From positions 5,704,001 to 5,768,000 of the forward strand of contig NZ_CP088022.1 of NCBI RefSeq assembly GCF_013373795.3: DNA of 64,000 nt, read 5' to 3'. The notes beneath the pieces were generated by a model, which saw only the letters and a program-made list of their open reading frames with translations, searched no databases and had not been told where the DNA came from. Below are positions 1-64,000 of the stretch, in pieces. The number at the start of each line of letters is the position of its first letter. Position 1 is the stretch's first letter. This stretch comes from Bradyrhizobium quebecense (GTDB lineage Bacteria; Pseudomonadota; Alphaproteobacteria; Rhizobiales; Xanthobacteraceae). The position numbers and the translations under genes were made by a program.

Positions 1-1
1 A

Positions 2-319
2 AGTTCCATGCTCAATATCTTTCCGGCACGCATCAAGGCCTCTCTGCCGTTCGACGAAGCTGAGGTCACGTTGGTTCTGGCTCTCGAAACTGGCCGTTCG
101 GGCGCGCCACTTTTGGCCCGCATCACACGCCGCTCCTTTGATGAACTAGGCCTTAGCAATGGAACGGGCGTATTCGCCGAGGTCGCGCGAGCCTTGCCGG
201 CCGTGCTCCCCGAGCGGTTGCTCATAACGCCTTCCACACCGGCAGGAGAAGCTCGACACGTAAGTGTCGACGCGAGAAACAAACAGAAATCGGACCACGG
301 CCATGATCGGCAACCTTGA
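2..319 (+). CDS. modC: ModC C-terminal part (molybdate ABC transporter ATPase), cut by window edge
   Basis: The open frame enters from the left edge, so only the last ~105 codons are visible. The segment with ARITRRSFDELGL and GVFAEV resembles the C-terminal TOBE (molybdate-sensing) domain of ModC; no Walker or signature motifs are in view because they would lie upstream. The ~30 residues after the TOBE-like part are polar and poorly conserved in appearance, so the natural end may have been altered. It overlaps the start of the next (broken) gene by 17 bp, as in a tight operon. Molybdate uptake would supply Mo for FeMo-co. The identification rests on the TOBE pattern alone. Confidence 0.55.
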   Translation, partial: SSMLNIFPARIKASLPFDEAEVTLVLALETGRSGAPLLARITRRSFDELGLSNGTGVFAEVARALPAVLPERLLITPSTPAGEARHVSVDARNKQKSDHGHDRQP

Positions 320-872
320 AGAAATCGATCCGAATGCTGTGGCTGCGATTTTCTACCGGCCGAAAGACGACGTCGATAGGTTGCTCGCCGATTTCGTTCA
401 GGATCTTGCGCGGCAAGCCGTACGCGTCGACGGCGTCGTCCAGCGTCGCTTCTGGGCAACAAACGGTACGCACCTATGCTTGCAGTGGACGTTGCGACGG
501 GGCAAGAGATCTCGATTTATCAGTCACTCGGCAGCGGAGCTACGTCCGGTAATCTCAATACGACTGGACTTGCCGAAGCCGCAGCTGTCGCTTCCCGGGC
601 GCTTTGCGACAAGGTCGATCTCCTTGTGATCAGCACATTTTGCCAGACAAGAAGCCGTTGGCCACGGCCAGCGCGCCAAATTCACAGAGGCCACCACCCG
701 CGGTGTGCCACTCTTGACGGCCGTTCCAAGAACATGTCTTGCTGATTGGCAAACTTTCACTGGGGACATTGGTAGGTTGCTACTAGTGTCGAGGAATGGT
801 GGCGCGATATCTCCATCCCGCCAGCGCGCCGCCCGGGCGTTAGTCGCGGCTGCGGCCATTTGGGCGCTATGA
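303..872 (+). pseudogene. DUF2478 protein gene, two compensating frameshifts
   Basis: Three frame segments together read as one DUF2478 protein (a family found next to molybdate and nitrogenase genes). Frame 3 from ATG 303 gives YRPKDDVDRLLADF and GVVQRRF. Near 475 it shifts to frame 2, giving DVATGQEISIYQ and LGSGATSGNLN. Near 635-642 it returns to frame 3, giving ARQEAVGHGQRAKF, GVPLLTAVPRTCLADW and GDIGRLL, ending at TGA 870-872. Two single-base-type shifts cancel each other, so the C-terminal third is again in the original frame. The gene overlaps modC. The function of the family is not established; a role in molybdenum handling is inferred only from neighbours. Sequencing error is the alternative to true decay. 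Confidence 0.6.
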
Positions 873-1389
873 TACCGGACAGCTTGATGACGTATGTGTG
901 TAGTTCGGATATGTTGACCCCGAAATCACCCGTCGGGCTACTTCGCCGACAACGAAAGCAAGCTTAGCTCCGGCGTCCGCCCTACATTGTGAGCCACCGT
1001 GATGCTCTGTGAACGTGCTGATTGCGGACCCTGATCGGCAAGAAGCCGCACTTCGACAAGCTGCGCGCGTGCTTTACCCGGTCGACGCTAGCATCACCCC
1101 CTCAGTCGGTTTTGCAGTGCCTGTCGATCGAAGACGGATCGTCGATTCAGGTCCGATTGCCGTCTTTGCTGCAGTCCTCGAACCCGGACCGTGCACTGGC
1201 TGCGGATCTTCGGAACCGCGGCAACCCAATCGCCACATAGTGTGGCCCTAACCGATACTCCAACGCGAACATCGCGCATCCGCAAAGCATGATTGAAAGC
1301 GAGTGTGAGATTCAATCGAAACATGGATCAAATTCACGCAGCCACGTCACTAGTTGGCGTCGTCTCAGCAATCGGGTCTTGAGAACGGA
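873..1389. other. Intergenic stretch upstream of ahpC, no gene recognised
   Basis: Short open frames exist on both strands (for example 1009-1251) but none has a recognisable motif or a convincing start. No exact TGT-N10-ACA NifA site was found here although a sigma-54 promoter follows at 1390. Confidence 0.5.
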
Positions 1390-1405
1390 TGGCATATAGC
1401 TTGCT
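1390..1405 (+). promoter_or_regulatory. sigma-54 -24/-12 promoter of ahpCD
   Basis: TGGCATATAGCTTGCT matches the TGGCACG-N4-TTGCW consensus with the required GG and GC dinucleotides at correct spacing. It lies 46 bp upstream of the ahpC start. No clear NifA half-sites were seen upstream, so the activator is inferred from context only. Confidence 0.75.
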
Positions 1406-1451
1406 TCACCGGTGAGGCACGATCACCATAAAACAAACTCGTGAGGACAGC

Positions 1452-2006
1452 ATGCTTGGAATTGGAAACCAGTTGCCGCCGTTCGAAGTCACAGGCGTGA
1501 AGCCCGGCTTTCAAGCGCAAGAAGAAGAAGGACAGAGTGCGTTCGAGACGCTGACAGAAACAAGCTTTCCAGAAAAGTGGAAGATCATCTTCTTTTATCC
1601 CAAGGACTTTACGTTCGTCTGCCCAACCGAAATCGCCGAGTTTGGCCGGCTGTCCAAGGAATTCGCCGACCGCGATGCGATCGTACTGGGCGGTTCAACC
1701 GACAACGAGTTCTGCAAGCTCGCCTGGCGACGCTCACATGTCGACCTTCACAACCTACCGATCTGGCAGTTTGCCGACACAAAGGGGGCCCTGGTCGATG
1801 GCCTTGGCGTGCGTTCACCCGAGGGTGTCGCCTATCGCTACACCTTTATCGTTGACCCCGACAACACAATCCAACACGTCTATGCGACTAATCTCAATGT
1901 CGGGCGCAGCCCCAAGGACACACTCCGCGTTCTGGACGCGCTGCAAACCGACGAGCTCTGTCCCTGCAACCGCGAAGTCGGCGGCAAAACCCTGAAGGTT
2001 GCATGA
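1452..2006 (+). CDS. ahpC: Peroxiredoxin AhpC
   Basis: A 184-residue two-cysteine peroxiredoxin that reduces hydrogen peroxide and organic peroxides in the cytoplasm. The peroxidatic cysteine lies in [18 protein letters not shown] (about residue 57) and the resolving cysteine in the C-terminal [11 protein letters not shown] segment. The ATG is preceded by GTGAGGACAGC, which contains a GAGGA ribosome site. It overlaps ahpD by the ATGA arrangement (2003-2006), implying translational coupling. A sigma-54-type promoter directly upstream and the position next to fixBCX suggest co-expression with nitrogen fixation, when bacteroid respiration produces peroxide. Length and motifs are normal for the family. 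Confidence 0.95.
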
Positions 2007-2536
2007 GGCCCATGTCGTCGATCGAGCAATTGCACGAGAAGATTCCCGATTGCGCCAAGGACGTCAGGCTCAATCTGACGTCCTTGGTGGCCGATGAGAC
2101 GCTCTCGCCGCAGCGACAATATGGCCTGATGCTCGCGACCGCGATTGCCACCCGCAATGCGGCCCTTATTGCCGCGATGGAATCGGCTGCGGCCGCCGTG
2201 ATGACGCCTGAGGCAATCGCCGCCGCGAAATCCGCCGCTTCTGTGATGGCAATGAACAACGTTTACTACCGCTTCGTTCACCTTGTCTCCAACACCATGC
2301 AACCACGGCTGCGCATGAACGTGATCGGCAATCCCGGAGCGGACAAGTCCGACTTCGAGCTCTGGTCGTTGGCGGTCTCAGCTATAAACGGCTGCGGTGC
2401 CTGTATTGACGCCCACGAGAAGACGCTGCGGGCCGCTGGCGTAAGTTCCGAAGCCATCCAGACCGCCGTGCGCTTTGCCGCGATCGTGCAGTCAGTGGCA
2501 GTTGCTATCGAGGCCGCAGGGTCTACTCCCCCTTAG
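2003..2536 (+). CDS. ahpD: AhpD-like alkylhydroperoxidase (carboxymuconolactone decarboxylase family)
   Basis: A 177-residue protein with the AhpD redox motif in [20 protein letters not shown] (CxxC plus downstream H), the signature of the alkyl hydroperoxidase D family. AhpD recycles AhpC, using lipoylated partners in the best studied cases. The start at 2003 overlaps the ahpC stop; a second in-frame ATG at 2012 (MSSIEQ) is an alternative start. Together with ahpC it forms a two-gene operon behind the -24/-12 promoter at 1390, ending at a hairpin at 2576-2604. Confidence 0.92.
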
Positions 2537-2575
2537 GCGACCGGCTGATTCCTCCTTTTCCACCGGTTCGACACC

Positions 2576-2604
2576 GTTGTGGCGCAGTTCAGTGGCGCCA
2601 CAAC
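2576..2604. terminator. Perfect 10-bp hairpin between convergent ahpD and fixX
   Basis: GTTGTGGCGC at 2576-2585 is the exact reverse complement of GCGCCACAAC at 2595-2604, with a 9-nt loop. It lies between the converging ends of ahpD (2536) and fixX (2782) and can act for both strands. No strong U-run follows, so termination is an inference. Confidence 0.55.
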
Positions 2605-2781
2605 CATTCCTACGCGCATCCCGAGTGATCGTGATATCCTGATGCAATGTCTGTCTTGTGGGGTGTCCTCTCGAGGTGCGCGCCTCGTTCGAACTTGAAC
2701 CCGTGCAGAGAGGCGGAATGCGCAACTGTGACGGCGAGATCCTCCTTTACATGGCGATCATACTGCTCTGTTCGTTCACTT

Positions 2782-3093
2782 TCAGCCAAACTTGAACAAC
2801 ACCCCATATCCGCCGCGCGGATGGCTCCATTGGATGTCGCCGGTGGGCTCGGCGATCACGCGGCAGGTGCCGCACTCGATGCAACCGTCGACGGTTACCT
2901 CAACCTGTCCATTGTCGTTGAGTTCGTAGCATCGTGCGGGGCAGACTTTCAAGAGCGCAAGCAGTTCCGCCGACGGCGTTGTGTGCGCGCGTACCTTGAC
3001 GTGGGGCTGACCGATGTCGACAAGATATCGGTTGTAATACAGCTTGTCTTCGACGCGCACCGAGGGCTCGACATTCATGCTTTGACCTTCCAT
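2782..3093 (-). CDS. fixX: FixX ferredoxin-like protein
   Basis: A 103-residue ferredoxin-like partner of FixABC, the electron-bifurcating flavoprotein system that lowers electron potential for nitrogenase. Motifs: [14 protein letters not shown] at the N-terminus, CPARCYEL, then GCIECGTCR and the C-terminal [10 protein letters not shown]. Cluster ligands appear to be C-x2-C-x2-C plus a distant CP cysteine, comparable to the ETF:quinone oxidoreductase arrangement. Starts at 3093 or 3078 are both possible; the first has GAGG nine bases upstream. It is the last gene of the nifHQW-fixBCX series, 24 bp after fixC. Confidence 0.93.
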
Positions 3094-3117
3094 TGCTGAA
3101 CCTCACATTATTGGCGG

Positions 3118-4428
3118 TCAGCGCCAGGCCCGGGCAAAGCGAGACGCATCGCCGATCAGGCCCCTCCATGACCGCGCCTTGACAAAGGATTTCAGGGTCG
3201 CCTTCTCCTTCTCAAGCTTCGGCGTCCCATCGACGCGCACAAAGTTCTGCATCGCCTTGGAGATGAGCTGCGGATAGGTAAGAAAGAAGTTTTGCGAATG
3301 GGTGTGCATCAGCATGGGCAAGTCCTTGTACTTCTTGAGATCCTTGATCACGAAGGAATCGGCTAGCATCTTCCGGTAGAGCGACAGATTTTTCGCCGTC
3401 ATGGGCTCGCGGCGCGACTTCATCTCGGCGATTGCTTCCGCCGCGATGCGGCCTGAGGTCATCGCAAGATTGGAACCCTCACGATGGATGGCGTTGTTGA
3501 GCTGCGCCGCGTCCCCCACCACTACCCACCCATCACCGTAGAGCTGCGGGATTGCCTTGTAGCCGCCTTCGGGAATGAGATGCGCCGCATACTCCTTGAT
3601 TTCAGAACCTGCGATCAGCGGTGCCACGGACGGATGCTGCTTGAAATGATCGAGCATGCCGTAGGGTGTCTGGCCGGTGCGCTGGAAATCGGCGACGAGA
3701 CAGCCGATGCCGACCGAAATGCATTCCTTGTTGGCATAGACGAAACCCATTCCAGTCATGCCGCGAGAAATGGTTCCGGCCGCCTCGATCACGACGCCCT
3801 CATCGCCCTTAAGATTGAAACGCGCCTCGATGGTTTCGCGAGGCAAAAAGTGCATTTCCTTCACCGCGAGCGCGACGTTATCGGGTGTCGGCCGCGCGCG
3901 CAGGCCAGCGCGCGTCCCGAGCAGTCCATTGACACCCTCGGCCAGCACGACAACGTCGGCATGTATTTCGCCGCCGCCGCGATCTGTACGAACTCCCACA
4001 ACCCTTTCACGGTCGTCTCGCACGAGCTCGGTGACTGTCGTCTCGCACAACACGGTCGCCCCGGCCTCCCGCACCTTCGACGAGAACCACTTGTCAAACG
4101 GCGCGCGTATGATCGTGTAGCGGTTCGGCCGCTCCTCGTTGAAGTCATCCGAGCGGTAGTGCATGCCGACGTGGGAGCGATCGTCCAGTAGCCAGAACCG
4201 CTGTTCGACCAGATGACGTTCGAGCGGCGCTTCCTCGCGAAAGTCGGGGATCAGCCTCTCCATCATATCCGCATAGAGGATCGCGCCCTGCACATTCTTC
4301 GATCCGGGGTACTCGCCCCGCTCGAGCTGCAGCACCTGCAGGCCGCACTTGGCCATGGTCAAGGCCGCCGCATTGCCTGCCATACCCGCTCCGACCACGA
4401 TCGCGTCGAACCTCTCCTCAATCATCAT
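3118..4428 (-). CDS. fixC: FixC, FAD-dependent electron-transfer flavoprotein:quinone oxidoreductase
   Basis: A 436-residue flavoprotein. The N-terminal FAD-binding motif is [17 protein letters not shown] (residues ~8-24), and [21 protein letters not shown] (~300-320) is the second FAD contact typical of ETF-QO/FixC. With FixX it takes electrons from FixAB to the quinone/ferredoxin side. Length is normal. It follows fixB by 8 bp and precedes fixX by 24 bp, so the three are one transcript. Confidence 0.95.
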
Positions 4429-4436
4429 CGTCTCCT

Positions 4437-5546
4437 CTAGACTGCGATCCGAGCACGGGAATTCGGCAAAAGCCGCGCCCGAAACGCAGCTGTCAGCGCC
4501 GGTAGCAGATGCAGCGCGTCACTGACGATCGCGACATGGGCGAAGTCGAAGATCGGCGCGTTCTTGTCGATATTGATGGCGACGATCAGATCCGCCCCCT
4601 CCACACCGACCCTGTGCTGGATCGCGCCGGAAATTCCGGCAGCAATATAGAGCTTTGGCCGGATGGTCTTGCCGGTTTGGCCGATCTGCCGGTCAGACGT
4701 AACCCATCCTTTTTGCACCAGAGGACGCGAGCAGCCATACTCGGCGCCAAGCAGAGTTGCGAGCTCGCGCACCAGCCGAAAATTGTCAGGCGCCCCCAGC
4801 CCCAAGCCGCCGGCAACCACGACATCGGCGTAGGCCAAATTGGACGTTTCCGAATCGCGATCGGGGATGAAGGAGAGCACTTTCGTGACGATATCGTCTT
4901 CAACGAGGCCAAGTGGGTGGATAATGATACGAGCGGCATCGCGTACCACACGCTCTGGCATCGGCATGACGCGTGGGCGAACGGTTGCCATCTGCGGACG
5001 ATAATTCAAGGTATAAATCGTGCAGAGCAGCGAGCCGCCAAAGGTCGGACGCGTCGCTGCAAGCGAACCATCGGTGTCGACGTCGAGCGCGGTACAGTCG
5101 GCAGTGAGCCCTGTCGACAAGGTCGTCGCCACGGAACCTGCAAGATCGCGACCGAGTGTCGTCGCACCCAATAGCAGAATCTCCGGCTTGTAGGTGTTGA
5201 CGAGTTCGGTTAGCGCTTTGGTATAGGACTCGTTGCGATAATCTGACAGGACATTGTCACTCACGAGATAAGCCAGATCTGCGCCATAGCAAAAGGATTC
5301 AAGCGCGGCGTTACGCGTGGGCTGTCCCTCCGGGCCGATAACGACCGCAGCTAGATTCACCTTCAGCCTGTCGGCGAGCCTGCGCCCCGCACCCATCAGC
5401 TCCCAGGAAACCGGGTGCACTTGGCCGCGCTCCTGCTCGACGAAGACCCAGACATGCCTATATGCTTTAAAGTGCTCGGGCAGTTCCTTTTTCGCTGCCG
5501 CTCGGCCGCCAACCGCCAGCGTGCTCGTTTTTATGACATTGCTCAT
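4437..5546 (-). CDS. fixB: FixB, electron transfer flavoprotein alpha subunit
   Basis: A 369-residue ETF-alpha homologue. The C-terminal FAD domain shows [29 protein letters not shown], and [16 protein letters not shown], the classic ETF-alpha signature. FixB pairs with FixA (beta subunit). No intact fixA lies in this window; only a doubtful remnant upstream (5547-6231) has a FixA-like N-terminus, so the working fixA is expected elsewhere in the genome, as in other bradyrhizobia. The ATG at 5546 is followed by [14 protein letters not shown]. Confidence 0.95.
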
Positions 5547-6231
5547 GCTCTAGATCCTCTCAAGATAACGCGCGCACGCACCACGGGATTGCTTTCTACT
5601 TCGCTCAACGGAAGATCACTTTTGGTCAGTGCCTGACCGGCCGCTCGCCCGTCTCGTCCGTTCGGCGCGCCCCACCACGCGGCGAGACGCGCCGCCGCGG
5701 TAGACGTAGCGGACGGGCCAGACTTCGTAGAGATGCTCGACTTTGGTTCCTTGCGCGCTCCCTTCGACGAGCGCCACCGCGGCGGCCAGGCCGCCGCGGT
5801 CAATCTGACCGGCGGCTGCCAGCCTTGGGTCAGTCAGTCCGGTGATCGCGCAATACCGGCGTCTCGCTTTCGGCCCCGCGCTCCGCGTTGACTGTGACGG
5901 CCAGAGGGATCTGGCCACCGCTCCTGACACGCAATCCCAGCCCTGCCTCCGGCGCCGACAACTCATAAGAGCCGACGTTGGCCCCGTTTCTTGACGCATC
6001 TTGCCATCGGCCATGGAGCGGATGGAGATCTGCGCATGACCGGAGGCCTGCGCGATGCGGACGACCATGTGCATACCCGCTCCGGGCGTAGCGTGGACGG
6101 GTGACTTACCCATTGACCACCATCTCGCGGTCCATGCCGGCTTCGGTCGCGTCAAAGGCTATTTCGAACGGCATTGGCGTGAGCCATAAGATCATGCCGC
6201 AGCGCTCGGCGGACAGTAGAAGCGATGTCAT
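5547..6231 (-). pseudogene. Decayed coding remnant between nifW and fixB, identity uncertain
   Basis: An ATG at 6231 with an upstream GGAGG opens MTSLLLSAERCGMILWL, but the frame stops after ~41 codons. Readable segments then alternate between two frames, e.g. MHMVVRIAQASGHAQISIR, ANVGSYELSAPEAGLGL and VEHLYEVWPVRYVYRGG. The MHMVV...AQI...MRQ segment loosely resembles the start of FixA, which would fit the position before fixB, but other segments do not look like FixA. The region has no intact gene. Confidence 0.35.
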
Positions 6232-6540
6232 AGGTCCTCCTTCAAATCTCATCTCGGACGGCCACCATCTGTCGGCATCGAAGACGGGATCGGCAGGACA
6301 ACAGCAAGTGTCGTACCAGTCGAAAGAACCATGGAATTTCGCGCGAAAGCAACGTCTTGGAAGACACTTAAAATGGCCCCTGACACCACGGGCACGAGCA
6401 GCAGCTCAGACATGGGTCGGGAATACGACAGCGCGGCTCGCGTCAGGCTGCAGAGGGGTTGATTTGAATGAAGACGAAGGCTGTACAAGACACCGTCACC
6501 CGGCCAGGTGGGACAAACCACACCGCAGTGGAGCACGAAA
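6232..6540. other. Spacer after nifW, no gene recognised
   Basis: About 310 bp downstream of nifW without a convincing reading frame, promoter or terminator. Confidence 0.4.
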
Positions 6541-6882
6541 TCACTTCAGCGCGCTCAACGGGACAAACGCCACCGACTTGTTAGGGTCTGCGACGGCTTC
6601 CTTTAAGACCTTGAACACTCGCTGCTCGATCGGTGACGATGCCACGAAATCGGCATAGGCTTGCTCCAGCATCGCTTTGCACCGAGCTCTGATCTCCGGC
6701 TCTGCGGCACCGGCGAACTGCTCCTTGACAAAATATTGTCCCATGCGCTTTAGGATATGAAGGCGCGCAACATTGACGATTTTCGGCTCGTAATCGACGC
6801 CTAGCAGCGAAAAGAACTCTTCCGCCGACGAGGCCTTGCTGAGCCGATCCAGGATCCCGGCTGGCGAGCATGAGTTGCTCAT
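6541..6882 (-). CDS. nifW: NifW, nitrogenase-stabilising/protective protein
   Basis: A 113-residue NifW. Visible signature segments are ILDRLSKASSAEEFFSLLGV, NVARLHILKRMGQYF and ASSPIEQRVFKVLKEA, all characteristic of the family. NifW associates with MoFe protein and is thought to help its maturation or oxygen protection. The start at 6882 (MSNSCSPAG) has GGGAG upstream; a longer in-frame start at 6936 is unlikely. It lies 377 bp after nifQ and is probably read from the nifH promoter. Confidence 0.95.
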   Translation of the reverse strand: MSNSCSPAGILDRLSKASSAEEFFSLLGVDYEPKIVNVARLHILKRMGQYFVKEQFAGAAEPEIRARCKAMLEQAYADFVASSPIEQRVFKVLKEAVADPNKSVAFVPLSALK

Positions 6883-7259
6883 TGCAAAAATCTCCCTTGG
6901 GTTAGTTCGTCGACGTTCGACGAGTTGTGGCAGCACCTACGATCCTGCTGCAGGCCTTAGCTCGCGCGGCTGCTCTCCACGGCCAAAGCCTGGCCCTGGA
7001 AAGCTGCGTCCACAATACCGCGGCCCACGGGCTCGCCGGTGACGACTCAGCACCGATGAAAAGACGCCTCACCTTGCTTGTTGCCATGCCCAATTCGAAC
7101 TCGACTGCAGAGCGCCGGGATACACGACCTGTCGCGGAGCGCTTGGGCGCGGCATCGCCTTGGATACATGATGGGCTCGCGTTGTAGTGGCGCTAGCCAG
7201 CCCCCCCCCTCTCCAACCCGCCAAATCCGGACGAGGCGTTCGAAGATTCCTGTGGCAAC
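6883..7259. other. nifQ-nifW spacer, nothing recognised
   Basis: A 377-bp gap in the nifHQW-fixBCX series. It contains an 8-base C run at about 7201. No -24/-12 element with correct spacing toward nifW was found. Confidence 0.4.
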
Positions 7260-8030
7260 TCAGATGGGCCAGTCGCCGCGGACAACCGGGCGAGCCGCCT
7301 GTAACAGAAAGTCGCGCCGGCGCTCGGCCAACCGGCTCTCGCCGCTTTCCTCGCCGAAGCAGAGGCTAAAGTCGTTACATTGCGTACAGACGGGCGTCGT
7401 GCACATTACGAGGCCTTCATCCTCGCACAGCGTACGGTAGAAAAAGCGCTTCCAGCGCATATTGTTGATATTGCGCGCGGCGAGCGGCGCGAAGTGGCGG
7501 CTGAGCAGCCGAGAGAGTTCGGCACGATTTCGTAATCCCAAGCCTTCCCACAGGTGGTCCGGCTCAATGGCGCGGCGCGCGATCATCGCGGCCAGCCAGC
7601 GACCGATATATCCTTCCGTCGAGCGCTGCTTGAGCAAAAGATCGCGCACCATTGCGATCTCGTCGTTCTCATCGCACTCGACCGACAGGAGCCGCTCCAC
7701 GAGCTTGACCCCTACCGAGGGAAAGTACCGCTCCAGCAAGGCCGCTAGCTCGTGGCCGGACAGGCCCGCCTTCTCGGGAAGAGGGCCACCATCCATCGAG
7801 GCAACCGCCAGAATAGACGCCAGGACATGGCGATCGAAATTACTGTCAGTGGCAATGTCGGCATCTTCAGGAGGCACACCGGTGAGCAGACGGTAGGTTG
7901 CAATTGCTCTGTGCATCCGGCTGCTCGCATCAACGGCATAAGCAGCCACAAAAGGAAGAAAGTGCGCTTCGGACATGAATCGATGGATTCCACGATCTGG
8001 TTTGCTCTGCCCCATCCTGATCTTGGTCAC
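7260..8030 (-). CDS. nifQ: NifQ, molybdenum donor for FeMo-co
   Basis: A 256-residue NifQ. The C-terminal signature is present: MRWKRFFYRTLCEDEGLVMC followed by TTPVCTQCNDFSLCFGEE, giving the C-x4-C-x2-C-x5-C cluster ligands. NifQ carries an Fe-S-Mo cluster and passes Mo to the NifEN/NifH stage of FeMo-co synthesis. It starts 90 bp after the nifH stop, on the same strand, and is probably co-transcribed. The start at 8030 (MTKIRMG) is one of three nearby in-frame ATGs. Confidence 0.93.
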   Translation of the reverse strand: MTKIRMGQSKPDRGIHRFMSEAHFLPFVAAYAVDASSRMHRAIATYRLLTGVPPEDADIATDSNFDRHVLASILAVASMDGGPLPEKAGLSGHELAALLERYFPSVGVKLVERLLSVECDENDEIAMVRDLLLKQRSTEGYIGRWLAAMIARRAIEPDHLWEGLGLRNRAELSRLLSRHFAPLAARNINNMRWKRFFYRTLCEDEGLVMCTTPVCTQCNDFSLCFGEESGESRLAERRRDFLLQAARPVVRGDWPI

Positions 8031-8120
8031 GGTCGCTCGTCAGAATGCCGGTCTCCCGGATGGGTAGGTGAGGAGACCGGCATCCGTCGCGCGCCTTCAC
8101 AAGGCCGCGACTCGCGACCT

Positions 8121-9143
<1,023 letters not shown>

Positions 9144-9164
9144 TCAGTGTTGCTACCGCTCATT

Positions 9165-9180
9165 AGCAACCACCATGCCA
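9165..9180 (-). promoter_or_regulatory. sigma-54 promoter of nifH
   Basis: On the minus strand TGGCATGGTGGTTGCT matches TGGCACG-N4-TTGCW. It lies 160 bp upstream of the nifH ATG, consistent with a long leader. Confidence 0.93.
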
Positions 9181-9252
9181 ACGCCTGTCCGCGCACATTA
9201 AGCTTCTGATTACGTTTTGAAAAACGCCAGCGAGCCGATGCGTTATCCTGGC

Positions 9253-9268
9253 TGTTTTGGACCTGACA
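9253..9268. promoter_or_regulatory. NifA upstream activator site 1 of nifH
   Basis: TGT-TTTGGACCTG-ACA, an exact TGT-N10-ACA, about 73 bp upstream of the -24 element. It could also serve the divergent gene at 9826. Confidence 0.85.
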
Positions 9269-9281
9269 GGATCTGCGCAGC

Positions 9282-9297
9282 TGTCAGGAAACCAACA
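9282..9297. promoter_or_regulatory. NifA upstream activator site 2 of nifH
   Basis: TGT-CAGGAAACCA-ACA, a second exact TGT-N10-ACA 29 bp from the first (about three helical turns), so both sites face the same side of the helix. Confidence 0.8.
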
Positions 9298-9825
9298 AGT
9301 GGCCAGAACCAATCAATCGGAAAAGCCGGTCTGGCGCGCTTGTCCGATGCATCATGTGTGGAACGGATCTTGCTACTCTTCTTGCAAGCCCCTTGTCGGC
9401 GATCGGAGGAGGAGGATACAGGTCGGCGGCGAAACCTTGCAGGTAGTGTTTCGCCGGTGGTGTTCGATCTGCCGCGCGACCTGAAATTCAATGCAGCATG
9501 AACCAGATCGGGGCGCACGAGCTTACCGCCCAAGACGCCTTTCAAGCGTCACCCATGGGTTGACGCCAAATGCACTCCTGCTCGGTGCCTTCTTTCCGAG
9601 ACCGAAAGGAGCTCATCGATGAGTTAGCGGCTCAATTTCAAAATGTCCGGATCTTGGTCGTTTGCAAACGCTCGAGGAGGCCAAGTCGGTCGGCGGCATG
9701 AGCCGCGGCAGTTGGTAAAGCCGCTGACCTTGGAGATGGTTCTCAAAAAAGGTCGAATGCACTCTGGAACGCGGCGGTCGCCGGCCCGATCGTTCAGCGC
9801 AGCGTACCTACATAAGGAGCAGGCC
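9298..9825. other. Divergent intergenic region nifH / ArsC-like gene
   Basis: Beyond the NifA sites no gene was recognised in ~530 bp. No correctly spaced -24/-12 element toward the plus-strand gene at 9826 was found. Confidence 0.4.
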
Positions 9826-10239
9826 ATGGCGACAATTATCTTTTATCAAAAACCCGGCTGCGACACCAATGCGTATCAGATGCAGGCGCTGAAGGCCGCT
9901 GGCCATGACGTGATAGCCAAGAACATCTTGAAGGAGCCATGGACCGCCGAGGATTTACGCCTCTTCTTCGGCAATAAGCCGATCGCATCCTGGTTCAACC
10001 GAGCCGCGCCTCGTATCAAGTCGGGCGATATCAATCCCGACGAAATCGACGCGGCGAGCGCGCTCGCGTTGATGCTGCGCGATCCGCTCCTGATCCGACG
10101 CCCGCTGATCAACGCCGACGGTGCAAGATACGCCGGATTCGATGACGAGCCCGTATTGTCGATGCTTGGCCAGAAGACGCAAGATGATCTCGAGAGATGT
10201 CCGCACGAAGGAAAAGCCCCAGGCTGTCTCCAGATGTAA
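9826..10239 (+). CDS. Nitrogenase-associated ArsC-like protein (NifO-type)
   Basis: A 137-residue thioredoxin-fold protein of the ArsC/Spx superfamily: TIIFYQKPGCDTNAYQMQAL carries a single cysteine where ArsC has its active site, then PIASWFNRAAPRIKSG and LLIRRPLINADG follow as in the 'nitrogenase-associated protein' group. ArsC proper would have CxxC or CX5R; here the motif is C-D-T-N, so arsenate reduction is unlikely. The start follows AAGGAG at 9814-9819. It is divergent from nifH. Members near nif genes have been linked to nitrate tolerance or molybdenum use in Azotobacter (NifO); the role here is inferred. Confidence 0.8.
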   Translation: MATIIFYQKPGCDTNAYQMQALKAAGHDVIAKNILKEPWTAEDLRLFFGNKPIASWFNRAAPRIKSGDINPDEIDAASALALMLRDPLLIRRPLINADGARYAGFDDEPVLSMLGQKTQDDLERCPHEGKAPGCLQM

Positions 10240-10590
10240 TGAGATGATGAATGCTATCGTGCGGAAACTGACGCGAAGATCGACGTTGTCGCCCTCCGAA
10301 TCCTTCAGGGACCGCCGACACGCTTTTCGCCGACAAGCAAGTGTGAGTGGCTCGTCTGTAACACAGCGGAGCCCATGTTGCGCTCCGTGTTAACACAACC
10401 CTTTCGCGCTCACGGAGTGTAAGAGGCCGCTGCAGCTAGACCGCCTCCATCGCCCCATGACTCATCTGGCTTGGATCAGATCGATAAGATGATAACCAGT
10501 TCCTCGTAGAGTTCGGCTCAGACAGAATATTGAGTCGAACATCGATGAACAGGCGCCACGACACTTCACGGCCGTGGTGCTTATGCAACT
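10240..10590. other. Spacer upstream of ompW, no gene
   Basis: About 350 bp with no recognisable gene; a sigma-54-like element begins at 10591. Confidence 0.4.
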
Positions 10591-10606
10591 TGGCTGCTTA
10601 ATTGCG
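10591..10606 (+). promoter_or_regulatory. Candidate sigma-54 promoter upstream of ompW
   Basis: TGGCTGCTTAATTGCG has TGGC and TTGC with the GG-N10-GC spacing of -24/-12 elements but deviates in between. It is 105 bp upstream of the ompW start. No exact NifA site was seen upstream. Confidence 0.5.
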
Positions 10607-11111
10607 CTACGACCGTAGCCATTTTGATCGGCATCAAATCCTTCTCCATCCGCGATGTGTGACAGAGGTTCTCGCGCGACTCTTCGCGCGGACTTGGAAT
10701 GGAGAACTTGATGAAAGTAAGAACCCTTCTGACGACGGCATCGCTGCTCACGCTCGCGACCTCGTTCAGTTCCGTCAGCATCTCGGTACAGGCTGCAGAT
10801 CTGGCGCCGGCACCGGTCTATTACAAATCGCCCCCGATCGCCCCCTTCAATCCGTGGATGATCCGCCTGCGCGTGCTCGGCGTCTTGCCGGACAGCGCAG
10901 GCAGCTCGGTCAACGTCGCGGGAGCCCCGCCGCTGTCGTCACCAAGCTCGGGCCTGTCGATCAGCGATCGAGTGATACCGGAGCTCGACATCACCTATTT
11001 CTTCACAAAAAACATTGCCGCCGAACTCATTCTCGGCGTGGCCAGCCATCACATCAGCGGTAGCGGCACGCTCAACGGGCTCGATGTTGGAAAGGCCTGG
11101 CTATTGCCTCC

Positions 11112-11117
11112 GACACT
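11112..11117. repeat. Target duplication of IS21 element, left copy
   Basis: GACACT, repeated at 13899-13904 directly outside the other terminus. Confidence 0.85.
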
Positions 11118-11386
11118 TGCGTATTCCACGGATAGTGATCAGCGATTGCAGGCGATCGTGATCACGGATTCCAGACGATGGTGATCACTTGCGGAGGCGA
11201 ACACGACTGACGTGTTTAATGTGTGCTGGAAATGGTCTTCCTGGTCAAGACAGACGGGAGGGTTTGGAGATCGGTCCGGCGGTCCATGGGAGGGCCCCGC
11301 GCGCGGCGCGGAGTGGCCCCACGAGCGACGCAGCGGCGCGCGCGGGAGGGACCTGTGGGCCGGTGGGGCGATCGGGCGTGCGGTGG

Positions 11387-12130
11387 TCACGCGTTTGTCC
11401 TATCGTCGGCCCGCCGACGCAGGCTGTCGCCCTTGAGCTCGATGCGGTGTGCATTGTGAATGATGCGATCCAAGATGGCATCGCCAAGCGTGGGATCGGC
11501 AATCACGTCATGCCATTGCGACACGGGGAGCTGACTTGTGATCAACAATGATCCCTTGTCGTAGCGATCATCGACGATCTCGAGTAGATCACGACGCTGG
11601 TCGGCGGTGAGCGGTTCGGGCCCCCAGTCGTCAAGGATGAGTAGATTGACGCGCTCCAGCGCCGCGATCAGACGGGCGAGACGGCCTTCGCCACGCGCCT
11701 GGGCGAGATCGGCGAACAAGCGGGGCACGCGCTTGTAGAGGACGGAGAAACCATCGCGGCATGCTCTGTTGCCGAGCGCGCAAGCCAGCCAGGACTTACC
11801 GGTGCCGGTCGGGCCGACAATCACCAGATGGTTGTGATCGCGGATCCATTGGCCGGAGGCGAGGGTCTGGAAGAGCGAACGGTCGAGACCGCGCGCGGTG
11901 CGATAGTCGACGTTCTCGATGGTGGCGGCCTGGCGGAGCTTGGCATTGCTCAAGCGGCGCGTGAGGCGACGGTTGTCGCGGGCGGTCACCTCGCGATCGA
12001 CGAGGAGGCCGAGCCAATCGGGGTGCGGCATCTCGGCGGCCTCGGGATTGTTCTGCAGTTCGATGACGGTATCGGCCATGGCAGTGAGGCCGAGTGCGCG
12101 CAGGCGTTCGACGGTCGGATGGATGAGCAC
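11387..12130 (-). CDS. istB: IS21 helper ATPase IstB
   Basis: A 247-residue AAA+ protein of the DnaC/IstB family. Walker A is VIVGPTGTGKSWLACALG, Walker B is VNLLILDDWGPEPL. It assists IstA in target selection. The start is a GTG at 12130 (VLIHPTVERLRALGL) preceded by AGGAG; upstream extension in the same frame is not expected. It lies 13 bp after istA. Confidence 0.93.
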   Translation of the reverse strand: MLIHPTVERLRALGLTAMADTVIELQNNPEAAEMPHPDWLGLLVDREVTARDNRRLTRRLSNAKLRQAATIENVDYRTARGLDRSLFQTLASGQWIRDHNHLVIVGPTGTGKSWLACALGNRACRDGFSVLYKRVPRLFADLAQARGEGRLARLIAALERVNLLILDDWGPEPLTADQRRDLLEIVDDRYDKGSLLITSQLPVSQWHDVIADPTLGDAILDRIIHNAHRIELKGDSLRRRADDRTNA

Positions 12131-12143
12131 GATGATCTCCTGA

Positions 12144-13682
12144 TCAGTTGTAGTAACCGCGGCCGCGGATGTTGGCGTGGAAGAGGATGGGTGCGTCCTG
12201 GGTCGGAGGCGCGGTTTTGTCGGTGCCGTTCTTGAGGATGGCAGCGACCGATTTGTAGGAACGGGCATTGAGCAAAAGGGCACGGGCGCAGGCGGCGTCG
12301 ACGCGCTCCTGGCCATAGCGTTTGACCAGCCCGAGAATGCCGATGGCCGAGCGGAAGCCCTGCTCCGGATGCGGCCGCGAGCGCAGGATGACGTCGATCA
12401 GGGTCTCGGCGTCGGGCCCCACCTTGGCGGCTTCGGAGCGGATGCGCTCGTGGGTCCAGTCGCGGTAGCGGCGATGCGAGCTTGGCATATGCTCGGGGAT
12501 CGTCGTCGGACGATGCGGCAGGGTGCTGCGCAGATGCGAGGCGACACGCTTGCCGCGCAGGAAAATCTCGACGGTTTTGAGGGTGATCCGTGCCTCGACC
12601 TCCTGATGCACGAGGTGGTGAGGCACGCTGTAATAATGTTTGGCAATCTCGATATGATAGTCGAGATTGACCCGGCAGCGCTTCCACTCGGCATACTCGT
12701 AGGGCTCATCCGGCAAGGGGGTCAGCGCCGGGCGATCGAGCTCCTCGAACAGGTCGCGCCGGCTTCGTCCCCAGCTCCGGAGAGGTCGATCGTTCAGCTC
12801 GACAAGGAGCGCGTAAATTGCCTCGTTGAGGGCGGCGAGCGAGAAGAAGCGGCGGTTGCGCAGGCGCGCCAGAATCCATCGCCCGACGATCTGGACCCCG
12901 ACTTCGACCTTGGCCTTGTCGCGCGGACGATACGGCCGCGCCGGCACAATGGCGGTGCGGTAATGGCGGGCGAGATCGGCATAGGTCCGGTTCACCATCG
13001 GCTCGTGAAAGCAGGCCCGGGTGATGCCGGCCTTCAGATTGTCGCTCACCGTCTGCCGGGCGGTGCCGCCGAAATAGGCAAAGGCGCGGACGTGCGAGCC
13101 GATCCAGTCCGGCAGGCTCTGGCTGAGGCTGGCCTCGGCGTAGGTGTAGTTCGAGGCACCGAGCACGGCGACGAAGATCTGCGCGCTGCGCACCTCGCCG
13201 GTGAGCCCGTCAACCACCTCCATGGTGTGGCCAGAATAGTCGACGAACAGCTTCTCGCCGGCGACATGAACCTGGCGCAGGGTCGGCTTGAGGCGGCTGG
13301 CCCACTCCCTGTAGCGTTCGCAGAGCCACGAATAGCTGAAACTGTCGGAGTGGGAGCCGCAATACTCCTCCCACAACAACATCAGCGTGACGTTCCTCCG
13401 CCGCAGCTCGCGATGCACGAGCGCCCAATCCGGCTGCGGCCGCTCGTCGCTGGGCAAATCGGACGGTGGCGGAAACAGCCGGTTCTCGAGCCGGACATCG
13501 TCACCGAGCTCCGGCGGCAACGGCCAGGTCAGGCCGGCCCGGCGCGCTAGGTTGAGGTACTTGTTGACCGTGCCCTGGGCCAGGCCGAGGCTGCGGGCAA
13601 CCGCGCGCTGCGACATGCCGACGCTGTAGTGCAGGCGTAAAACTTCGCGAATGTGGCGCATGGACAGTCTCTCTGTCGGCAT
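12144..13682 (-). CDS. istA: IS21 transposase IstA
   Basis: A 512-residue transposase. The N-terminus has an HTH segment (MSQRAVARSLGLAQGTVNKYL, from about residue 23), followed by the DDE core: FVDYSGHTMEVVDG with the first Asp, TVSDNLKAGI with the second Asp, and the Glu in the KVEVGVQIVGRWILARLRN region. The C-terminal beta-barrel domain includes HYYSVPHHLVHQEVEARI. Normal length; no frameshift. Confidence 0.95.
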   Translation of the reverse strand: MPTERLSMRHIREVLRLHYSVGMSQRAVARSLGLAQGTVNKYLNLARRAGLTWPLPPELGDDVRLENRLFPPPSDLPSDERPQPDWALVHRELRRRNVTLMLLWEEYCGSHSDSFSYSWLCERYREWASRLKPTLRQVHVAGEKLFVDYSGHTMEVVDGLTGEVRSAQIFVAVLGASNYTYAEASLSQSLPDWIGSHVRAFAYFGGTARQTVSDNLKAGITRACFHEPMVNRTYADLARHYRTAIVPARPYRPRDKAKVEVGVQIVGRWILARLRNRRFFSLAALNEAIYALLVELNDRPLRSWGRSRRDLFEELDRPALTPLPDEPYEYAEWKRCRVNLDYHIEIAKHYYSVPHHLVHQEVEARITLKTVEIFLRGKRVASHLRSTLPHRPTTIPEHMPSSHRRYRDWTHERIRSEAAKVGPDAETLIDVILRSRPHPEQGFRSAIGILGLVKRYGQERVDAACARALLLNARSYKSVAAILKNGTDKTAPPTQDAPILFHANIRGRGYYN

Positions 13683-13772
13683 CTCGATCCTCTGCTGTCG
13701 GGCAAAAGATCAAGCTACCTGGGTTGCAGACTGTCAGTGGTGTCCGGCTCGCTGTCCCCGATCATGATCCGC

Positions 13773-13898
13773 TGGAAATAGCGATCACGATCCTGTGGAA
13801 TTGGTGATCACGATCCCCTGGAAACGGTGATCACGATGCTCTGGAATGAGTGATCACGATGGCCTGGAATTGGTGATCACGATCGTCTGGAACGCGCA
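13773..13898. repeat. Six 23-bp-spaced repeats at the IS21 right end
   Basis: TGGAA recurs at 13773, 13796, 13819, 13842, 13865 and 13888, exactly every 23 bp, each (except the terminal one) followed by a [GA/TA]GTGATCACGAT-like core. Multiple terminal repeats serve as IstA binding sites in IS21 elements. The number is unusually high. Confidence 0.85.
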
Positions 13899-14235
13899 GA
13901 CACTGACGCTGCAATATCACTTCACCGATTTCGGGCCGCTCAAGCCCTATATCGGCGCGGGCATCAACTACACCGCATTCTTCAACCAATCAGCAGCCAA
14001 TACGCCGCTCGCGGGGCTTGCGGTGGCGGATGTACGCATCAGCAACCAGTTTGGCGCCGCGGTCCAATTCGGCTTCGATTACATGCTTGACCGTCACTGG
14101 GGCCTCAACTTCGACGTGAAGAAGTTGTGGCTGCGGCCGGATTACTCGGCGACCGTAAACAATGCGATAGTCGTCACTGGCCGCGCCAATATCGACCCAT
14201 GGCTCGTCAGCGGCGGAATCACGTACAAGTTCTGA

Positions 14236-14759
14236 CGATAGCACAAGCTCCAGGGAAGAGATCGGCTTGTTCAGATGCGAGCGAGACGGCGAGTTTAAGG
14301 TGCACCGTCTCGCCGGCGCCGGACTGCACGCGCAACAATGCTCGCTCTGTGAGCTACGAATTGATGGCATGAAGTGGCGGAACGCCTGCATCACTAATAG
14401 TGATCGACTAGATTCAGCTCCCTGCCTCCTTGCACGCTGCAGAGTGCCAGCCGCTTATCAAAGGCGGCAATTCAAATCGGTTGTCGCTCTGGGATAGACC
14501 GCGCTACAAAGGGGTGACGCTCGGGCCTCATCGGACTCGATCAAGCGCACTACTCTGACCGGTCCGTCTCTCACCGAACATTTTTGAATCCAAGGCCACA
14601 GCGACAAGGTCAATGGCCTCCTGTTGCGCACCTCCTTGGAGGCGTGAGGGCACCCAGTCACCTTAAGAACGATCGAACAGCTCAACGACCCCAGTCTTTG
14701 AACAGATAAGCCGTGCATTCCCGATAGCCCGGACCAAGCGGCGCTAAGCGAAGCCTCTA
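14236..14759. other. Spacer between ompW remnant and IS630 element
   Basis: About 520 bp with no gene recognised. Its last bases contain half of a hairpin that was split by the IS630 insertion. Confidence 0.4.
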
Positions 14760-15866
14760 GTGTCCTGAACCAGAAGTTCGCGACATCGGGTCGTGTTTTG
14801 CCGGGGGCATTGTACCGGCAGAAGCGTTCGATGGAAGCAAGGATGTCATCGGCAGATTTGGTCCATCGGAAACGGCGTTGTGTCGGCCGATGAACGAAGT
14901 GATGTCAGCCCTGAGAGCGGCGACGCTGCGATAGATGCCGCGCCTGATCTTCTTATCGGTGAGGAGCGCGAAGAAGCGCTCGACCTGGTTGAGCCATGAC
15001 GAACTGGTCGGGGTCAGGTGCACGTGCCAACGCGGCCGTTTAGCCAGCCATTTTTGGATCAAGGGGGTCTTGTGCGTGGCGTAATTGTCCATGACGAGAT
15101 GGACGTCCGGTTCACGCGGCACGGCAGCTTCGATCTCGTTGAGGAACTTGCGGAACTCAGCAGCACGGTGGCGTCCATAGCACTTGCCGATGACCCGTCC
15201 GCTAGCAATGTCGAGGGCGGCGAACAGCGATGTGGTGCCGTGCCTCGTGTAGTCATGGCTTCTTCGGGCCGGCTGGCCGGGACGCATCGGCAGCATCGGC
15301 TGACTGCAGTCCAGCGCCTGGATTTGGGACTTCTCATGCACACATAGAACGATGGCGTGCTCCGGTGGCGAGACGTAGAGGCCCACAACGTCGCGCACTT
15401 TGGCCACGAAGTTCGGATCGGTCGAGAGCTTGAACGTCTCCATCCGGTGCGGCTGGAGCCCAAAGGCCCGCCAGATGCGTTGCACCGTCGACACTGATAG
15501 GCCGCTGGCCTTCGCCATGTCGCGAGAACTCCAATGGGTGGCGTTCTCGGGGCAACTCTCCAACGTCCTCACGATCACGGCTTCGATGCGGGCATCGTCA
15601 ACCGTACGTGGCGCCCCGGAGCGCGGCTCGTCATGCAGCCCGTCCACGCGCCACTCCACAAAACGCCGCCGCCACTTGCCTACCGTCGATCGGTCCAGGC
15701 CCAGCTTGGCCGCGACTTCCTTGTTCTGACCGCCCTCCGCGCAGGTCAGCACGATCCGGGCTCTCAGAGCCAGCGCCTGCGCTGTCTTCCGCTGCATCGT
15801 CAGCGACTTCAGTTCGGCATGCTCTTCATCGCTCAATGTCAGGGGCGCAAGTTGCTGGACCGCCAT
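14757..15866 (-). pseudogene. IS630-family transposase, C-terminal frameshift
   Basis: The 369-codon frame starts [20 protein letters not shown]. It has an HTH part ([20 protein letters not shown]), then the DDE core with Asp in [13 protein letters not shown], Asp in [14 protein letters not shown] and Glu in [18 protein letters not shown]. After SFIGRHNA the expected tail ([16 protein letters not shown]...) is found only in another frame, so a one-base shift near 14880 replaces the last ~35 residues. All catalytic residues precede the shift, so partial activity is possible. Confidence 0.85.
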
Positions 15867-15958
15867 CAGATCCTCCGTCGCTGCTACAGCTCCGTCCTTG
15901 GGACGGCGACGCGAATCTACTGCGAATTTACGATTGCGAACTTTGTGACTCAGGACAT
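14760..15958 (-). mobile_element. IS630-family insertion sequence (1199 bp) at a ferredoxin stop codon
   Basis: The inner ends are GTGTCCTGAACCAGAAGTTC on the left and, complemented, ATGTCCTGAGTCACAAAGTT on the right, each preceded by the TA duplicated on insertion (14758-14759 and 15959-15960). Joining the flanks gives a CTAG target, the preferred site of IS630. It holds one transposase gene, frameshifted at its 3' end. Confidence 0.88.
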
Positions 15959-16305
15959 TAGCTTCGCTTGAGCACCATCACAAGACGGTCCACACGTTTG
16001 CCTTGTACGAGATGAGAATTTACGATTTCGTCCACGTCCTCGGGCGTGGTCGCGCGGTACCAGACTCCGTCGGGATAGACGACCATCAAAGGGCCGGAGT
16101 TACAAAAGCCGAGGCAGCCCGCCACCGTGAAGCCGACATGGTCCAGACCTTGCGATTCGATCGCCTTGCCCATCCTATCCCACAGGGCTTGCGCGCCCGA
16201 GGCACCGCAGCTGCCGTGCGGATGATTCGGCGGACGCTGCGTATGGCAGGCAAAGACATGATACCTGTAAAGTTGAGGAAGCTCGAATTCGGTTTCTGCG
16301 TTCAT
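15958..16305 (-). CDS. Thioredoxin-like [2Fe-2S] ferredoxin
   Basis: A 115-residue protein. The segments [45 protein letters not shown] and [14 protein letters not shown] define the thioredoxin-fold [2Fe-2S] ferredoxin family (Shethna/NuoE-like), with cluster cysteines in ACHTQ...GSCG and GCLGFC. Such ferredoxins occur near nif genes and may shuttle electrons or protect nitrogenase against oxygen. Its stop codon TAA is partly made by the IS630 end: before insertion it would have been TAG, so the protein sequence is unchanged, but its downstream hairpin has been disrupted. Confidence 0.88.
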
Positions 16306-17790
16306 GCGCCTATCCTGAAATCAACGGGTTCATCTGAAAAGCGGCAACGCCGGAGTACTTGCCGCACAATCTATTCTTCAGTTGAACGCCGGATCGATCA
16401 ATTGAAGCAGCTGACTCCCACTCGTGCTCGCGAAAGCAGCCGAAGCGAGCGGACATCATCGTGCTTGTTAATCGTGCTTGTTATCGGAAAATCCGCGAGC
16501 AGATACCTCCGCGTCTGACCGGCCTCCTTGATCAATTTCAACGCCTTCTCCCAAATCGCGACCGTTTCTGCTCACGCATCATTTGCTCAACCATCCAACA
16601 TGTTCAAGCAACTTCCACGCCAATGCGTAACGCTCGTTTCCGCAACGATCCCTTGCCCGCCTCCGGCGTCACTGACACTCATTGCCGCGGTTACGACAAT
16701 GTCGTTCTCTCCTGTTCCGGACATGACAAACGTCGCATCATGTTCAACGCTTCAGCTTCAGCTTCAGCTTTCCGCAGTCCGCTCTTGCGATTGGACGGAA
16801 GATACTCGCTCGGTCTGTTCAGACCTTGCACGGTCATTTCGCGGAATGAGCCGTGATCTGCGTCCCGTCTATCGAGGAGCGCGTATGGCGATCGGCCCAG
16901 TGAAGAGAGCGCTCTGCCCAGGGGAGTCGGCTAATTGCATCGTTCGACCGCGAACCAAAGAACTTCCTAAGCGCCGCGCACGTGCCGCTGCTCATCCCGC
17001 GTTTTCGTCAAAGATAGCGCCCAATCGCGACGGGGTCCGAGCGAGGCACAGGTGATCACCGAGCTTACGTTTGAGGCGACAGAGCTGGCCTGCCGCAATC
17101 CTGATTGGCAGCAGCGGCAAAACCGCCCACACAACGATGTCGGCTTGCCTCAACCGCTTCGAGCGCTTCAACTCGAGATTCGCTCGCCGCATCTTGCGGA
17201 ACGATGAGAATGACCACGCGCACGTGCTCGTTAAAGCATTTGACCTGGAGCGATGCCGTCAGTGGATTAAGGTGACGAAATTCGCCAAGGGCGTCGGATG
17301 TACAGAGGGTTGGCATTGCAATTGCAACGCAGACACGAACGCCGGCGGCGCCCGCGGACATCCGATCGTTCGGCGTGCGTTGCGCGCTGCGTGTCCCGCG
17401 AACATCGGATACAGGATCGTCATTTCTCTGCTCAAACGCTCCTGTCAGTCTAGGTCTCCCCATTCTTCCAGCCCAGACGGTGCCCTCGGTGGGCTTGCAG
17501 CCGCCGAGGGCATTTCTTTCTCGAACCTATTGTCATCCACCGGCAGCCAGAAGCGGTTCTTGCATGCCAGGTCCATTTGGTGAGTTAGCGCCAGAGCCCT
17601 TCCTTCGTGCCACGGAGATCGCCGGGTGCATGACCGGGATCCGGATGCGTGCCACTGAACTTGCGGGTTCAAAACGTTCTGCTCTTACAAGTTCAAAAAG
17701 CGACGACACGCACCTGCGCCAACGCTCACAAGGCTTTATCCGGCGCCAAACGCCTAAGGCAACTCGAGCAATAGCTAAGCGATGCAGCTG
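16306..17790. other. Gene-free 1.5-kb stretch
   Basis: No convincing gene on either strand. Long plus-strand frames here (16528-17055, 17071-17583) lack motifs and look like low-constraint sequence. A small tandem (GCTTCA repeated about three times near 16750) is the only local structure seen. Confidence 0.5.
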
Positions 17791-18265
17791 TTAATCGGGG
17801 TGGATCATAACATCAATGGTTTCGCCGCTGTCCTCGAATAGGTCGGCACGCCGATCATCCGCCAGCAGCTTGACGCCGCACAGGCAGACGTCACCATCTA
17901 TCACGGTGAGTGCGACCGGCTCGAGCGCTTGTCCGTTGCAGGGCCCATCGAATGCATACCCCAGTGTCGACCTCGAATCTCGCACCATGCCGTCCGCATC
18001 TGAGAATGGAGCGATCTGGAGAGAAAAACTCGCCGGAGCCGATGTTGAGCCAGGCACTGTCATGCGGACAACGGTTGACATACCCGAAATAATCGTTCCC
18101 GAAAGTGCGCACCACAATAATTAGAAGCGGCCGGCACTCGCCGCTAGCATCGATCCGCGACAGGCTAAAGCCCTTTGCGCCAGTCCGCTCGATAGCATCA
18201 GCGGGACATACGGCGAATACCTCGATCTGATCGCTCAGCAGGTTGCCCATTATACCTTCGCTCAT
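17791..18265 (-). pseudogene. Rieske-type [2Fe-2S] ferredoxin gene, frameshifted
   Basis: The first frame (from 18265) gives a Rieske domain with NRCPHDSAWLN and LRCGRHGARFEV, the CxH and CxxH cluster pairs. After TGVCI a one-base shift near 17950 moves the remaining GPCNGQALEPVALTVIDGD to another frame ending at 17791. The intact paralogue at 27622-28017 shows the uninterrupted version (GRCVEGPCKGGALTPIALTV). It overlaps the 73-residue gene upstream by ATGA. The C-terminal ~50 residues are lost in the translated product, though both cluster motifs remain. Confidence 0.75.
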
Positions 18266-18483
18266 TCCCGCCTCGTGGTTTCCTGCTTGAAGGTTTCGAT
18301 CGCGGTCCGCGTCAGTCGAAAAACACCACGACCACGAGCGATCGGGCGATAGCTTGAGCTGGCACGGGCGTTAAGGACATCAAACCATTGGTTCGGCGTG
18401 AGCTTCGCCGGGCGCTCGCTGATTTGCACCACCCTCCCGTTCGGAGCGAAGCGGACGTGAACAATGACCTGTTGCGAGTTCAC
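18262..18483 (-). CDS. Small nif-region protein of unknown function
   Basis: 73 residues: HVRFAPNGRVVQISERPAKL, then PNQWFDVLNARASSSYRPIA and GRGVFRLTR. The pattern looks like a conserved small protein found in nif clusters, but I cannot name the family with certainty. It overlaps the Rieske gene by ATGA (18262-18265), indicating coupled translation, and follows the DegT gene at 342 bp on the same strand. Confidence 0.6.
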   Translation of the reverse strand: MNSQQVIVHVRFAPNGRVVQISERPAKLTPNQWFDVLNARASSSYRPIARGRGVFRLTRTAIETFKQETTRRE

Positions 18484-18825
18484 AGCAATTCCCTACTGGT
18501 CAACCTAAAGACCCGAACCGAAACTGAGGATCTGGATTTATGACGTGCTCGGTTCCGAGGCCCTGGCGCGGGCCTGGACCCTCTGGTCGGAGACGGCGCC
18601 TTCGCTACTTTGCCAGTGTTTTGCACGATCGCTGTCGGAGAGCATTTCTCTTCCGGGATTTCGGACGAAGATGTGGAATCCGGCCTTCCTCCATATTCGT
18701 CGGGGTGGCGATCTGCGCGCAAATGCCGCCACAGACGGCCCGCCCTCGCGTTGCTGGTCTAGCTCAATGGCAGCGGCTCATCGCAACTCAACCTATTGTT
18801 CCTTCAGTCGTGGATGACCAGCATC
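18484..18825. other. Gap between DegT gene and the 73-residue gene
   Basis: About 340 bp. A possible shredded minus-strand reading (FHIFVRNPGREMLSDSDRA around 18610-18690) is the only protein-like stretch; not assignable. Confidence 0.35.
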
Positions 18826-20019
18826 TTAGTAGATCGCTGCACCCGCGCCCACATTGATCGACGCCTCTTTCGTGGTTTCGGCGATAAATTCGACCTTGTC
18901 GTTCGTGAGATGGGTGTGAAACGGCAGCGCCAGGGCGCGATCGGCGATCTTTTCCGCAACCGGGAAATCGCCCCGCCGATAGCCGAGATCAAAATAGTGA
19001 CGTTGCAAATGCAATGGATGGCTATAGGCGGCGGATTCAATCTTGGCGGCACGCAGATCATCGACAATGGCGTCACGGCCGGATCGCGTGAAGCGCATCC
19101 CTAGATGGACGAGATAGAGCATCCAGTTCACCTCGGTCACATGGGGGCCAACGTAAGGCGGTTTGATGCCTTCAAATGATTGCATATGCGCGTTGTAGAG
19201 CTGCTCGACCAACCGGCGACGCTCCAGGCTTTCGTTGAGACGCTTGAGCTGTGCCAACCCCAAAGCCGCGGTGAGATCGCTCATACGAGCCTGGTAAGGT
19301 GCGGTGGCACTGACGACAACGGAGGAGCGCTCGTCCAGTCGATGGGCGCAATACCGACGCAAGCTAACCGCGATATCGATATCATCGGTCACGACCATGG
19401 CGCCTTCGCCGCAACTTATGGCCAGGGGCTGAGCAAAGTCGAATACCGCCAGGTCGCCAAACCTGCCGACGAGCTCGCCCTTATAGCTCGATCCGATCGC
19501 CTCGGTGGAATCCTCCAAAAGCGGTAGCTGATCGCGTTGGGCAATCGCACGCAATTCCGACCATGGCGCCCGATGACCGTTGGAATTGCTGGCGACAATC
19601 GCCCGCGTGTTTGCCGTGATGCGTTCCTCGGCCTTTGCTGGGACCAATGTTGCCGACCAATAGTCGATGTCGGAAAATACCACCCGTACGCCTGCGAGAC
19701 TGATGGCATGGACCGTCTCGCGAAAGGAATAGGGCGAGGCGATGACTTCCTGCCCTGATTCGATCCCGAGCGCCTTGAGCGCAAGCAGGAGCCCGATGGT
19801 GTCGCTTGATACGGCAACGGCATATTTGCGGCCAAGATACGCTACGAAAGCGTGCTCGAACGCCTCAGTGGTCAGCCCATTGGAGATTTGCGGTGAACAT
19901 AGCAATGTTTCCACGGCAGAGAGCTCGGCTAAGGTGATATCGGGATCGGACAGTGGAATAAAGGATGGATTTGCCTCAACACTATCCGCGCTATCCAGCG
20001 GGGTGCGCTGCGAGTTCAA
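18826..20019 (-). CDS. DegT/DnrJ/EryC1/StrS-fold protein lacking the PLP lysine
   Basis: A 397-residue member of the sugar-aminotransferase superfamily. Fold motifs are present: ISNGLTTEAFEHAFVAYLG, YAVAVSSDTIGLLLALKALG, EVIASPYSFRETVHAI, and LPLLEDSTEAIGSSYKG with the Asp that normally contacts the PLP ring nitrogen. In the catalytic segment, where active enzymes read like SFHATK-x-x-TTGEGG, this protein reads FDFAQPLAISCGEGAM, putting Leu at the lysine position. It therefore cannot form the internal aldimine and may be a non-catalytic, regulatory or sugar/PMP-binding protein. It is the distal gene of the nifB-frxA-nifZ operon, 15 bp after the DUF6129 gene, which argues for a role tied to nitrogen fixation rather than surface sugar synthesis. 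Confidence 0.85.
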   Translation of the reverse strand: MNSQRTPLDSADSVEANPSFIPLSDPDITLAELSAVETLLCSPQISNGLTTEAFEHAFVAYLGRKYAVAVSSDTIGLLLALKALGIESGQEVIASPYSFRETVHAISLAGVRVVFSDIDYWSATLVPAKAEERITANTRAIVASNSNGHRAPWSELRAIAQRDQLPLLEDSTEAIGSSYKGELVGRFGDLAVFDFAQPLAISCGEGAMVVTDDIDIAVSLRRYCAHRLDERSSVVVSATAPYQARMSDLTAALGLAQLKRLNESLERRRLVEQLYNAHMQSFEGIKPPYVGPHVTEVNWMLYLVHLGMRFTRSGRDAIVDDLRAAKIESAAYSHPLHLQRHYFDLGYRRGDFPVAEKIADRALALPFHTHLTNDKVEFIAETTKEASINVGAGAAIY

Positions 20020-20034
20020 TGCAGCTCACCGCCC

Positions 20035-20295
20035 TCAATTCCTTTTCGCCAGTACAATGCCGGTCGCCCGTGTCGGATCGGCCGTAATCCGCACGCAGTG
20101 ATCCGAGCCATCTAGCAAATGCAGGTCGAAATGAGGAAACTGCCGGAACGGCTGGTCCGCTACATCCGACGCATCGCAACGTACCCAGGCAAGCTGCGGG
20201 AAGCGGCGCGGCAGCTCGACAAAGGAGCCAGTATCGGCGCCATCGTCCGCAAGCAGCTGCTCGATTTCGATCAATTCCTCCGCACTGAGCGCCAT
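20035..20295 (-). CDS. DUF6129-type small nif-cluster protein
   Basis: 86 residues with LSAEELIEIEQLLADD at the N-terminus and FDLHLLDGSDHCVRITADPTRATGIVLAKR at the end (read as motif segments HLLDGSDHCVRIT and ATGIVLA). This matches my recollection of the DUF6129 family, small proteins encoded in nif operons. No cofactor motif. It sits 15 bp before the DegT gene and 32 bp after the DUF3024 gene in the nifB operon. Confidence 0.65.
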   Translation of the reverse strand: MALSAEELIEIEQLLADDGADTGSFVELPRRFPQLAWVRCDASDVADQPFRQFPHFDLHLLDGSDHCVRITADPTRATGIVLAKRN

Positions 20296-20327
20296 CGTGG
20301 CTCTTTATGGCTCGTCAAGTTCGTTCG

Positions 20328-20687
20328 TCATTGCCAGAACAGACGTTCCGGATCGGTGTTCAATTCGTCGATTGCTGAAGTCAGACGGTGGTTAAGGCTG
20401 TAGAACTCCCAGATTCCCTTTGCGTGGTTCTTGCAAAACAGCTTCCAGATCCCACCCACGGCATCATAAAGAATCAAGGCAACATCAATCAGACCGCCAT
20501 CCTTATCGATATTGCGCGAGCAACAGGCGCTCTCGATGAGATAGCCACCCCTCACCGGCGTCACGTTCGGTGAAACATACAGATAACGCTTGCGCGAACT
20601 CAAGCCGCGCTCGATCCGCTTGCGATCGAGTTCGTTCGGGTGAGGAATCAGCCCCGTCTTTACCTTCCTCATCAGCGCGGCATTCAT
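20328..20687 (-). CDS. DUF3024-like protein
   Basis: 119 residues. The C-terminal half (AVGGIWKLFCKNHAKGIWEF, then IDELNTDPERLFWQ) resembles DUF3024 proteins, in which a W-K-L-x-W strand pair precedes an acidic helix and a terminal aromatic. A patch with two adjacent cysteines (ESACCSRNID) is notable. Function unknown. Same strand and close spacing to nifZ2 (15 bp) and the DUF6129 gene. Confidence 0.5.
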   Translation of the reverse strand: MNAALMRKVKTGLIPHPNELDRKRIERGLSSRKRYLYVSPNVTPVRGGYLIESACCSRNIDKDGGLIDVALILYDAVGGIWKLFCKNHAKGIWEFYSLNHRLTSAIDELNTDPERLFWQ

Positions 20688-20702
20688 CGCGAACTCCCTC
20701 CT

Positions 20703-20943
20703 TCAAAGCACTGTGATCTCTTCTTCTAGACAGCCGATGAGCAGGCGTTCACCGAAATCGACAGTATTTATCGGCACGTTCGCTTGGTTATGGATAGCCA
20801 CCCTGATGATCTCGCCGGTCGCTCCGGCGCCGAGCAAGCACTCCTCGGGCTCCGTATTGGGACAAAGAGCCGTCGTTGATGAGGTCGACGACGGCTTTAA
20901 CGCGCTGGCCCCAGCGATACCTCGAAAAGCGGAACTCACTCAT
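20703..20943 (-). pseudogene. nifZ: Second NifZ-domain gene, frameshifted
   Basis: ATG 20943 overlaps the stop of nifZ (ATGA) and gives MSEFRFSRYRWGQRVKAVVD, a NifZ-type start. In NDGSL the frame shifts near 20861-20866 (an extra base), and the other frame continues PNTEPEECLLGAGATGEIIR and GERLLIGCLEEEI to 20703, the expected remainder. Without the shift it would be a ~79-residue NifZ-like protein. It may be a true inactivation compensated by the intact nifZ, or a sequencing error. Confidence 0.75.
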
Positions 20944-21260
20944 GACACAGCCTCTTCCGGCAATGGCAGATCATCGGTCTCCTCGCACGTGTCCACCGAC
21001 TCAAGCTCCTTGCGCTTCATGCCAACTCGGTAGCCCGTTTCCAGAAACTCGACCCCGTAAATGAAGAATTGCTGCAGGAACGTGCCGATCGAGACGACGT
21101 AACCCACCTCTCCCTTCGTGACCAGAATGTCGCCAACCTGCTTGCCGGGATAGGTGCCATCATTGCGGATGGTGCGATTGGATCGTACCTTTTCGCCAAA
21201 GCTGAAGACAGGCGGCCCGCTGAGCTCGACGACGTCGCTGTCGCGAACGATGTTGCTCAT
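20940..21260 (-). CDS. nifZ: NifZ, MoFe protein maturation factor
   Basis: 106 residues: FSFGEKVRSNRTIRNDGTYPG, KQVGDILVTKGEVGYVVSIG and FFIYGVEFLETGYRVGMKRKEL are typical of NifZ. NifZ helps form the second P-cluster in MoFe protein. The start at 21260 (MSNIVRDSDVV) overlaps the preceding stop by ATGA and has GGAGAGG upstream. It is translationally coupled on both sides. Confidence 0.95.
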   Translation of the reverse strand: MSNIVRDSDVVELSGPPVFSFGEKVRSNRTIRNDGTYPGKQVGDILVTKGEVGYVVSIGTFLQQFFIYGVEFLETGYRVGMKRKELESVDTCEETDDLPLPEEAVS

Positions 21261-21793
21261 GCGCCTCTCCCAAGCGGACATGCAGGCATGCCCGAGCCAT
21301 CGCAGGCGAGGTCCCGCATCACTTCGCCCTCACCTCCGGCGCGATTTGTCAATTCAATATCTGAGATGCAGCTCGCCGCTTCTAGGTAAACCTGCCGATC
21401 AGGGCCGTGCCGTAGAGCAGTTGGCGCCTCTGGCAAGGGCGATCGCGCGATCTCGAACTCCACCGAGGCATCTGGGCCGCTCACTACGGCTGGCAACCAC
21501 TGATAGGGAACATCGCGCGCCACCATGTCGCAGAACTCGACGTCCGTATCACTCATCAGCTGACCGAGCAGCTGCGGCGCGATGCGGCGCGCCTCGATCA
21601 TCAATGCGGCGGCGCGGTCCGAGGTGAGCGCACGCGCTTCGACTACATGTTGGTTTGCAACCTCGTCAAGATGATCGAACAGCCGTGCCTGCCGCAGCCG
21701 AGCCTCGGTCGCGCCGGGGAGATCATCGCCGGTCGGCGTGGACAAGATCAGCGCTCTCTGGCTGCCGGACGGCGGGTTGGCTGTTAAGTTCAT
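21257..21793 (-). CDS. Unknown protein between frxA and nifZ
   Basis: 178 residues, no recognised domain. A predicted helical centre (ARALTSDRAAALMIEARRIA, LLGQLMSDTDVEFCDMVARD) is followed by a C-terminal segment with two cysteines (ACDGSGMPACPLG). It overlaps nifZ and the upstream ORF by ATGA, so it is embedded in the nifB operon and likely co-translated. Its function is probably linked to nitrogenase maturation, but this is only positional inference. Confidence 0.7.
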   Translation of the reverse strand: MNLTANPPSGSQRALILSTPTGDDLPGATEARLRQARLFDHLDEVANQHVVEARALTSDRAAALMIEARRIAPQLLGQLMSDTDVEFCDMVARDVPYQWLPAVVSGPDASVEFEIARSPLPEAPTALRHGPDRQVYLEAASCISDIELTNRAGGEGEVMRDLACDGSGMPACPLGRGA

Positions 21794-22116
21794 CGGCAGC
21801 TGTGCTCTTGGGTGTGCGCCGTCACGCTCCGCCGCGAAGCGCCTGGTCCAACCAATGATGGACTGGCGTGCGCAGCAGCATCAGTCACATCGACGATGAC
21901 AGCACCGCCTGGAAGGCGGCTGCCGGCGTCGAGAAACGTCGTTGGAGCGCTGCACGGGACGAATTGTCCACAGCGTTCTTTCTGCTCGCGGGCAGCGGCC
22001 AATCCAGAGCAGCCGCCGTTTCTGAGAAAGGCCCGAACCTCGGCGCCTACGGCGCCGCTAACGCGCAGTACGACGCTTTGGACGCTTTCAGCAGCAGCTC
22101 TTGGCATTCTGATCAT
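21790..22116 (-). CDS. Possible small ORF downstream of frxA
   Basis: 108 codons starting MIRMPRAAAESVQSVVLRVS, with GTEV-free, alanine-rich composition and three cysteines in the middle. No recognised family. It starts 11 bp after the frxA stop and ends in an ATGA overlap with the next gene, which is the only support. It may instead be non-coding. Confidence 0.35.
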   Translation of the reverse strand: MIRMPRAAAESVQSVVLRVSGAVGAEVRAFLRNGGCSGLAAAREQKERCGQFVPCSAPTTFLDAGSRLPGGAVIVDVTDAAAHASPSLVGPGASRRSVTAHTQEHSCR

Positions 22117-22127
22117 GGGCTAATTCT

Positions 22128-22352
22128 TTAGGATGGCGCCTGGTAACGCGGCAAGGAGGTGTCAATGACGCAGGTGCCGTCGACGGGACAAGCCGCGACA
22201 CATTGTGGCTCATCGAAATGACCGATGCATTCGGTGCATTTCGCCGGTTCAATGACGAAGCGCCCCGCGCTCTCCGAGATCGCAACATTTGGGCACAACG
22301 GTTCGCAGGCTGAGCAGCTCGTACACTGCGAGGCAATGATCTTGAATGGCAC
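22128..22352 (-). CDS. frxA: 2[4Fe-4S] ferredoxin downstream of nifB
   Basis: A 74-residue bacterial-type ferredoxin. Cluster motifs are [20 protein letters not shown] and [20 protein letters not shown]; the second has the long C-x2-C-x8-C-x3-C spacing typical of FdxN/FrxA. The best start is GTG 22352 ([10 protein letters not shown]) after AAAGGGGG. NifB-linked ferredoxins support NifB-co synthesis by delivering electrons for radical-SAM chemistry. It begins 12 bp after the nifB stop. Confidence 0.92.
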
Positions 22353-22363
22353 ATACGCCCCCT

Positions 22364-23923
22364 TTACCCCGCAGAGATCAGGGACCCACACCGAATGTCG
22401 GCGTCACCTCGCTGGGCATGCTGGATTTCTCCGCGTTTTACCTTCTCGAGATAGGACCTGAACCAAGCGATCGCCGACTTCTCTATGAACTCATGCGCGT
22501 ATCGATCGACCGGTTCGATTCCGGCGCTGATCAGATTGCTCTTCGGGCAACCGCCGATCTTGGCCACGAACACCGCATGGCAGTCATTTACGCTTCGGAT
22601 GATGGTCGAAAGCCTCTCCCCCTCGCCATAGCCGCCCTGGCAGTAGACATCCACGCGCCGGTGGCCGACGAATTTGGCGCCGGATGTGGAAATTTCGTAC
22701 ACCTGAAACTCTTTTGCATGTCCAAAGTGCTCGTTGATCAGCCCCGAGCCTTTGGTTGCAACCGCGACCAGAACGGTGATTTCGCTCATCTCGCCGGCGA
22801 ACTCCGCGAGGCCCGCTCGGCTGGCCGCGACTTTGGCGGCACGCTCAGCCTCTACCTTTTCTTGATAAGCTTTGCGCATCTCGGGGTCATATTTGACATC
22901 CATTTTCATGACTCGGTCGATGTTGAACTCGCTTCCGCGATCCGCTCCGACCAGACCCACCGCATCGGCGCGGCACTGACGGCAATGCCGCATCATGTTT
23001 ACCCCTCCCTCACAAGCATCCTGCAGTGCCTTCAGTGCCTGAGCCGTCGGACCTCGTTGACCGTTGAGGCCGAATACTGTGCCGTACTCGGGCGCCGAGA
23101 TCAGCGGCATGATATTGTGAAGGAAGGCTCCGCGCGACTTCACCGCCTTGTTGACCTCGACAAGGTGATGGTCATTGATATGCGGGATCATTACCGAGTT
23201 GACCTTGCATAGGATACCCCGCTCGCTAAGCATCTCGAGACCCTGTAGCTGACGATCGGTGAGTATCCTTGCCGCGTCGATGCCAACGTAACGCCTGTGG
23301 CTGAAGAAGATCCACGGATAGATCTTTGCGCCGATTTCAGGATCGATCGTGTTAATGGTGATGGTGACGTGCTCGATCTTGGACTTGGCGATGGTGTCAA
23401 CATAGTCCGGCAGGGCCAATCCGTTGGTCGACAGACACAGCTTGATGTCGGGAGCCGCCTTGGCGACCAGGTCGAACGTCTTGAATGTTTTTTCTGGATT
23501 GGCCAACGGATCGCCGGGACCAGCGATGCCAAGCACAGTCGTCTGCGGAATGATGGTCGCGACCGCGAGCACTTTTTTCACCGCCTGCTCGGGGGTAAGC
23601 TTCTCGCTCACCACGCCCGGACGCGATTCATTGGCGCAATCATATTTGCGGTTGCAGTAGTTGCACTGGATGTTGCAGGCCGGAGCCACCGCGACATGCA
23701 TACGGGCGTAGTGATGATGTGCCCCTTCGCTGTAGCAGGGATGCTTCTTCACCTTTTCCCAAATCTCGGCCGGCAGTTCGCCGTGGGCCGCCCGTGAGCG
23801 GCAGCTCGCCTGGCCTGTGTTGACCGACGTGCCGCAGCCCCTGTGCTCGGCGGTGGGCCGCATCATCTTGTCCAATGAACCTTCGACATATCTGCCGTGC
23901 CCAACGACCGCGTTCATTTTCAT
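22364..23923 (-). CDS. nifB: NifB, FeMo-co core biosynthesis radical SAM protein
   Basis: A 519-residue NifB. The radical-SAM motif [14 protein letters not shown] lies at about residues 84-97. [13 protein letters not shown] precedes it and [18 protein letters not shown] follows. The C-terminal NifX-like domain (from about 400) includes [20 protein letters not shown] and [15 protein letters not shown]. NifB fuses two [4Fe-4S] units and inserts carbide to form NifB-co. It heads an operon running through nifZ to DegT, behind the -24/-12 promoter at 23986. Confidence 0.97.
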
Positions 23924-23985
23924 CTCCCCGTGCAGGCATCATCGGCTTTCCAAGACCAATCCTGAGAACGCCTCATGAGGGGAGT

Positions 23986-24001
23986 AGCAACTCACATGCC
24001 A
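23986..24001 (-). promoter_or_regulatory. sigma-54 promoter of nifB operon
   Basis: On the minus strand TGGCATGTGAGTTGCT, a near-perfect -24/-12 element 63 bp upstream of nifB. An imperfect NifA site (TGT-N10-GCA) lies at 24085-24100, one mismatch from TGT-N10-ACA. Confidence 0.9.
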
Positions 24002-24677
24002 TAGCGGAAACGGTGACGTTGCAGCCCTACTTAAACAGTCAGCGGTAATGATCGATATTGATACTAGAATAGCAACGAAGCGCATGTTGGAAATGCGGCA
24101 GGTACGTCGTGATTCAGACACAGAGATCCGTGGATGGTGCATTCATACTCGCGCTAGGCGCCGGGATCCTTGCTCTATCTGCATGGTTTTGCGCGCTGCT
24201 GCCGGCCACAAATGGGTCGATACTTCTGGCGATCCGACGTCACAGCGCCGTTAATTGATGAGCATTATCCCCAACGCGCGAGCGAGCCAAATCGGTGTCA
24301 GGCCTTGCTTGAGCTGAACACGGCGCTCATTGCATTGAGAAGACGCTCGGATCGACGATTGCATCGTGGTATCGGCAGGAACGCCTGATGATCTTCGCCG
24401 CATTGCTTCGCAATAGCGATAGTTGAAGCGAGAGCAAGAAAGCTCCGTTCGGTCCGCCTTTCCTTGATGGCGTCTGGCAACTGAACCACGATGCTGCCAT
24501 AGCGAGCAGCCGCCAAGAGCTTCCTGATCTCTGGCTGCAATATGTCGAGGCACTGATCGGAATCGAGATCGAGACACCGAAGCCCGGCAACGATACTATC
24601 GACCTCCTGGCCAAGCAGGTCAGCGAAACGATATTAGCAATTCTCTCCAATGCCGATGTAGAAGATTGGGCTCATGT
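24002..24677. other. nifB-nifT spacer, no assigned gene
   Basis: About 680 bp. A plus-strand stretch near 24530-24690 reads coherently (IGIEIETPKPGNDTIDLLAK) and a minus-strand 80-codon ORF lies at 24298-24540, but neither is recognised; possibly remnants. Confidence 0.4.
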
Positions 24678-24902
24678 TCATGGATCTTTCCCGTTCTCGC
24701 CCCGTTTTTTGGCATTGATTGTGATCGGCAATGGTGTGTCGCTCGCCATCTCGGGTAAATCGAGCACCCAGCCATTAGCTATCTTGATCCAGCCGCCCCA
24801 GAGCGACTCGTACTCAGATTCCACGATCGGCTCTTCGAGATCCTTTTTTGGCACGTAGATCGACAGGCCCGCGTCCGACGAGCGGCGGATCATGATTTTC
24901 AC
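24678..24902 (-). CDS. nifT: NifT/FixU
   Basis: 74 residues: MIRRSSDAGLSIYVPKKDLE, WGGWIKIANGWVLDLPEM and DTPLPITINAKKR are the NifT/FixU signature. The role is not firmly known; it is dispensable in some diazotrophs. The start is GTG 24902 (VKIMIRR), overlapping the nifS stop by GTGA, so it is coupled to nifS. Confidence 0.92.
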   Translation of the reverse strand: MKIMIRRSSDAGLSIYVPKKDLEEPIVESEYESLWGGWIKIANGWVLDLPEMASDTPLPITINAKKRGENGKDP

Positions 24903-26092
24903 AAGCGCAACTCCCTCGACTGTGACGCATAGCTGGGCGGAGCGCCAGACTCCCGCGAGGTGGCACGCAAGCGAGCAACAATGTCTGACAGAGCGCACAC
25001 GACCTCGTCAACCTCCGCGACGGTGGTTTCACGAGAGAGAGAAAAGCGCACCGCGCCGCGCATCCTCCACGCCGGCACCTGCATGGCGCGCAGAACGTGC
25101 GACGGCACCATTGAGCCGGAGCTGCAGGCTGATCCGAGCGACACGGCAATGCCCGCACGATTGAGATGATGGACGACTGCTTCGCCTTCGAGATGATCGA
25201 AAGCGATATTGGCTGTGTTCGCTAACCGGTTGTTGACATCGCCGAGCGCAAAGCATTCGCCATTATGTAAGATCCCCTGCTCCAGACGGTCGCGCAATGC
25301 ACCAATGCGAACGCGCTCCGGCTCGAGCCGCTCCACAGCAAGCTCCGCAGCCCTTCCAAGACCGACGATGCCGGGAATATTTTCCGTTCCGCCGCGGCGC
25401 CGCCTTTCCTGTGATCCGCCCCAGATCAGGGGTCGGAATTTTGTCCCTTTGCGCAGGTAGAGCGCGCCCATTCCTTTGGGACCGTGCAATTTGTGTGCGG
25501 ACAGCGACAACATATCGATCGCACTGTCCCTTAGGTCGACGCGCAGCTTGCCTATGGCCTGGACCGCATCGGTATGGAACAGTGCGCCCGCCTCACGTGC
25601 CAAGCCGGCTAAAAACTCCACGGGAAAAATGGTGCCGGTCTCGTTGTTCGCCCACATAATCGAGGCGATCGCTGTGCGTGGCCCGAGCGCGCAGCGAAAG
25701 GCCTCGACGTCAAGCCAGCCGTGGGCATCTACGGGTATGATATGCGTCTTGACACCTCTTGTCGCCAGTTGCTCGACCAGCGCAAGCACGGCGGAATGCT
25801 CAACCGAGGTCGTGACAATCTCGTCGCGACCATCTTGGGTGGCAAGCGCAGAAAGAATGGCGGCATTATTGGCCTCGGTTCCACCGGAGGTAAAAACGAT
25901 TTCATGATCGTAGGCATTCCCTAGCAAAGCCTGCAAGCTACGCCGCGCCTGCTTCAGCGCGGCCGCGGCCTCACCGCCAAAGGCGTGGGCCGAGGAGGCA
26001 TTTCCGAACTGCTCGGTAAAGAACGGCAACATGGCTTGCACGACGGATGGATCGGTCCGCGTCGTCGCATTGTTGTCTAGATAAACCGGCAT
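24899..26092 (-). CDS. nifS: NifS cysteine desulfurase
   Basis: A 397-residue type I cysteine desulfurase. Motifs: VYLDNNATTRTDPSV at the start, SLSAHKLHGPKGMGAL with the PLP lysine, and LGSACSSGSMVPSHVLRAM with the catalytic cysteine. It mobilises sulfur from cysteine for nitrogenase Fe-S clusters. The start at 26092 (MPVYLDNN) has GGGG eight bases upstream; a TTG at 26107 is a less likely alternative. It is third in iscN-(NifU-like)-nifS-nifT. Confidence 0.96.
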   Translation of the reverse strand: MPVYLDNNATTRTDPSVVQAMLPFFTEQFGNASSAHAFGGEAAAALKQARRSLQALLGNAYDHEIVFTSGGTEANNAAILSALATQDGRDEIVTTSVEHSAVLALVEQLATRGVKTHIIPVDAHGWLDVEAFRCALGPRTAIASIMWANNETGTIFPVEFLAGLAREAGALFHTDAVQAIGKLRVDLRDSAIDMLSLSAHKLHGPKGMGALYLRKGTKFRPLIWGGSQERRRRGGTENIPGIVGLGRAAELAVERLEPERVRIGALRDRLEQGILHNGECFALGDVNNRLANTANIAFDHLEGEAVVHHLNRAGIAVSLGSACSSGSMVPSHVLRAMQVPAWRMRGAVRFSLSRETTVAEVDEVVCALSDIVARLRATSRESGAPPSYASQSRELRL

Positions 26093-26103
26093 TTGATCCC
26101 CAT

Positions 26104-26394
26104 TCAATCCCGCGTCTTACCTGCAACAACAACCGTGATCAGGCGGACGAATTCGACGAGCCTGTCGGCCAGCTGCACTTGAACGCCTTCCAGCGTCATC
26201 CTCAAGAGCTTAAAGAGCGCGCAGGCACGGGTTGCGCCTACCATGATCTTGCTGCCATCAATTCCAATCAACTGATAGTTGGCGCCACTGCGTTGCAGAT
26301 TGGCACGGATCTCCTCAATTACAGCGGGGATGCGTCCCGCTCGGCCGGTCGAGATCGCCGTCAATTGCCTCAGTTGTTCGGGTTCCGCCAGCAT
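26104..26394 (-). CDS. NifU C-terminal (Nfu)-like protein with degenerate CxxC
   Basis: 96 residues. IEEIRANLQRSGANYQLIGI, GSKIMVGATRACALFKLLRM and TLEGVQVQLADRLVEFVRLI align with the Nfu domain, whose cluster motif is normally T-G-A-C-x-x-C. Here the second cysteine position is Phe (ACALF), so a canonical bridging [4Fe-4S] cluster cannot form. It lies between iscN and nifS, 19 bp after iscN, in the expected place for a scaffold. It may serve as a structural or sulfur-relay partner, or be degenerating. Confidence 0.65.
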   Translation of the reverse strand: MLAEPEQLRQLTAISTGRAGRIPAVIEEIRANLQRSGANYQLIGIDGSKIMVGATRACALFKLLRMTLEGVQVQLADRLVEFVRLITVVVAGKTRD

Positions 26395-26413
26395 GTTTTG
26401 ACGCCTTTTCTTA

Positions 26414-26734
26414 TCAGCTGAACGATTTGCCGCAGGAGCAGCTCGAAGTGGCGTTTGGGTTATTAAAAGTGAAGCCTGGGCTCTCCAGCGCCATCACGAA
26501 ATCGATGGTTGTGCCGACCAGATGGTCATGGCTCTTGTTGTGGACAAACACCTTCACACCATCACACTCGATCACCGTGTCGTCAGGCTTCGGCTCCTCG
26601 GCCAGACCCATCATGTATTTGAGTCCGTTGCAGCCGCCTGCCTCGACCATAATGCGCAGCCCGCTTGCTGGCTGCGCCGATGACGACATTGCGCCCCTGA
26701 CCGCATTCACCGCGCTATCCGTTAGCTTGATCAT
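26414..26734 (-). CDS. iscN: IscN/HesB A-type Fe-S carrier
   Basis: A 106-residue A-type scaffold. Ligand cysteines are in EAGGCNGLKYMMG and the terminal TSSCSCGKSF. It transfers Fe-S clusters to apo-targets. The start at 26734 (MIKLTDSAVNAV) is chosen over the longer frame because it begins the conserved domain. It heads the iscN-nfu-nifS-nifT operon, 36 bp downstream of a -24/-12 promoter. Confidence 0.92.
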   Translation of the reverse strand: MIKLTDSAVNAVRGAMSSSAQPASGLRIMVEAGGCNGLKYMMGLAEEPKPDDTVIECDGVKVFVHNKSHDHLVGTTIDFVMALESPGFTFNNPNATSSCSCGKSFS

Positions 26735-26769
26735 GGCCTCTCTCAACCGCTTAGCTTTGCCTGCTGAAG

Positions 26770-26785
26770 GGCAAGTCATGTGCCA
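26770..26785 (-). promoter_or_regulatory. sigma-54 promoter of iscN-nifS-nifT
   Basis: On the minus strand TGGCACATGACTTGCC, matching TGGCAC-N5-TTGC with correct spacing. No exact NifA site was seen in the 220 bp upstream. Confidence 0.8.
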
Positions 26786-26935
26786 GCGAGAGGACGCTTG
26801 ATGATGCTTACCTTTCCGGATCGCACCTGTTGGCTTTTGAACTCGTGTCGGATTTCTTTCAAAGCCACTTGAGGCAATCGCAGCCCACTTACGCCTTTCT
26901 TATCTAAGATACGCCGAAGGCCGCCACGCATGCGA

Positions 26936-26951
26936 CGGCAAGCAATTTGCA
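26936..26951 (+). promoter_or_regulatory. Candidate sigma-54 promoter of the divergent gene at 27007
   Basis: CGGCAAGCAATTTGCA keeps GGC and TTGCA at the correct spacing with one mismatch at the first base; 56 bp upstream of ATG 27007. Confidence 0.55.
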
Positions 26952-27006
26952 TTGCATTCGCACCGGCCAAGTCGTCGGTGAGGAGCTCAGATCGAGGACG
27001 ATTTTA

Positions 27007-27612
27007 ATGACTGCAATCGAAAACACCGCACTCGGCAGACTTGAGAAGGAGGGTCGCCTGCTCAATGCCGTACTCAAAGGCGGGACCACCAAGCCGGGCC
27101 GGTTCGGCTTTCGCGGCGATGTCGCACTGAAATTCCAGACCCAGGTCGCCGACGAGAAGCGACCGCCGGACTATTCCATCGAGCAGGTTCTAACGATCGC
27201 GCAGGAAGGAAAACGCACTATTCCGGTGCTGGCAGGGTATCTGCATTCCTTCGCGTATCTGGCTGACGTCGCAGCCGTCCTTGACGGCGCCTTAAGCCCG
27301 AATGGCAGCTATTTCATATTCTGCAACAACATAGATTTGCTGGCGAAATACCGAATCAAGCTCGGTGATGTTACCTTCCACGTCTTACCGTGTGACGAAT
27401 CCACCGTTTGGAAGGAGATGATGGACCTGGTCGGAGTCAGCAAGGACGACATCAAGAAGCTCGATGCGGGCGGCAAGCTTGATTACCTGCTCGATGCGGC
27501 AAACGACATCGAGCGGTCCGATCTTGAGCTATCCTATGACGAGATCTCGTACGAAGACGGGCTGAAGAGGATGGAACCCGTGAAAAACCGTAACGAAAAC
27601 CGGCCGGTCTGA
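27007..27612 (+). CDS. Unknown protein divergent from iscN-nifS
   Basis: 201 residues, no domain recognised. It is soluble-looking, with ALGRLEKEGRLLNAVLKGG, DYSIEQVLTIAQEGKRTIPV, GSYFIFCNNIDLLAKYRIK and a C-terminal acidic tail (DLELSYDEISYEDG). Coding quality is good: uninterrupted, with a GAGGA upstream of the ATG. A -24/-12-like promoter precedes it. It is one of the few plus-strand genes inside the nif core and converges with the Rieske gene, leaving 9 bp between stops. A nitrogen-fixation role is inferred from position and promoter only. Confidence 0.75.
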   Translation: MTAIENTALGRLEKEGRLLNAVLKGGTTKPGRFGFRGDVALKFQTQVADEKRPPDYSIEQVLTIAQEGKRTIPVLAGYLHSFAYLADVAAVLDGALSPNGSYFIFCNNIDLLAKYRIKLGDVTFHVLPCDESTVWKEMMDLVGVSKDDIKKLDAGGKLDYLLDAANDIERSDLELSYDEISYEDGLKRMEPVKNRNENRPV

Positions 27613-27621
27613 ACGCAGCCT

Positions 27622-28017
27622 TCATTCGTTGGGAAGCGCATCGTCTTCGACAAGAGGCATACCGACGACACAGATATCACCATCCAGAACCGTCAACGCA
27701 ATCGGCGTGAGCGCGCCACCCTTACATGGACCTTCGACGCACCGTCCCGTGGCGAGCTCGAAGGTCGATCCGTGCTTGCCGCACATCAGCCGGATGCCGT
27801 ATGGATCCAGGAATTCGTTCCAGTTCCAGTCCAGATTGACGCTGTTGTGCGGGCATTTATTGGCATAACCAAACACCTGCTTGCCCCACCGCACTACAAC
27901 GATAGACCACGGCCGGTGACCGCCCTCGTCATCGACGACCAGCAGATGGAAACCCATGGCCCGGCGGCTTGGAATGTCGTTAATGCCACAAATCGCATAG
28001 ATTGCATCTGGCTGCAT
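27622..28017 (-). CDS. Rieske-type [2Fe-2S] ferredoxin
   Basis: A 131-residue single-domain Rieske protein. Cluster ligands: ANKCPHNSVNLDW (CxH) and RLMCGKHGSTFELATG (CxxH), followed by CKGGALTPIALTVLDGDICV. It resembles the small ferredoxins of dioxygenases and nif clusters. It is the intact paralogue of the frameshifted gene at 17791-18265. No dioxygenase subunit lies beside it, so an electron-transfer role in nitrogen fixation is more likely than aromatic oxidation. Confidence 0.88.
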   Translation of the reverse strand: MQPDAIYAICGINDIPSRRAMGFHLLVVDDEGGHRPWSIVVVRWGKQVFGYANKCPHNSVNLDWNWNEFLDPYGIRLMCGKHGSTFELATGRCVEGPCKGGALTPIALTVLDGDICVVGMPLVEDDALPNE

Positions 28018-28662
28018 TCATTGCTCGTTTATTGCAGGACGCTCTTCATTTCGCGGGACGATCAAACATGCAAGAACCGTAGGAGAGCCAGAACCGCTCG
28101 GCTTTCTGACGATCCGACCTTAATGCTTCGTCAGTGCAGCGCAGCTGATGGCGCAGGTGCACGATTGGGTCAGCTCCGCGCGAGCATCGAGGATTATTGC
28201 CTACTCCCTGCCCATTCGCAGCTGCAACTTTCGCGCGCCAACTTCTCCGACACCTTACTGAACTAAGCGCAGTGGTTGCTCACTGATCGCCACAGCCTTT
28301 CCACTTGCGCCAACTAGACCAAATGACGCTGCGAATTGTGTCGCGATCGTCACCTTGGCATATAGTTTGATCCGAAGCCTCCTTGAGCACATACCGCCCT
28401 CAACCCGCTCATATCATGACGCGCCGTTGCATTGGCTACACGATTGGGGCGCGGATTCGTACTCGATCTTCGTTGCACCGATTCCAGCTGCACGGCCCGC
28501 AAGCGCGAGAATATCATTACTTTCTGAATAGGATAGGCAGGCGAATGGGGCCGCACGCTGCTAACGAACGCCCCCCTCGTTTAACGCTAGGACCTTCGCG
28601 GCGACGCGTCCATTCACGAAACAGCCGTCATTTCCTGCCCAAGTCTCTTTATTGCGGCTGTT
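28018..28662. other. Spacer between nopP and the Rieske gene
   Basis: About 645 bp with no recognised gene. A sequence resembling half of a sigma-54 promoter occurs at 28356 but lacks the -12 GC. Confidence 0.45.
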
Positions 28663-29514
28663 CTACTCCATGCGCAATCCTTCGAGAGCTTGCTCCAAGT
28701 AGAATGACGGATCATCATCTGAAGAGGCCGCTTCGGCACTTTCGACACTTGCTTCAGAAGCGGTGTCACTATCCTCGACCTTAGTAAGATACTTCGTAGG
28801 TTTGTCTACTCGCTGCCACTCGTTGCTCTCGTTTTTCGTCCACACTTCGGGATGCTGGTTAGGATCAAGCGCCCAATAATTACGCCCCATGTGAACAAAA
28901 CCCATTTCGGCCAGACGAGGTTCCATGCCCTCCAAGCCAGGACGTGACAAGACCAAGGGATGGTCGCCGTCCTGTCGCAGTTGATGCTCCAGCAGAATAT
29001 CGCCCGCGTTCTCGACCAACGGATGAGTAACCCGAAGGTCAACCACGGACGTGATATCATTGCGTCCAAACTGTTGCCGAAACTGCTCCCCCTTGATTCG
29101 AGCCGGCCCACCTGCTCTTAAAAGCCCGACAGTTTCGTCACCCAACTGATAGCTGTAGAATCGTGCTGGCTTGCTTGGATCATCGTAAGTGTGGAGGTAG
29201 CTTCCAGCAACCATTCCTGCGCGCCGAGCCTTCCCGGACACGAAATCCGAGTACTCTTCTGGGTTACTGGCGATGTGCCTGATGTCACCGCCCAAAAATC
29301 TCCTCACTCCCTCCGTGAAGGAAGATCGATCGATCTCTATGATCGGCGGATCGGAAGCCAGAGAGTATGGCGTCGTTGTCACCGACGACGACGCACCGGG
29401 CTCCATGCCGGCAACTGTGTCCGCAAATCGCGGGCTCTCTCCCTCATCTCCAGACTCATCAACGTGGCTGGCGCTTCCAGACTGGCTGGACGATCCGACG
29501 ATTCTGCCATACAT
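28663..29514 (-). CDS. nopP: Type III effector NopP
   Basis: 283 residues starting MYGRIVGSSSQSGSASHVDE: a Ser-rich N-terminus of the kind used as type III secretion signal. The body (GVRRFLGGDIRHIASNPEEY, RFYSYQLGDETVGLLRAGGP, FVHMGRNYWALDPNQHPEVW) matches my knowledge of rhizobial NopP, including its location between nifX and nifS in soybean bradyrhizobia. NopP is secreted into plant cells and can trigger host incompatibility (Rj2 soybean). A tts-box lies 82 bp upstream, so TtsI rather than NifA should control it. Base composition is visibly more AT-rich than the nif genes. Confidence 0.88.
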   Translation of the reverse strand: MYGRIVGSSSQSGSASHVDESGDEGESPRFADTVAGMEPGASSSVTTTPYSLASDPPIIEIDRSSFTEGVRRFLGGDIRHIASNPEEYSDFVSGKARRAGMVAGSYLHTYDDPSKPARFYSYQLGDETVGLLRAGGPARIKGEQFRQQFGRNDITSVVDLRVTHPLVENAGDILLEHQLRQDGDHPLVLSRPGLEGMEPRLAEMGFVHMGRNYWALDPNQHPEVWTKNESNEWQRVDKPTKYLTKVEDSDTASEASVESAEAASSDDDPSFYLEQALEGLRME

Positions 29515-29978
29515 CAGATTCGCTCTCCTCTCGGCACAATTACTCGCTGTATGAGCTCGTGCCGCACGAGCTCTGCGGAGGATGATATACAGGTTAGCTG
29601 ACCATAACCTGACGCATAGGCAGCCAATTTAGGCTCTTCCAATCCTCAAGGGAGCAGGCAATCAAATAAAGACGGTACCGTTTACCCGAGGAGCGTGCTC
29701 CCTCATCTGGATCAGCATTGCGCAATGCGTTATGACCTGAATCGCAATACACCTGCACGAAACGCTGACCCCACTGCTAAGAGACTGATCTTCGAGACGG
29801 TGTTGTCACCCAAGGGTATGCGCTTGCCTTGCCGATCAAACAGTCTTAGCTGCAACGTCTCCGCTCGCTGTGTCTTAATAACCGAAGCCGTCAGAACATG
29901 CGGGTCTGATCTTCTTCGCAGATCAAGTGATCAACAATGGATCTATTCCATTGCAAATATAGCGCCTGCCGCAAGCGG
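29515..29978. other. Upstream region of nopP
   Basis: Holds the tts box at 29596-29613; otherwise no gene recognised up to the IS481 element. An inverted repeat GAGCTCGTGC/GCACGAGCTC lies at about 29554-29573. Confidence 0.5.
29596..29613 (-). promoter_or_regulatory. tts box upstream of nopP
   Basis: On the minus strand GTCAGGTTATGGTCAGCT matches GTCAGNTTNTCGNNAGCT with a single mismatch, the binding site for the T3SS regulator TtsI. Confidence 0.82.
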
Positions 29979-29979
29979 G

Positions 29980-30933
29980 CTAGGTGTGGAATCTCAACAG
30001 GTCGTCCATCGGAAGGCCGAGGCGGCTGATGGGCGGTTTGGCTTGCAGACTACCGTGGGGGCGAAGCCAGTTGTAGTGATGAAGCCAGATTGGCAGGTTT
30101 TTGGCCCGCAGGTCTGAGGTGTCGTAGGCGCGAACGTAGGCCCACTCGCGGAGCGCGGTCTGGATGAAGCGTTCGGCCTTGCCGTTGGTTTGCGGTCTGT
30201 AGGGTCTGGTGAAGATGTGCTTGAGGCCGAGCTTCCTGCACGCTCTGGCGAAGGCCTTGGCGCGGTAGCAGGAGCCGTTGTCGGTCATGATGCCGGTGAC
30301 CTTCATGCCGAGGCTGCGGTAGTAGGTGACAGTCTCCTTGAGGAAGGCGATGGCACTCTCCTTTTTTTGATCCCGCCGGATCTGGGAGAAGGCCAAGCGC
30401 GATGTATCGTCGATCGCTACGTGGACGAACTCGTGGCCGGCGCCGCGGCTTTCGCCCTTCTGGCGATCGTGGGTGATGCGGTGGCCTGGTCTTACGAACC
30501 TGCCGAGCTTCTTAATGTCGATATGGATGAGCTCGCCGGGCTGCTCGCGCTCATACCGGCGCACCGGCTCCGCAGGCTCCAGATCGCGTAGCCGGCTTAA
30601 TCCCAAGCGACGAAGGATGCGGCTGACAGTGGCCGGCGACACCGCGACCTCGGCTGCGATCTGCTTGCCGGTGTGGCGCCGCCGGCGCAACGTCTCGACG
30701 GCGGCGCGCGTGGCAGGCGGGGTTTGGCTTGGCGATGAATGAGGTCGCGACGAGCGGTCGCGCAAACCATCGACACCTTCTGCGCGGAACCGCTTGACCC
30801 ATTTGGCCACCGTTTTCGGTGTCGTGTTAAACTGATCCGCCGCGGCGGCCTGGCTCAACCCGCCCTCGACCACGCCCCGCACCATCGCCTCTCGACCTTT
30901 GGGCGTCAAAGGCGCATTCTTGTGGACGTTCAT
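29980..30933 (-). CDS. IS481-family transposase
   Basis: 317 residues from ATG 30933 (MNVHKNAPLTPKGREAMV). An HTH domain (SQAAAADQFNTTPKTVAKWV) is followed by the DDE core: HIDIKKLGRF with Asp, GIMTDNGSCYRAKAF with Asp, and RPYRPQTNGKAERFIQTALR with Glu. Its TAG stop lies in the target duplication outside the element, so the target site supplies the stop codon. Intact. Confidence 0.93.
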   Translation of the reverse strand: MNVHKNAPLTPKGREAMVRGVVEGGLSQAAAADQFNTTPKTVAKWVKRFRAEGVDGLRDRSSRPHSSPSQTPPATRAAVETLRRRRHTGKQIAAEVAVSPATVSRILRRLGLSRLRDLEPAEPVRRYEREQPGELIHIDIKKLGRFVRPGHRITHDRQKGESRGAGHEFVHVAIDDTSRLAFSQIRRDQKKESAIAFLKETVTYYRSLGMKVTGIMTDNGSCYRAKAFARACRKLGLKHIFTRPYRPQTNGKAERFIQTALREWAYVRAYDTSDLRAKNLPIWLHHYNWLRPHGSLQAKPPISRLGLPMDDLLRFHT

Positions 30934-31016
30934 CTGGTCTCTCCTTGAAACGCTGAAGCTTCGCAACCTCAGCTTCCTCGGTTCAGACCAGATGGACAAC
31001 CTCCTGAGACACCAAA
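29985..31016 (-). mobile_element. IS481-family insertion sequence (1032 bp)
   Basis: 26-bp terminal inverted repeats agree at 20 positions (left TGTGGAATCTCAACAGG..., right complemented TTTGGTGTCTCAGGAGG..., both ending GTCCATC). A 6-bp duplication GCTAGG flanks it at 29979-29984 and 31017-31022, of the NCTAGN type known for IS481. It lies 8 bp beyond the fdxB stop, between the nifDKENX operon and nopP. Confidence 0.88.
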
Positions 31017-31029
31017 GCTAGGCCACCGG

Positions 31030-31329
31030 TCAGGCAGCTTCGGCTGGGGCTGAAACATGGACCTGGCAATTGGCCGGACACACCCTGGCGCACGCGCCGC
31101 AGCCGATGCAGGCGCCCTGATCATTCAGAACCATGATCTTCTTTTCGATCTCATCGTCCTCGTCATCGTCAAGATCAACAAGTTCGCCGTCCTCGCTGAT
31201 TCCCTTCAACGCCATGACACCTCGGCCACACACCTTGAAACAGCGGCCACAGCCGATGCATTTTTTGGCGTCAATCGACATCAGGTAGTCTGGCGTCCAG
31301 TCGCGGCCATCGCGCGCTGTAAATGACAT
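31030..31329 (-). CDS. fdxB: FdxB, ferredoxin III, nif-specific
   Basis: 99 residues with two [4Fe-4S] motifs, KKCIGCGRCFKVCGRGVM and GACIGCGACARVCPANC, separated by an acidic linker (VDLDDDEDDEIEKK). This is the FdxB/ferredoxin III pattern found after nifX-DUF269. It probably donates electrons for cofactor assembly. It is the last gene of the nifD operon; an IS481 element sits immediately downstream. Confidence 0.92.
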   Translation of the reverse strand: MSFTARDGRDWTPDYLMSIDAKKCIGCGRCFKVCGRGVMALKGISEDGELVDLDDDEDDEIEKKIMVLNDQGACIGCGACARVCPANCQVHVSAPAEAA

Positions 31330-31342
31330 GAGTCGGCCCCTC

Positions 31343-31543
31343 TTAAGTATTTTCCAACGCCTTCAAATCATGGTTTCTGCGCTCAAGTTCGGCATAGGCA
31401 TCGTGCGCCTTCTGCGCAAACACCATGATCGAGGTCCAGTTGATGGGCAATTCCTCCGAAAGGTCGTGCAGATCCATTTTGGCTTGTAGCGCTTTGGCCG
31501 ATAGCTTCTTTATTTCAGCCTTCAGTGTTTCACGTTCGCTCAT
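31343..31543 (-). CDS. CCE_0567-type small nif protein
   Basis: 66 residues, helical: SERETLKAEIKKLSAKALQA, KMDLHDLSEELPINW and HDAYAELERRNHDLKALE. This is the CCE_0567 family consistently located between DUF269 and fdxB; a histidine/Met pattern has suggested metal binding. The start at 31543 has GAGGA upstream; a 4-codon longer start would overlap DUF269. Confidence 0.88.
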   Translation of the reverse strand: MSERETLKAEIKKLSAKALQAKMDLHDLSEELPINWTSIMVFAQKAHDAYAELERRNHDLKALENT

Positions 31544-31551
31544 CGGGATCC

Positions 31552-32010
31552 TCAATAGTTCGCCACGTCCGGAAACTTCCGTATTAGGTCGATTCCCTCC
31601 CTGACATATTTGCCTCCCTCTTGCGCGAGCTTTGCGAGGCTATCGAACCCGAAGCGATGCACATTACGCAGCCGCTTGTTCACGGCGATCAGCCGGCCTC
31701 CGATCAGCACGATGCGGCCAAATCCTTCATGATGCAGCTTCAAGATCGGCTGGATCATCACACCGGCTTCCCTCTCGACCGCGAGCGCGTTGAAGAACAG
31801 TTCCAGCCGCCACAGCGTATCGGGGCCAGGATCACCGACAATCGGCAACGCACGCCGCTTTTCCTTGTCCAAGACATAGGGCTCGAGAAGGTCGAGATCG
31901 CTCTTGGCCTTCCAGGCTCCCGTGGTGTCCTGAGCGCGCCAAATCTTTACTAGCTCCTTGATGAACAGCGCATCGGCGGAGCTGTCCTGCTGCTCTATTT
32001 CTGCTGTCAT
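31552..32010 (-). CDS. NifX-associated nitrogen fixation protein (DUF269)
   Basis: 152 residues, the DUF269 family always found behind nif[39 protein letters not shown] and [19 protein letters not shown]. It probably helps deliver FeMo-co precursors. It begins 6 bp after the nifX stop. Confidence 0.93.
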
Positions 32011-32016
32011 TTCATC

Positions 32017-32412
32017 TCATTCGTCGAACTCGAATGTGCTCCGCTGGTCCTTTGCCATTGCCTTGCGTAGCCAGGGAGGTGGTGTGCCTCTTAGGACATC
32101 CTCGAGCTTTTCGAGCAACACCAGAATGTTTTCTGGCTTGTTTACCTTGATCGGATGGATCTTGTTGGCGACCACCCGGGCAGCACCGGCGCCGCCGATG
32201 GCAGCAACGTAAAGAATTGCGCAATCTTTAATCGCCTCGATCTTCGGCGCTAACTTGTCGTCGTTGCCGTCTTCCTTGAGATCGCCCTCAAACTCAACCG
32301 CTTTGAGAAACACATGTCCGCTTGGCGCGACCTCGTAGATAGCAATATTCTTTGCCCAACCAAAATGAGCATCGACGCGCCTTAGATCTTGAGTGGCGAA
32401 TGCGACCTTCAT
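32017..32412 (-). CDS. nifX: NifX, FeMo-co precursor carrier
   Basis: 131 residues: MKVAFATQDLRRVDAHFGWA, IKDCAILYVAAIGGAGAARV and NKIHPIKVNKPENIL. NifX binds NifB-co and VK-cluster between NifB and NifEN. It overlaps the nifN stop by ATGA (32409-32412). Confidence 0.96.
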   Translation of the reverse strand: MKVAFATQDLRRVDAHFGWAKNIAIYEVAPSGHVFLKAVEFEGDLKEDGNDDKLAPKIEAIKDCAILYVAAIGGAGAARVVANKIHPIKVNKPENILVLLEKLEDVLRGTPPPWLRKAMAKDQRSTFEFDE

Positions 32413-33818
32413 GCAGTCGACCTCTCGGCTGCACCGATGGAACTGAGATGCCCGGACCTTGATGGCAGTGCGACCGGAGCCCGCCATCGATCGGGCGTAG
32501 GTTGATGGTTCTCCTCGCGGTCCGCGATCCCGAGATTGGCGATATCGAAGATCAGATCGCGGGTACCACGATAACCAATCGATAGTTGGTGCCCTGCGCC
32601 AAGTCGATCGAACATCGGAAAACCCGCACGATAGAACGGAATTTTCAGCCGGGCAGCCGCTTGCCTGCCATGCGAATGCGTGATCAGCAAGTCGCAATTC
32701 TCGGTTCTGGCAAGCTCTTCGAGATCCTCAAGATCACCAATTAGCACCTCGTTGGTCTTGATCCGCTCGATCACCGCCGATTGTGTGGTCGTTACGGCCG
32801 CACGCACCTGCGCCCCCATCTCGTGCAGCATACTGGAGAGATCATATAGGAGGTCTGGCTCAGCGGCGATCGCAAGTCTGCGACCACCAATATGGAAGTG
32901 CGCGTCCAGCATTGCATCCGTGAGCTGGCCGCGCTGCCGCCGATATTTCGGTGGCACGGGACGGCCGCTGATTTCACTCACAAACGTCATGAATTCGTCG
33001 CACGGACCGAGGCCGCACAGCCGCTCGAAGAGGCGAAATGGAACGCCGCTTTTGGCCTGCATGACCTCTGCCGCTCGCCGCATCTGCGCGCCGATTGCAA
33101 TGGTCCACCCGGCGCGGCCCATGCTCGCGATCTCGTCGACGCCGATGCCGCCGATGGTCGTTGACGTAAACTCGTCGGGGATATGCCCATCGAGCGACGC
33201 TGCCAGGTCAGGCAGGAAGGATGGCCGCAACCCACAATCCTCCAGGATGGCACGGAGTTCGTCAAGATCACCCGGCGTGAGGTGACATCCTGGAAGAACG
33301 TTCACTCTCGAGGAATCGCGCAGGCCGTTGACGTTGGGCCCTTCCACCAGCAATTCCACAATGCGCGTCACAGCCTTCTCCCAGCCGTCCTGGAACGCGC
33401 CCTTGAAATCGGGTGTCGAGACATAGACCAGCGGCAATTTCGCAAGTTGCCGATGCTTGTTTCGGATTAGCTTGAGGTAAGCATCCACATCGTCCCCGTT
33501 AGTCTCGGTGATGCCGGTCGAGCAGATTCCGACGATCTTTGGCTTGGCTCGGTTGTAGATATTGAGTATCGCCTGCTCGAGGTTCTCATAGCCGCCGAGC
33601 ACGGTCGCGACCTCGCTCATCGCGGTGGTCTGCAGCGGTACCACCTCCTTGAAATGCCGCACAAAGAGCGTGAGCCCGAAAGAAGTGCATCCTTGCGAGC
33701 CATGCAGAAGCGGCATCGCCCCGCGCAGCCCCATGAAGGCGAATGCGCCGCCAATCGGCTGGCTCATCTTCAGCGGGTTGACCGCGCAGGCTTTTGTTGG
33801 CACCGTGGTGAGGGCCAT
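32409..33818 (-). CDS. nifN: NifN, FeMo-co scaffold beta subunit
   Basis: 469 residues, NifK-like. AFAFMGLRGAMPLLHGSQGC, ICSTGITETNGDDVDAYLKL and STPDFKGAFQDGWEKAV are characteristic. With NifE it forms the scaffold on which NifB-co becomes FeMo-co. The start at 33818 (MALTTVPTKACAV) has GGGGGA upstream; longer in-frame starts lie inside nifE and are rejected. The C-terminal ~45 residues (after IADREEN) are proline/serine-rich and poorly conserved in look. Confidence 0.96.
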   Translation of the reverse strand: MALTTVPTKACAVNPLKMSQPIGGAFAFMGLRGAMPLLHGSQGCTSFGLTLFVRHFKEVVPLQTTAMSEVATVLGGYENLEQAILNIYNRAKPKIVGICSTGITETNGDDVDAYLKLIRNKHRQLAKLPLVYVSTPDFKGAFQDGWEKAVTRIVELLVEGPNVNGLRDSSRVNVLPGCHLTPGDLDELRAILEDCGLRPSFLPDLAASLDGHIPDEFTSTTIGGIGVDEIASMGRAGWTIAIGAQMRRAAEVMQAKSGVPFRLFERLCGLGPCDEFMTFVSEISGRPVPPKYRRQRGQLTDAMLDAHFHIGGRRLAIAAEPDLLYDLSSMLHEMGAQVRAAVTTTQSAVIERIKTNEVLIGDLEDLEELARTENCDLLITHSHGRQAAARLKIPFYRAGFPMFDRLGAGHQLSIGYRGTRDLIFDIANLGIADREENHQPTPDRWRAPVALPSRSGHLSSIGAAERSTA

Positions 33819-33826
33819 GATTCCCC

Positions 33827-35473
33827 CTATTCTGCGGCCTGCAGCATGGCAGATGGCGAGGACACCAAGATGTCCTCGATGCGTCTCTTGCAGCAACCAC
33901 CGACCGCATCGGTGTGCTCTTTGACTTCCTCGACGCTTCTCAGACCATGCGCGTAGATCGCATCCTCGATCGTGCCGAGATCGACCGTGTTACAGTGGCA
34001 AATCTTCCTCGCGCGGCGCGCCGTTTCGGCGAGCGCCGGTTCGCAGGTGATCTCGGCCGCCGGCGACTGCATATGCAGCTTCGCCCTGGCCAAGGCCTCC
34101 CATGGTGCCGGTCGACGTACCTGCTCCCACATCGGATTTGAGAGCGACTTGTCGATCTCCTCCACTAACTTGATCATTCCGACATAGCCCATATAGGCAT
34201 GGCATCGCTCCTGGTTGATATCGAGCCAAGGCGTCGCTGCTTTCAGCGCGACGAACTGCGATTTGCCGCCCGATAGCATGATGTCCGCTTTTGCGCCCTT
34301 CAACATCTCGTACATTTCACGCGGCGACATGTCCTCGATCATGTGGGCATCCTGTCCCATGAGCTCCTTGATGCGCTCTTTGTCCTCCCTTGTCGATTTC
34401 TTCACGCTGGTTCCGACCAATTCGAGCCCGGCCTCCTGTAGTGCCGCAACGACCGACCATGACTTGACCCCGCCGGTAATCAGCAAAGCCTTCTTTCCCT
34501 TGAAGCGTGACTTGTACGGTTTGATCGCGGCCCAGGCCCGCGCCTCCTCGCGCGCGATCACCGCGTCGGTGCGCCCGAGCAGATCTTGCGGTGCGCCGCG
34601 CTCAACCAATAAGCGGGCAATCTGGCGCAGCGAATCACTTGAATCCTGGACACCGTAGAACGAGCCTTCGAAGAACGGGATTCCGTAGCGTTCCTCCATC
34701 TTGCGCGCGACGTTGATCATGCCCTTTGAGCACACCAACATCGCCGCCCGCGCGCGATGGGATGACGCGACTTCACGATATTTGGCATCGCCCGAGATGC
34801 ATGAGAGAATCCGGATTCCAAGCTCATCGAGCGAAGGCTTAACTTGCCAGAGCTCCCCCGAAAGATTGTATTCTCCGATCAGATTGATGTCGTAAGGTGT
34901 GGTGCAGTCTGGCTCCCGCGTTCCGATCACATGTTCCAGCAAAGCCTCGCCGGCGAGCTTGTTGCCGAGGTTCTTGGAGCCAACGAACCCCGGGGAATTG
35001 ATCGGGATGACCGGTTTGCCAAACCTTTGCGAGGCGGCCTTACAGACCGCGTTGACGTCGTCGCCGATCATCGCGGGAACACAGGTCTGATAGACGAAAA
35101 TGGCGGGCGGGTCATGCTTGTCGACGATTTCCTTGATCGCCTTCCAGAGCCGCCTCTCACCTCCAAATACGATATCGGTTTCGTTCATATCGGTTGTGAA
35201 TGCGGTGCGCCATAGATTCGAACCGGAAGACGCCGCGCCGCGATTGTCCCAGGAGTTGCCTTCGCAAGCGATTGGACCATGCACCAAATGAGCGACGTCG
35301 GTAAACGGCTGTAGCGCGATCTTAGCACCGTCGAAGGCGCAGCCGCCCGCCGCACTACCCGGCTGCAGTAGCTTGGTGCATCCCTTCTTGCGCTCAGCCT
35401 CCGACTTACTGCCGTTCTTGGCGCAGCCCGGCTCGTTGAAAATATTCTGGACCGTAGCTGACAGCGAACTCAT
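33827..35473 (-). CDS. nifE: NifE, FeMo-co scaffold alpha subunit, with C-terminal cysteine-rich domain
   Basis: 548 residues. N-terminal cysteines in NEPGCAKNGSKSEAERKKGC and CAFDGAKIALQPFTDVAHLV, then HGPIACEGNSWDNRG and YQTCVPAMIGDDVNAVC are NifE hallmarks. The last ~75 residues form an extra domain: RKICHCNTVDLGTIEDAIYA, VEEVKEHTDAVGGCCKRRIE. This resembles the bacterioferritin-associated ferredoxin (BFD) fold also present in NifU, with CxC and a CC pair. The start at 35473 (MSSLSATVQNIF) has AGAGGAG upstream. Bradyrhizobial NifE proteins are of similar length. Confidence 0.96.
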   Translation of the reverse strand: MSSLSATVQNIFNEPGCAKNGSKSEAERKKGCTKLLQPGSAAGGCAFDGAKIALQPFTDVAHLVHGPIACEGNSWDNRGAASSGSNLWRTAFTTDMNETDIVFGGERRLWKAIKEIVDKHDPPAIFVYQTCVPAMIGDDVNAVCKAASQRFGKPVIPINSPGFVGSKNLGNKLAGEALLEHVIGTREPDCTTPYDINLIGEYNLSGELWQVKPSLDELGIRILSCISGDAKYREVASSHRARAAMLVCSKGMINVARKMEERYGIPFFEGSFYGVQDSSDSLRQIARLLVERGAPQDLLGRTDAVIAREEARAWAAIKPYKSRFKGKKALLITGGVKSWSVVAALQEAGLELVGTSVKKSTREDKERIKELMGQDAHMIEDMSPREMYEMLKGAKADIMLSGGKSQFVALKAATPWLDINQERCHAYMGYVGMIKLVEEIDKSLSNPMWEQVRRPAPWEALARAKLHMQSPAAEITCEPALAETARRARKICHCNTVDLGTIEDAIYAHGLRSVEEVKEHTDAVGGCCKRRIEDILVSSPSAMLQAAE

Positions 35474-35568
35474 CCGTTCTCCTCTTAGCCGAACTAATTG
35501 CAAGTTGAGCCATCGTGCGCTCGTGCTATCGCCAGTGTTTTCGGCGACGGCACGTGCATTGTCCGTCA

Positions 35569-37125
35569 TCAACGAATGATGTCGAAGCTGTAGTCAGTTT
35601 TGCCAAGAACGTTGGTCTTCCGGTCGATTTCGTCGAATATCTTGTCGAGGATCTTCACCAGCACATTCAGGCCGCCCTGATAGCCCCACACAGGGGAGCG
35701 GTGGTGATGATGCCGATCAAACACCGGAAAGCCCATGCGGATCAGTGGCGTTCCTGTGTCACGTTCCAGGTACTTGCCATAGGTGTTGCCAATCAGAAGA
35801 TCGACCGGCTCGGTGAACAAGAGCGAGCGCATGTGCCAGAGGTCTCGCCCCGGATAGGACTGGCAGGCATGCCCAAACGGTGAGCTTGCAAACAGCGCCT
35901 GCATTTTGTCCTGCCACGCCGTATTGCCGTTGGTGGACAGCACATGGGTTGGTTCGGCGCCGAGTTCGAGCAGAAAGGCGGCCAACCCATAGCAGAGATC
36001 CGGATCGCCATAGATTGCGAACTTCTTGCCATGGATATGCGCGCTGGAGTCAGCGATGGCATCAACCAAGCGGCCACGCTCTCGCGCGAGTTGCTCCGGG
36101 ACCTGCTTGCCGCTGATGCGTGATAGCGCCAGGAGAAGGTCATCTGTTGCGGAGACGCCCACCGGGTAATTGAAAGAGACGACGTCCTGGCCATGCTCAG
36201 ACACGAGCCGCAGCGTTTTTTCGGTACACCACTGCTGCATTGAGATTGTCGCCTTGGCGTGAACCGCGTTAGCTGCGTCTTCCAGCGTGGTGCCGCCGTC
36301 ATACATCCGGAAATCGCCATCAGTCGGGGTATCGAAGACGTCGGAGTTATCGGCCAGTATGGTGTATTGGATACCCATCAGCGCTAAGATGCGCTTAATC
36401 TCACGAAGGTTTCCGACGGTGTAGCCATCGAACCCACCAATGATGTTGATCGACTCGTTTGGCTTGCGCTCCAGCTTCGGCGCTGTTCCGGCCTTGCCGT
36501 CCCAGAAATGCTCCAGAACACCCTTGAGTGCGTTGTCATACCCGGTGACGTGGCTACCGACGAACGCCGGCGTGTGTGCAAACGGCACGTCGAACTCCGC
36601 CGGAACAGAGCCCTTTTCCTTCGATGTCTTGATGAACGCATTGAGATCATCGCCAATCACCTCGGCCATGCAGGTCGTGGAAACCGCAATCATCTTGGGC
36701 TTGTACATGTTGTAGCTGTTGGCAAGTCCATCGATCATGTTGTTCAAGCCGCCGAACACCGCGGCGTCTTCCGTCATCGAGGAAGAGACGCAGGAACTCG
36801 GCTCCTTGAAGTGCCTCGACAGATGGCTGCGGTAGTAGGCCACGCAGCCTTGCGAGCCGTGGACGAAGGGCAGCGTGCCCTCAAAACCGACCGAGGCGAA
36901 CACGGCGCCAAGCGGCTGGCAGGCTTTGGCCGGATTTACCGCCAGCGCCTCCCGCGCAAAATTCTTCTCGCGGTATTCAGGCGTTTTCGTCCATTCCTTG
37001 ATGCGTTCAACCTCGGCTGGATCGCGGGAATTCTCGAACATCTTCTTGTTAGCCAGCATCTGCTGGTATTCTGGACCGCGAAACAGTTCGAGATGATCGA
37101 GCACGTGTTCTGCACTCTGCGCCAT
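35569..37125 (-). CDS. nifK: Nitrogenase MoFe protein beta subunit
   Basis: 518 residues. P-cluster ligands in [40 protein letters not shown] and [17 protein letters not shown]. Standard length and no interruptions. It follows nifD by 67 bp and is co-transcribed from the nifD promoter. Together with NifD it forms the alpha2beta2 MoFe protein. Confidence 0.99.
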
Positions 37126-37192
37126 TTTTGAGATCCTTCACTATCGAAATTGGTATCGTCCCGGCTCTCCACGAAGAGCCAGATACATTGCT

Positions 37193-38695
37193 TTATTCTG
37201 CAGCCAAGAGCTTCGCCTTCGAAGCTTCTTTCCAAGGCGCTTTCATCTTCTTCCAGATCGGCGAGTTGACAGCCATGTCCATGTCGCGCGCGAAGATCGC
37301 AAAGCCGTCATAGCCGTGATATGGACCTGAATAGTCCCAGGAATGCATCTGCCGGAACGGTATACCCATCTTTTGGAAAACGTATTTTTCCTTGATGCCC
37401 GATCCGACCAGGTCGGGCTGGAGCTTTTCGACAAAACTCTCGAACTCGTAGCCATTGACGTCGTCGTAGATGAGCGTGCTGTCCTTGACGTAGTGCTGGG
37501 CGGTGCGCTGATAGTCGTCGTTGTGGCCGAACTCGTATCCGGTACCCACGACTTCCATCCCGAGGTCCTCGTATGCGCCAATCACATGACGCGGGCGAAG
37601 ACCGCCGACGTACAACATCACGGTCTTGCCCTCCAGGCGCGGGCGATATCTTGCTATTACGGCGTTCACCAGCGGCTGGTACTTTTCAATCACCCGCTCA
37701 GCGCCTTCTTTAATCTTATCGTCGAAGTAGCCCGCGATCTTGCGCAGCGACTCTGCGATCTTTGAAGGTCCAAAGAAGTTATACTCGCACCACGGAATAC
37801 CGAACTTCTCTTCCATGTGGCGGGAGATGTAGTTCATGGAGCGGTAACAATGCAGAATGTTGAGCTTTGCCTTCGGCGTTGCCTCGAGCTCAGCGATTGA
37901 ACCGTCACCAGACCACTGCGCAATCACCCGCAGGCCCATTTCCTCCAGAAGAATTCGCGATGACCAGGCGTCGCCACCGATATTGTAGTCTCCGATGATC
38001 GCAACATCGTACGGCGTCGACTCAAACTTCGGTTTACCACCTGGCTCGAACTTGTCGAAAATCCAATCGCGCACGGCGTCGTTGGCAATGTGGTGGCCGA
38101 GCGACTGCGAGACGCCGCGAAAGCCCTCGCAGCGGACCGGCACGATGGTCTTGCCGCCATACTCCTTGGATTTCGCTCTTGACACAGCCTCGATGTCGTC
38201 TCCAATCAATCCGATCGGGCATTCCGACTGGATGGTGATGCCGTTGTTGAGTGGGAAAAGCTCCTGGATTTCGTCAAGAACTTTGACCAGTTTCTTGTCG
38301 CCGCCGAATACGATATCCTTTTCCTGGAAGTCGGAGGTGAATTGCAGGGTCACGAAGCTATCGATCCCGGTCGTGCCAACGTAATAGTTACGACGCGAGC
38401 CCCACGAGTACTGACCGCAGCCCACCGGTCCATGGCTGATATGGACCATGTCCTTGATCGGCCCCCAGACCACGCCCTTGGATCCTGCGTAGGCGCAGCC
38501 TCTGATTGTCATCACACCAGGGATGGATTTGATGTTGGATTTGACCCCACAGTCCGACTTGCCGGCTTGGTGCACGTTGAGATGCTTGGCGCGCCGTTTT
38601 GCGGTCTTCTCCGGATAGACCTTCAGCACCTCCTCAATCAGCTCTTTGTTGCGAGCCCTGATTTCTGCGATGCTCCGGGTCGAGGCGAGGCTCAT
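37193..38695 (-). CDS. nifD: Nitrogenase MoFe protein alpha subunit
   Basis: 500 residues. P-cluster cysteines in [37 protein letters not shown] and [18 protein letters not shown]. The FeMo-co cysteine and histidine are in [14 protein letters not shown] and [18 protein letters not shown]. It is the first gene of nifDKENX-DUF269-CCE_0567-fdxB. Its -24/-12 promoter and two NifA sites lie within 210 bp upstream. Confidence 0.99.
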
Positions 38696-38750
38696 GCTGA
38701 GGTCCTTCGAGGGTTAGCTGTTGCGAGAGCGGCTTCGTGACCTAGAGTTT

Positions 38751-38766
38751 TGCAACGAGCATGCCA
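38751..38766 (-). promoter_or_regulatory. sigma-54 promoter of nifDKENX
   Basis: On the minus strand TGGCATGCTCGTTGCA, an excellent -24/-12 element 55 bp upstream of nifD. Confidence 0.95.
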
Positions 38767-38836
38767 ATGCGGCGCGAGCACAAAAAGCGGAACGATTTAA
38801 ATCAGTTAGCGCGCTCGGTGGTGCAGCACGGGGTAT

Positions 38837-38852
38837 TGTGGCTAACGCGACA
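38837..38852. promoter_or_regulatory. NifA site 1 of nifD
   Basis: TGT-GGCTAACGCG-ACA, an exact TGT-N10-ACA 70 bp upstream of the -24 element. Confidence 0.85.
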
Positions 38853-38886
38853 TTGCGCTTTGCCCGGAGAACCCTTCGTTTGGTCC

Positions 38887-38902
38887 TGTTCGAAATGGAA
38901 CA
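38887..38902. promoter_or_regulatory. NifA site 2 of nifD
   Basis: TGT-TCGAAATGGA-ACA, a second exact site 50 bp further upstream; its halves are also part of a TGTTC/GAACA palindrome. Confidence 0.85.
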
Positions 38903-39164
38903 GGGGCGGCGATATGTGAAGTAGCGCCGCACGATTCCAGATGTGCGGCTGCCGATCGCGATGCTCCGCGCTCGAGAGAGCGCCCGTAACAAGCGAACCG
39001 AGCGGCAAAGGCCGGCTGATCGAGCCCGGGTTTGCCTACGCCATCCATGCCTGTTGAGATCTACAGATACTTGCCTTCAGCGACGACGATGATGCCAACG
39101 GTTATGACGTCGTCATCGTCGGGAGTTCGATGCTCCACCGCCCAGACGCCGCAAGTTCACGGGC
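38903..39164. other. Spacer sufS-nifD, no gene
   Basis: About 260 bp between the sufS end and the nifD control region with no recognised feature. Confidence 0.4.
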
Positions 39165-40412
39165 TCACGAGAACAGCTGTCGCGCCTTGATAAGTGCCCG
39201 CACGAGCGTATCAATCTCTTCACTTGTGTTGTAAAGTGCGAAAGACGCACGGCACGTAGCCAGCACACCCAAGCGCTCGAGCAGCGGCATCGCGCAATGG
39301 CCACCCGCCCGCACTGCAACTCCGGCGCGGTCGACGACCGTGGCAATGTCATGTACATGCGCGCCTTTCATATCAAAGGAGATGATCGGCCCCTTTTCGG
39401 CCGGCGTCCCGATGATTCGTACGGCGTTGATGTCCCCTAGCTTCTCATTTGCGTAGGCGAGCAGCGCGTTCTCGTGCTTGCGGATCTGTTCTTTGCCTAT
39501 CGAATTGATGTAATCTAAAGCCGCCCCCAAACCGATCGCCTCGACAATCGGCGGCGTCCCCGCCTCGAACCGGTGCGGCGGTTCACCATAGATGACGCCG
39601 GCACGCGAGACCTGACGGATCATCTCGCCGCCACCATTGAAGGGCGGCATTGACGAAAGATGCTCTGACTTGCCGTAAAGCACGCCGATCCCTGTCGGAC
39701 CATAGAGTTTATGGCCTGTCATTACGTAGAAATCGCAATCGATGTCGCAGACGTCGACGGTCAAATGGACACATCCTTGCGAGCCGTCGACCAGTACGGG
39801 AATACCCCGTGCATGTGCGATCCTCACTACGTCTTTCACTGGCAAAATGGTACCCAGCACGTTCGACATCTGAGTGATCGCTACCATCTTAGTGCGAGGG
39901 GTCAAGAGCCGCTCAAATGCATCGAGCAGGAAATTGCCGTCATCATCAACCGGCGCCCACTTGATGACTGCGCCGAGCCGTTCTCTTAAAAAATGCCACG
40001 GCACAATGTTGGAGTGGTGTTCCATAATCGACAGAACGATCTCGTCGCCGGCGCTGACCCGTTCACGGCCGAAGGTCTGGGCGACCAGATTGATGGCCTC
40101 CGTGGCGCTGCGGGTGAAGACGATCTCTTCGTTCAGATGTGCGTTCACAAACCGCGCCACCTTGGTACGGGCGCCCTCATACGCCTCCGTCGCCGCATTC
40201 GCCAGATAGTGCAGGCCGCGATGTACGTTGGCGTATTCGCTGGAGTATACATGCATCATGCGGTCAAGAACCGCATTCGGCTTTTGCGCGGATGCGGCGT
40301 TATCAAGGTACACAAGCGGCTTGTCGTACACCGTCATGGACAGCGCAGGAAAGTCCGCGCGCAGACGGCTGACCTGGTAACTACCGTTGCCTATCGCGGG
40401 GTGCACACTCAT
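39165..40412 (-). CDS. sufS: SufS cysteine desulfurase (type II)
   Basis: 415 residues. LVYLDNAASAQKPNAVLDRM at the start, FVMTGHKLYGPTGIGVLYGK-type PLP lysine segment (FYVMTGHKLYGPTGIG), RAGGHCAMPLLERLG and the catalytic cysteine in ATCRASFALYNTSEEI. It supplies sulfur to the SufBCD scaffold. It overlaps sufD by ATGA. No sufE follows, so its sulfur-transfer partner must be encoded elsewhere. Confidence 0.95.
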   Translation of the reverse strand: MSVHPAIGNGSYQVSRLRADFPALSMTVYDKPLVYLDNAASAQKPNAVLDRMMHVYSSEYANVHRGLHYLANAATEAYEGARTKVARFVNAHLNEEIVFTRSATEAINLVAQTFGRERVSAGDEIVLSIMEHHSNIVPWHFLRERLGAVIKWAPVDDDGNFLLDAFERLLTPRTKMVAITQMSNVLGTILPVKDVVRIAHARGIPVLVDGSQGCVHLTVDVCDIDCDFYVMTGHKLYGPTGIGVLYGKSEHLSSMPPFNGGGEMIRQVSRAGVIYGEPPHRFEAGTPPIVEAIGLGAALDYINSIGKEQIRKHENALLAYANEKLGDINAVRIIGTPAEKGPIISFDMKGAHVHDIATVVDRAGVAVRAGGHCAMPLLERLGVLATCRASFALYNTSEEIDTLVRALIKARQLFS

Positions 40413-41731
40413 CGCGCCCGCAGCCAGTGTTCAGCTCGCGCGGTCACAAATTCGCGCAGATTGCCGGCGGGGATCTCCTCGATCGGCTCGCCAATGAATG
40501 CTCTAATCAACAACGCCTGCGCATCCTTCTCTGATAAACCTCGAGCGCGCAGATAGAATATGAGACTGGTGTCCAGCGCACCTGAAGTCGATCCGTGGCC
40601 GCAAGTCACGTCGTCGGCAAGGATTTCGAGTTCGGGCTTATTGTCCGCCTCGGCCTGGTCGGACAGGAGCAGCGCGCGCGTCATCAGCGCGGCATCCGTC
40701 TTCTGCGATGCGGGACGTACGACGACTTGGCCCTGGAACACCGAGCGGCCGCAATCGTCAACGACCGCGTGGAACTTATTCCGACTGATGCAATGCGGCA
40801 CGGCGTGGTCGACTACGATTGTTGTGTCGGCGTGCTGTTTTTCCCTGATGAGATTGACCCCGTTCGCCGAGAGCCTGGATCCCTCGCCGGCCAGTGTGAC
40901 GAATCCCTGATAGCGACCGATGGAGCCGCTGCAGGTCATGCTGAAGAGATTGAGGCTCGCTCTGGTACCGACTACGATGATTCCCGACGAAAGGTTCACG
41001 GCGTCAGCGGCATCAGCTGCCACCCGGATATACGAAAGGCTCGCCTCGTCACCAACCAGGACAATTATCGCATCGTTGGTTTGATATCGGCTCGCGCCAT
41101 CAGCCGCGACGAATGTTTCCACCACAGCCGCGTGCGCTCCCTTACCTAGCTGCAGGTAGGAACGGGTAAAATCGGACACCGACAATGAGGTTGCAACGTG
41201 AACGATCTGAATGGAACGCTTAATCGTGCTGCCCTCGGCGATCGTAATCACCAGGCCGTCGGTCGCCATCGCGGCATTGAGCGAGATCATCGCATCAGTT
41301 GTGGTCGAAAGCACCAGGCCGGCCATTGCACTGTTGGCCGGATTCTCCAGAATCTCTCGCAACGACCGCACATCGACCCCATTTTCGAGGCTACCGACGT
41401 CGGATAGCTCGGGTGCGAATATTCCATCCACCAAAACCAGTTTGACTGCTTGATCGGCAGCCGCTTGCATGACCGACGACTTTGCGCGCACCAGCGCAGC
41501 TGCATCTGGTCGCGGAGCGAGTGGCAGTACCTCGCCGATCAAGGCGCATAGATCTGTATATTTCCAAGCCTCGATGCGCCGATGCGGGAGGCCGGCACGC
41601 TCGTAGGCCTCGAATGCCCTCGCACGGATATGGGCGACAGGCCCACAGCCAGGCAGCCGTCCGTGCGCCGCGGTGAAGAGATTGCTCTTTGCACGTCCGG
41701 CGTCGGCTTCTCTTGCCAAAACTCGCTTCAT
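40409..41731 (-). CDS. sufD: SufD, Fe-S assembly scaffold subunit
   Basis: 440 residues. The core segments GRSVFQGQVVVRPASQKTDA, LEILADDVTCGHGSTSGALD and the C-terminal ARGLSEKDAQALLIRAF identify SufD. It forms SufBC2D with SufB and SufC. The start at 41731 (MKRVLAREADAG) is preferred to 41782, which would lie inside sufC. Confidence 0.94.
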   Translation of the reverse strand: MKRVLAREADAGRAKSNLFTAAHGRLPGCGPVAHIRARAFEAYERAGLPHRRIEAWKYTDLCALIGEVLPLAPRPDAAALVRAKSSVMQAAADQAVKLVLVDGIFAPELSDVGSLENGVDVRSLREILENPANSAMAGLVLSTTTDAMISLNAAMATDGLVITIAEGSTIKRSIQIVHVATSLSVSDFTRSYLQLGKGAHAAVVETFVAADGASRYQTNDAIIVLVGDEASLSYIRVAADAADAVNLSSGIIVVGTRASLNLFSMTCSGSIGRYQGFVTLAGEGSRLSANGVNLIREKQHADTTIVVDHAVPHCISRNKFHAVVDDCGRSVFQGQVVVRPASQKTDAALMTRALLLSDQAEADNKPELEILADDVTCGHGSTSGALDTSLIFYLRARGLSEKDAQALLIRAFIGEPIEEIPAGNLREFVTARAEHWLRAR

Positions 41732-41750
41732 CAGGAAATCTCTTGAGAGG

Positions 41751-42503
41751 TCAGGCCGCACCTTCGAATTGAGCGTAGCCACAAGCCTCGAGCTCCAGCG
41801 CGAGTTCTCTGCCGCCGCGCTTCCTTACCCGCCCTTTGGACATCACATGCACAAAATCCGGCGTTATATAGTCGAGAAGCCGCCGATAGTGGGTGATCAC
41901 GATCATCGCCCGTTCCGGCGAACGCAGAGCGTTGATACTGTTGGAGACGATGCGCAGCGCGTCGATATCGAGGCCGGAATCTATCTCATCCAAGATGCAC
42001 AGGCTCGACTCGAATAGCGCCATCTGCAAAATCTCGTTGCGCTTTTTCTCGCCGCCGGAAAATCCGACATTGAAGCCGCGCTTCAGCATGCCTTGTGGGA
42101 TGTTGAGCGACTTGGCTATCTCGCCGGCCCTTTTCAGAAAATCGGGCGTGGAGAATTCCTCTTGCCCGCGCGCTTTACGCTGAGCGTTCAACGCCGTACG
42201 CAGGAAGTTCATGGTGGTCACACCGGGAATTTCGACCGGATACTGAAACGCAAGAAATATTCCCTTGCCAGCGCGCTCCTCCGGTTCCATCGCGAGAAGA
42301 TCTTCATCCTTGAACAGGATTTGGCCTGCACTCACTTGATACCCGGGCTTGCCGGAAATAACGTGGCTGAGCGTGGTCTTTCCGGAGCCGTTCGGCCCCA
42401 TGATCGCGTGTACCTCACCCGCGTTGACCGTAAGATCGAACCCGCGAAGAATTTCGCGCTCGTCCATGCCGGCATGCAAATCTCGAACTTCGAGTAGCGC
42501 CAT
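41751..42503 (-). CDS. sufC: SufC, Fe-S assembly ATPase
   Basis: A 250-residue ABC-type ATPase. Walker A is IMGPNGSGKTTLSHVISG, the signature VGFSGGEKKRNEILQM, and Walker B with D-loop is LCILDEIDSGLDIDALRIV. It drives conformational changes in SufBD. It lies between sufB and sufD with short gaps. Confidence 0.97.
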   Translation of the reverse strand: MALLEVRDLHAGMDEREILRGFDLTVNAGEVHAIMGPNGSGKTTLSHVISGKPGYQVSAGQILFKDEDLLAMEPEERAGKGIFLAFQYPVEIPGVTTMNFLRTALNAQRKARGQEEFSTPDFLKRAGEIAKSLNIPQGMLKRGFNVGFSGGEKKRNEILQMALFESSLCILDEIDSGLDIDALRIVSNSINALRSPERAMIVITHYRRLLDYITPDFVHVMSKGRVRKRGGRELALELEACGYAQFEGAA

Positions 42504-42571
42504 TCTGATCTATCTCCTGAAATGCATCATCCCGGGTGAGCCGCACTCGGGAGGTCCCGCGGGACGGTTGG

Positions 42572-44068
42572 CTATCCGACGGCCCCTTCGAGCGAGATCG
42601 AGATCAGCTTCTGCGCTTCCACCGCGAACTCCATCGGCAGTTTTTGCAGAACGTCCTTGGCGAAGCCATTGACGACAAGGCCAATGGCCTGTTGCTCGCT
42701 CAAGCCTCTCTGGACGCAGTAGAACAGCACGTCCTCGGAGATCTTCGACGTGGTCGCTTCGTGCTCGAACGTTGCCGAGGAGTTCTTGGCCTCGACATAG
42801 GGCACGGTGTGCGCGCCGCATTTGTCGCCGATCAGGAGCGAATCGCAGGCGGTGTAGTTGCGCGCGCCGGTGGCTTTACGGTGCGCACTGACGAGGCCGC
42901 GATAGGTGTTCTGCGATTTGCCGGCGGCGATGCCCTTGGAGATGATCCGGCTCGACGTGTTCTTGCCGAGGTGGATCATCTTGGTGCCGCTATCGACCTG
43001 CTGGAAGCCGTTCGAGATCGCGATCGAGTAGAACTCGCCGCTCGAATTGTCGCCGCGCAGGATGCAGCTCGGATATTTCCAGGTGATCGCCGAACCGGTC
43101 TCGACCTGGGTCCAGGAGATCTTGGAATTCCTGCCGCGGCAGTCGCCGCGCTTGGTGACGAAATTGTAGATGCCGCCCTTGCCCTCGGAATTGCCGGGGT
43201 ACCAGTTCTGCACCGTCGAATACTTGATCTCGGCATCGTCGAGTGTGACCAACTCGACCACGGCGGCGTGCAACTGGTTCTCGTCGCGCTGCGGCGCGGT
43301 GCAGCCTTCGAGATAGGAGACGTAGGAGCCCTTGTCGGCGATGATCAGCGTGCGCTCGAACTGGCCGGTGTTGCGCTCGTTGATGCGGAAATAGGTCGAC
43401 AGCTCCATCGGGCAACGCACGCCCGGCGGCACGTAAACGAACGAGCCGTCGGAGAACACCGCCGAGTTCAGCGTCGCGAAGTAATTGTCCGTGGTCGGCA
43501 CCACCGTGCCGAGATATTTCTGCACCAGCTCGGGATGCTCGCGGATTGCCTCCGAGATCGGCATGAAGATCACGCCGGCCGCCTTCAGCTCCTTCTGGAA
43601 GGTGGTCGCCACCGACACCGAATCGAACACGGCGTCGACCGCGATCTTGCGGCTGGGCGACGGCGCGCCACCAGGCGGCGGCTCGACACCTTCGAGGATC
43701 GCAACCTCGCGCAAAGGAATGCCGAGCTTCTCGTAGGTCTTGAGGATTTCCGGATCGATCTCGTCGATAGAGGACAGCGTCTTCTTCGGCTTCGGCGCCG
43801 CGTAGTAGTAGATGTCCTGATAGTCGATCTTCGGATAGTTGACGCGCGCCCAGGTCGGCTCGATCATGGTCAGCCAGCGGCGATACGCCTCCAGGCGCCA
43901 TTCCAGCATCCAGGCCGGCTCATTCTTCTTTGCAGAGATGAAGCGGACGGTGTCTTCCGACAGCCCCTTCGGGGCCTTGTCGGACTCGATCTGCGTCTCA
44001 AACCCATATCGATACTGGTCGACGTCGATACGCCGGACGCACTCGACCGTCTCTTCTACAGCTACCAT
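42572..44068 (-). CDS. sufB: SufB, Fe-S assembly scaffold core
   Basis: 498 residues from ATG 44068 ([20 protein letters not shown]). Conserved parts include [58 protein letters not shown] and the C-terminal [20 protein letters not shown]. An in-frame extension up to 44269 exists but lacks conservation, and GGAG precedes 44068. SufB holds the nascent cluster. It is placed directly after fdxN with a 187-bp gap. Confidence 0.96.
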
Positions 44069-44255
44069 TGCCTGCTCCGCTCGCGCAAAGACAACTCCAA
44101 CCAGTTCCGGCGCACCCTCTCCGAACTGATCCCACAAGTTAGGACCAACTCGGGGCCAGCGCGTAAGAGAATCGGTCGACGAAGCCGGTAGGCTGCCGCT
44201 CTCAGTGGTGTCTTCATTCTGTTTCGCGCCGGGGCCCCACTCATCAGCTAATTCC

Positions 44256-44450
44256 CTATGCCGGCACACAGGTCTCGGGCACCGGGCAAACGACGGCGCA
44301 CTGCGGCGCGTCAGAATTTCCTTCGCATTGGGTGCACTTGGTCGGATCGATCACATATATGTCGTTCTTCAGGCTAATCGCAGCGTTGGGACATTCGAAC
44401 TCACACGCACCGCAGACGGTGCACTGGGACGCGATTATCTTGTAGGCCAT
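44256..44450 (-). CDS. fdxN: FdxN-type 2[4Fe-4S] ferredoxin heading the suf operon
   Basis: 64 residues: [54 protein letters not shown]. Very close in pattern to rhizobial FdxN, the symbiotic ferredoxin needed for nitrogenase activity in Sinorhizobium. The start at 44450 is chosen because it begins the conserved sequence. It precedes sufB and follows a NifA site and a weak -24/-12 element. Confidence 0.95.
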
Positions 44451-44493
44451 CACTGCGGTTCCATAAGCAGAAGGTGCGGGACCGCGTCTTGCC

Positions 44494-44509
44494 TTCAAGT
44501 CTCGTGCCA
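44494..44509 (-). promoter_or_regulatory. Weak sigma-54 element upstream of fdxN-suf
   Basis: On the minus strand TGGCACGAGACTTGAA: the -24 half is perfect but the -12 half is TTGAA instead of TTGCA. It is 44 bp upstream of fdxN. Confidence 0.6.
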
Positions 44510-44570
44510 ATCAGTCTGGGCTGATTTGTCTCGGCTATCTTTCAGAGCGCATGTCGCCGCCTCGACGGCG

Positions 44571-44586
44571 TGTCGCAAACTCTACA
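44571..44586. promoter_or_regulatory. NifA site upstream of fdxN-suf
   Basis: TGT-CGCAAACTCT-ACA, exact TGT-N10-ACA, 62 bp upstream of the -24 half. Confidence 0.75.
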
Positions 44587-45114
44587 TTCGGAATCATAGT
44601 GGCTTGATCTCGGTGCCGTGGCGCACGATCAATGACGGCGGTCAGCCAACCACGTGAACTGCGTCCGCCAGCCCTATGGCGCGATCCTTCCCATGGCCGC
44701 GGTCACGCGGCTGCGATCGGGTCGCCTCTTCCCGAGTGCTCCGCCGCCAGGTCGGCCGGGCCCCATGTTATTGGTTCTGCTCACCGGAATGGCGGCGGAT
44801 TCGACTAAAGCGCCACGATGAACAACCGGCGGGGGTCACACCGGAACGACGCACATCTCCACCGCAGAGCCAGAAACTGTCGCGGCGATCGCGCCAGACA
44901 AAGTCACTCCGATGATCGCGGCGTTTAGGTGCCGCGGCACCCGCTTTCAAGCCCGAAGATGACCGGTAACCTTCATCCATATGCCTGTACGAGCAAAGGC
45001 ACATTGCCTCGCTTCATGGGGCAACTGAAAGCCAAGCGCGATCATCTGGTGTTCCCCGGCTTCGCTTCGCGTTTCAAACATCCGCCCGCGCTGGTTAGCA
45101 AATTGATCGAGCCG
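44587..45114. other. Spacer between fdxN control region and ald remnant
   Basis: About 530 bp without a recognised gene, ending at the ald terminator. Confidence 0.45.
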
Positions 45115-45140
45115 AAAAAAAAGCCACCCCGAAGAGTGGC
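45115..45140 (-). terminator. Rho-independent terminator after ald
   Basis: On the minus strand GCCACTCTTCGGGGTGGC followed by eight T residues; it lies 39 bp after the ald stop. Confidence 0.85.
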
Positions 45141-45178
45141 CCAAGTCAGGGAGGAAACGCCCGTAAGGGCCTCCGGGA

Positions 45179-46213
45179 TCAGGCCGCAGCCTGTTCGATC
45201 GATGAGAAAGGCAACCCTAGGCTCTCGGCCACGGCCTTGTAAGTTAGCCGGCCCCGATGGACATTGAGGCCCGCGCGCAGGTGCGGATTTTCGAGCGCGG
45301 CGGCAAACGCCTTGTTGGCCAGTGCCAAACCAAACGGCAGCGTGGCGTTAGTCAGTGCCTGGCTTGAGGTCAGCGGCACGGCGCCGGGCATATTGGCCAC
45401 GCAATAATGAATAACGCCATCCACTTCGCAGGTTGGATCAGCGTGAGTGGTTGGGTGCGATGTCTCAAAGCAGCCGCCCTGATCGATAGCGACGTCCACG
45501 ATCACCGCCCTCTTACGCATTGAACTCAGCATACCCCGCCGAACGAGCTTCGGCGCGCTCGCACCTGGAACAAGTACCGCACCAATCACAACATCGGCCG
45601 CAAATACCTCTTCCTCCACGGCGTCGATGGTCGAGATTCTGGCCCGAACGCGCAAGCTCGTCCAGTTCGAGCCGGGGTATCGAGCGGTCGATGATGGTGA
45701 CCTCTGCACCCAAACCGATCGCCATGCGCGCCGCGTGCGTACCAACGAGGCGACCTCCAATCACCACGATCCGGGCCGGCTGAACACCGGGCACTCCACC
45801 GATCAACAGCCCTCGTCCGCCAGCACTACACCTCAGGGCGCTACCCGCCCCTTCAATCGCAAGCCTATCCGCGACCTCGCTCATGGGCGCCAGCAACGGA
45901 AGGCCACCTTGCTCATCAGTTACGGTCTCATAGGCGATCTCGGTCCACCCAGATCCCGCAGCTGGCTCCATTCGGACGGCTGAGGCTCCTTAACCTTTAC
46001 AATCATCTCGCTCGACTCGAATACCTCGACTGCGGACGCCAGAATCGTTGTGCCGGCGTTGCGATAATCTTCATCCGCCGCGCCAATGCCCGCGCCAGCA
46101 TCGGTCTCGATCATCACGCGGTGGCGCGCCGCCACGTATTCGCGGACAGCTCCAGGGGTAAGGCCCACGCGATATTCGTGCGCCTTGATTTCCTCGAGGA
46201 CTCCGACCTTCAT
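45179..46213 (-). pseudogene. ald: Alanine dehydrogenase, frameshifted with internal deletion
   Basis: Three frame segments assemble into alanine dehydrogenase. MKVGVLEEIKAHEYRVGLTP to KVKEPQPSEWSQLRDL (46213-45940) is followed by a missing stretch of about 25 residues that should contain the LHLAPD segment. The next frame gives AYETVTDEQGGLPLLAPMSE and [19 protein letters not shown] (the NAD-binding Rossmann motif); near 45660 another shift leads to [20 protein letters not shown] and [15 protein letters not shown]. The catalytic lysine/histidine region lies around the deletion, so it is inactive. AldA in bacteroids interconverts pyruvate and alanine, a proposed nitrogen export product. A terminator follows. 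Confidence 0.9.
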
Positions 46214-47012
46214 TTGAAAACTCCCTGCCTAGAGGGGCTTTCTAATCGGAAGTGCGTAACGATATTGCGACGCGAGCGCCACAATAGCGCAGGAATTCAG
46301 CGATCTTTGACCAGCTGCGCAGGATTTCAAACAGGATGCGGCAAGATGCTGAGTGGCTAAGATAACCGTACTCGCTGAGCTCAACGATCGAGCCCTCCGC
46401 AGCCGACGCGAACAGGCTCTCGACCGCAATGGCACCCGCGCTGAAAAAATCATATAACGGATCCGTGGGCGTCTTGAAAACGTCTACAGAACTACCTTCG
46501 CCGCGATGACAGGGTCCTTCCGCTCTGGACCAAACCTATTCCATCTCATTACCTGCGAATCACGCGTTGGCTATGCACGAGGTCGGCGAATGCACGGACC
46601 TCGGTGTCAGTGCCTTCTCCTAAGCCGCCGAGATTCAGGGGAGCAGATCGAGGATCTCTTATTTCTAAGCTGCTCTTGTGCGACACTAGTCTACAAACTA
46701 AGCGGCGCGACTTGAGCCAAGGCGCTGTAAAGAGCCTCGTAAGAGCGCCTTTCGCCTCACCTTAACCTCGAAGTGTCAAGGGGGGAGCAACGACTTCGGG
46801 TGAGCGACGAATGGCGCATGAATAAAACGCTTGGGACCGGGTTCGCGGCTTGAGAATGCCACAAATGAAAATCCAGCCTTGCCGAATTTTTGGAAGAGCG
46901 AGCATCACAGTCCGCCAGCAGGGCAGGTCGTAGACTTTAGCTCATTTTTTTAAATGGCTAATAACCGCTGATGCGTGCCCCCTCATGCCCGCCGCAGTTG
47001 GGCGTGACATGT
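46214..47012. other. Spacer ald-hypE with a possible coding remnant
   Basis: A minus-strand frame from about 46530 to 46242 without a start codon reads DVFKTPTDPLYDFFSAGAIA, VELSEYGYLSHSASCRILFE and IAEFLRYCGARVAISL. It looks protein-coding but I do not recognise it; it may be the tail of a lost gene. The rest (46540-47010) holds nothing recognised. Confidence 0.35.
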
Positions 47013-48061
47013 TCAAGAGATCGGAGGCAATTGTTCGCCCGACAGCCAATCGACAACTCGTCCGCCACCGAAACTGGTCGCCATCTGCACAAACTTGTGA
47101 TCGTCAGCTACCGCCTCTCCAATATCAGCTGCATCGCACCCGAGCGGATGCGCCTTCATGGCTGCAAGCACAGCATCGGCAGAATCAGGCGCGACGATCG
47201 CAACGAGCTTGCCCTCGTTAGCGACATGGATCGGATCAAGCCCAAGGAGTTCGCAGGTCGCCGCAACCGCAGGCTTCACAGGAATGGCGGCTTCCTGCAG
47301 ACGGAAGCCGAGGCCCAATTGATGCGCAATCTCGTTGAGCGAGGCGGCAAGGCCGCCACGCGTGGGGTCACGCATCACCCGGATACCGCTGTCACCGGCC
47401 GCAACCATGGCGGCTACGAGGTCGTGCAGCGCGGCTGAATCCGAGCGCGATCTCGATTTGAAAGGCGACGTTCTGGCGCCTTGACATGATCGCCACCCCA
47501 TGATCGCCGAGGCTACCGGAAATCAGGACACGGTCGCCAACCCTTGCCTTGTCGGCCGAGAGATCGAGCGCATCGGCCAGGACCCCGATGCCCGGTCGTG
47601 GAGATGAACAGACCGTCCGCCTTGCCGCGCTCGACGACCTTGGTGTCCCCAGTGATGATGTAAACGCCGGCGTCGCGCGCCGCTAAGCCCATCGAATCCG
47701 CAATCGTTTGCAGATCCGAAAATCGGAACCCCTCCTCGATAATAAAGCTAGCCGATAGATAGAGCGGACGCGCGCCGGCCATAGCGACATCATTGATCGT
47801 GCCGTTCACAGCGAGTGACCCGATATTGCCGCCAGGAAAGAACAGCGGTGAAACCACATAGCCGTCCGTCGTCATCACTATTCTGCCTGTTGCAACATCA
47901 AACGCCGATTGATCATTGCAGCGGGCGAGCCATTCGTTACCGAAGGCTCGGTGAAAAATGTCCGAGATTAGGTGCGCCATGGCACGGCCCCCGGACCCGT
48001 GAGAAAGATCAATGCGTCCGTTCTCGACATCAAGTCTGCGTTGATGGGCCTTTACGCTCAT
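47013..48061 (-). pseudogene. hypE: HypE, hydrogenase maturation, frameshifted
   Basis: ATG 48061 overlaps the hypD stop. The first frame gives IDLSHGSGGRAMAHLISDIF and GNIGSLAVNGTINDVAMAGA to about 47600; then the sequence changes frame at least twice (ALDLSADKARVGDRVLISGS near 47550, and the last frame from about 47480: MRDPTRGGLAASLNEIAHQL, ANEGKLVAIVAPDSADA, FGGGRVVDWLSGEQLPPIS). HypE dehydrates a carbamoyl group on its C-terminal cysteine to make the cyanide ligand of [NiFe] hydrogenases; the usual C-terminal P-R-I-C ending is P-P-I-S here, so even the key cysteine is lost. Confidence 0.9.
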
Positions 48062-48909
48062 GACAACCGTCCCAGCTGATCATCGCGAACTCGGCCATAC
48101 GTCCAATACGCGGCGCAAGCGCCTTCCGATGAGACCATGCAGGCTCCTATGGGATTTTCCGGCGTGCAAGCAGTTCCAAATAGCTTGCAGTCGACCGGCC
48201 GCTTGGCTCCGCGCAGAATTGCGCAGCACTCGCACGCTGGATTGTCAGCGACACGCAGTTCGTGCATCGCAAAACGCGCCTCGGCGTCAAATCTCGCGTA
48301 TGCCCGCTTCAGCTTCAGTCCGCTTTTGGGTACGAGTCCAAGTCCAAGCCATTCGAGCTGCTCACGCAGTTCGAATATCTGCGAGACCTCGTCCTTGGCG
48401 CGCGGATTGCCTTCGCGCGTAACCGCACGGCTGTATTGATTTTCCACGCCGCAGCGGCCTTCGTTCACTTGCCGCACCAGCATCAGGATCGCCTGCATGA
48501 CGTCGAGCGGTTCAAATCCCGCGATCACGATCGGCTTACCGAATTGTTCTGCCAGAGGTTCGTAAGGTCGCGTACCGATGATGGTGCTGACATGTGCAGG
48601 CCCGACGAAGCCATCAATTGCGCCCCCGCCGATATTGCGGATCTTCGGATTCTCGAGAATGCTGTGCATGGCGGACGGTGTAAGCACGTGTTTGCAGAAC
48701 ACGCTGAGGCTCTTCAGCCGCTTCTTCTCGGCAATCCGGATCATCACCGCCGTCGGTGGCGTCGTAGTCGCAAATCCAGTGGCAAAGAAGACCACGTCCC
48801 GGCTCGGTGCCTGTTCGGCGAGCCGAATAGCGTCGATCGTCGAGTAAACCATCCGAATGTCAGCGCCTAGCGCCTTGGCTCGCAGCAATGACTTCACCCG
48901 CGCGTAATT
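48058..48909 (-). pseudogene. hypD: HypD, 5'-truncated by deletion
   Basis: The C-terminal ~280 residues of HypD are intact from KSLLRAKALGADIRMVYST through NPACECCAILRGAKRPVDCK, FGTACTPENPIGACMVSSEG to the stop at 48058. The N-terminal ~100 residues, with the CGGHTH and GPGCPVC motifs that carry the active-site iron, are missing and replaced by hypF sequence. HypD builds the Fe(CN)2CO unit with HypC; this copy cannot. Confidence 0.9.
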
Positions 48910-50838
48910 TGGTCAGCCAGCACCGCGTTCAAAAAGCAGCCGCCGCTTAGGACGACGGCATTGACACCGGTTGTTCACGCAAAGCGCGTGACCCAGTCAA
49001 TGCAAGCGGCGGCGAGAGTGCCATGAAACAGCCCGGCTCCGTCCGTGGCGCCTACGTTGTCTGTAATCAAGTGCTCAAAAAGCGGACGAAGCGACAGCAC
49101 GCCGCCATCCATCGTCCAGCCGGCATCGAGAATCTCAGTCCGCCGCACCAGCGCCTCGAGCTTCATTGCGGCCTCGCCCTCATAGCTCTGCAAACTCGCA
49201 ATGCCCAGCAGCGCCGCCGCCGCATCAAACAACCGGCCCGCGCGGGTTGTGATGGTCCCGCCCTGCTGATCCAGCAATGCGCGCACGCGCTCAGACTGGC
49301 GTTGCGCTGCAAAGCGATGGCCGATTTCGGTTCCCCTGCCAAGCAACTGCAACATAGCGTAGGTCCCGCATGACCGTGCTCAGCGATGACGGCGGCAGCA
49401 TGCGTGTGGTGATGCTGGACAGCGACCAGCGCGCGGCCGCTTGCCTCCGCAAAGCGCGTGGACGCCATATTGGGATGCAGATCATGGGCGATGACGGCGG
49501 GATCGTCGTCAAGAATCAATGTGAGATGACGAATCGTCTCTTCAAACACACGAATGCTTTCGGCCGTATCGAGATCGCCAATATGCTGGGAGACGAACGC
49601 TTCGTTGTTCCGCGTGACGGTGATGGTCGACTTCAACGCACCGCCAACAGCGAGTACGGACGGCACAGATCTTGCCAGCCGGATCGGTTCTGGAACATAG
49701 CCACGGGCGCGACGAATGCGTTGGGCGCGGCCCGCCACAACCGACACGACGGAGTCATCCGCACGCGTTAGGATCTCGCGATCATGGGTCACGACAAGGT
49801 CGGCGATTCCCTCAAGCCGCCGCAGCGCCTGTGCGTTGTCGATCAGCAGCGGTTCGCCACAAAGATTGGCACTGGTGGCAACGATGACGGGGCCAGTCCC
49901 CACAAGCGATACTCCGGTCGAACGAAGTACCTGAAAGATGAAGTGATGCAGCGGGGCCGCGGGCAGCATGACACCTACCCGCGATAAGCCGGGAGCTATC
50001 GCGGGTGCTAAATTATGGCGCGAACGTAGAAGGACGACGGGACGAGCTACGGATTCGAGTAGCGCGAACTCGGGCTCATTCGCTTCCGCGATCTCATTGA
50101 CCCGCTCTATGGAACCGACCATGACGGCGAATCGCTTCTCAAGACGCCGCTTTCTGCCGCGCAAACGCTGCACCGCGCCCTGGTTGCGCGCGTCGCAAAG
50201 CAGCTGGTATCCGCCCACCCGCCACGGTTTGGCCGTCGACGATTGCCGCGACAATAGCGTTGTTTCCATGACTGAGCCGCGGGCCGCATGTCGGACACGC
50301 GATCGCCTCCGCATGGAACCTGCGACTCGCCGGATCGAGATATTCGCTGACGCAGGCGGCACACAGCCTAAAGGCCTTCATGACCGTGTTTCGGCGATCG
50401 TAGGGAAGCTGTTCGGAGAGGGACGGGCCGCAATGCGAGCAACTGATGAAGGGATAACGGTAATGCGACTTTTCGGATCGAACTACTCACTGATGCACTG
50501 CTGGCAGGTCGCGGCATCGGCGACGATCCGCGTTGACGACTTGCCACCTTCGCTGGTGCCGATCGAAAAGTCTTTCGCCGCGAGCGCTCCTGTCTCCTGA
50601 ACGCAGATGTGGTCGATGCATGCCAGTGGTGGTGCTTCAAGCGGCAAAGCGGCGACAAACTCCGACGCACGGTTGCCCTCCACCTCGATCGTAACGCCCT
50701 CTGGATCATTGACGACAAACCCCGCCAATCCGTACCGCGTGGCCAGGCCATAGACGTAAGGACGAAATCCGACCCTTTGCACAGCTCCGCTCACGCGCAC
50801 GCGTAGCCGAGTTTGGCCGCAGGTGGGGCGGCGCTCAT
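48910..50838 (-). pseudogene. hypF: HypF, multiply frameshifted and fused to hypD
   Basis: Domains occur in order but in different frames. The acylphosphatase domain is at ~50800-50650 (RVRVSGAVQRVGFRPYVYGL). Zinc-finger parts follow ([39 protein letters not shown]). Then comes a YrdC-like domain (VIVATSANLCGEPLLIDNAQ) and the Kae1-like part (AVQHHHTHAAAVIAEHGHAG; GAGLFHGTLAAACIDWV). The reading ends VVLSGGCFLNAVLADQIT and jumps directly into hypD, so the hypF tail, hypC and the hypD start have been deleted. The ATG at 50838 is followed by a stop after 15 codons. Confidence 0.9.
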
Positions 50839-51105
50839 CGCCTTGTGTCCCTCTCGGCGAGTCTCTGATGCGCCTGATTGCCGATCCAGACATAGAGCGC
50901 GCCGAAACCCTCGCCAGTACGCGCCAAGACCGTGAGCACTTCGATCCTTGAATTGACGCGCCTTGCATACTCGATGATCTTGCTCACATCGAACTCAAGG
51001 AATGATGTCAAATCAATCTTGTAATCAGCACGAGCGACGAAGCGGCAAACATATCCGGATATTTGAGCGGCTTGTCTTCACCTTCGGGGGTCGATAGCAT
51101 CACGA
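50835..51105 (-). pseudogene. hypB: HypB C-terminal fragment, frameshifted
   Basis: About 90 codons remain: [20 protein letters not shown], then after a one-base loss in the LVLINKIDL region, [20 protein letters not shown] and [17 protein letters not shown] to the stop at 50835, which overlaps the hypF start (ATGA). The N-terminal His-rich and P-loop parts are gone. HypB is the nickel-insertion GTPase of hydrogenase assembly. Confidence 0.88.
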
Positions 51106-51507
51106 GGTAGGCAACTTGCCTCAGCGTAATAGGCAATCGCCATTATCGGTTTGGCGACGGACGCGACTGCGAATATCGCTTCGAAGCGCATCGATGTTGC
51201 TTTCGCAGGGATCGAATTGCCCGCCTTTAGTGGATGAGCTTGCCGCCTCAGGCGATGCAACCCGCGCCGGCACGCACTTGCCAGCGATCGAGCGCAGAGC
51301 TCCTCCAGTTTGGCAAGGCGGCTCTTGGAACTCCGACGTCAAGCCCCAGCCTCCCGCAGAGGCGCGACGTGCGGCGAATTAAAGCCGATTCCAGCGGCAG
51401 CCGCGGCCATAACGGATGGCCGGATCCGGCTTGCAATGCTGCTGCTCGCTCACGATCGGACATGTCTGGCCGTCATGCCGAAGCGGATTTAATCAGGGCT
51501 GGTGCCC
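51106..51507. other. Spacer hypB-modB, no gene recognised
   Basis: About 400 bp with short frames on both strands but no recognisable protein; the junction at ~51105 marks the breakpoint that removed the hypB 5' part. Confidence 0.4.
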
Positions 51508-52185
51508 TCATGTGCCTCTTCTGGCACAGCGTTTGTCGATGAAGGTTAGAATAAAAATGACGGCAAAGGCAAACATCACCATACCGCCGGAAATCCAACT
51601 TGCCTCGCTCCAGCGCGATGCTTGCACATAGTCAATGACATAAGCTGACAACACCTTGGTGCGCCCAGGAATGTTGCCGCCGATCATCATCACTACGCCG
51701 AAGGTGCCGATCGAATGAGCAAAGCCAACCAAGGCAGCCTTGAGAAACTCCAGTCGCACCAACGGCAGACCGATAGTAATGAAGGCATACAATGGAGAAG
51801 CACGCTGATTGACGAGCGGTCCCCCGCCTATCGCAATAAAGGCATTATGGATTGGCTGCACCACCAAAGGGAGCGCTGAGAGGACCGATCCGACTACAAT
51901 TCCTGCAAAGGTAAAGGCGAGCGTGTGCTCGCCCCAGAAAGAGGCGAGAAAGCCACCCGGTCTGTTCGGGCCGAGCAGGACGAGTACGCAGAAACCAAGC
52001 GCCGTCGGAGGCAGCACCAGCGGCAGCGCGATGATCGTCGCCACCGCCTTGCTCAAAACCGTCTTTGAACGTGCCAGCCACCACGCGAGTGGCGCGCCAA
52101 CAACCAAAAGGATCATCGTCGTCAGGCTGGCGAGCTCGATCGTGAGCGCAACGGATTGCCAGATCTCGGCCGAAAAGGTGTCCAT
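51508..52185 (-). CDS. modB: ModB, molybdate ABC transporter permease, divergent
   Basis: 225 residues with about five membrane segments: SVALTIELASLTTMILLVVG, PLAWWLARSKTVLSKAV, IIALPLVLPPTALGFCVLVL, then SALPLVVQPIHNAFIAIGGG and GFAHSIGTFGVVMMIGGNIP. The region that should hold the EAA-type ATPase contact reads PLVNQRASPLYAFITIGLPL, several residues shorter than usual. Function may be impaired. The start at 52185 (MDTFSAEIWQSV) is where homology begins; the frame runs further upstream. No modA or modC adjoins it. Confidence 0.8.
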   Translation of the reverse strand: MDTFSAEIWQSVALTIELASLTTMILLVVGAPLAWWLARSKTVLSKAVATIIALPLVLPPTALGFCVLVLLGPNRPGGFLASFWGEHTLAFTFAGIVVGSVLSALPLVVQPIHNAFIAIGGGPLVNQRASPLYAFITIGLPLVRLEFLKAALVGFAHSIGTFGVVMMIGGNIPGRTKVLSAYVIDYVQASRWSEASWISGGMVMFAFAVIFILTFIDKRCARRGT

Positions 52186-53109
52186 GTGCGTCAGCTCCAC
52201 GGTGAGAGCACGTTGCCATATCGGCAGAGCGATCGCCTGCACGTCCGGCTTGCTGAGGATTTGGCATGCAGCGCCTTTTGGCCGGATCCCTCCAAGAGCG
52301 AGCATCCTGCCAGGTCGGTTCACAAGGTCCTTTGCTAACCGCCGGCGCATTCTCACATCACATCGTTGCCTTTTAGCGGCGATTCAGAATCTCCGGTTTG
52401 AACCAATCGATCAATCTGTGGGATCGACGCACACTGTACTAGCTTCGGCCGCGCCGCCTTCCCCATTGCGAATGCATCTGCGGTGTCCGGCCCACTCGTC
52501 CCTTTTGCGGCGACGACGCGCCTGCGGATCGACGGCACGGAGAACGACGACGGCTTGCGCGCACGATTCACAACGTTCGAAGCCGAACTCGCCAGAGAGG
52601 CGAAGTGGCTTTCCAGAGGCGCGAGGCCGCCCTCAAGCAGCCGAGCCGGGCGACCGCGGTCGCCCGAGCGAAACGCCAGAAATGTTGGAGCTTGCGTGGC
52701 CTGGCTGTATAGCTCAGTGCCCGCTATGACATTCAACATGGCTTCGGACCACCTCGCCCGCTTTGACAATCCGGCAAGCCTATCCGTCGGCATGCGGAAC
52801 TTGATGAGGGGTGCCATAATTGACGCGCGTCGTTTCTGCGAGAGAGGGCAAGAGGGCGGAAATCGCAGTCCTCATCGGAGACTCCTGTGACAGGGCCGCT
52901 TCAACAGCAGCTCCTGTCTTCGTCCAGCAATGTCTGTGCCGCTTGCCAAATGTGATGCACTCCGTGCTCAACGTGAGGAAACACGCGCATAGATGCGGGC
53001 ATTGCTGTGGAGTGGACCTAACGCTCTGTCAGCTTTCTGGCATCATTGTCCTCGAGCGGACAGCGCCGCACAATGAAATTGCAGAGTTGACGTGCGCGAG
53101 ATGCCCTTT
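52186..53109. other. Region upstream of modB with an unassigned remnant
   Basis: A minus-strand frame 52353-52817 reads FRMPTDRLAGLSKRARWSEA, NVIAGTELYSQATQAPTFLA and LLEGGLAPLESHFASLASSA. It looks like old coding sequence but does not resemble ModA and I cannot identify it. Nothing else recognised. Confidence 0.35.
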
Positions 53110-53235
53110 ATGGCTGCCCACCGGATAGGTCGCGCCATCAAAGTTGTCCGGCTTGATCAGCAGCTCGCGGATCGAAGGCGTCAGATCGCATGTCGCAACG
53201 GGGGTTGCGGGTATCCAGCTTTCAATGAACCGCAT
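53110..53235 (-). pseudogene. VanB-like oxidoreductase, N-terminal 42 codons only
   Basis: MRFIESWIPATPVATCDLTP and IRELLIKPDNFDGATYPVGSH-type start (FDGATYPVGSH) match the N-terminus of vanillate demethylase reductase/phthalate-dioxygenase-reductase-like proteins; the sequence then diverges completely. It follows the gntR stop by 10 bp, so the original order was vanA-gntR-vanB. Confidence 0.7.
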
Positions 53236-53595
53236 GCAGCTCCCTTCAATCGCCTGCCATCCTAATGAGCGCCAGTCCCGGCAGCTGGTCGGAATGCGTC
53301 TTGTTCTTGAGCACCAAGCGCAAATTGCGCGCCGCCACTTGCGCGTGCTCTCGCATGATTGCTTCGGCGCGCGCGCCTTTTCGATTTTCGATTGCGTCGA
53401 TTACGACGCGGTGTTGATCCTGCGCAATTAGGATTGTGTGGCGCACATCCGGCAGTGTCAATTGTGTCATCACAAAGCCGCTAGGCGAGGCGAACGGTAA
53501 TGCGGACGCGCGATCGACCTGCCTGATCAAGTGCGGATGCGCGACAATTCCGTCAGCAGCGCGTGAAAGCGCGCGTTGAGCGCGACGTAGGAGGA

Positions 53596-53603
53596 GAAAG
53601 TCT
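53596..53603. repeat. Target duplication of IS66 element, left copy
   Basis: GAAAGTCT, repeated at 56736-56743 at the other terminus: an 8-bp duplication as expected for IS66. Confidence 0.88.
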
Positions 53604-53740
53604 GTGAGCGTCACGAGAGGATCACGGGTGCCTGGGCTTGACTTGCGCGGAATGCTCTGGATAGCGCGGTCGGGATGATTGACGCCGCCGGCGCGCGGTG
53701 ATGGGTTGATCCCGGTTCGGAGCGGGCAACGGGGATCAGA

Positions 53741-54178
53741 ATGACCAGCGAGTCGCAGCTGCGCGAGAAGCTTCGGAAGATCGAGGCGTTGTTCGTGGGG
53801 GCCGGAACTGCTGGTGAGCGCCTTGCAGCGGAAGCCGCGCTGCAGCGGGTGCGGGCCCGGGTCGAGGAACTTGCTCGCCACGATCCACCGATCGAACAGC
53901 AATTCTCACTTCCCGACCAGTGGTCTCGGCACCTGTTTCTGGCGCTTTGCCGCCGATATGGGCTGCGGCCGTTTCGTTATCGCCGACAGCGACGTAACAC
54001 GGTGATGGTCCGTGCGTCACGGGGCTTCGTTGATCGAGTCCTGCTGCCCGAGTTCACCGAGCTGGAGGGTGCGCTGCAAGTGTATCTGCACGAGGTAACG
54101 CTGCGCGTGATCCGCGAAGAGATCTACGACGACGCCAGCGATGCGCAGGAAGTTCCCGACGCCGTGCCGTCGAACTGA
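53741..54178 (+). CDS. IS66 passenger gene, DUF2786-like unknown protein
   Basis: 145 residues: ESQLREKLRKIEALFVGAGT, AGERLAAEAALQRVRARVEE and FLALCRRYGLRPFRYRRQRR. The N-terminal K-I-x-x-L-F..AGT..GE..AA pattern resembles DUF2786. It is inside the IS66 termini, and its stop is immediately adjacent to the tnpC stop (54178/54179), so it moves with the element. Function unknown; DUF2786 proteins occur often on mobile DNA. Confidence 0.75.
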   Translation: MTSESQLREKLRKIEALFVGAGTAGERLAAEAALQRVRARVEELARHDPPIEQQFSLPDQWSRHLFLALCRRYGLRPFRYRRQRRNTVMVRASRGFVDRVLLPEFTELEGALQVYLHEVTLRVIREEIYDDASDAQEVPDAVPSN

Positions 54179-55807
54179 TCAAGCGGCGAGCTTTGGCTCC
54201 GAACCATCGCGCTCGGCTTTCCAATTCCACGGCAGCAGCGTGTTCAGCTGATTGATCTTGGTACGTCCGGAGACGATGCGCTCGAGAACATCAGTAAGAT
54301 AGTGCCGTGGGTCGATGTCGTGAAGCTTTGCGGAGTTGATGAGTGATGCGAGAGTGGCCCAGGTTTCGGCGCCGCCCTCACTGCCTGCGAACAGATAGTT
54401 TTTCTTTCCCAGCCCGATCGGCTTGATGCTGCGTTCGACCGTATTGCTGTCGATCTCGATGCGCCCATCATCGATGAATCGCGTCAGGCCATCCCAATGG
54501 TTGAGGGTGTAGCGGATCGCCTTGCCAAGGCCGGATTTCTTCGAGACTTCCAGCAGTCGCGCCTCGAGCCAGGGCTTGAAGTCCTCGATCAGCGGTCTGG
54601 TGTCGGATTGTCGCACCGCAGCTCGCTGCGTCGCCGGCAAACCGCGAATGCGATCCTCAATGGCGTAGAACATCGCGATCCGCCGCAGCGCTTCCGCGGC
54701 AATCGGCGATTTCGTCGCGATGTGGACGTCCCAGAACTTCCGCCGCGCATGCGCGAAGCAGAACGCCAGTTGTACCAGACGGCCGCCGTTTTTAATCAGC
54801 CCCTTGTACCCGGCGTAGCCGTCGACCTGCAGGATGCCGTCGTAGTCTCCAAACAGCTGCCTGGCGCGGATTGCCTTGCGATCCTCGGCGAACACGTAGA
54901 CTACTGCCGGCGGCGCCGGGCCGCCCCACGGGCGGTCGTCGGTGGCGATCGCCCAGAACTGGCAGACTTTGGTTCTGCCACGGCCGGGATCGAGAACTGG
55001 CAGCGGCGTCTCGTCGGCAAACAGCCGCGGGTAGGACATCACTGCGCGGCGCAACAGCGCGTGAAGCGGCTTCAGCCACCAGGCGACGCGGCCCATCCAC
55101 GAGGCCAGCGTTTGCCGGTCGAGCGTGATGCCTTGGGCGGCAAACATCTGTTCCTGGCGATACAGCGGCAGCTGGTAGCCGTATTTCATCACCGCGACGT
55201 GGGCCAGCAAGGCTTCCGTCACCATTCCACCGTCGATCGCCTGGGCCGGCGCGGGTGCCTGCAGAACACCCTGGCGGCATCCCCGGCAGCCGTACCGTGG
55301 ACGCATGATGCGCTTGACCCGGTACTGCATCGGAATGACGTCGAAGGCTTCCTTGACGGTCTCCCCGATCTTGTGCAGCTGCTCGCCGCAGCAAGGGCAG
55401 ATGTGGCTCTCGATATCGATCACGACATCGATGCGCGGCAAATGCTCCGGAAGCTTCCCCCGGTTGCGTCGCGCCGGTCGCTTTCCACGGCCCTCCGCTC
55501 CGTCAGGCAGCCTGCCTCCGGTCACGTCGTCGTTGGCGGCGGCACGAACCGCCTGTGCCCTGATGGTGAAGAGAGACAGCTGTCCGATATCCAGTGTCTC
55601 GGAGCGCGGACCGAAGATCGTGCGCTTGTACCGGGACAGGATCATCAGGAGCTTGTCGTTCTCCTGGATCGCAGCGTCGCGTTGGGCGATCGCTGCATCA
55701 CGCTCGGTCGCCAGCGTGCTGCATTCCTCCGACAACGCCGCAAGCCGTGACGATAGCGTCATCACGGCTTGTCGGAGCAATGCTGGATCGGAAGGCAAAT
55801 CACTCAT
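54179..55807 (-). CDS. tnpC: IS66 transposase TnpC
   Basis: 542 residues. A leucine-zipper-like N-terminus (SRLAALSEECSTLATERDAA), a zinc finger (CPCCGEQLHKIGE...CRGCRQG), and the DDE core with FADETPLPVLDPGRGRTK (Asp), LQVDGYAGYKGLIKNGG (Asp) and RIEIDSNTVERSIKPIGLGK (Glu). The C-terminus has LFAGSEGGAETWATLASLIN. Intact. Confidence 0.96.
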   Translation of the reverse strand: MSDLPSDPALLRQAVMTLSSRLAALSEECSTLATERDAAIAQRDAAIQENDKLLMILSRYKRTIFGPRSETLDIGQLSLFTIRAQAVRAAANDDVTGGRLPDGAEGRGKRPARRNRGKLPEHLPRIDVVIDIESHICPCCGEQLHKIGETVKEAFDVIPMQYRVKRIMRPRYGCRGCRQGVLQAPAPAQAIDGGMVTEALLAHVAVMKYGYQLPLYRQEQMFAAQGITLDRQTLASWMGRVAWWLKPLHALLRRAVMSYPRLFADETPLPVLDPGRGRTKVCQFWAIATDDRPWGGPAPPAVVYVFAEDRKAIRARQLFGDYDGILQVDGYAGYKGLIKNGGRLVQLAFCFAHARRKFWDVHIATKSPIAAEALRRIAMFYAIEDRIRGLPATQRAAVRQSDTRPLIEDFKPWLEARLLEVSKKSGLGKAIRYTLNHWDGLTRFIDDGRIEIDSNTVERSIKPIGLGKKNYLFAGSEGGAETWATLASLINSAKLHDIDPRHYLTDVLERIVSGRTKINQLNTLLPWNWKAERDGSEPKLAA

Positions 55808-55861
55808 GCAGAGCGATTCTACAACAACTCCGCATGAGTGACGAACGACTCTTGATAATGA

Positions 55862-56212
55862 TCAACCAGCTCGCATCGGCTGATCCACAACTCGCATCGG
55901 CACACGCTTCCAGTCCGAGCCATCGAGCAGCACCGAGAGCTGAGCATGAGATAGCGACATGACGCCTTCCTTGATCGGCGGCCAGGTGAACTGCCCCTCG
56001 ATTCTTTTGTAGTAAAGGACAAGGCCGCTTCCATCCCAAGTCAGGATCTTCACGCGATCTCGGCGCTTGGAGCGGAAGACATAAAGTCCGCCGTCGAACG
56101 GATCGGCTCCAAAGGCCTCGCTCACCAGCATCGCCAGCGAGTCCATGCCGCGGCGGAAATCGACCGGCTGCGTCGCAATCCAGATCGACACCCCAGCTCG
56201 AAGCCCGATCAT
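55862..56212 (-). CDS. tnpB: IS66 accessory protein TnpB
   Basis: 116 residues: VSIWIATQPVDFRRGMDSLA, PFDGGLYVFRSKRRDRVKIL and DGSGLVLYYKRIEGQF are the IS66 Orf2 signature. ATG 56212 overlaps the tnpA stop by ATGA. Intact. Confidence 0.95.
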   Translation of the reverse strand: MIGLRAGVSIWIATQPVDFRRGMDSLAMLVSEAFGADPFDGGLYVFRSKRRDRVKILTWDGSGLVLYYKRIEGQFTWPPIKEGVMSLSHAQLSVLLDGSDWKRVPMRVVDQPMRAG

Positions 56213-56609
56213 CGACCAACCGTCCCGACCGCCGCCAGCACCTCGCACAGTGCCTCCCGGTCGACTGTCCCCCTGACACGGATGCGAATCGCACCGACCT
56301 CGATCTCGATCGCCGCCTGCTCCTCACTCGGGCGCCCACAGCCGGTGATCGCGACCGGCACAAAGCCAGGTGGCATGCCTCTGTCCCCGCGCTCCGCGAC
56401 CTGCGCCCGCGTAGCCTGGCGACGCCAGAGAAACAACAGGCTTGGACTGATGTCGTGTCGCCGCGCCACTGCGGACACGCTTGCACCCGGCGCAAAACTC
56501 TCCGCAACAATCGCCGCCTTCGCTCGGTCGACCAGCGCCGACGTCGGCCCGTCCCGGTGATGATCTCGACACGCTGCAGCGTGTCGGCGCCGTGTTCGAG
56601 GATAGGCAT
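56209..56609 (-). pseudogene. tnpA: IS66 accessory gene tnpA, frameshifted
   Basis: ATG 56609 gives MPILEHGADTLQRVEIITGT and RRRRWSTER; loss of one A shifts the frame near 56530, and the expected HTH part (MSAVARRHDISPSLLFLWRR) continues in another frame to 56209. The element may therefore not transpose on its own. Confidence 0.85.
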
Positions 56610-57185
56610 ATGCCTATCCTTATCGCTATCCTTACGACTATCCTTTGACATTGTGACCTCGCGACAAACCATTCCGCGAGATCTTCCTAGCCGACCAGAT
56701 CAACCCTCAGCGCGTGGTCTCCGCATGACGCTCACGAAAGTCTGGACGGAGATTGGATCCTGCCGCACAAGACCGTCAGTCTCGTCAAGACAACCTTTCA
56801 AGGGTTCGAGATCGCGCAATGAAACACCCCGCTCGGCGGCAACGCGTGGCGGCCAGCCTCTGGAGCGTGCCGTGCAGTTCGATCGAGTCCACGACATCAC
56901 GCTCGGAGAATGCCTTTACCATGAAACCACCGGAAGAGATCGCTTCCAAAAGCCCTTCCTCCTGCAGTCGAACCAGCGCCATTCGCACCGGAGTGCGCGA
57001 GGCGCCGGTCGCCTCCACAGCCTGCAATTCGGAGATCCGTTCGCCGGGCCCGCAAATCACCCGACAGAATCAGATCGCGCAAACTGAGCTGGGCACGCAC
57101 CGTCTGTGAGACAGAGCGATCGCTGTAACGCTCGGCCATGTCCTACTCCGCGGCTTGCCGGTGCTGCGGCGGATTTCCGCGTCGA

Positions 57186-58160
57186 TCATGGATCTATCAG
57201 GCGGCGTGCCCACATCGCGCCAGCGTCGATGTTGAGGTTGTAGAAGACCCGATCGGCATGTTCGTCCTCCCGGAAGATGCCGGAAACGCCTTGGCGGGGT
57301 TCGGTGGTCAGACACTGTTCGCTTAAGCGGTAATTACGTACGAATGCCCAGAAATAATGGCAGCTGGTCTCTGTTTCGGGCGTGATGGTGTTGAGAACCA
57401 TACCATTGACACCCGCCGAGCGATCGCCTTCGGGCGCTCCTGTTCCGGCGGGCGCCACCCCGACGTCGATATTGATGGTGCACGGCGCCTCGAAACGAAT
57501 GATTTGCCAGCGGACCACCCGACCAGGCTTTTGCAACTGTTTCGACCAGAACGGCGGCGGGGGTATTCCCCTTCATCCAGCGCGTTACCGTGGCAGTCTT
57601 CTCGCCGTGCGTGACGTCAAGCGGCGCTTCCGCGATGGCGTCGTTGCCAATACTGGCCCCGTGCACAAAGGTCTCGTGCGTCAGGTCCATGAGATTGTCG
57701 ACGACCAAACGATAGTCGCATTTGAGGTGAATGGTCTCACCATCAGCGACCCAAGCAGGATCGTCGTTCCAGTGCATGTCCGGCACCAAATCTGGGTCAG
57801 CCAGCGCCAGATCGCCCATCCACAGCAAATGAAGCGATTGCGCTCGACTGCGGAATAGGCACGCACGCATGCGGAGGGATTGATTGTCTCTTGCGAGGGC
57901 ATGAAGGTGCAGCGCCCCTGCGCATTGAATTTCAGCCCATGATAGCCGCAGACAACGCTGTCGCCCTCAAGGCGCCCTTTTGAGAGCGGCACCAACCGAT
58001 GCCAACAGGCATCCTCCAGCGCCGCCACTTCACCATCGGCCCGCCGATACATTACGGCGTGCCTGCCGCAGATCGTGCGCGGCAACAGCGCCTGCTTGAC
58101 CTCGGCATCCCAAGCGGCCGCGTACAGGCATTGGTCGGAAAGCAACAGCTCATGCGGCAA
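57186..58160 (-). pseudogene. VanA-like Rieske oxygenase, frameshifted
   Basis: Segment 1 (from a TTG at 58160): LLLSDQCLYAAAWDAEVKQA, DACWHRLVPLSKGRLEGDSV and CGYHGLKFNAQGRCTFMPSQ, a Rieske domain with CxH and CxxH (first pair ACWHR). Segment 2 (~57850-57560): HWNDDPAWVADGETIHLKCD and VVDNLMDLTHETFVHGASIG, containing the mononuclear iron site D..H...H. Segment 3 (57536-57186): FEAPCTINIDVGVAPAGTG and TPETETSCHYFWAFVRNYRL. Two frame changes join them. It is a vanillate O-demethylase oxygenase-type protein; with the gntR and vanB-like remnants it was an aromatic-demethylation locus. Confidence 0.85.
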
Positions 58161-58179
58161 CCTCGCTTCTCTGTATAGT

Positions 58180-58193
58180 TAGTGTATACACTA
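58180..58193. promoter_or_regulatory. 14-bp palindromic operator upstream of vanA-like gene
   Basis: TAGTGTATACACTA is a perfect palindrome 20 bp before the vanA-like start, and its core TGTATACA recurs at 58268-58275. Such TGTATAC sites suit GntR/VanR-type repressors; the adjacent gntR remnant is the likely cognate regulator. Confidence 0.65.
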
Positions 58194-58275
58194 ATGCGAG
58201 ATTTCGCGGGAAATATGCTCATTATGGTGAAATTTTTGCAGTCCAAATCGTCGTCGTAATGGCAACATGTATACA

Positions 58276-58952
58276 CGATTTGATTTTATCAACCCTATAT
58301 GTCCCGGCCGGCGATGGAGAGGCATCAGCTGGTCAAACTCCCGGGACATCGCCAGACGGCACATCCTGCTGCATCACAGTCCTGCATCGTCGCTATTCTC
58401 GTGCGGCGATCACCGTGACTCCTGGCGTGCATAGGGCGCAGCCTTGGGCGATTCTTGGCCGGCAGTAACGATGCCTTTACCGGGATCGGACGTTGACGCC
58501 CTGACAGCGAGATCGGCCCACGCTTTCAGCTCTTTCAGCTCATCCAGTGCGTAGATGACGCGACCGCCAAATTCTTCGATACGTTGGCCCTGCGCCATAT
58601 GTCCGGTGCTTCTTGAGCGTGCGGCCCGCCAGACGGAGATAACGCGCCCAAAAGAATCTCGATCTGACGCTCAGATGTCGCCAAGCTTCCATCGCGCGGA
58701 TACCTGCGATCCAAACAATCGATTTTACCAATGCGACGCACTGCTGCATCAACTCGGCACTCGACACATTCCGATCACACCAAGCTTCAACGCCGAGACG
58801 CGACTCGGCTTACGTGCCCTGCCAGAGCAAGAGATACGTCACCCAGCGCAACGCCTTCCATTCGAACATGCGAACGCAGGTCCGAGCATTCAGATAACCT
58901 CATCAAGAGATAGACGGCTTATGCCTGGTTTGATCGGCCGCAGATTAGCGTC
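58276..58952. other. Spacer between van-like locus and dctA
   Basis: About 680 bp without a recognised gene. A minus-strand reading around 58550-58770 (MSSAELMQQCVALVKSIVWI) is coherent for ~75 codons but unidentified. Confidence 0.4.
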
Positions 58953-58968
58953 TGGTGCAAATCTTGCT
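58953..58968 (+). promoter_or_regulatory. Candidate sigma-54 promoter of dctA
   Basis: TGGTGCAAATCTTGCT keeps TGG and TTGCT at -24/-12 spacing; 168 bp upstream of dctA. Rhizobial dctA genes are activated by DctD with sigma-54. Confidence 0.6.
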
Positions 58969-59135
58969 TGCCGAAAAAGATAACGTGACTGAATGCCTGC
59001 CTTTGGAATGACGCGCCGGCTCCCGGAACCGTCTTCAATCGGACAAGGCTACGGCCAAAAGGACAGCCTCGTATGATGCCGTCGGCTCTCACGACGCGGC
59101 GGCTCACATTCGAGGGAATTCGGGAAGGAAGCGTC

Positions 59136-60458
59136 ATGACCACTATGGCAACTGCGGCGCCTGCGCGCGCGTCACAAACCTGGTATAAAATTCTCTACGT
59201 CCAAGTGTTGATCGCTATCGTGATTGGCGCCATCGTCGGATGGCAGTGGCCATCGGTCGCGACCAACGACTGGGTCAAGGCGCTCGGTGACGGCTTCATC
59301 AAGCTGATCAAGATGGTGATCGCGCCGATCATCTTCTGCACCGTTGCATCCGGCATCGCGCATATTCAGGACGCAAAGAAAGTTGGGCGCGTCGGCGTCA
59401 AGGCGCTGGTATACTTCGAAATCGTCTCCAGCTTTGCCTTGGTGTTGGGCCTTGTCATGGGCAATCTGGTTCAAGTCGGCCGTGGCATTGCCGTCAAACC
59501 CGACGCTGCGGCAGTCGCCAATTTCGTCAAGCAGGCGGAAGCCTCGAAAACCGTCGATTTCTTTCTCAATATCATTCCCGATACCGTGGTCGGCGCCCTG
59601 GCTCGCGGCGATGTTCTGCAGGTGCTCCTGTTCGCGATCCTGTTTGGCTTTTCGCTGATGGCGCTGGGAGAGCGTGGAGCGCGGCTGCGCGGCATGATTG
59701 ACGACGTTGCGCGCGCGGTGTTCGGCGTGATCGCTATCATCATGAAAGCGGCTCCGATCGGCGCGTTCGGCGCAATGGCCTTCACGATCGGCAAGTTCGG
59801 GCCGGCGGTGCTCGGCAATCTGATCGGTCTGATCGCGCTATTTTATGCGACGGCCGCGATATTTGTAGTGGTCGTTCTCGGCCTAATCGCGCGCCTTGTC
59901 GGCTTTTCGATCTTCAAGTTCATTGCCTATATCAAGGATGAGCTTCTAATCGTGCTCGGCACATCGTCTTCGGAAAGCGCGCTGCCGCAATTGATGGAGA
60001 AGCTCGAGCGGCTGGGCTGCTCCAAGCCCGTGGTCGGCCTCGTGGTGCCAACCGGCTACTCCTTCAACCTCGACGGCACCAACATCTATATGACGCTTGC
60101 GACCTTGTTCATTGCCCAGGCGCTCGGGGTCGATCTCACTCTTGGCCAGCAGCTCACGATCTTGCTCGTGGCAATGCTGGCCTCGAAGGGGGCAAGCGGC
60201 GTCACCGGCGCGGGCTTCATCACGCTCGCTGCTACGTTGTCGGTGGTCAACCCAACGCTAGTGCCGGGCATGGCAATCGTGTTCTCGATCGACAAGTTCA
60301 TGAGCGAGGTACGCGCCCTTACCAATATCACCGGCAACGGCATCGCAGCTGTGTTCGTCTCCTGGTGGGAAGGCGAACTCAAGCACGGGACGCTGCACGC
60401 CCGCCTCAACCAGCCCGCCGATTCCACCAGCATCGACGTTAGAAGCACAAGGAGGTAG
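59136..60458 (+). CDS. dctA: DctA, C4-dicarboxylate:cation symporter
   Basis: A 440-residue inner-membrane protein of the glutamate/dicarboxylate family. Motifs: [20 protein letters not shown], the serine-rich [40 protein letters not shown] and [19 protein letters not shown]. It takes up succinate, malate and fumarate, the main carbon supplied to bacteroids. The start at 59136 ([13 protein letters not shown]) has AAGGAA nearby; an upstream in-frame ATG at 59073 is less likely. Full length and intact. Confidence 0.96.
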
Positions 60459-61401
60459 GCCCCGGACTTTATCCGTAATTACAAGACGCGTCGAACGCGA
60501 GTGTTGCCCAAACTTCTGATTCTTCGCAGTTCAGATCGGCTCAGCCGACCTGAACTGCAAACCGGAGCGTTTTCTTACGCGATCTCGGACCGCCTGCTTT
60601 GCGCTGCGGTCCAGGCAACTGCTCTGAGAAAGATCCTCACATATAAAGGGAAAAGAGAGCATTGTTTTCGGCAGCCATCTCCAGGCGCGCCTTTTGAGGT
60701 ACAGCTCCTGGCCATCCAAATGCCGGGGCAACGTTGGCCGAGCCAGACCATACCGTTAATGACAGAATCTGTGCGGCGTGACGGTCCACGGTACCCGGTC
60801 CGCCCATGAAACGGTTGGTACGTGGCTACTGAACCCGCCATGTCCGACCCACAATGTGGCGGCGACCACGCTGGCGCAACTCGATCATCTGGCTTGTTCC
60901 GGTGCGCATTGCGGAAGAGACCGCGATGGACGTGATCACGGTGGACCAGATTGCCCCCTTCACCAGCATGAGATGGATCCCAGAGGGTAACGTCACGGCG
61001 CTCCACAGCTTTTCGCTGCTCTCCGCATAGGCAGAAGGCCTGCCGCATTGTTCAGCGTCAGCGCTTAGCTGAATTGATGTGGCCGGTGACCCTGACCTTG
61101 ATGTGCCTTGGCGCCACGCAGCTGTACTCGGCCGCAGCCTCACACGCCCGCGAGCGTTTCAAATAGCGAAGGAAAACAGATAGCCCGGGCTCGGTTGTAC
61201 GCATGTCAGCGCGCGATATTGGATGGTTTAGGACAACTATACGTACGTTTGTAATGCGCCTTTCTTCGGTACGTGCTCAGTTCAACCGTAAGCAATCGAT
61301 CCCGGAAATGCTCGTGAGCGTCTCTGGGGCAAAAAGGATTGCCTTATTTTTGCCTAGAATGTTATAGCTCTCCTGCCGCATAACGGCCGGATGGTCGAAG
61401 A
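60459..61401. other. Spacer dctA-sensor kinase, nothing recognised
   Basis: About 940 bp. Short minus-strand frames (60575-61048, 60826-61143) overlap each other and have no recognised motif. Confidence 0.4.
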
Positions 61402-64000
61402 ATGCATAATCAGATCAGCAATTTCAAACGTTCGGCCACGCAGTTTGCCTTCGGCAGCATAACGCTGGCGGTGGTGACGCTAGCTTCCTTTTACCTTCAA
61501 ACGCATTTCGCCGCGATGGCGCTCGTCTATCTGCTGGTGATATTGCTGTTTTCGTTGATCGGCAGCTCTGTCGCTTCATACGCGCTTTCCGTCTTAGCCA
61601 TCGCTGCTTTGGCCTACTGCTTTGCGCCGCCGGCGTTCAGTCTACGGATTGACGACCCCCAAGCTCTTCCGGTGGTCGTCGCATTTCTTACGGTCTCGAT
61701 CGTTGGAACACACCTGATCGGAAGAGTCCGCCAGGAAAGAGAGGCTGCGCATGAGGCTGCGGCCCAGCTGCGGCGCGGCGCGGCCGATTTGAAGGATCGC
61801 GAAAAACGGTGGCACGCGATCTTTGAGCACAACCCGGCCATGTACTTCATGCTCGATGAAGCCGGTACGGTCCTCAACGTCAATAGCTTCGGCGCAACAC
61901 AACTCGGGTATGCTCGCGACGAACTGATCGGCCAATCCGTGCTGGGAATCTTTCTCGAGGAAGATCGCGCGTTCGTTCACAAATGCGTTCGCACCTGCCT
62001 TGAAAATATCGGCCAATCGCGCACCTGGGATGTCCAGAAAATCAGGAAAGACGGCTCGGTACTGTGGGTACGTGAAAACGCTAAAGCCATGCTCTGGGCC
62101 GATGACCAGCCCATTGTCCTAATAGCGTGCGAAGATGTCACGGAGCGAAAGCGAACCGAACTTGCCCTGCAGCGGAGCGAAGCCCATTTGGCTCAGGCGC
62201 AGGAGTTGAGCCACACAGGCAGCTTCGGCTGGAACGTTGCTACCGGCGAGGTCTTTTGGTCAAAGGAGAACTTTCGAATTTTCCAATTGGACCCGCAGAC
62301 GGCTCCTGGGCCGGAACTGGTTGTCGAGCGTACCCATCCAGACGATAAAGCTTCGGTCCAAGAGATCATCGATCGAGCGATGCGAGACCCAAGGGACTTC
62401 GAGCACGAATACCGGTTGCTGCTGCCGGACGGCTCGGTGAAGCACATCCACGCGAGGGTGCGAGCAACAAGAACTGCCACCGGTGACATCGAGTTTGTCG
62501 GCGCAGCGACGGATATCACGGCAGCAAGGCAAGTAGAACAGCAGCTACGCCGTAGCGAAGCCTATTTGGCCGAGGCCCAGCGTCTCAGTCACACGGGCAG
62601 CTGGTCCTGGGACCTCTACAGTCTCGACTTTGTGTATCGCTCCGCTGAGGTCGACCGTCTATTTGGCTTTGAACCGCAAGAGACTGTATCGATCGAGACC
62701 ATTCGGTCGCGCGTTCATCCAGATGACCTGCCGCGGCTTCAGGAAGTGCAGCGCCAGGCTATCGAAGGCAAGGAAGAGCGCTTCGAGTATGATTTTCGAA
62801 TCCTTCTAGCAGATGGCGGGATAAGACGCATACACTCCGTCGCGCATGTGGTGGTCGGCAGCGATGGCAATGTGCGCGAACTGATCGGAACACACATGGA
62901 TGTCACCGAGCAATACGCCGCTAGGGAACGCTTGGAAAACACACTTGCCGCGCTGCGCGAAAGCGAGCAGCGCTTTCGCGATTACGCCGAAACAGCTTCC
63001 GACTGGCTCTGGGAGACGGGACCAGATCATCAGGTCACCCACTTATCCGAGCACACCAGCGCTGCGGGAATATTGGCGACGGGATTGATAGGCCTGCCTC
63101 GCTGGGACATCGCGTGCGACGTCGAGGAAGAACCTGAGAAGTGGCGGCAACATCGGGCGACGCTGGAGGCGCATCTTCCGTTTCGGGATCTGGTCTACCG
63201 CACTGTCAATCGTATGAGATCTCCGATCTACGTCCGGACGAGCGGCAAGCCTTTTTTTGATTTAAACGGCAATTTCCTCGGCTACCGCGGCGTCAGCACC
63301 GACATCACCGCTTTGATTCGCGGAGATCAAACCGAACAAGAGCTCCGAAAGGCGCAGGCGGAGCTTGCGCATGTGACGCGTGTGACGACGCTAGGAGAGC
63401 TGACAACCTCCATCGCCCACGAAATCAACCAGCCACTCGCCGCGATTATCAGCAACGCCGACGCGTGCCTCGGTTGGATGGGCCGCCAGACACCTGACCT
63501 TTCCGCCGCTCGCTGTTCGGTTGAGTGGATAATCGAAGACGCAATCCGGGCAAGCGAGGTGATCCGTCGGATTCGCGCACTTGCGAAGAAAGGCGAGATC
63601 GAGATGGTACCGCTCGATATCAATGATGTCGTTAAGGATGTTATTGCTCTGGTGGCACGTGAGCTGGTTAACCACCGAGTGACGCTAAAGACCAAGTTGA
63701 CGGAAGCGCTGCCCGCAATCCTCGGTGATCGGATTCAGCTGCAACAGGTGATTATCAATCTGGTGATGAATGGGATCGAAGCCATGGACGCAGTTACGGA
63801 CCGGACGCGCGAACTGGTGATTCAGTCGTCGGAGGACGGCACGGGATATGTGCAGGTTACCGTGACGGATTGCGGCGTCGGGATCGCGGAAGATGATACC
63901 GACCGAGTATTAGACCCCTTCTTCACGACAAAGTCGAGTGGCCTTGGCATGGGCCTTTCGATCTGCCGCTCGATTGTGGAAGCTCATGCAGGGCGCCTCT
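61402..64000 (+). CDS. Membrane multi-PAS sensor histidine kinase, cut by window edge
   Basis: At least 866 residues, open to the right edge. Three hydrophobic segments (residues ~12-100, e.g. [20 protein letters not shown]) suggest a DUF4118-like membrane part. Four PAS units follow, starting near residues 135 ([17 protein letters not shown]), 270 ([18 protein letters not shown]), 395 ([18 protein letters not shown]) and 524 ([14 protein letters not shown]). The H-box is [19 protein letters not shown] (His ~673), then ATPase motifs [14 protein letters not shown] (N-box), [10 protein letters not shown] (G1) and [20 protein letters not shown] (G2). It is a signalling kinase of the HEINQPL type common in rhizobia; the signal is unknown and the response regulator would lie beyond the window. 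Confidence 0.9.

Follow-up and report, generated by a model that had tools for sequence, protein, structure and literature searches.

Why does a nitrogen fixation operon encode a protein with the fold of sugar aminotransferases that has no catalytic lysine? The question is raised by a gene in the window analysed here, a stretch of 64,000 nucleotides from Bradyrhizobium quebecense (contig NZ_CP088022.1, positions 5,704,001 to 5,768,000 of the forward strand). The list of genes required for nitrogenase assembly rests on few model diazotrophs, and this list of needed parts matters now that nitrogenase assembly is being transferred to new hosts. Its product has conserved counterparts in the nifB-nifZ operons of many diazotrophs; databases call these proteins aminotransferases, although the catalytic lysine is missing from all those examined. 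If they serve in maturation, nitrogenase assembly has a component that was overlooked; if they still bind a cofactor without the lysine, the chemistry is new for this familiar fold. Judged by sequence comparison, the lysine-less DegT-type protein probably has a role in nitrogen fixation that has gone unrecognised.

Materials and methods

Relatives were collected in three protein searches, using as queries the window protein (3034 hits), the protein of the divergent locus L155 (6514 hits, the best-named ones from Azospirillum) and a Paraburkholderia plasmid copy (5547 hits). The best 120 hits of each search were examined, giving a non-random set of n = 360, referred to below as the 360 best hits; hits beyond the best 120 of each search include ordinary aminotransferases. 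The same genome samples supplied an outgroup of 14 DegT proteins lying outside the clade, among them L233 with an internal stop. From a scan with one genome per species, the best 80 of 544 relatives were examined. A 2Fe-2S ferredoxin was counted as intact when it scored at least 100 bits within 1.5 kb of the DegT gene.

Results

The gene and its reading frame

18826..20019, minus strand: DegT-fold open reading frame without the catalytic lysine, 397 codons from a TTG start
19991..20029, minus strand: homologous GTG start (20029) with the frame it opens, ending at a TAG stop after 12 codons

The sequence-only reading had described a sugar-aminotransferase fold with its cofactor-ring aspartate but with leucine at the catalytic position, encoded 15 bp behind a small gene. 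The open reading frame and its distance from the small gene (20035-20295) were found as described. The protein scores 280.7 bits against the Pfam model DegT_DnrJ_EryC1 (cut-off 19.8), and both this score and the DegT fold place it in the DegT/DnrJ/EryC1/StrS family (PF01041). None of the named NCBIfam DegT subfamilies (PseC, ArnB, LegC-type, DesI, WecE, RfbH and others) was matched over its cut-off; the best of the nine listed models was PseC, with 213.7 bits against a cut-off of 423.5. In an alignment with the Caulobacter perosamine synthetase, Leu199 of FAQPLAISCGEG stands opposite the lysine of FFGNKIITTGEGG; the aspartate of the PLP ring is indeed kept, as Asp170. The window protein has Asp194 at the position of the phosphate-binding serine and ends in the tail NVGAGAAIY (389-397).

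The frame that begins at the homologous GTG start hits a stop, so the 397-residue open reading frame either needs the alternative TTG start at 20019, which lies behind GGTGAG and reopens the DegT frame, or owes its break to an assembly error. A by-eye comparison with the DNA of loci L035, L037, L039 and L110 and with protein P0001 traces the break to one extra nucleotide, which may be real or may be an assembly error. The window copy also carries 12 private substitutions at columns that are otherwise invariant in 17 sequences, the highest number of the set (L067 follows with 10), and has Asp73 where the 360 best hits have glycine, alanine or serine. On these sequence features it looks damaged and resembles a decaying copy. 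Since its leucine is not conserved either (see below), it represents its family poorly.

Residues at the former cofactor site

The Schiff-base lysine is present in none of the 360 best hits and in all 14 outgroup proteins, which means that its absence from the window protein is not a matter of chance. Six further locus proteins, including the gammaproteobacterial plasmid copy L175, also lack Lys199. Of the proposed conserved Lys-to-Leu change, the loss of lysine thus stood, and the conservation of leucine did not: position 199 in the 360 best hits is Ser in 172, Gly in 102, Ala in 33, Leu in 27, Val in 21, Phe in 2, and Ile, Met and Cys in one each. Two findings that would have told against the sequence-only reading were looked for. 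No nif-linked homologue that keeps the lysine occurred among the 360 best hits, and their alignment contained no other lysine at positions 190-206. Lysines conserved in at least 95% of these proteins lie at 129, 286 and 384, from where reaching into the active site appears unlikely; a lysine of the perosamine synthetase lies near Lys286 but is one column off and unaligned with it. Cys203 was rejected as a special site, being cysteine in only 173 of the 360 best hits and also in ArnB.

In DegT aminotransferases, the serine of the FSFH motif binds the PLP phosphate, and a conserved aspartate holds the pyridine nitrogen of PLP. At the serine position the 360 best hits have aspartate (358) or glutamate (2), while 13 of the 14 outgroup proteins have serine. 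The aspartate (Asp170) is kept in all 360 and in all 14 outgroup proteins. Equally invariant in the 360 best hits are Glu173, Asn145, His149, Trp153, Tyr120, Trp121, Pro198 and Arg309; by alignment, Asn145, His149, Trp153, Glu173, Asp194 and Pro198 are located at or beside cofactor-site positions of relatives. The SGT phosphate motif and the aromatic residue at 99 are largely kept in the clade. The G-x-N motif (241-243), which in relatives is an element of the neighbouring subunit, reads P-x-Q in most clade members. Exceptions were seen among the six further locus proteins: L153 has Gln149, and L232 has Asn for the Thr of SGT. At position 199, L232 has Gln.

A nine-residue C-terminal tail, Asn389-x-Gly-Ala-Gly-x-Ala-Ile-Tyr397, is present in 359 of the 360 best hits, position 394 being Ala, Ser or Thr and one protein having Ser for Gly391, and is absent from the 14 outgroup DegT proteins. 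It is poorly ordered in a monomer model of the DegT protein (pLDDT about 61). Of 389 positions, 65 show at least 99% conservation in the 360 best hits.

Loss of the lysine, replacement of the phosphate serine by an acid and the change of G-x-N to P-x-Q argue against PLP being held in the usual way. The retention of Asp170, the SGT motif and the aromatic residue nevertheless makes non-covalent binding of PLP or PMP possible. A first alternative is that the protein is a PMP- or PLP-dependent enzyme without Schiff-base lysine, like ColD and DdhC (E1), with an adjacent 2Fe-2S ferredoxin as the electron donor. ColD and DdhC are DegT-fold sugar 3-dehydratases that depend on PMP and have no Schiff-base lysine; in both, histidine replaces it, and E1 works with an iron-sulphur reductase. 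Histidine was not found at position 199 in any of the 360 best hits, and this, like the acid in place of the phosphate serine, speaks against a protein of their kind. The genomic evidence on this alternative is given below.

In a tree of 57 rows, the nif proteins formed a single branch with 100/100 support and a length of 2.6, although the tool warned that long branches come together at its base. A low score caused one row, L081, to be labelled as outside the clade; it is a frameshifted member. In whole-genome samples, a gap in the scores against the A1 profile separated clade members (at least 487 bits) from the lysine-bearing remainder (at most 280 bits). A degenerate DNA pattern matched 31 of 385 genomes of the class sample, and among the 30 loci listed only that of the window encodes the motif.

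The operon in the window

20035..20295, minus strand: DUF6129-type small protein, directly upstream of the DegT gene (AF2 model, pLDDT 84)
20328..20687, minus strand: DUF3024 protein
20703..20939, minus strand: second NifZ-domain protein
20940..21281, minus strand: NifZ
21305..21808, minus strand: partial match to a TPR protein (21808-21599) and LRV-FeS match without the FeS N-terminus (21601-21305), read as remnants
22128..22391, minus strand: FdxN-type 2[4Fe-4S] ferredoxin
22364..23923, minus strand: nifB (TIGR01290, 647.7 bits, cut-off 343.65)
23986..24001, minus strand: sigma-54 -24/-12-like element TGGCATGTGAGTTGCT, 78 bp before nifB
24260..24654, minus strand: piecemeal partial matches to the SIR2-domain protein of related nif operons, read as fragments
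24684..24911, minus strand: nifT
18262..18483, minus strand: small conserved protein downstream of the DegT gene

The element TGGCATGTGAGTTGCT was assigned by the -24/-12 consensus; no exact TGT-N10-ACA NifA site turned up in the sequence just upstream. The DUF6129-type protein of the window had no Pfam match at E 0.001, and a fold search with its model gave nothing in the PDB at E ≤ 0.001. For two orthologues, the Pfam model DUF6129 gives low scores of 20.0 and 17.8 bits, under its cut-off of 23.6. The motifs CDASD and DHC are conserved in the DUF6129-type protein of the window and in its relatives. No match to a 2Fe-2S ferredoxin was found behind the DegT gene of the window.

Other features of the window include two similar Rieske-type proteins on both sides of the nifB/nifS region (17891-18265, by Pfam; 27622-28017, by eye) and sufB, sufC, sufD and sufS (39165-44269) beside nifDKEN. 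By eye, an outer-membrane-protein-like open reading frame (10699-14235) is seemingly split by an IS21-type element (11387-13682), an IS630-type element lies at 14757-15866, and the open reading frame 28663-29514 is NopP-like, resembling a rhizobial type III effector.

Linkage to nif genes and distribution

The best 80 of the 544 relatives in the one-genome-per-species scan were mostly from Bradyrhizobium; other genera were Xanthobacter, Azorhizobium, Nitrospirillum, Niveispirillum, Methylocapsa, Acidiphilium, Paracraurococcus, Parvibaculum and Roseibium. In all 80, the DegT gene is preceded in the same order by nifZ, the second NifZ-domain gene, the DUF3024 gene and a DUF6129-type gene. In 76 of these 80, nifB and fdxN were found as well, and the contigs of the other four (L078, L079, L102 and L105) end short of them. 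The named members among the 360 best hits are alpha- and betaproteobacteria. The gene is also carried by four plasmid records, of which the Methylococcus (gammaproteobacterial) and Paraburkholderia (betaproteobacterial) copies were examined; both plasmids have the order nifB-...-nifZ-nifZ-...-nifT-small gene-DegT. In a phylum sample of 284 genomes, nine matches comprised six clade members (at least 490 bits) and three lysine-bearing proteins; two of the six were new (L236 and L237), both within nifB operons. At every locus of which the surroundings were examined, the clade gene lies beside nif genes.

The nif-type DegT gene was found in 7 genomes of the order sample (249 genomes, 42 with nifB) and in 4 of the class sample (385 genomes, 13 with nifB), all 7 and all 4 being nifB-positive; these samples share the genome of the window and are phylogenetically non-independent. 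Conserved linkage to nif genes and presence only in diazotroph genomes in these two samples characterise it as a nif accessory gene. In general, nitrogen fixation can do without the gene, since 35 of the 42 nifB-positive genomes of the order sample lack it. We also considered a link to nifV, taken as a marker of fixation that takes place outside the plant. Among ten genomes with the nif-type DegT gene, eight had nifV over the cut-off, G456 had a match that was partial and below it, and G000 had none over it; in the genome of the window, no nifV match exceeded the cut-off. This association was rejected as uninformative because 38 of 43 nifB genomes without the DegT gene were over the nifV cut-off too.

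A second alternative is that the protein is a scaffold or structural partner of the DUF6129-type protein, in which the old active site is irrelevant and the conserved surface and tail only hold proteins together. This would fit the upstream DUF6129-type gene in all of the best 80 of 544 loci and in all 11 further DegT-bearing loci (found among 51 further nifB loci and two plasmids), as well as a tail that is invariant yet poorly ordered in the monomer model. Against it, the nif operon of L237, with nifHDKEN adjacent, contains the DegT gene without a DUF6129 match, and DUF6129 persists without DegT in L177, L183, L187 and L197. The invariant residues at or beside cofactor-site positions also outnumber what a scaffold would need. 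We regard a pure scaffold as improbable.

Selection, ferredoxin loss and decay

The median dN/dS was 0.136, or about 0.14 (136 pairs from 17 Bradyrhizobium sequences), and the DegT domain is open in one frame over its whole length in 78 of the best 80 of 544 loci, L037 and L081 being broken. These values bear on a third alternative, an inactivated aminotransferase that was left without function beside nif genes. The frame break near the start of the window copy and its Asp73 are in line with this, as are the two broken loci and L177 (genome G361), where the DUF6129-type gene continues into a brief stretch resembling, by eye, DegT residues ~272-289 and no DegT gene was found. For the family as a whole, the open frames, the low dN/dS and the high conservation of 65 positions contradict it, and a remnant would not acquire an invariant tail. 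A simple pseudogene was rejected for the whole family on its conservation and dN/dS, and a functionless leftover is very improbable as a general explanation; inactivation may be true of the window copy. The clade gene appears to be undergoing loss in some bradyrhizobia.

Among 78 loci (L037 and L081 left out), an intact 2Fe-2S ferredoxin follows the DegT gene in all 27 from outside Bradyrhizobium and in 15 of 51 from Bradyrhizobium; in the remaining 36 Bradyrhizobium loci it is missing or gives weak or split matches only. This neighbour, and the absence of both DegT and ferredoxin from L183, L187 and L197 with the flanking genes kept, are what an enzyme with a ferredoxin donor would predict. 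However, two Azospirillum-type loci (L220 and L227) have no ferredoxin match within 1.5 kb of DegT, and selection on DegT is similar where the ferredoxin was lost: dN/dS was 0.135 without (521 pairs) and 0.182 with an intact ferredoxin (80 pairs). A strict tie of DegT to the ferredoxin was rejected on this ground, and an enzyme like ColD or E1 is, in our estimate, unlikely. It is, together with the DUF6129 scaffold, the chief rival of the reading preferred below.

Bradyrhizobium sp. CCBAU 51765 has two nif clusters with DegT, L036 without and L100 with an intact ferredoxin, and thus offers a natural comparison of the two cluster types within one genome. The nif cluster of the window is of the ferredoxin-less kind, like L036, with the TPR, LRV-FeS and SIR2 genes present only as partial matches.

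Discussion

The very strong linkage to nif genes supports a repurposed nif protein over simple inactivation of the family. The sequence-only reading had tied such a repurposing to a conserved leucine; the lysine-less state of all 360 best hits and the nif linkage support it for the family, and the leucine drops out of the argument. Because the residues that replaced the PLP-binding ones are as conserved as catalytic residues usually are, the pocket is in our view a working one. Given the place of the gene among nifB, fdxN, nifZ, nifT and iscA-type genes, a PLP-independent maturation protein is the best reading. We thus propose, with a probability of roughly 0.6, that the proteins form a single, nif-dedicated clade in which the PLP site was rebuilt and not simply broken, and that they act as binding or assembly proteins in nitrogenase maturation.

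The clade gene is kept under purifying selection inside the nifB-nifZ operons of alpha-, beta- and gammaproteobacteria; according to this proposal, its protein would not use PLP as a transaminase. It would be co-expressed with NifB, NifZ and the DUF6129-type protein and take part in nitrogenase maturation. The acid-rich pocket could accommodate a ligand that is cationic or contains a metal, or a residue of a partner, and the flexible tail could dock to another Nif protein. Such a protein would matter for only some diazotrophs, as an optional part. More specifically, and as a tentative suggestion from the conserved residues, an acidic pocket of Asp170, Glu173 and Asp194, with Asn145 and His149, might bind a metal, a cofactor intermediate or a Nif side chain; the protein would then be an unnamed maturation factor that docks through its tail and has the DUF6129-type protein and, in many lineages, the 2Fe-2S ferredoxin as partners.

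The gene has been listed before. A 2011 comparison of Aeschynomene symbionts, Nod-independent bradyrhizobia, tabulated BRADO5411 of strain ORS278 under nitrogen fixation as 'putative Aminotransferase, DegT/DnrJ/EryC1/StrS family', with the 2Fe-2S ferredoxin BRADO5410 as a neighbour and NifZ-domain, LRV and TPR genes nearby (PMC3899966). According to the same paper, several nif-related genes of that operon, among which it names BRADO5414, 5416, 5418 and 5424, also occur in Azorhizobium and are not present in USDA110, S. meliloti or M. loti (PMC3899966). By name and gene order, BRADO5411 is the same gene as the DegT gene of the window; the closely related BTAi1 copy is our locus L108. The available text on BRADO5411 terms it an aminotransferase and contains neither the loss of the lysine nor a functional test (PMC3899966). 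A functional description of a nif-linked DegT protein was not found in the accessible parts of the open-access literature, and a DegT gene in a nif operon is not mentioned in the corresponding parts of PMC8305402, PMC9769520, PMC3912193, PMC3538637, PMC7643969 and PMC2443382.

Two kinds of known systems are close to the nif clade. ColD and DdhC were found by the family profile of the clade (E ~1e-39 to 1e-45) and share the missing lysine, but the clade differs from them in lacking their histidine and in having also lost the phosphate serine. The others are the GDP-perosamine synthase and ArnB-type sugar aminotransferases (PDB 3dr4, 3bn1 and 1mdx; PF01041), which share the DegT fold. In contrast to these enzymes, all 360 best hits of the nif clade are without the lysine, the phosphate serine has become an acid and G-x-N is mostly P-x-Q, while the clade has gained the invariant Asn145, Trp153, Tyr120 and Trp121 and the C-terminal tail, and its genes stand beside nif genes.
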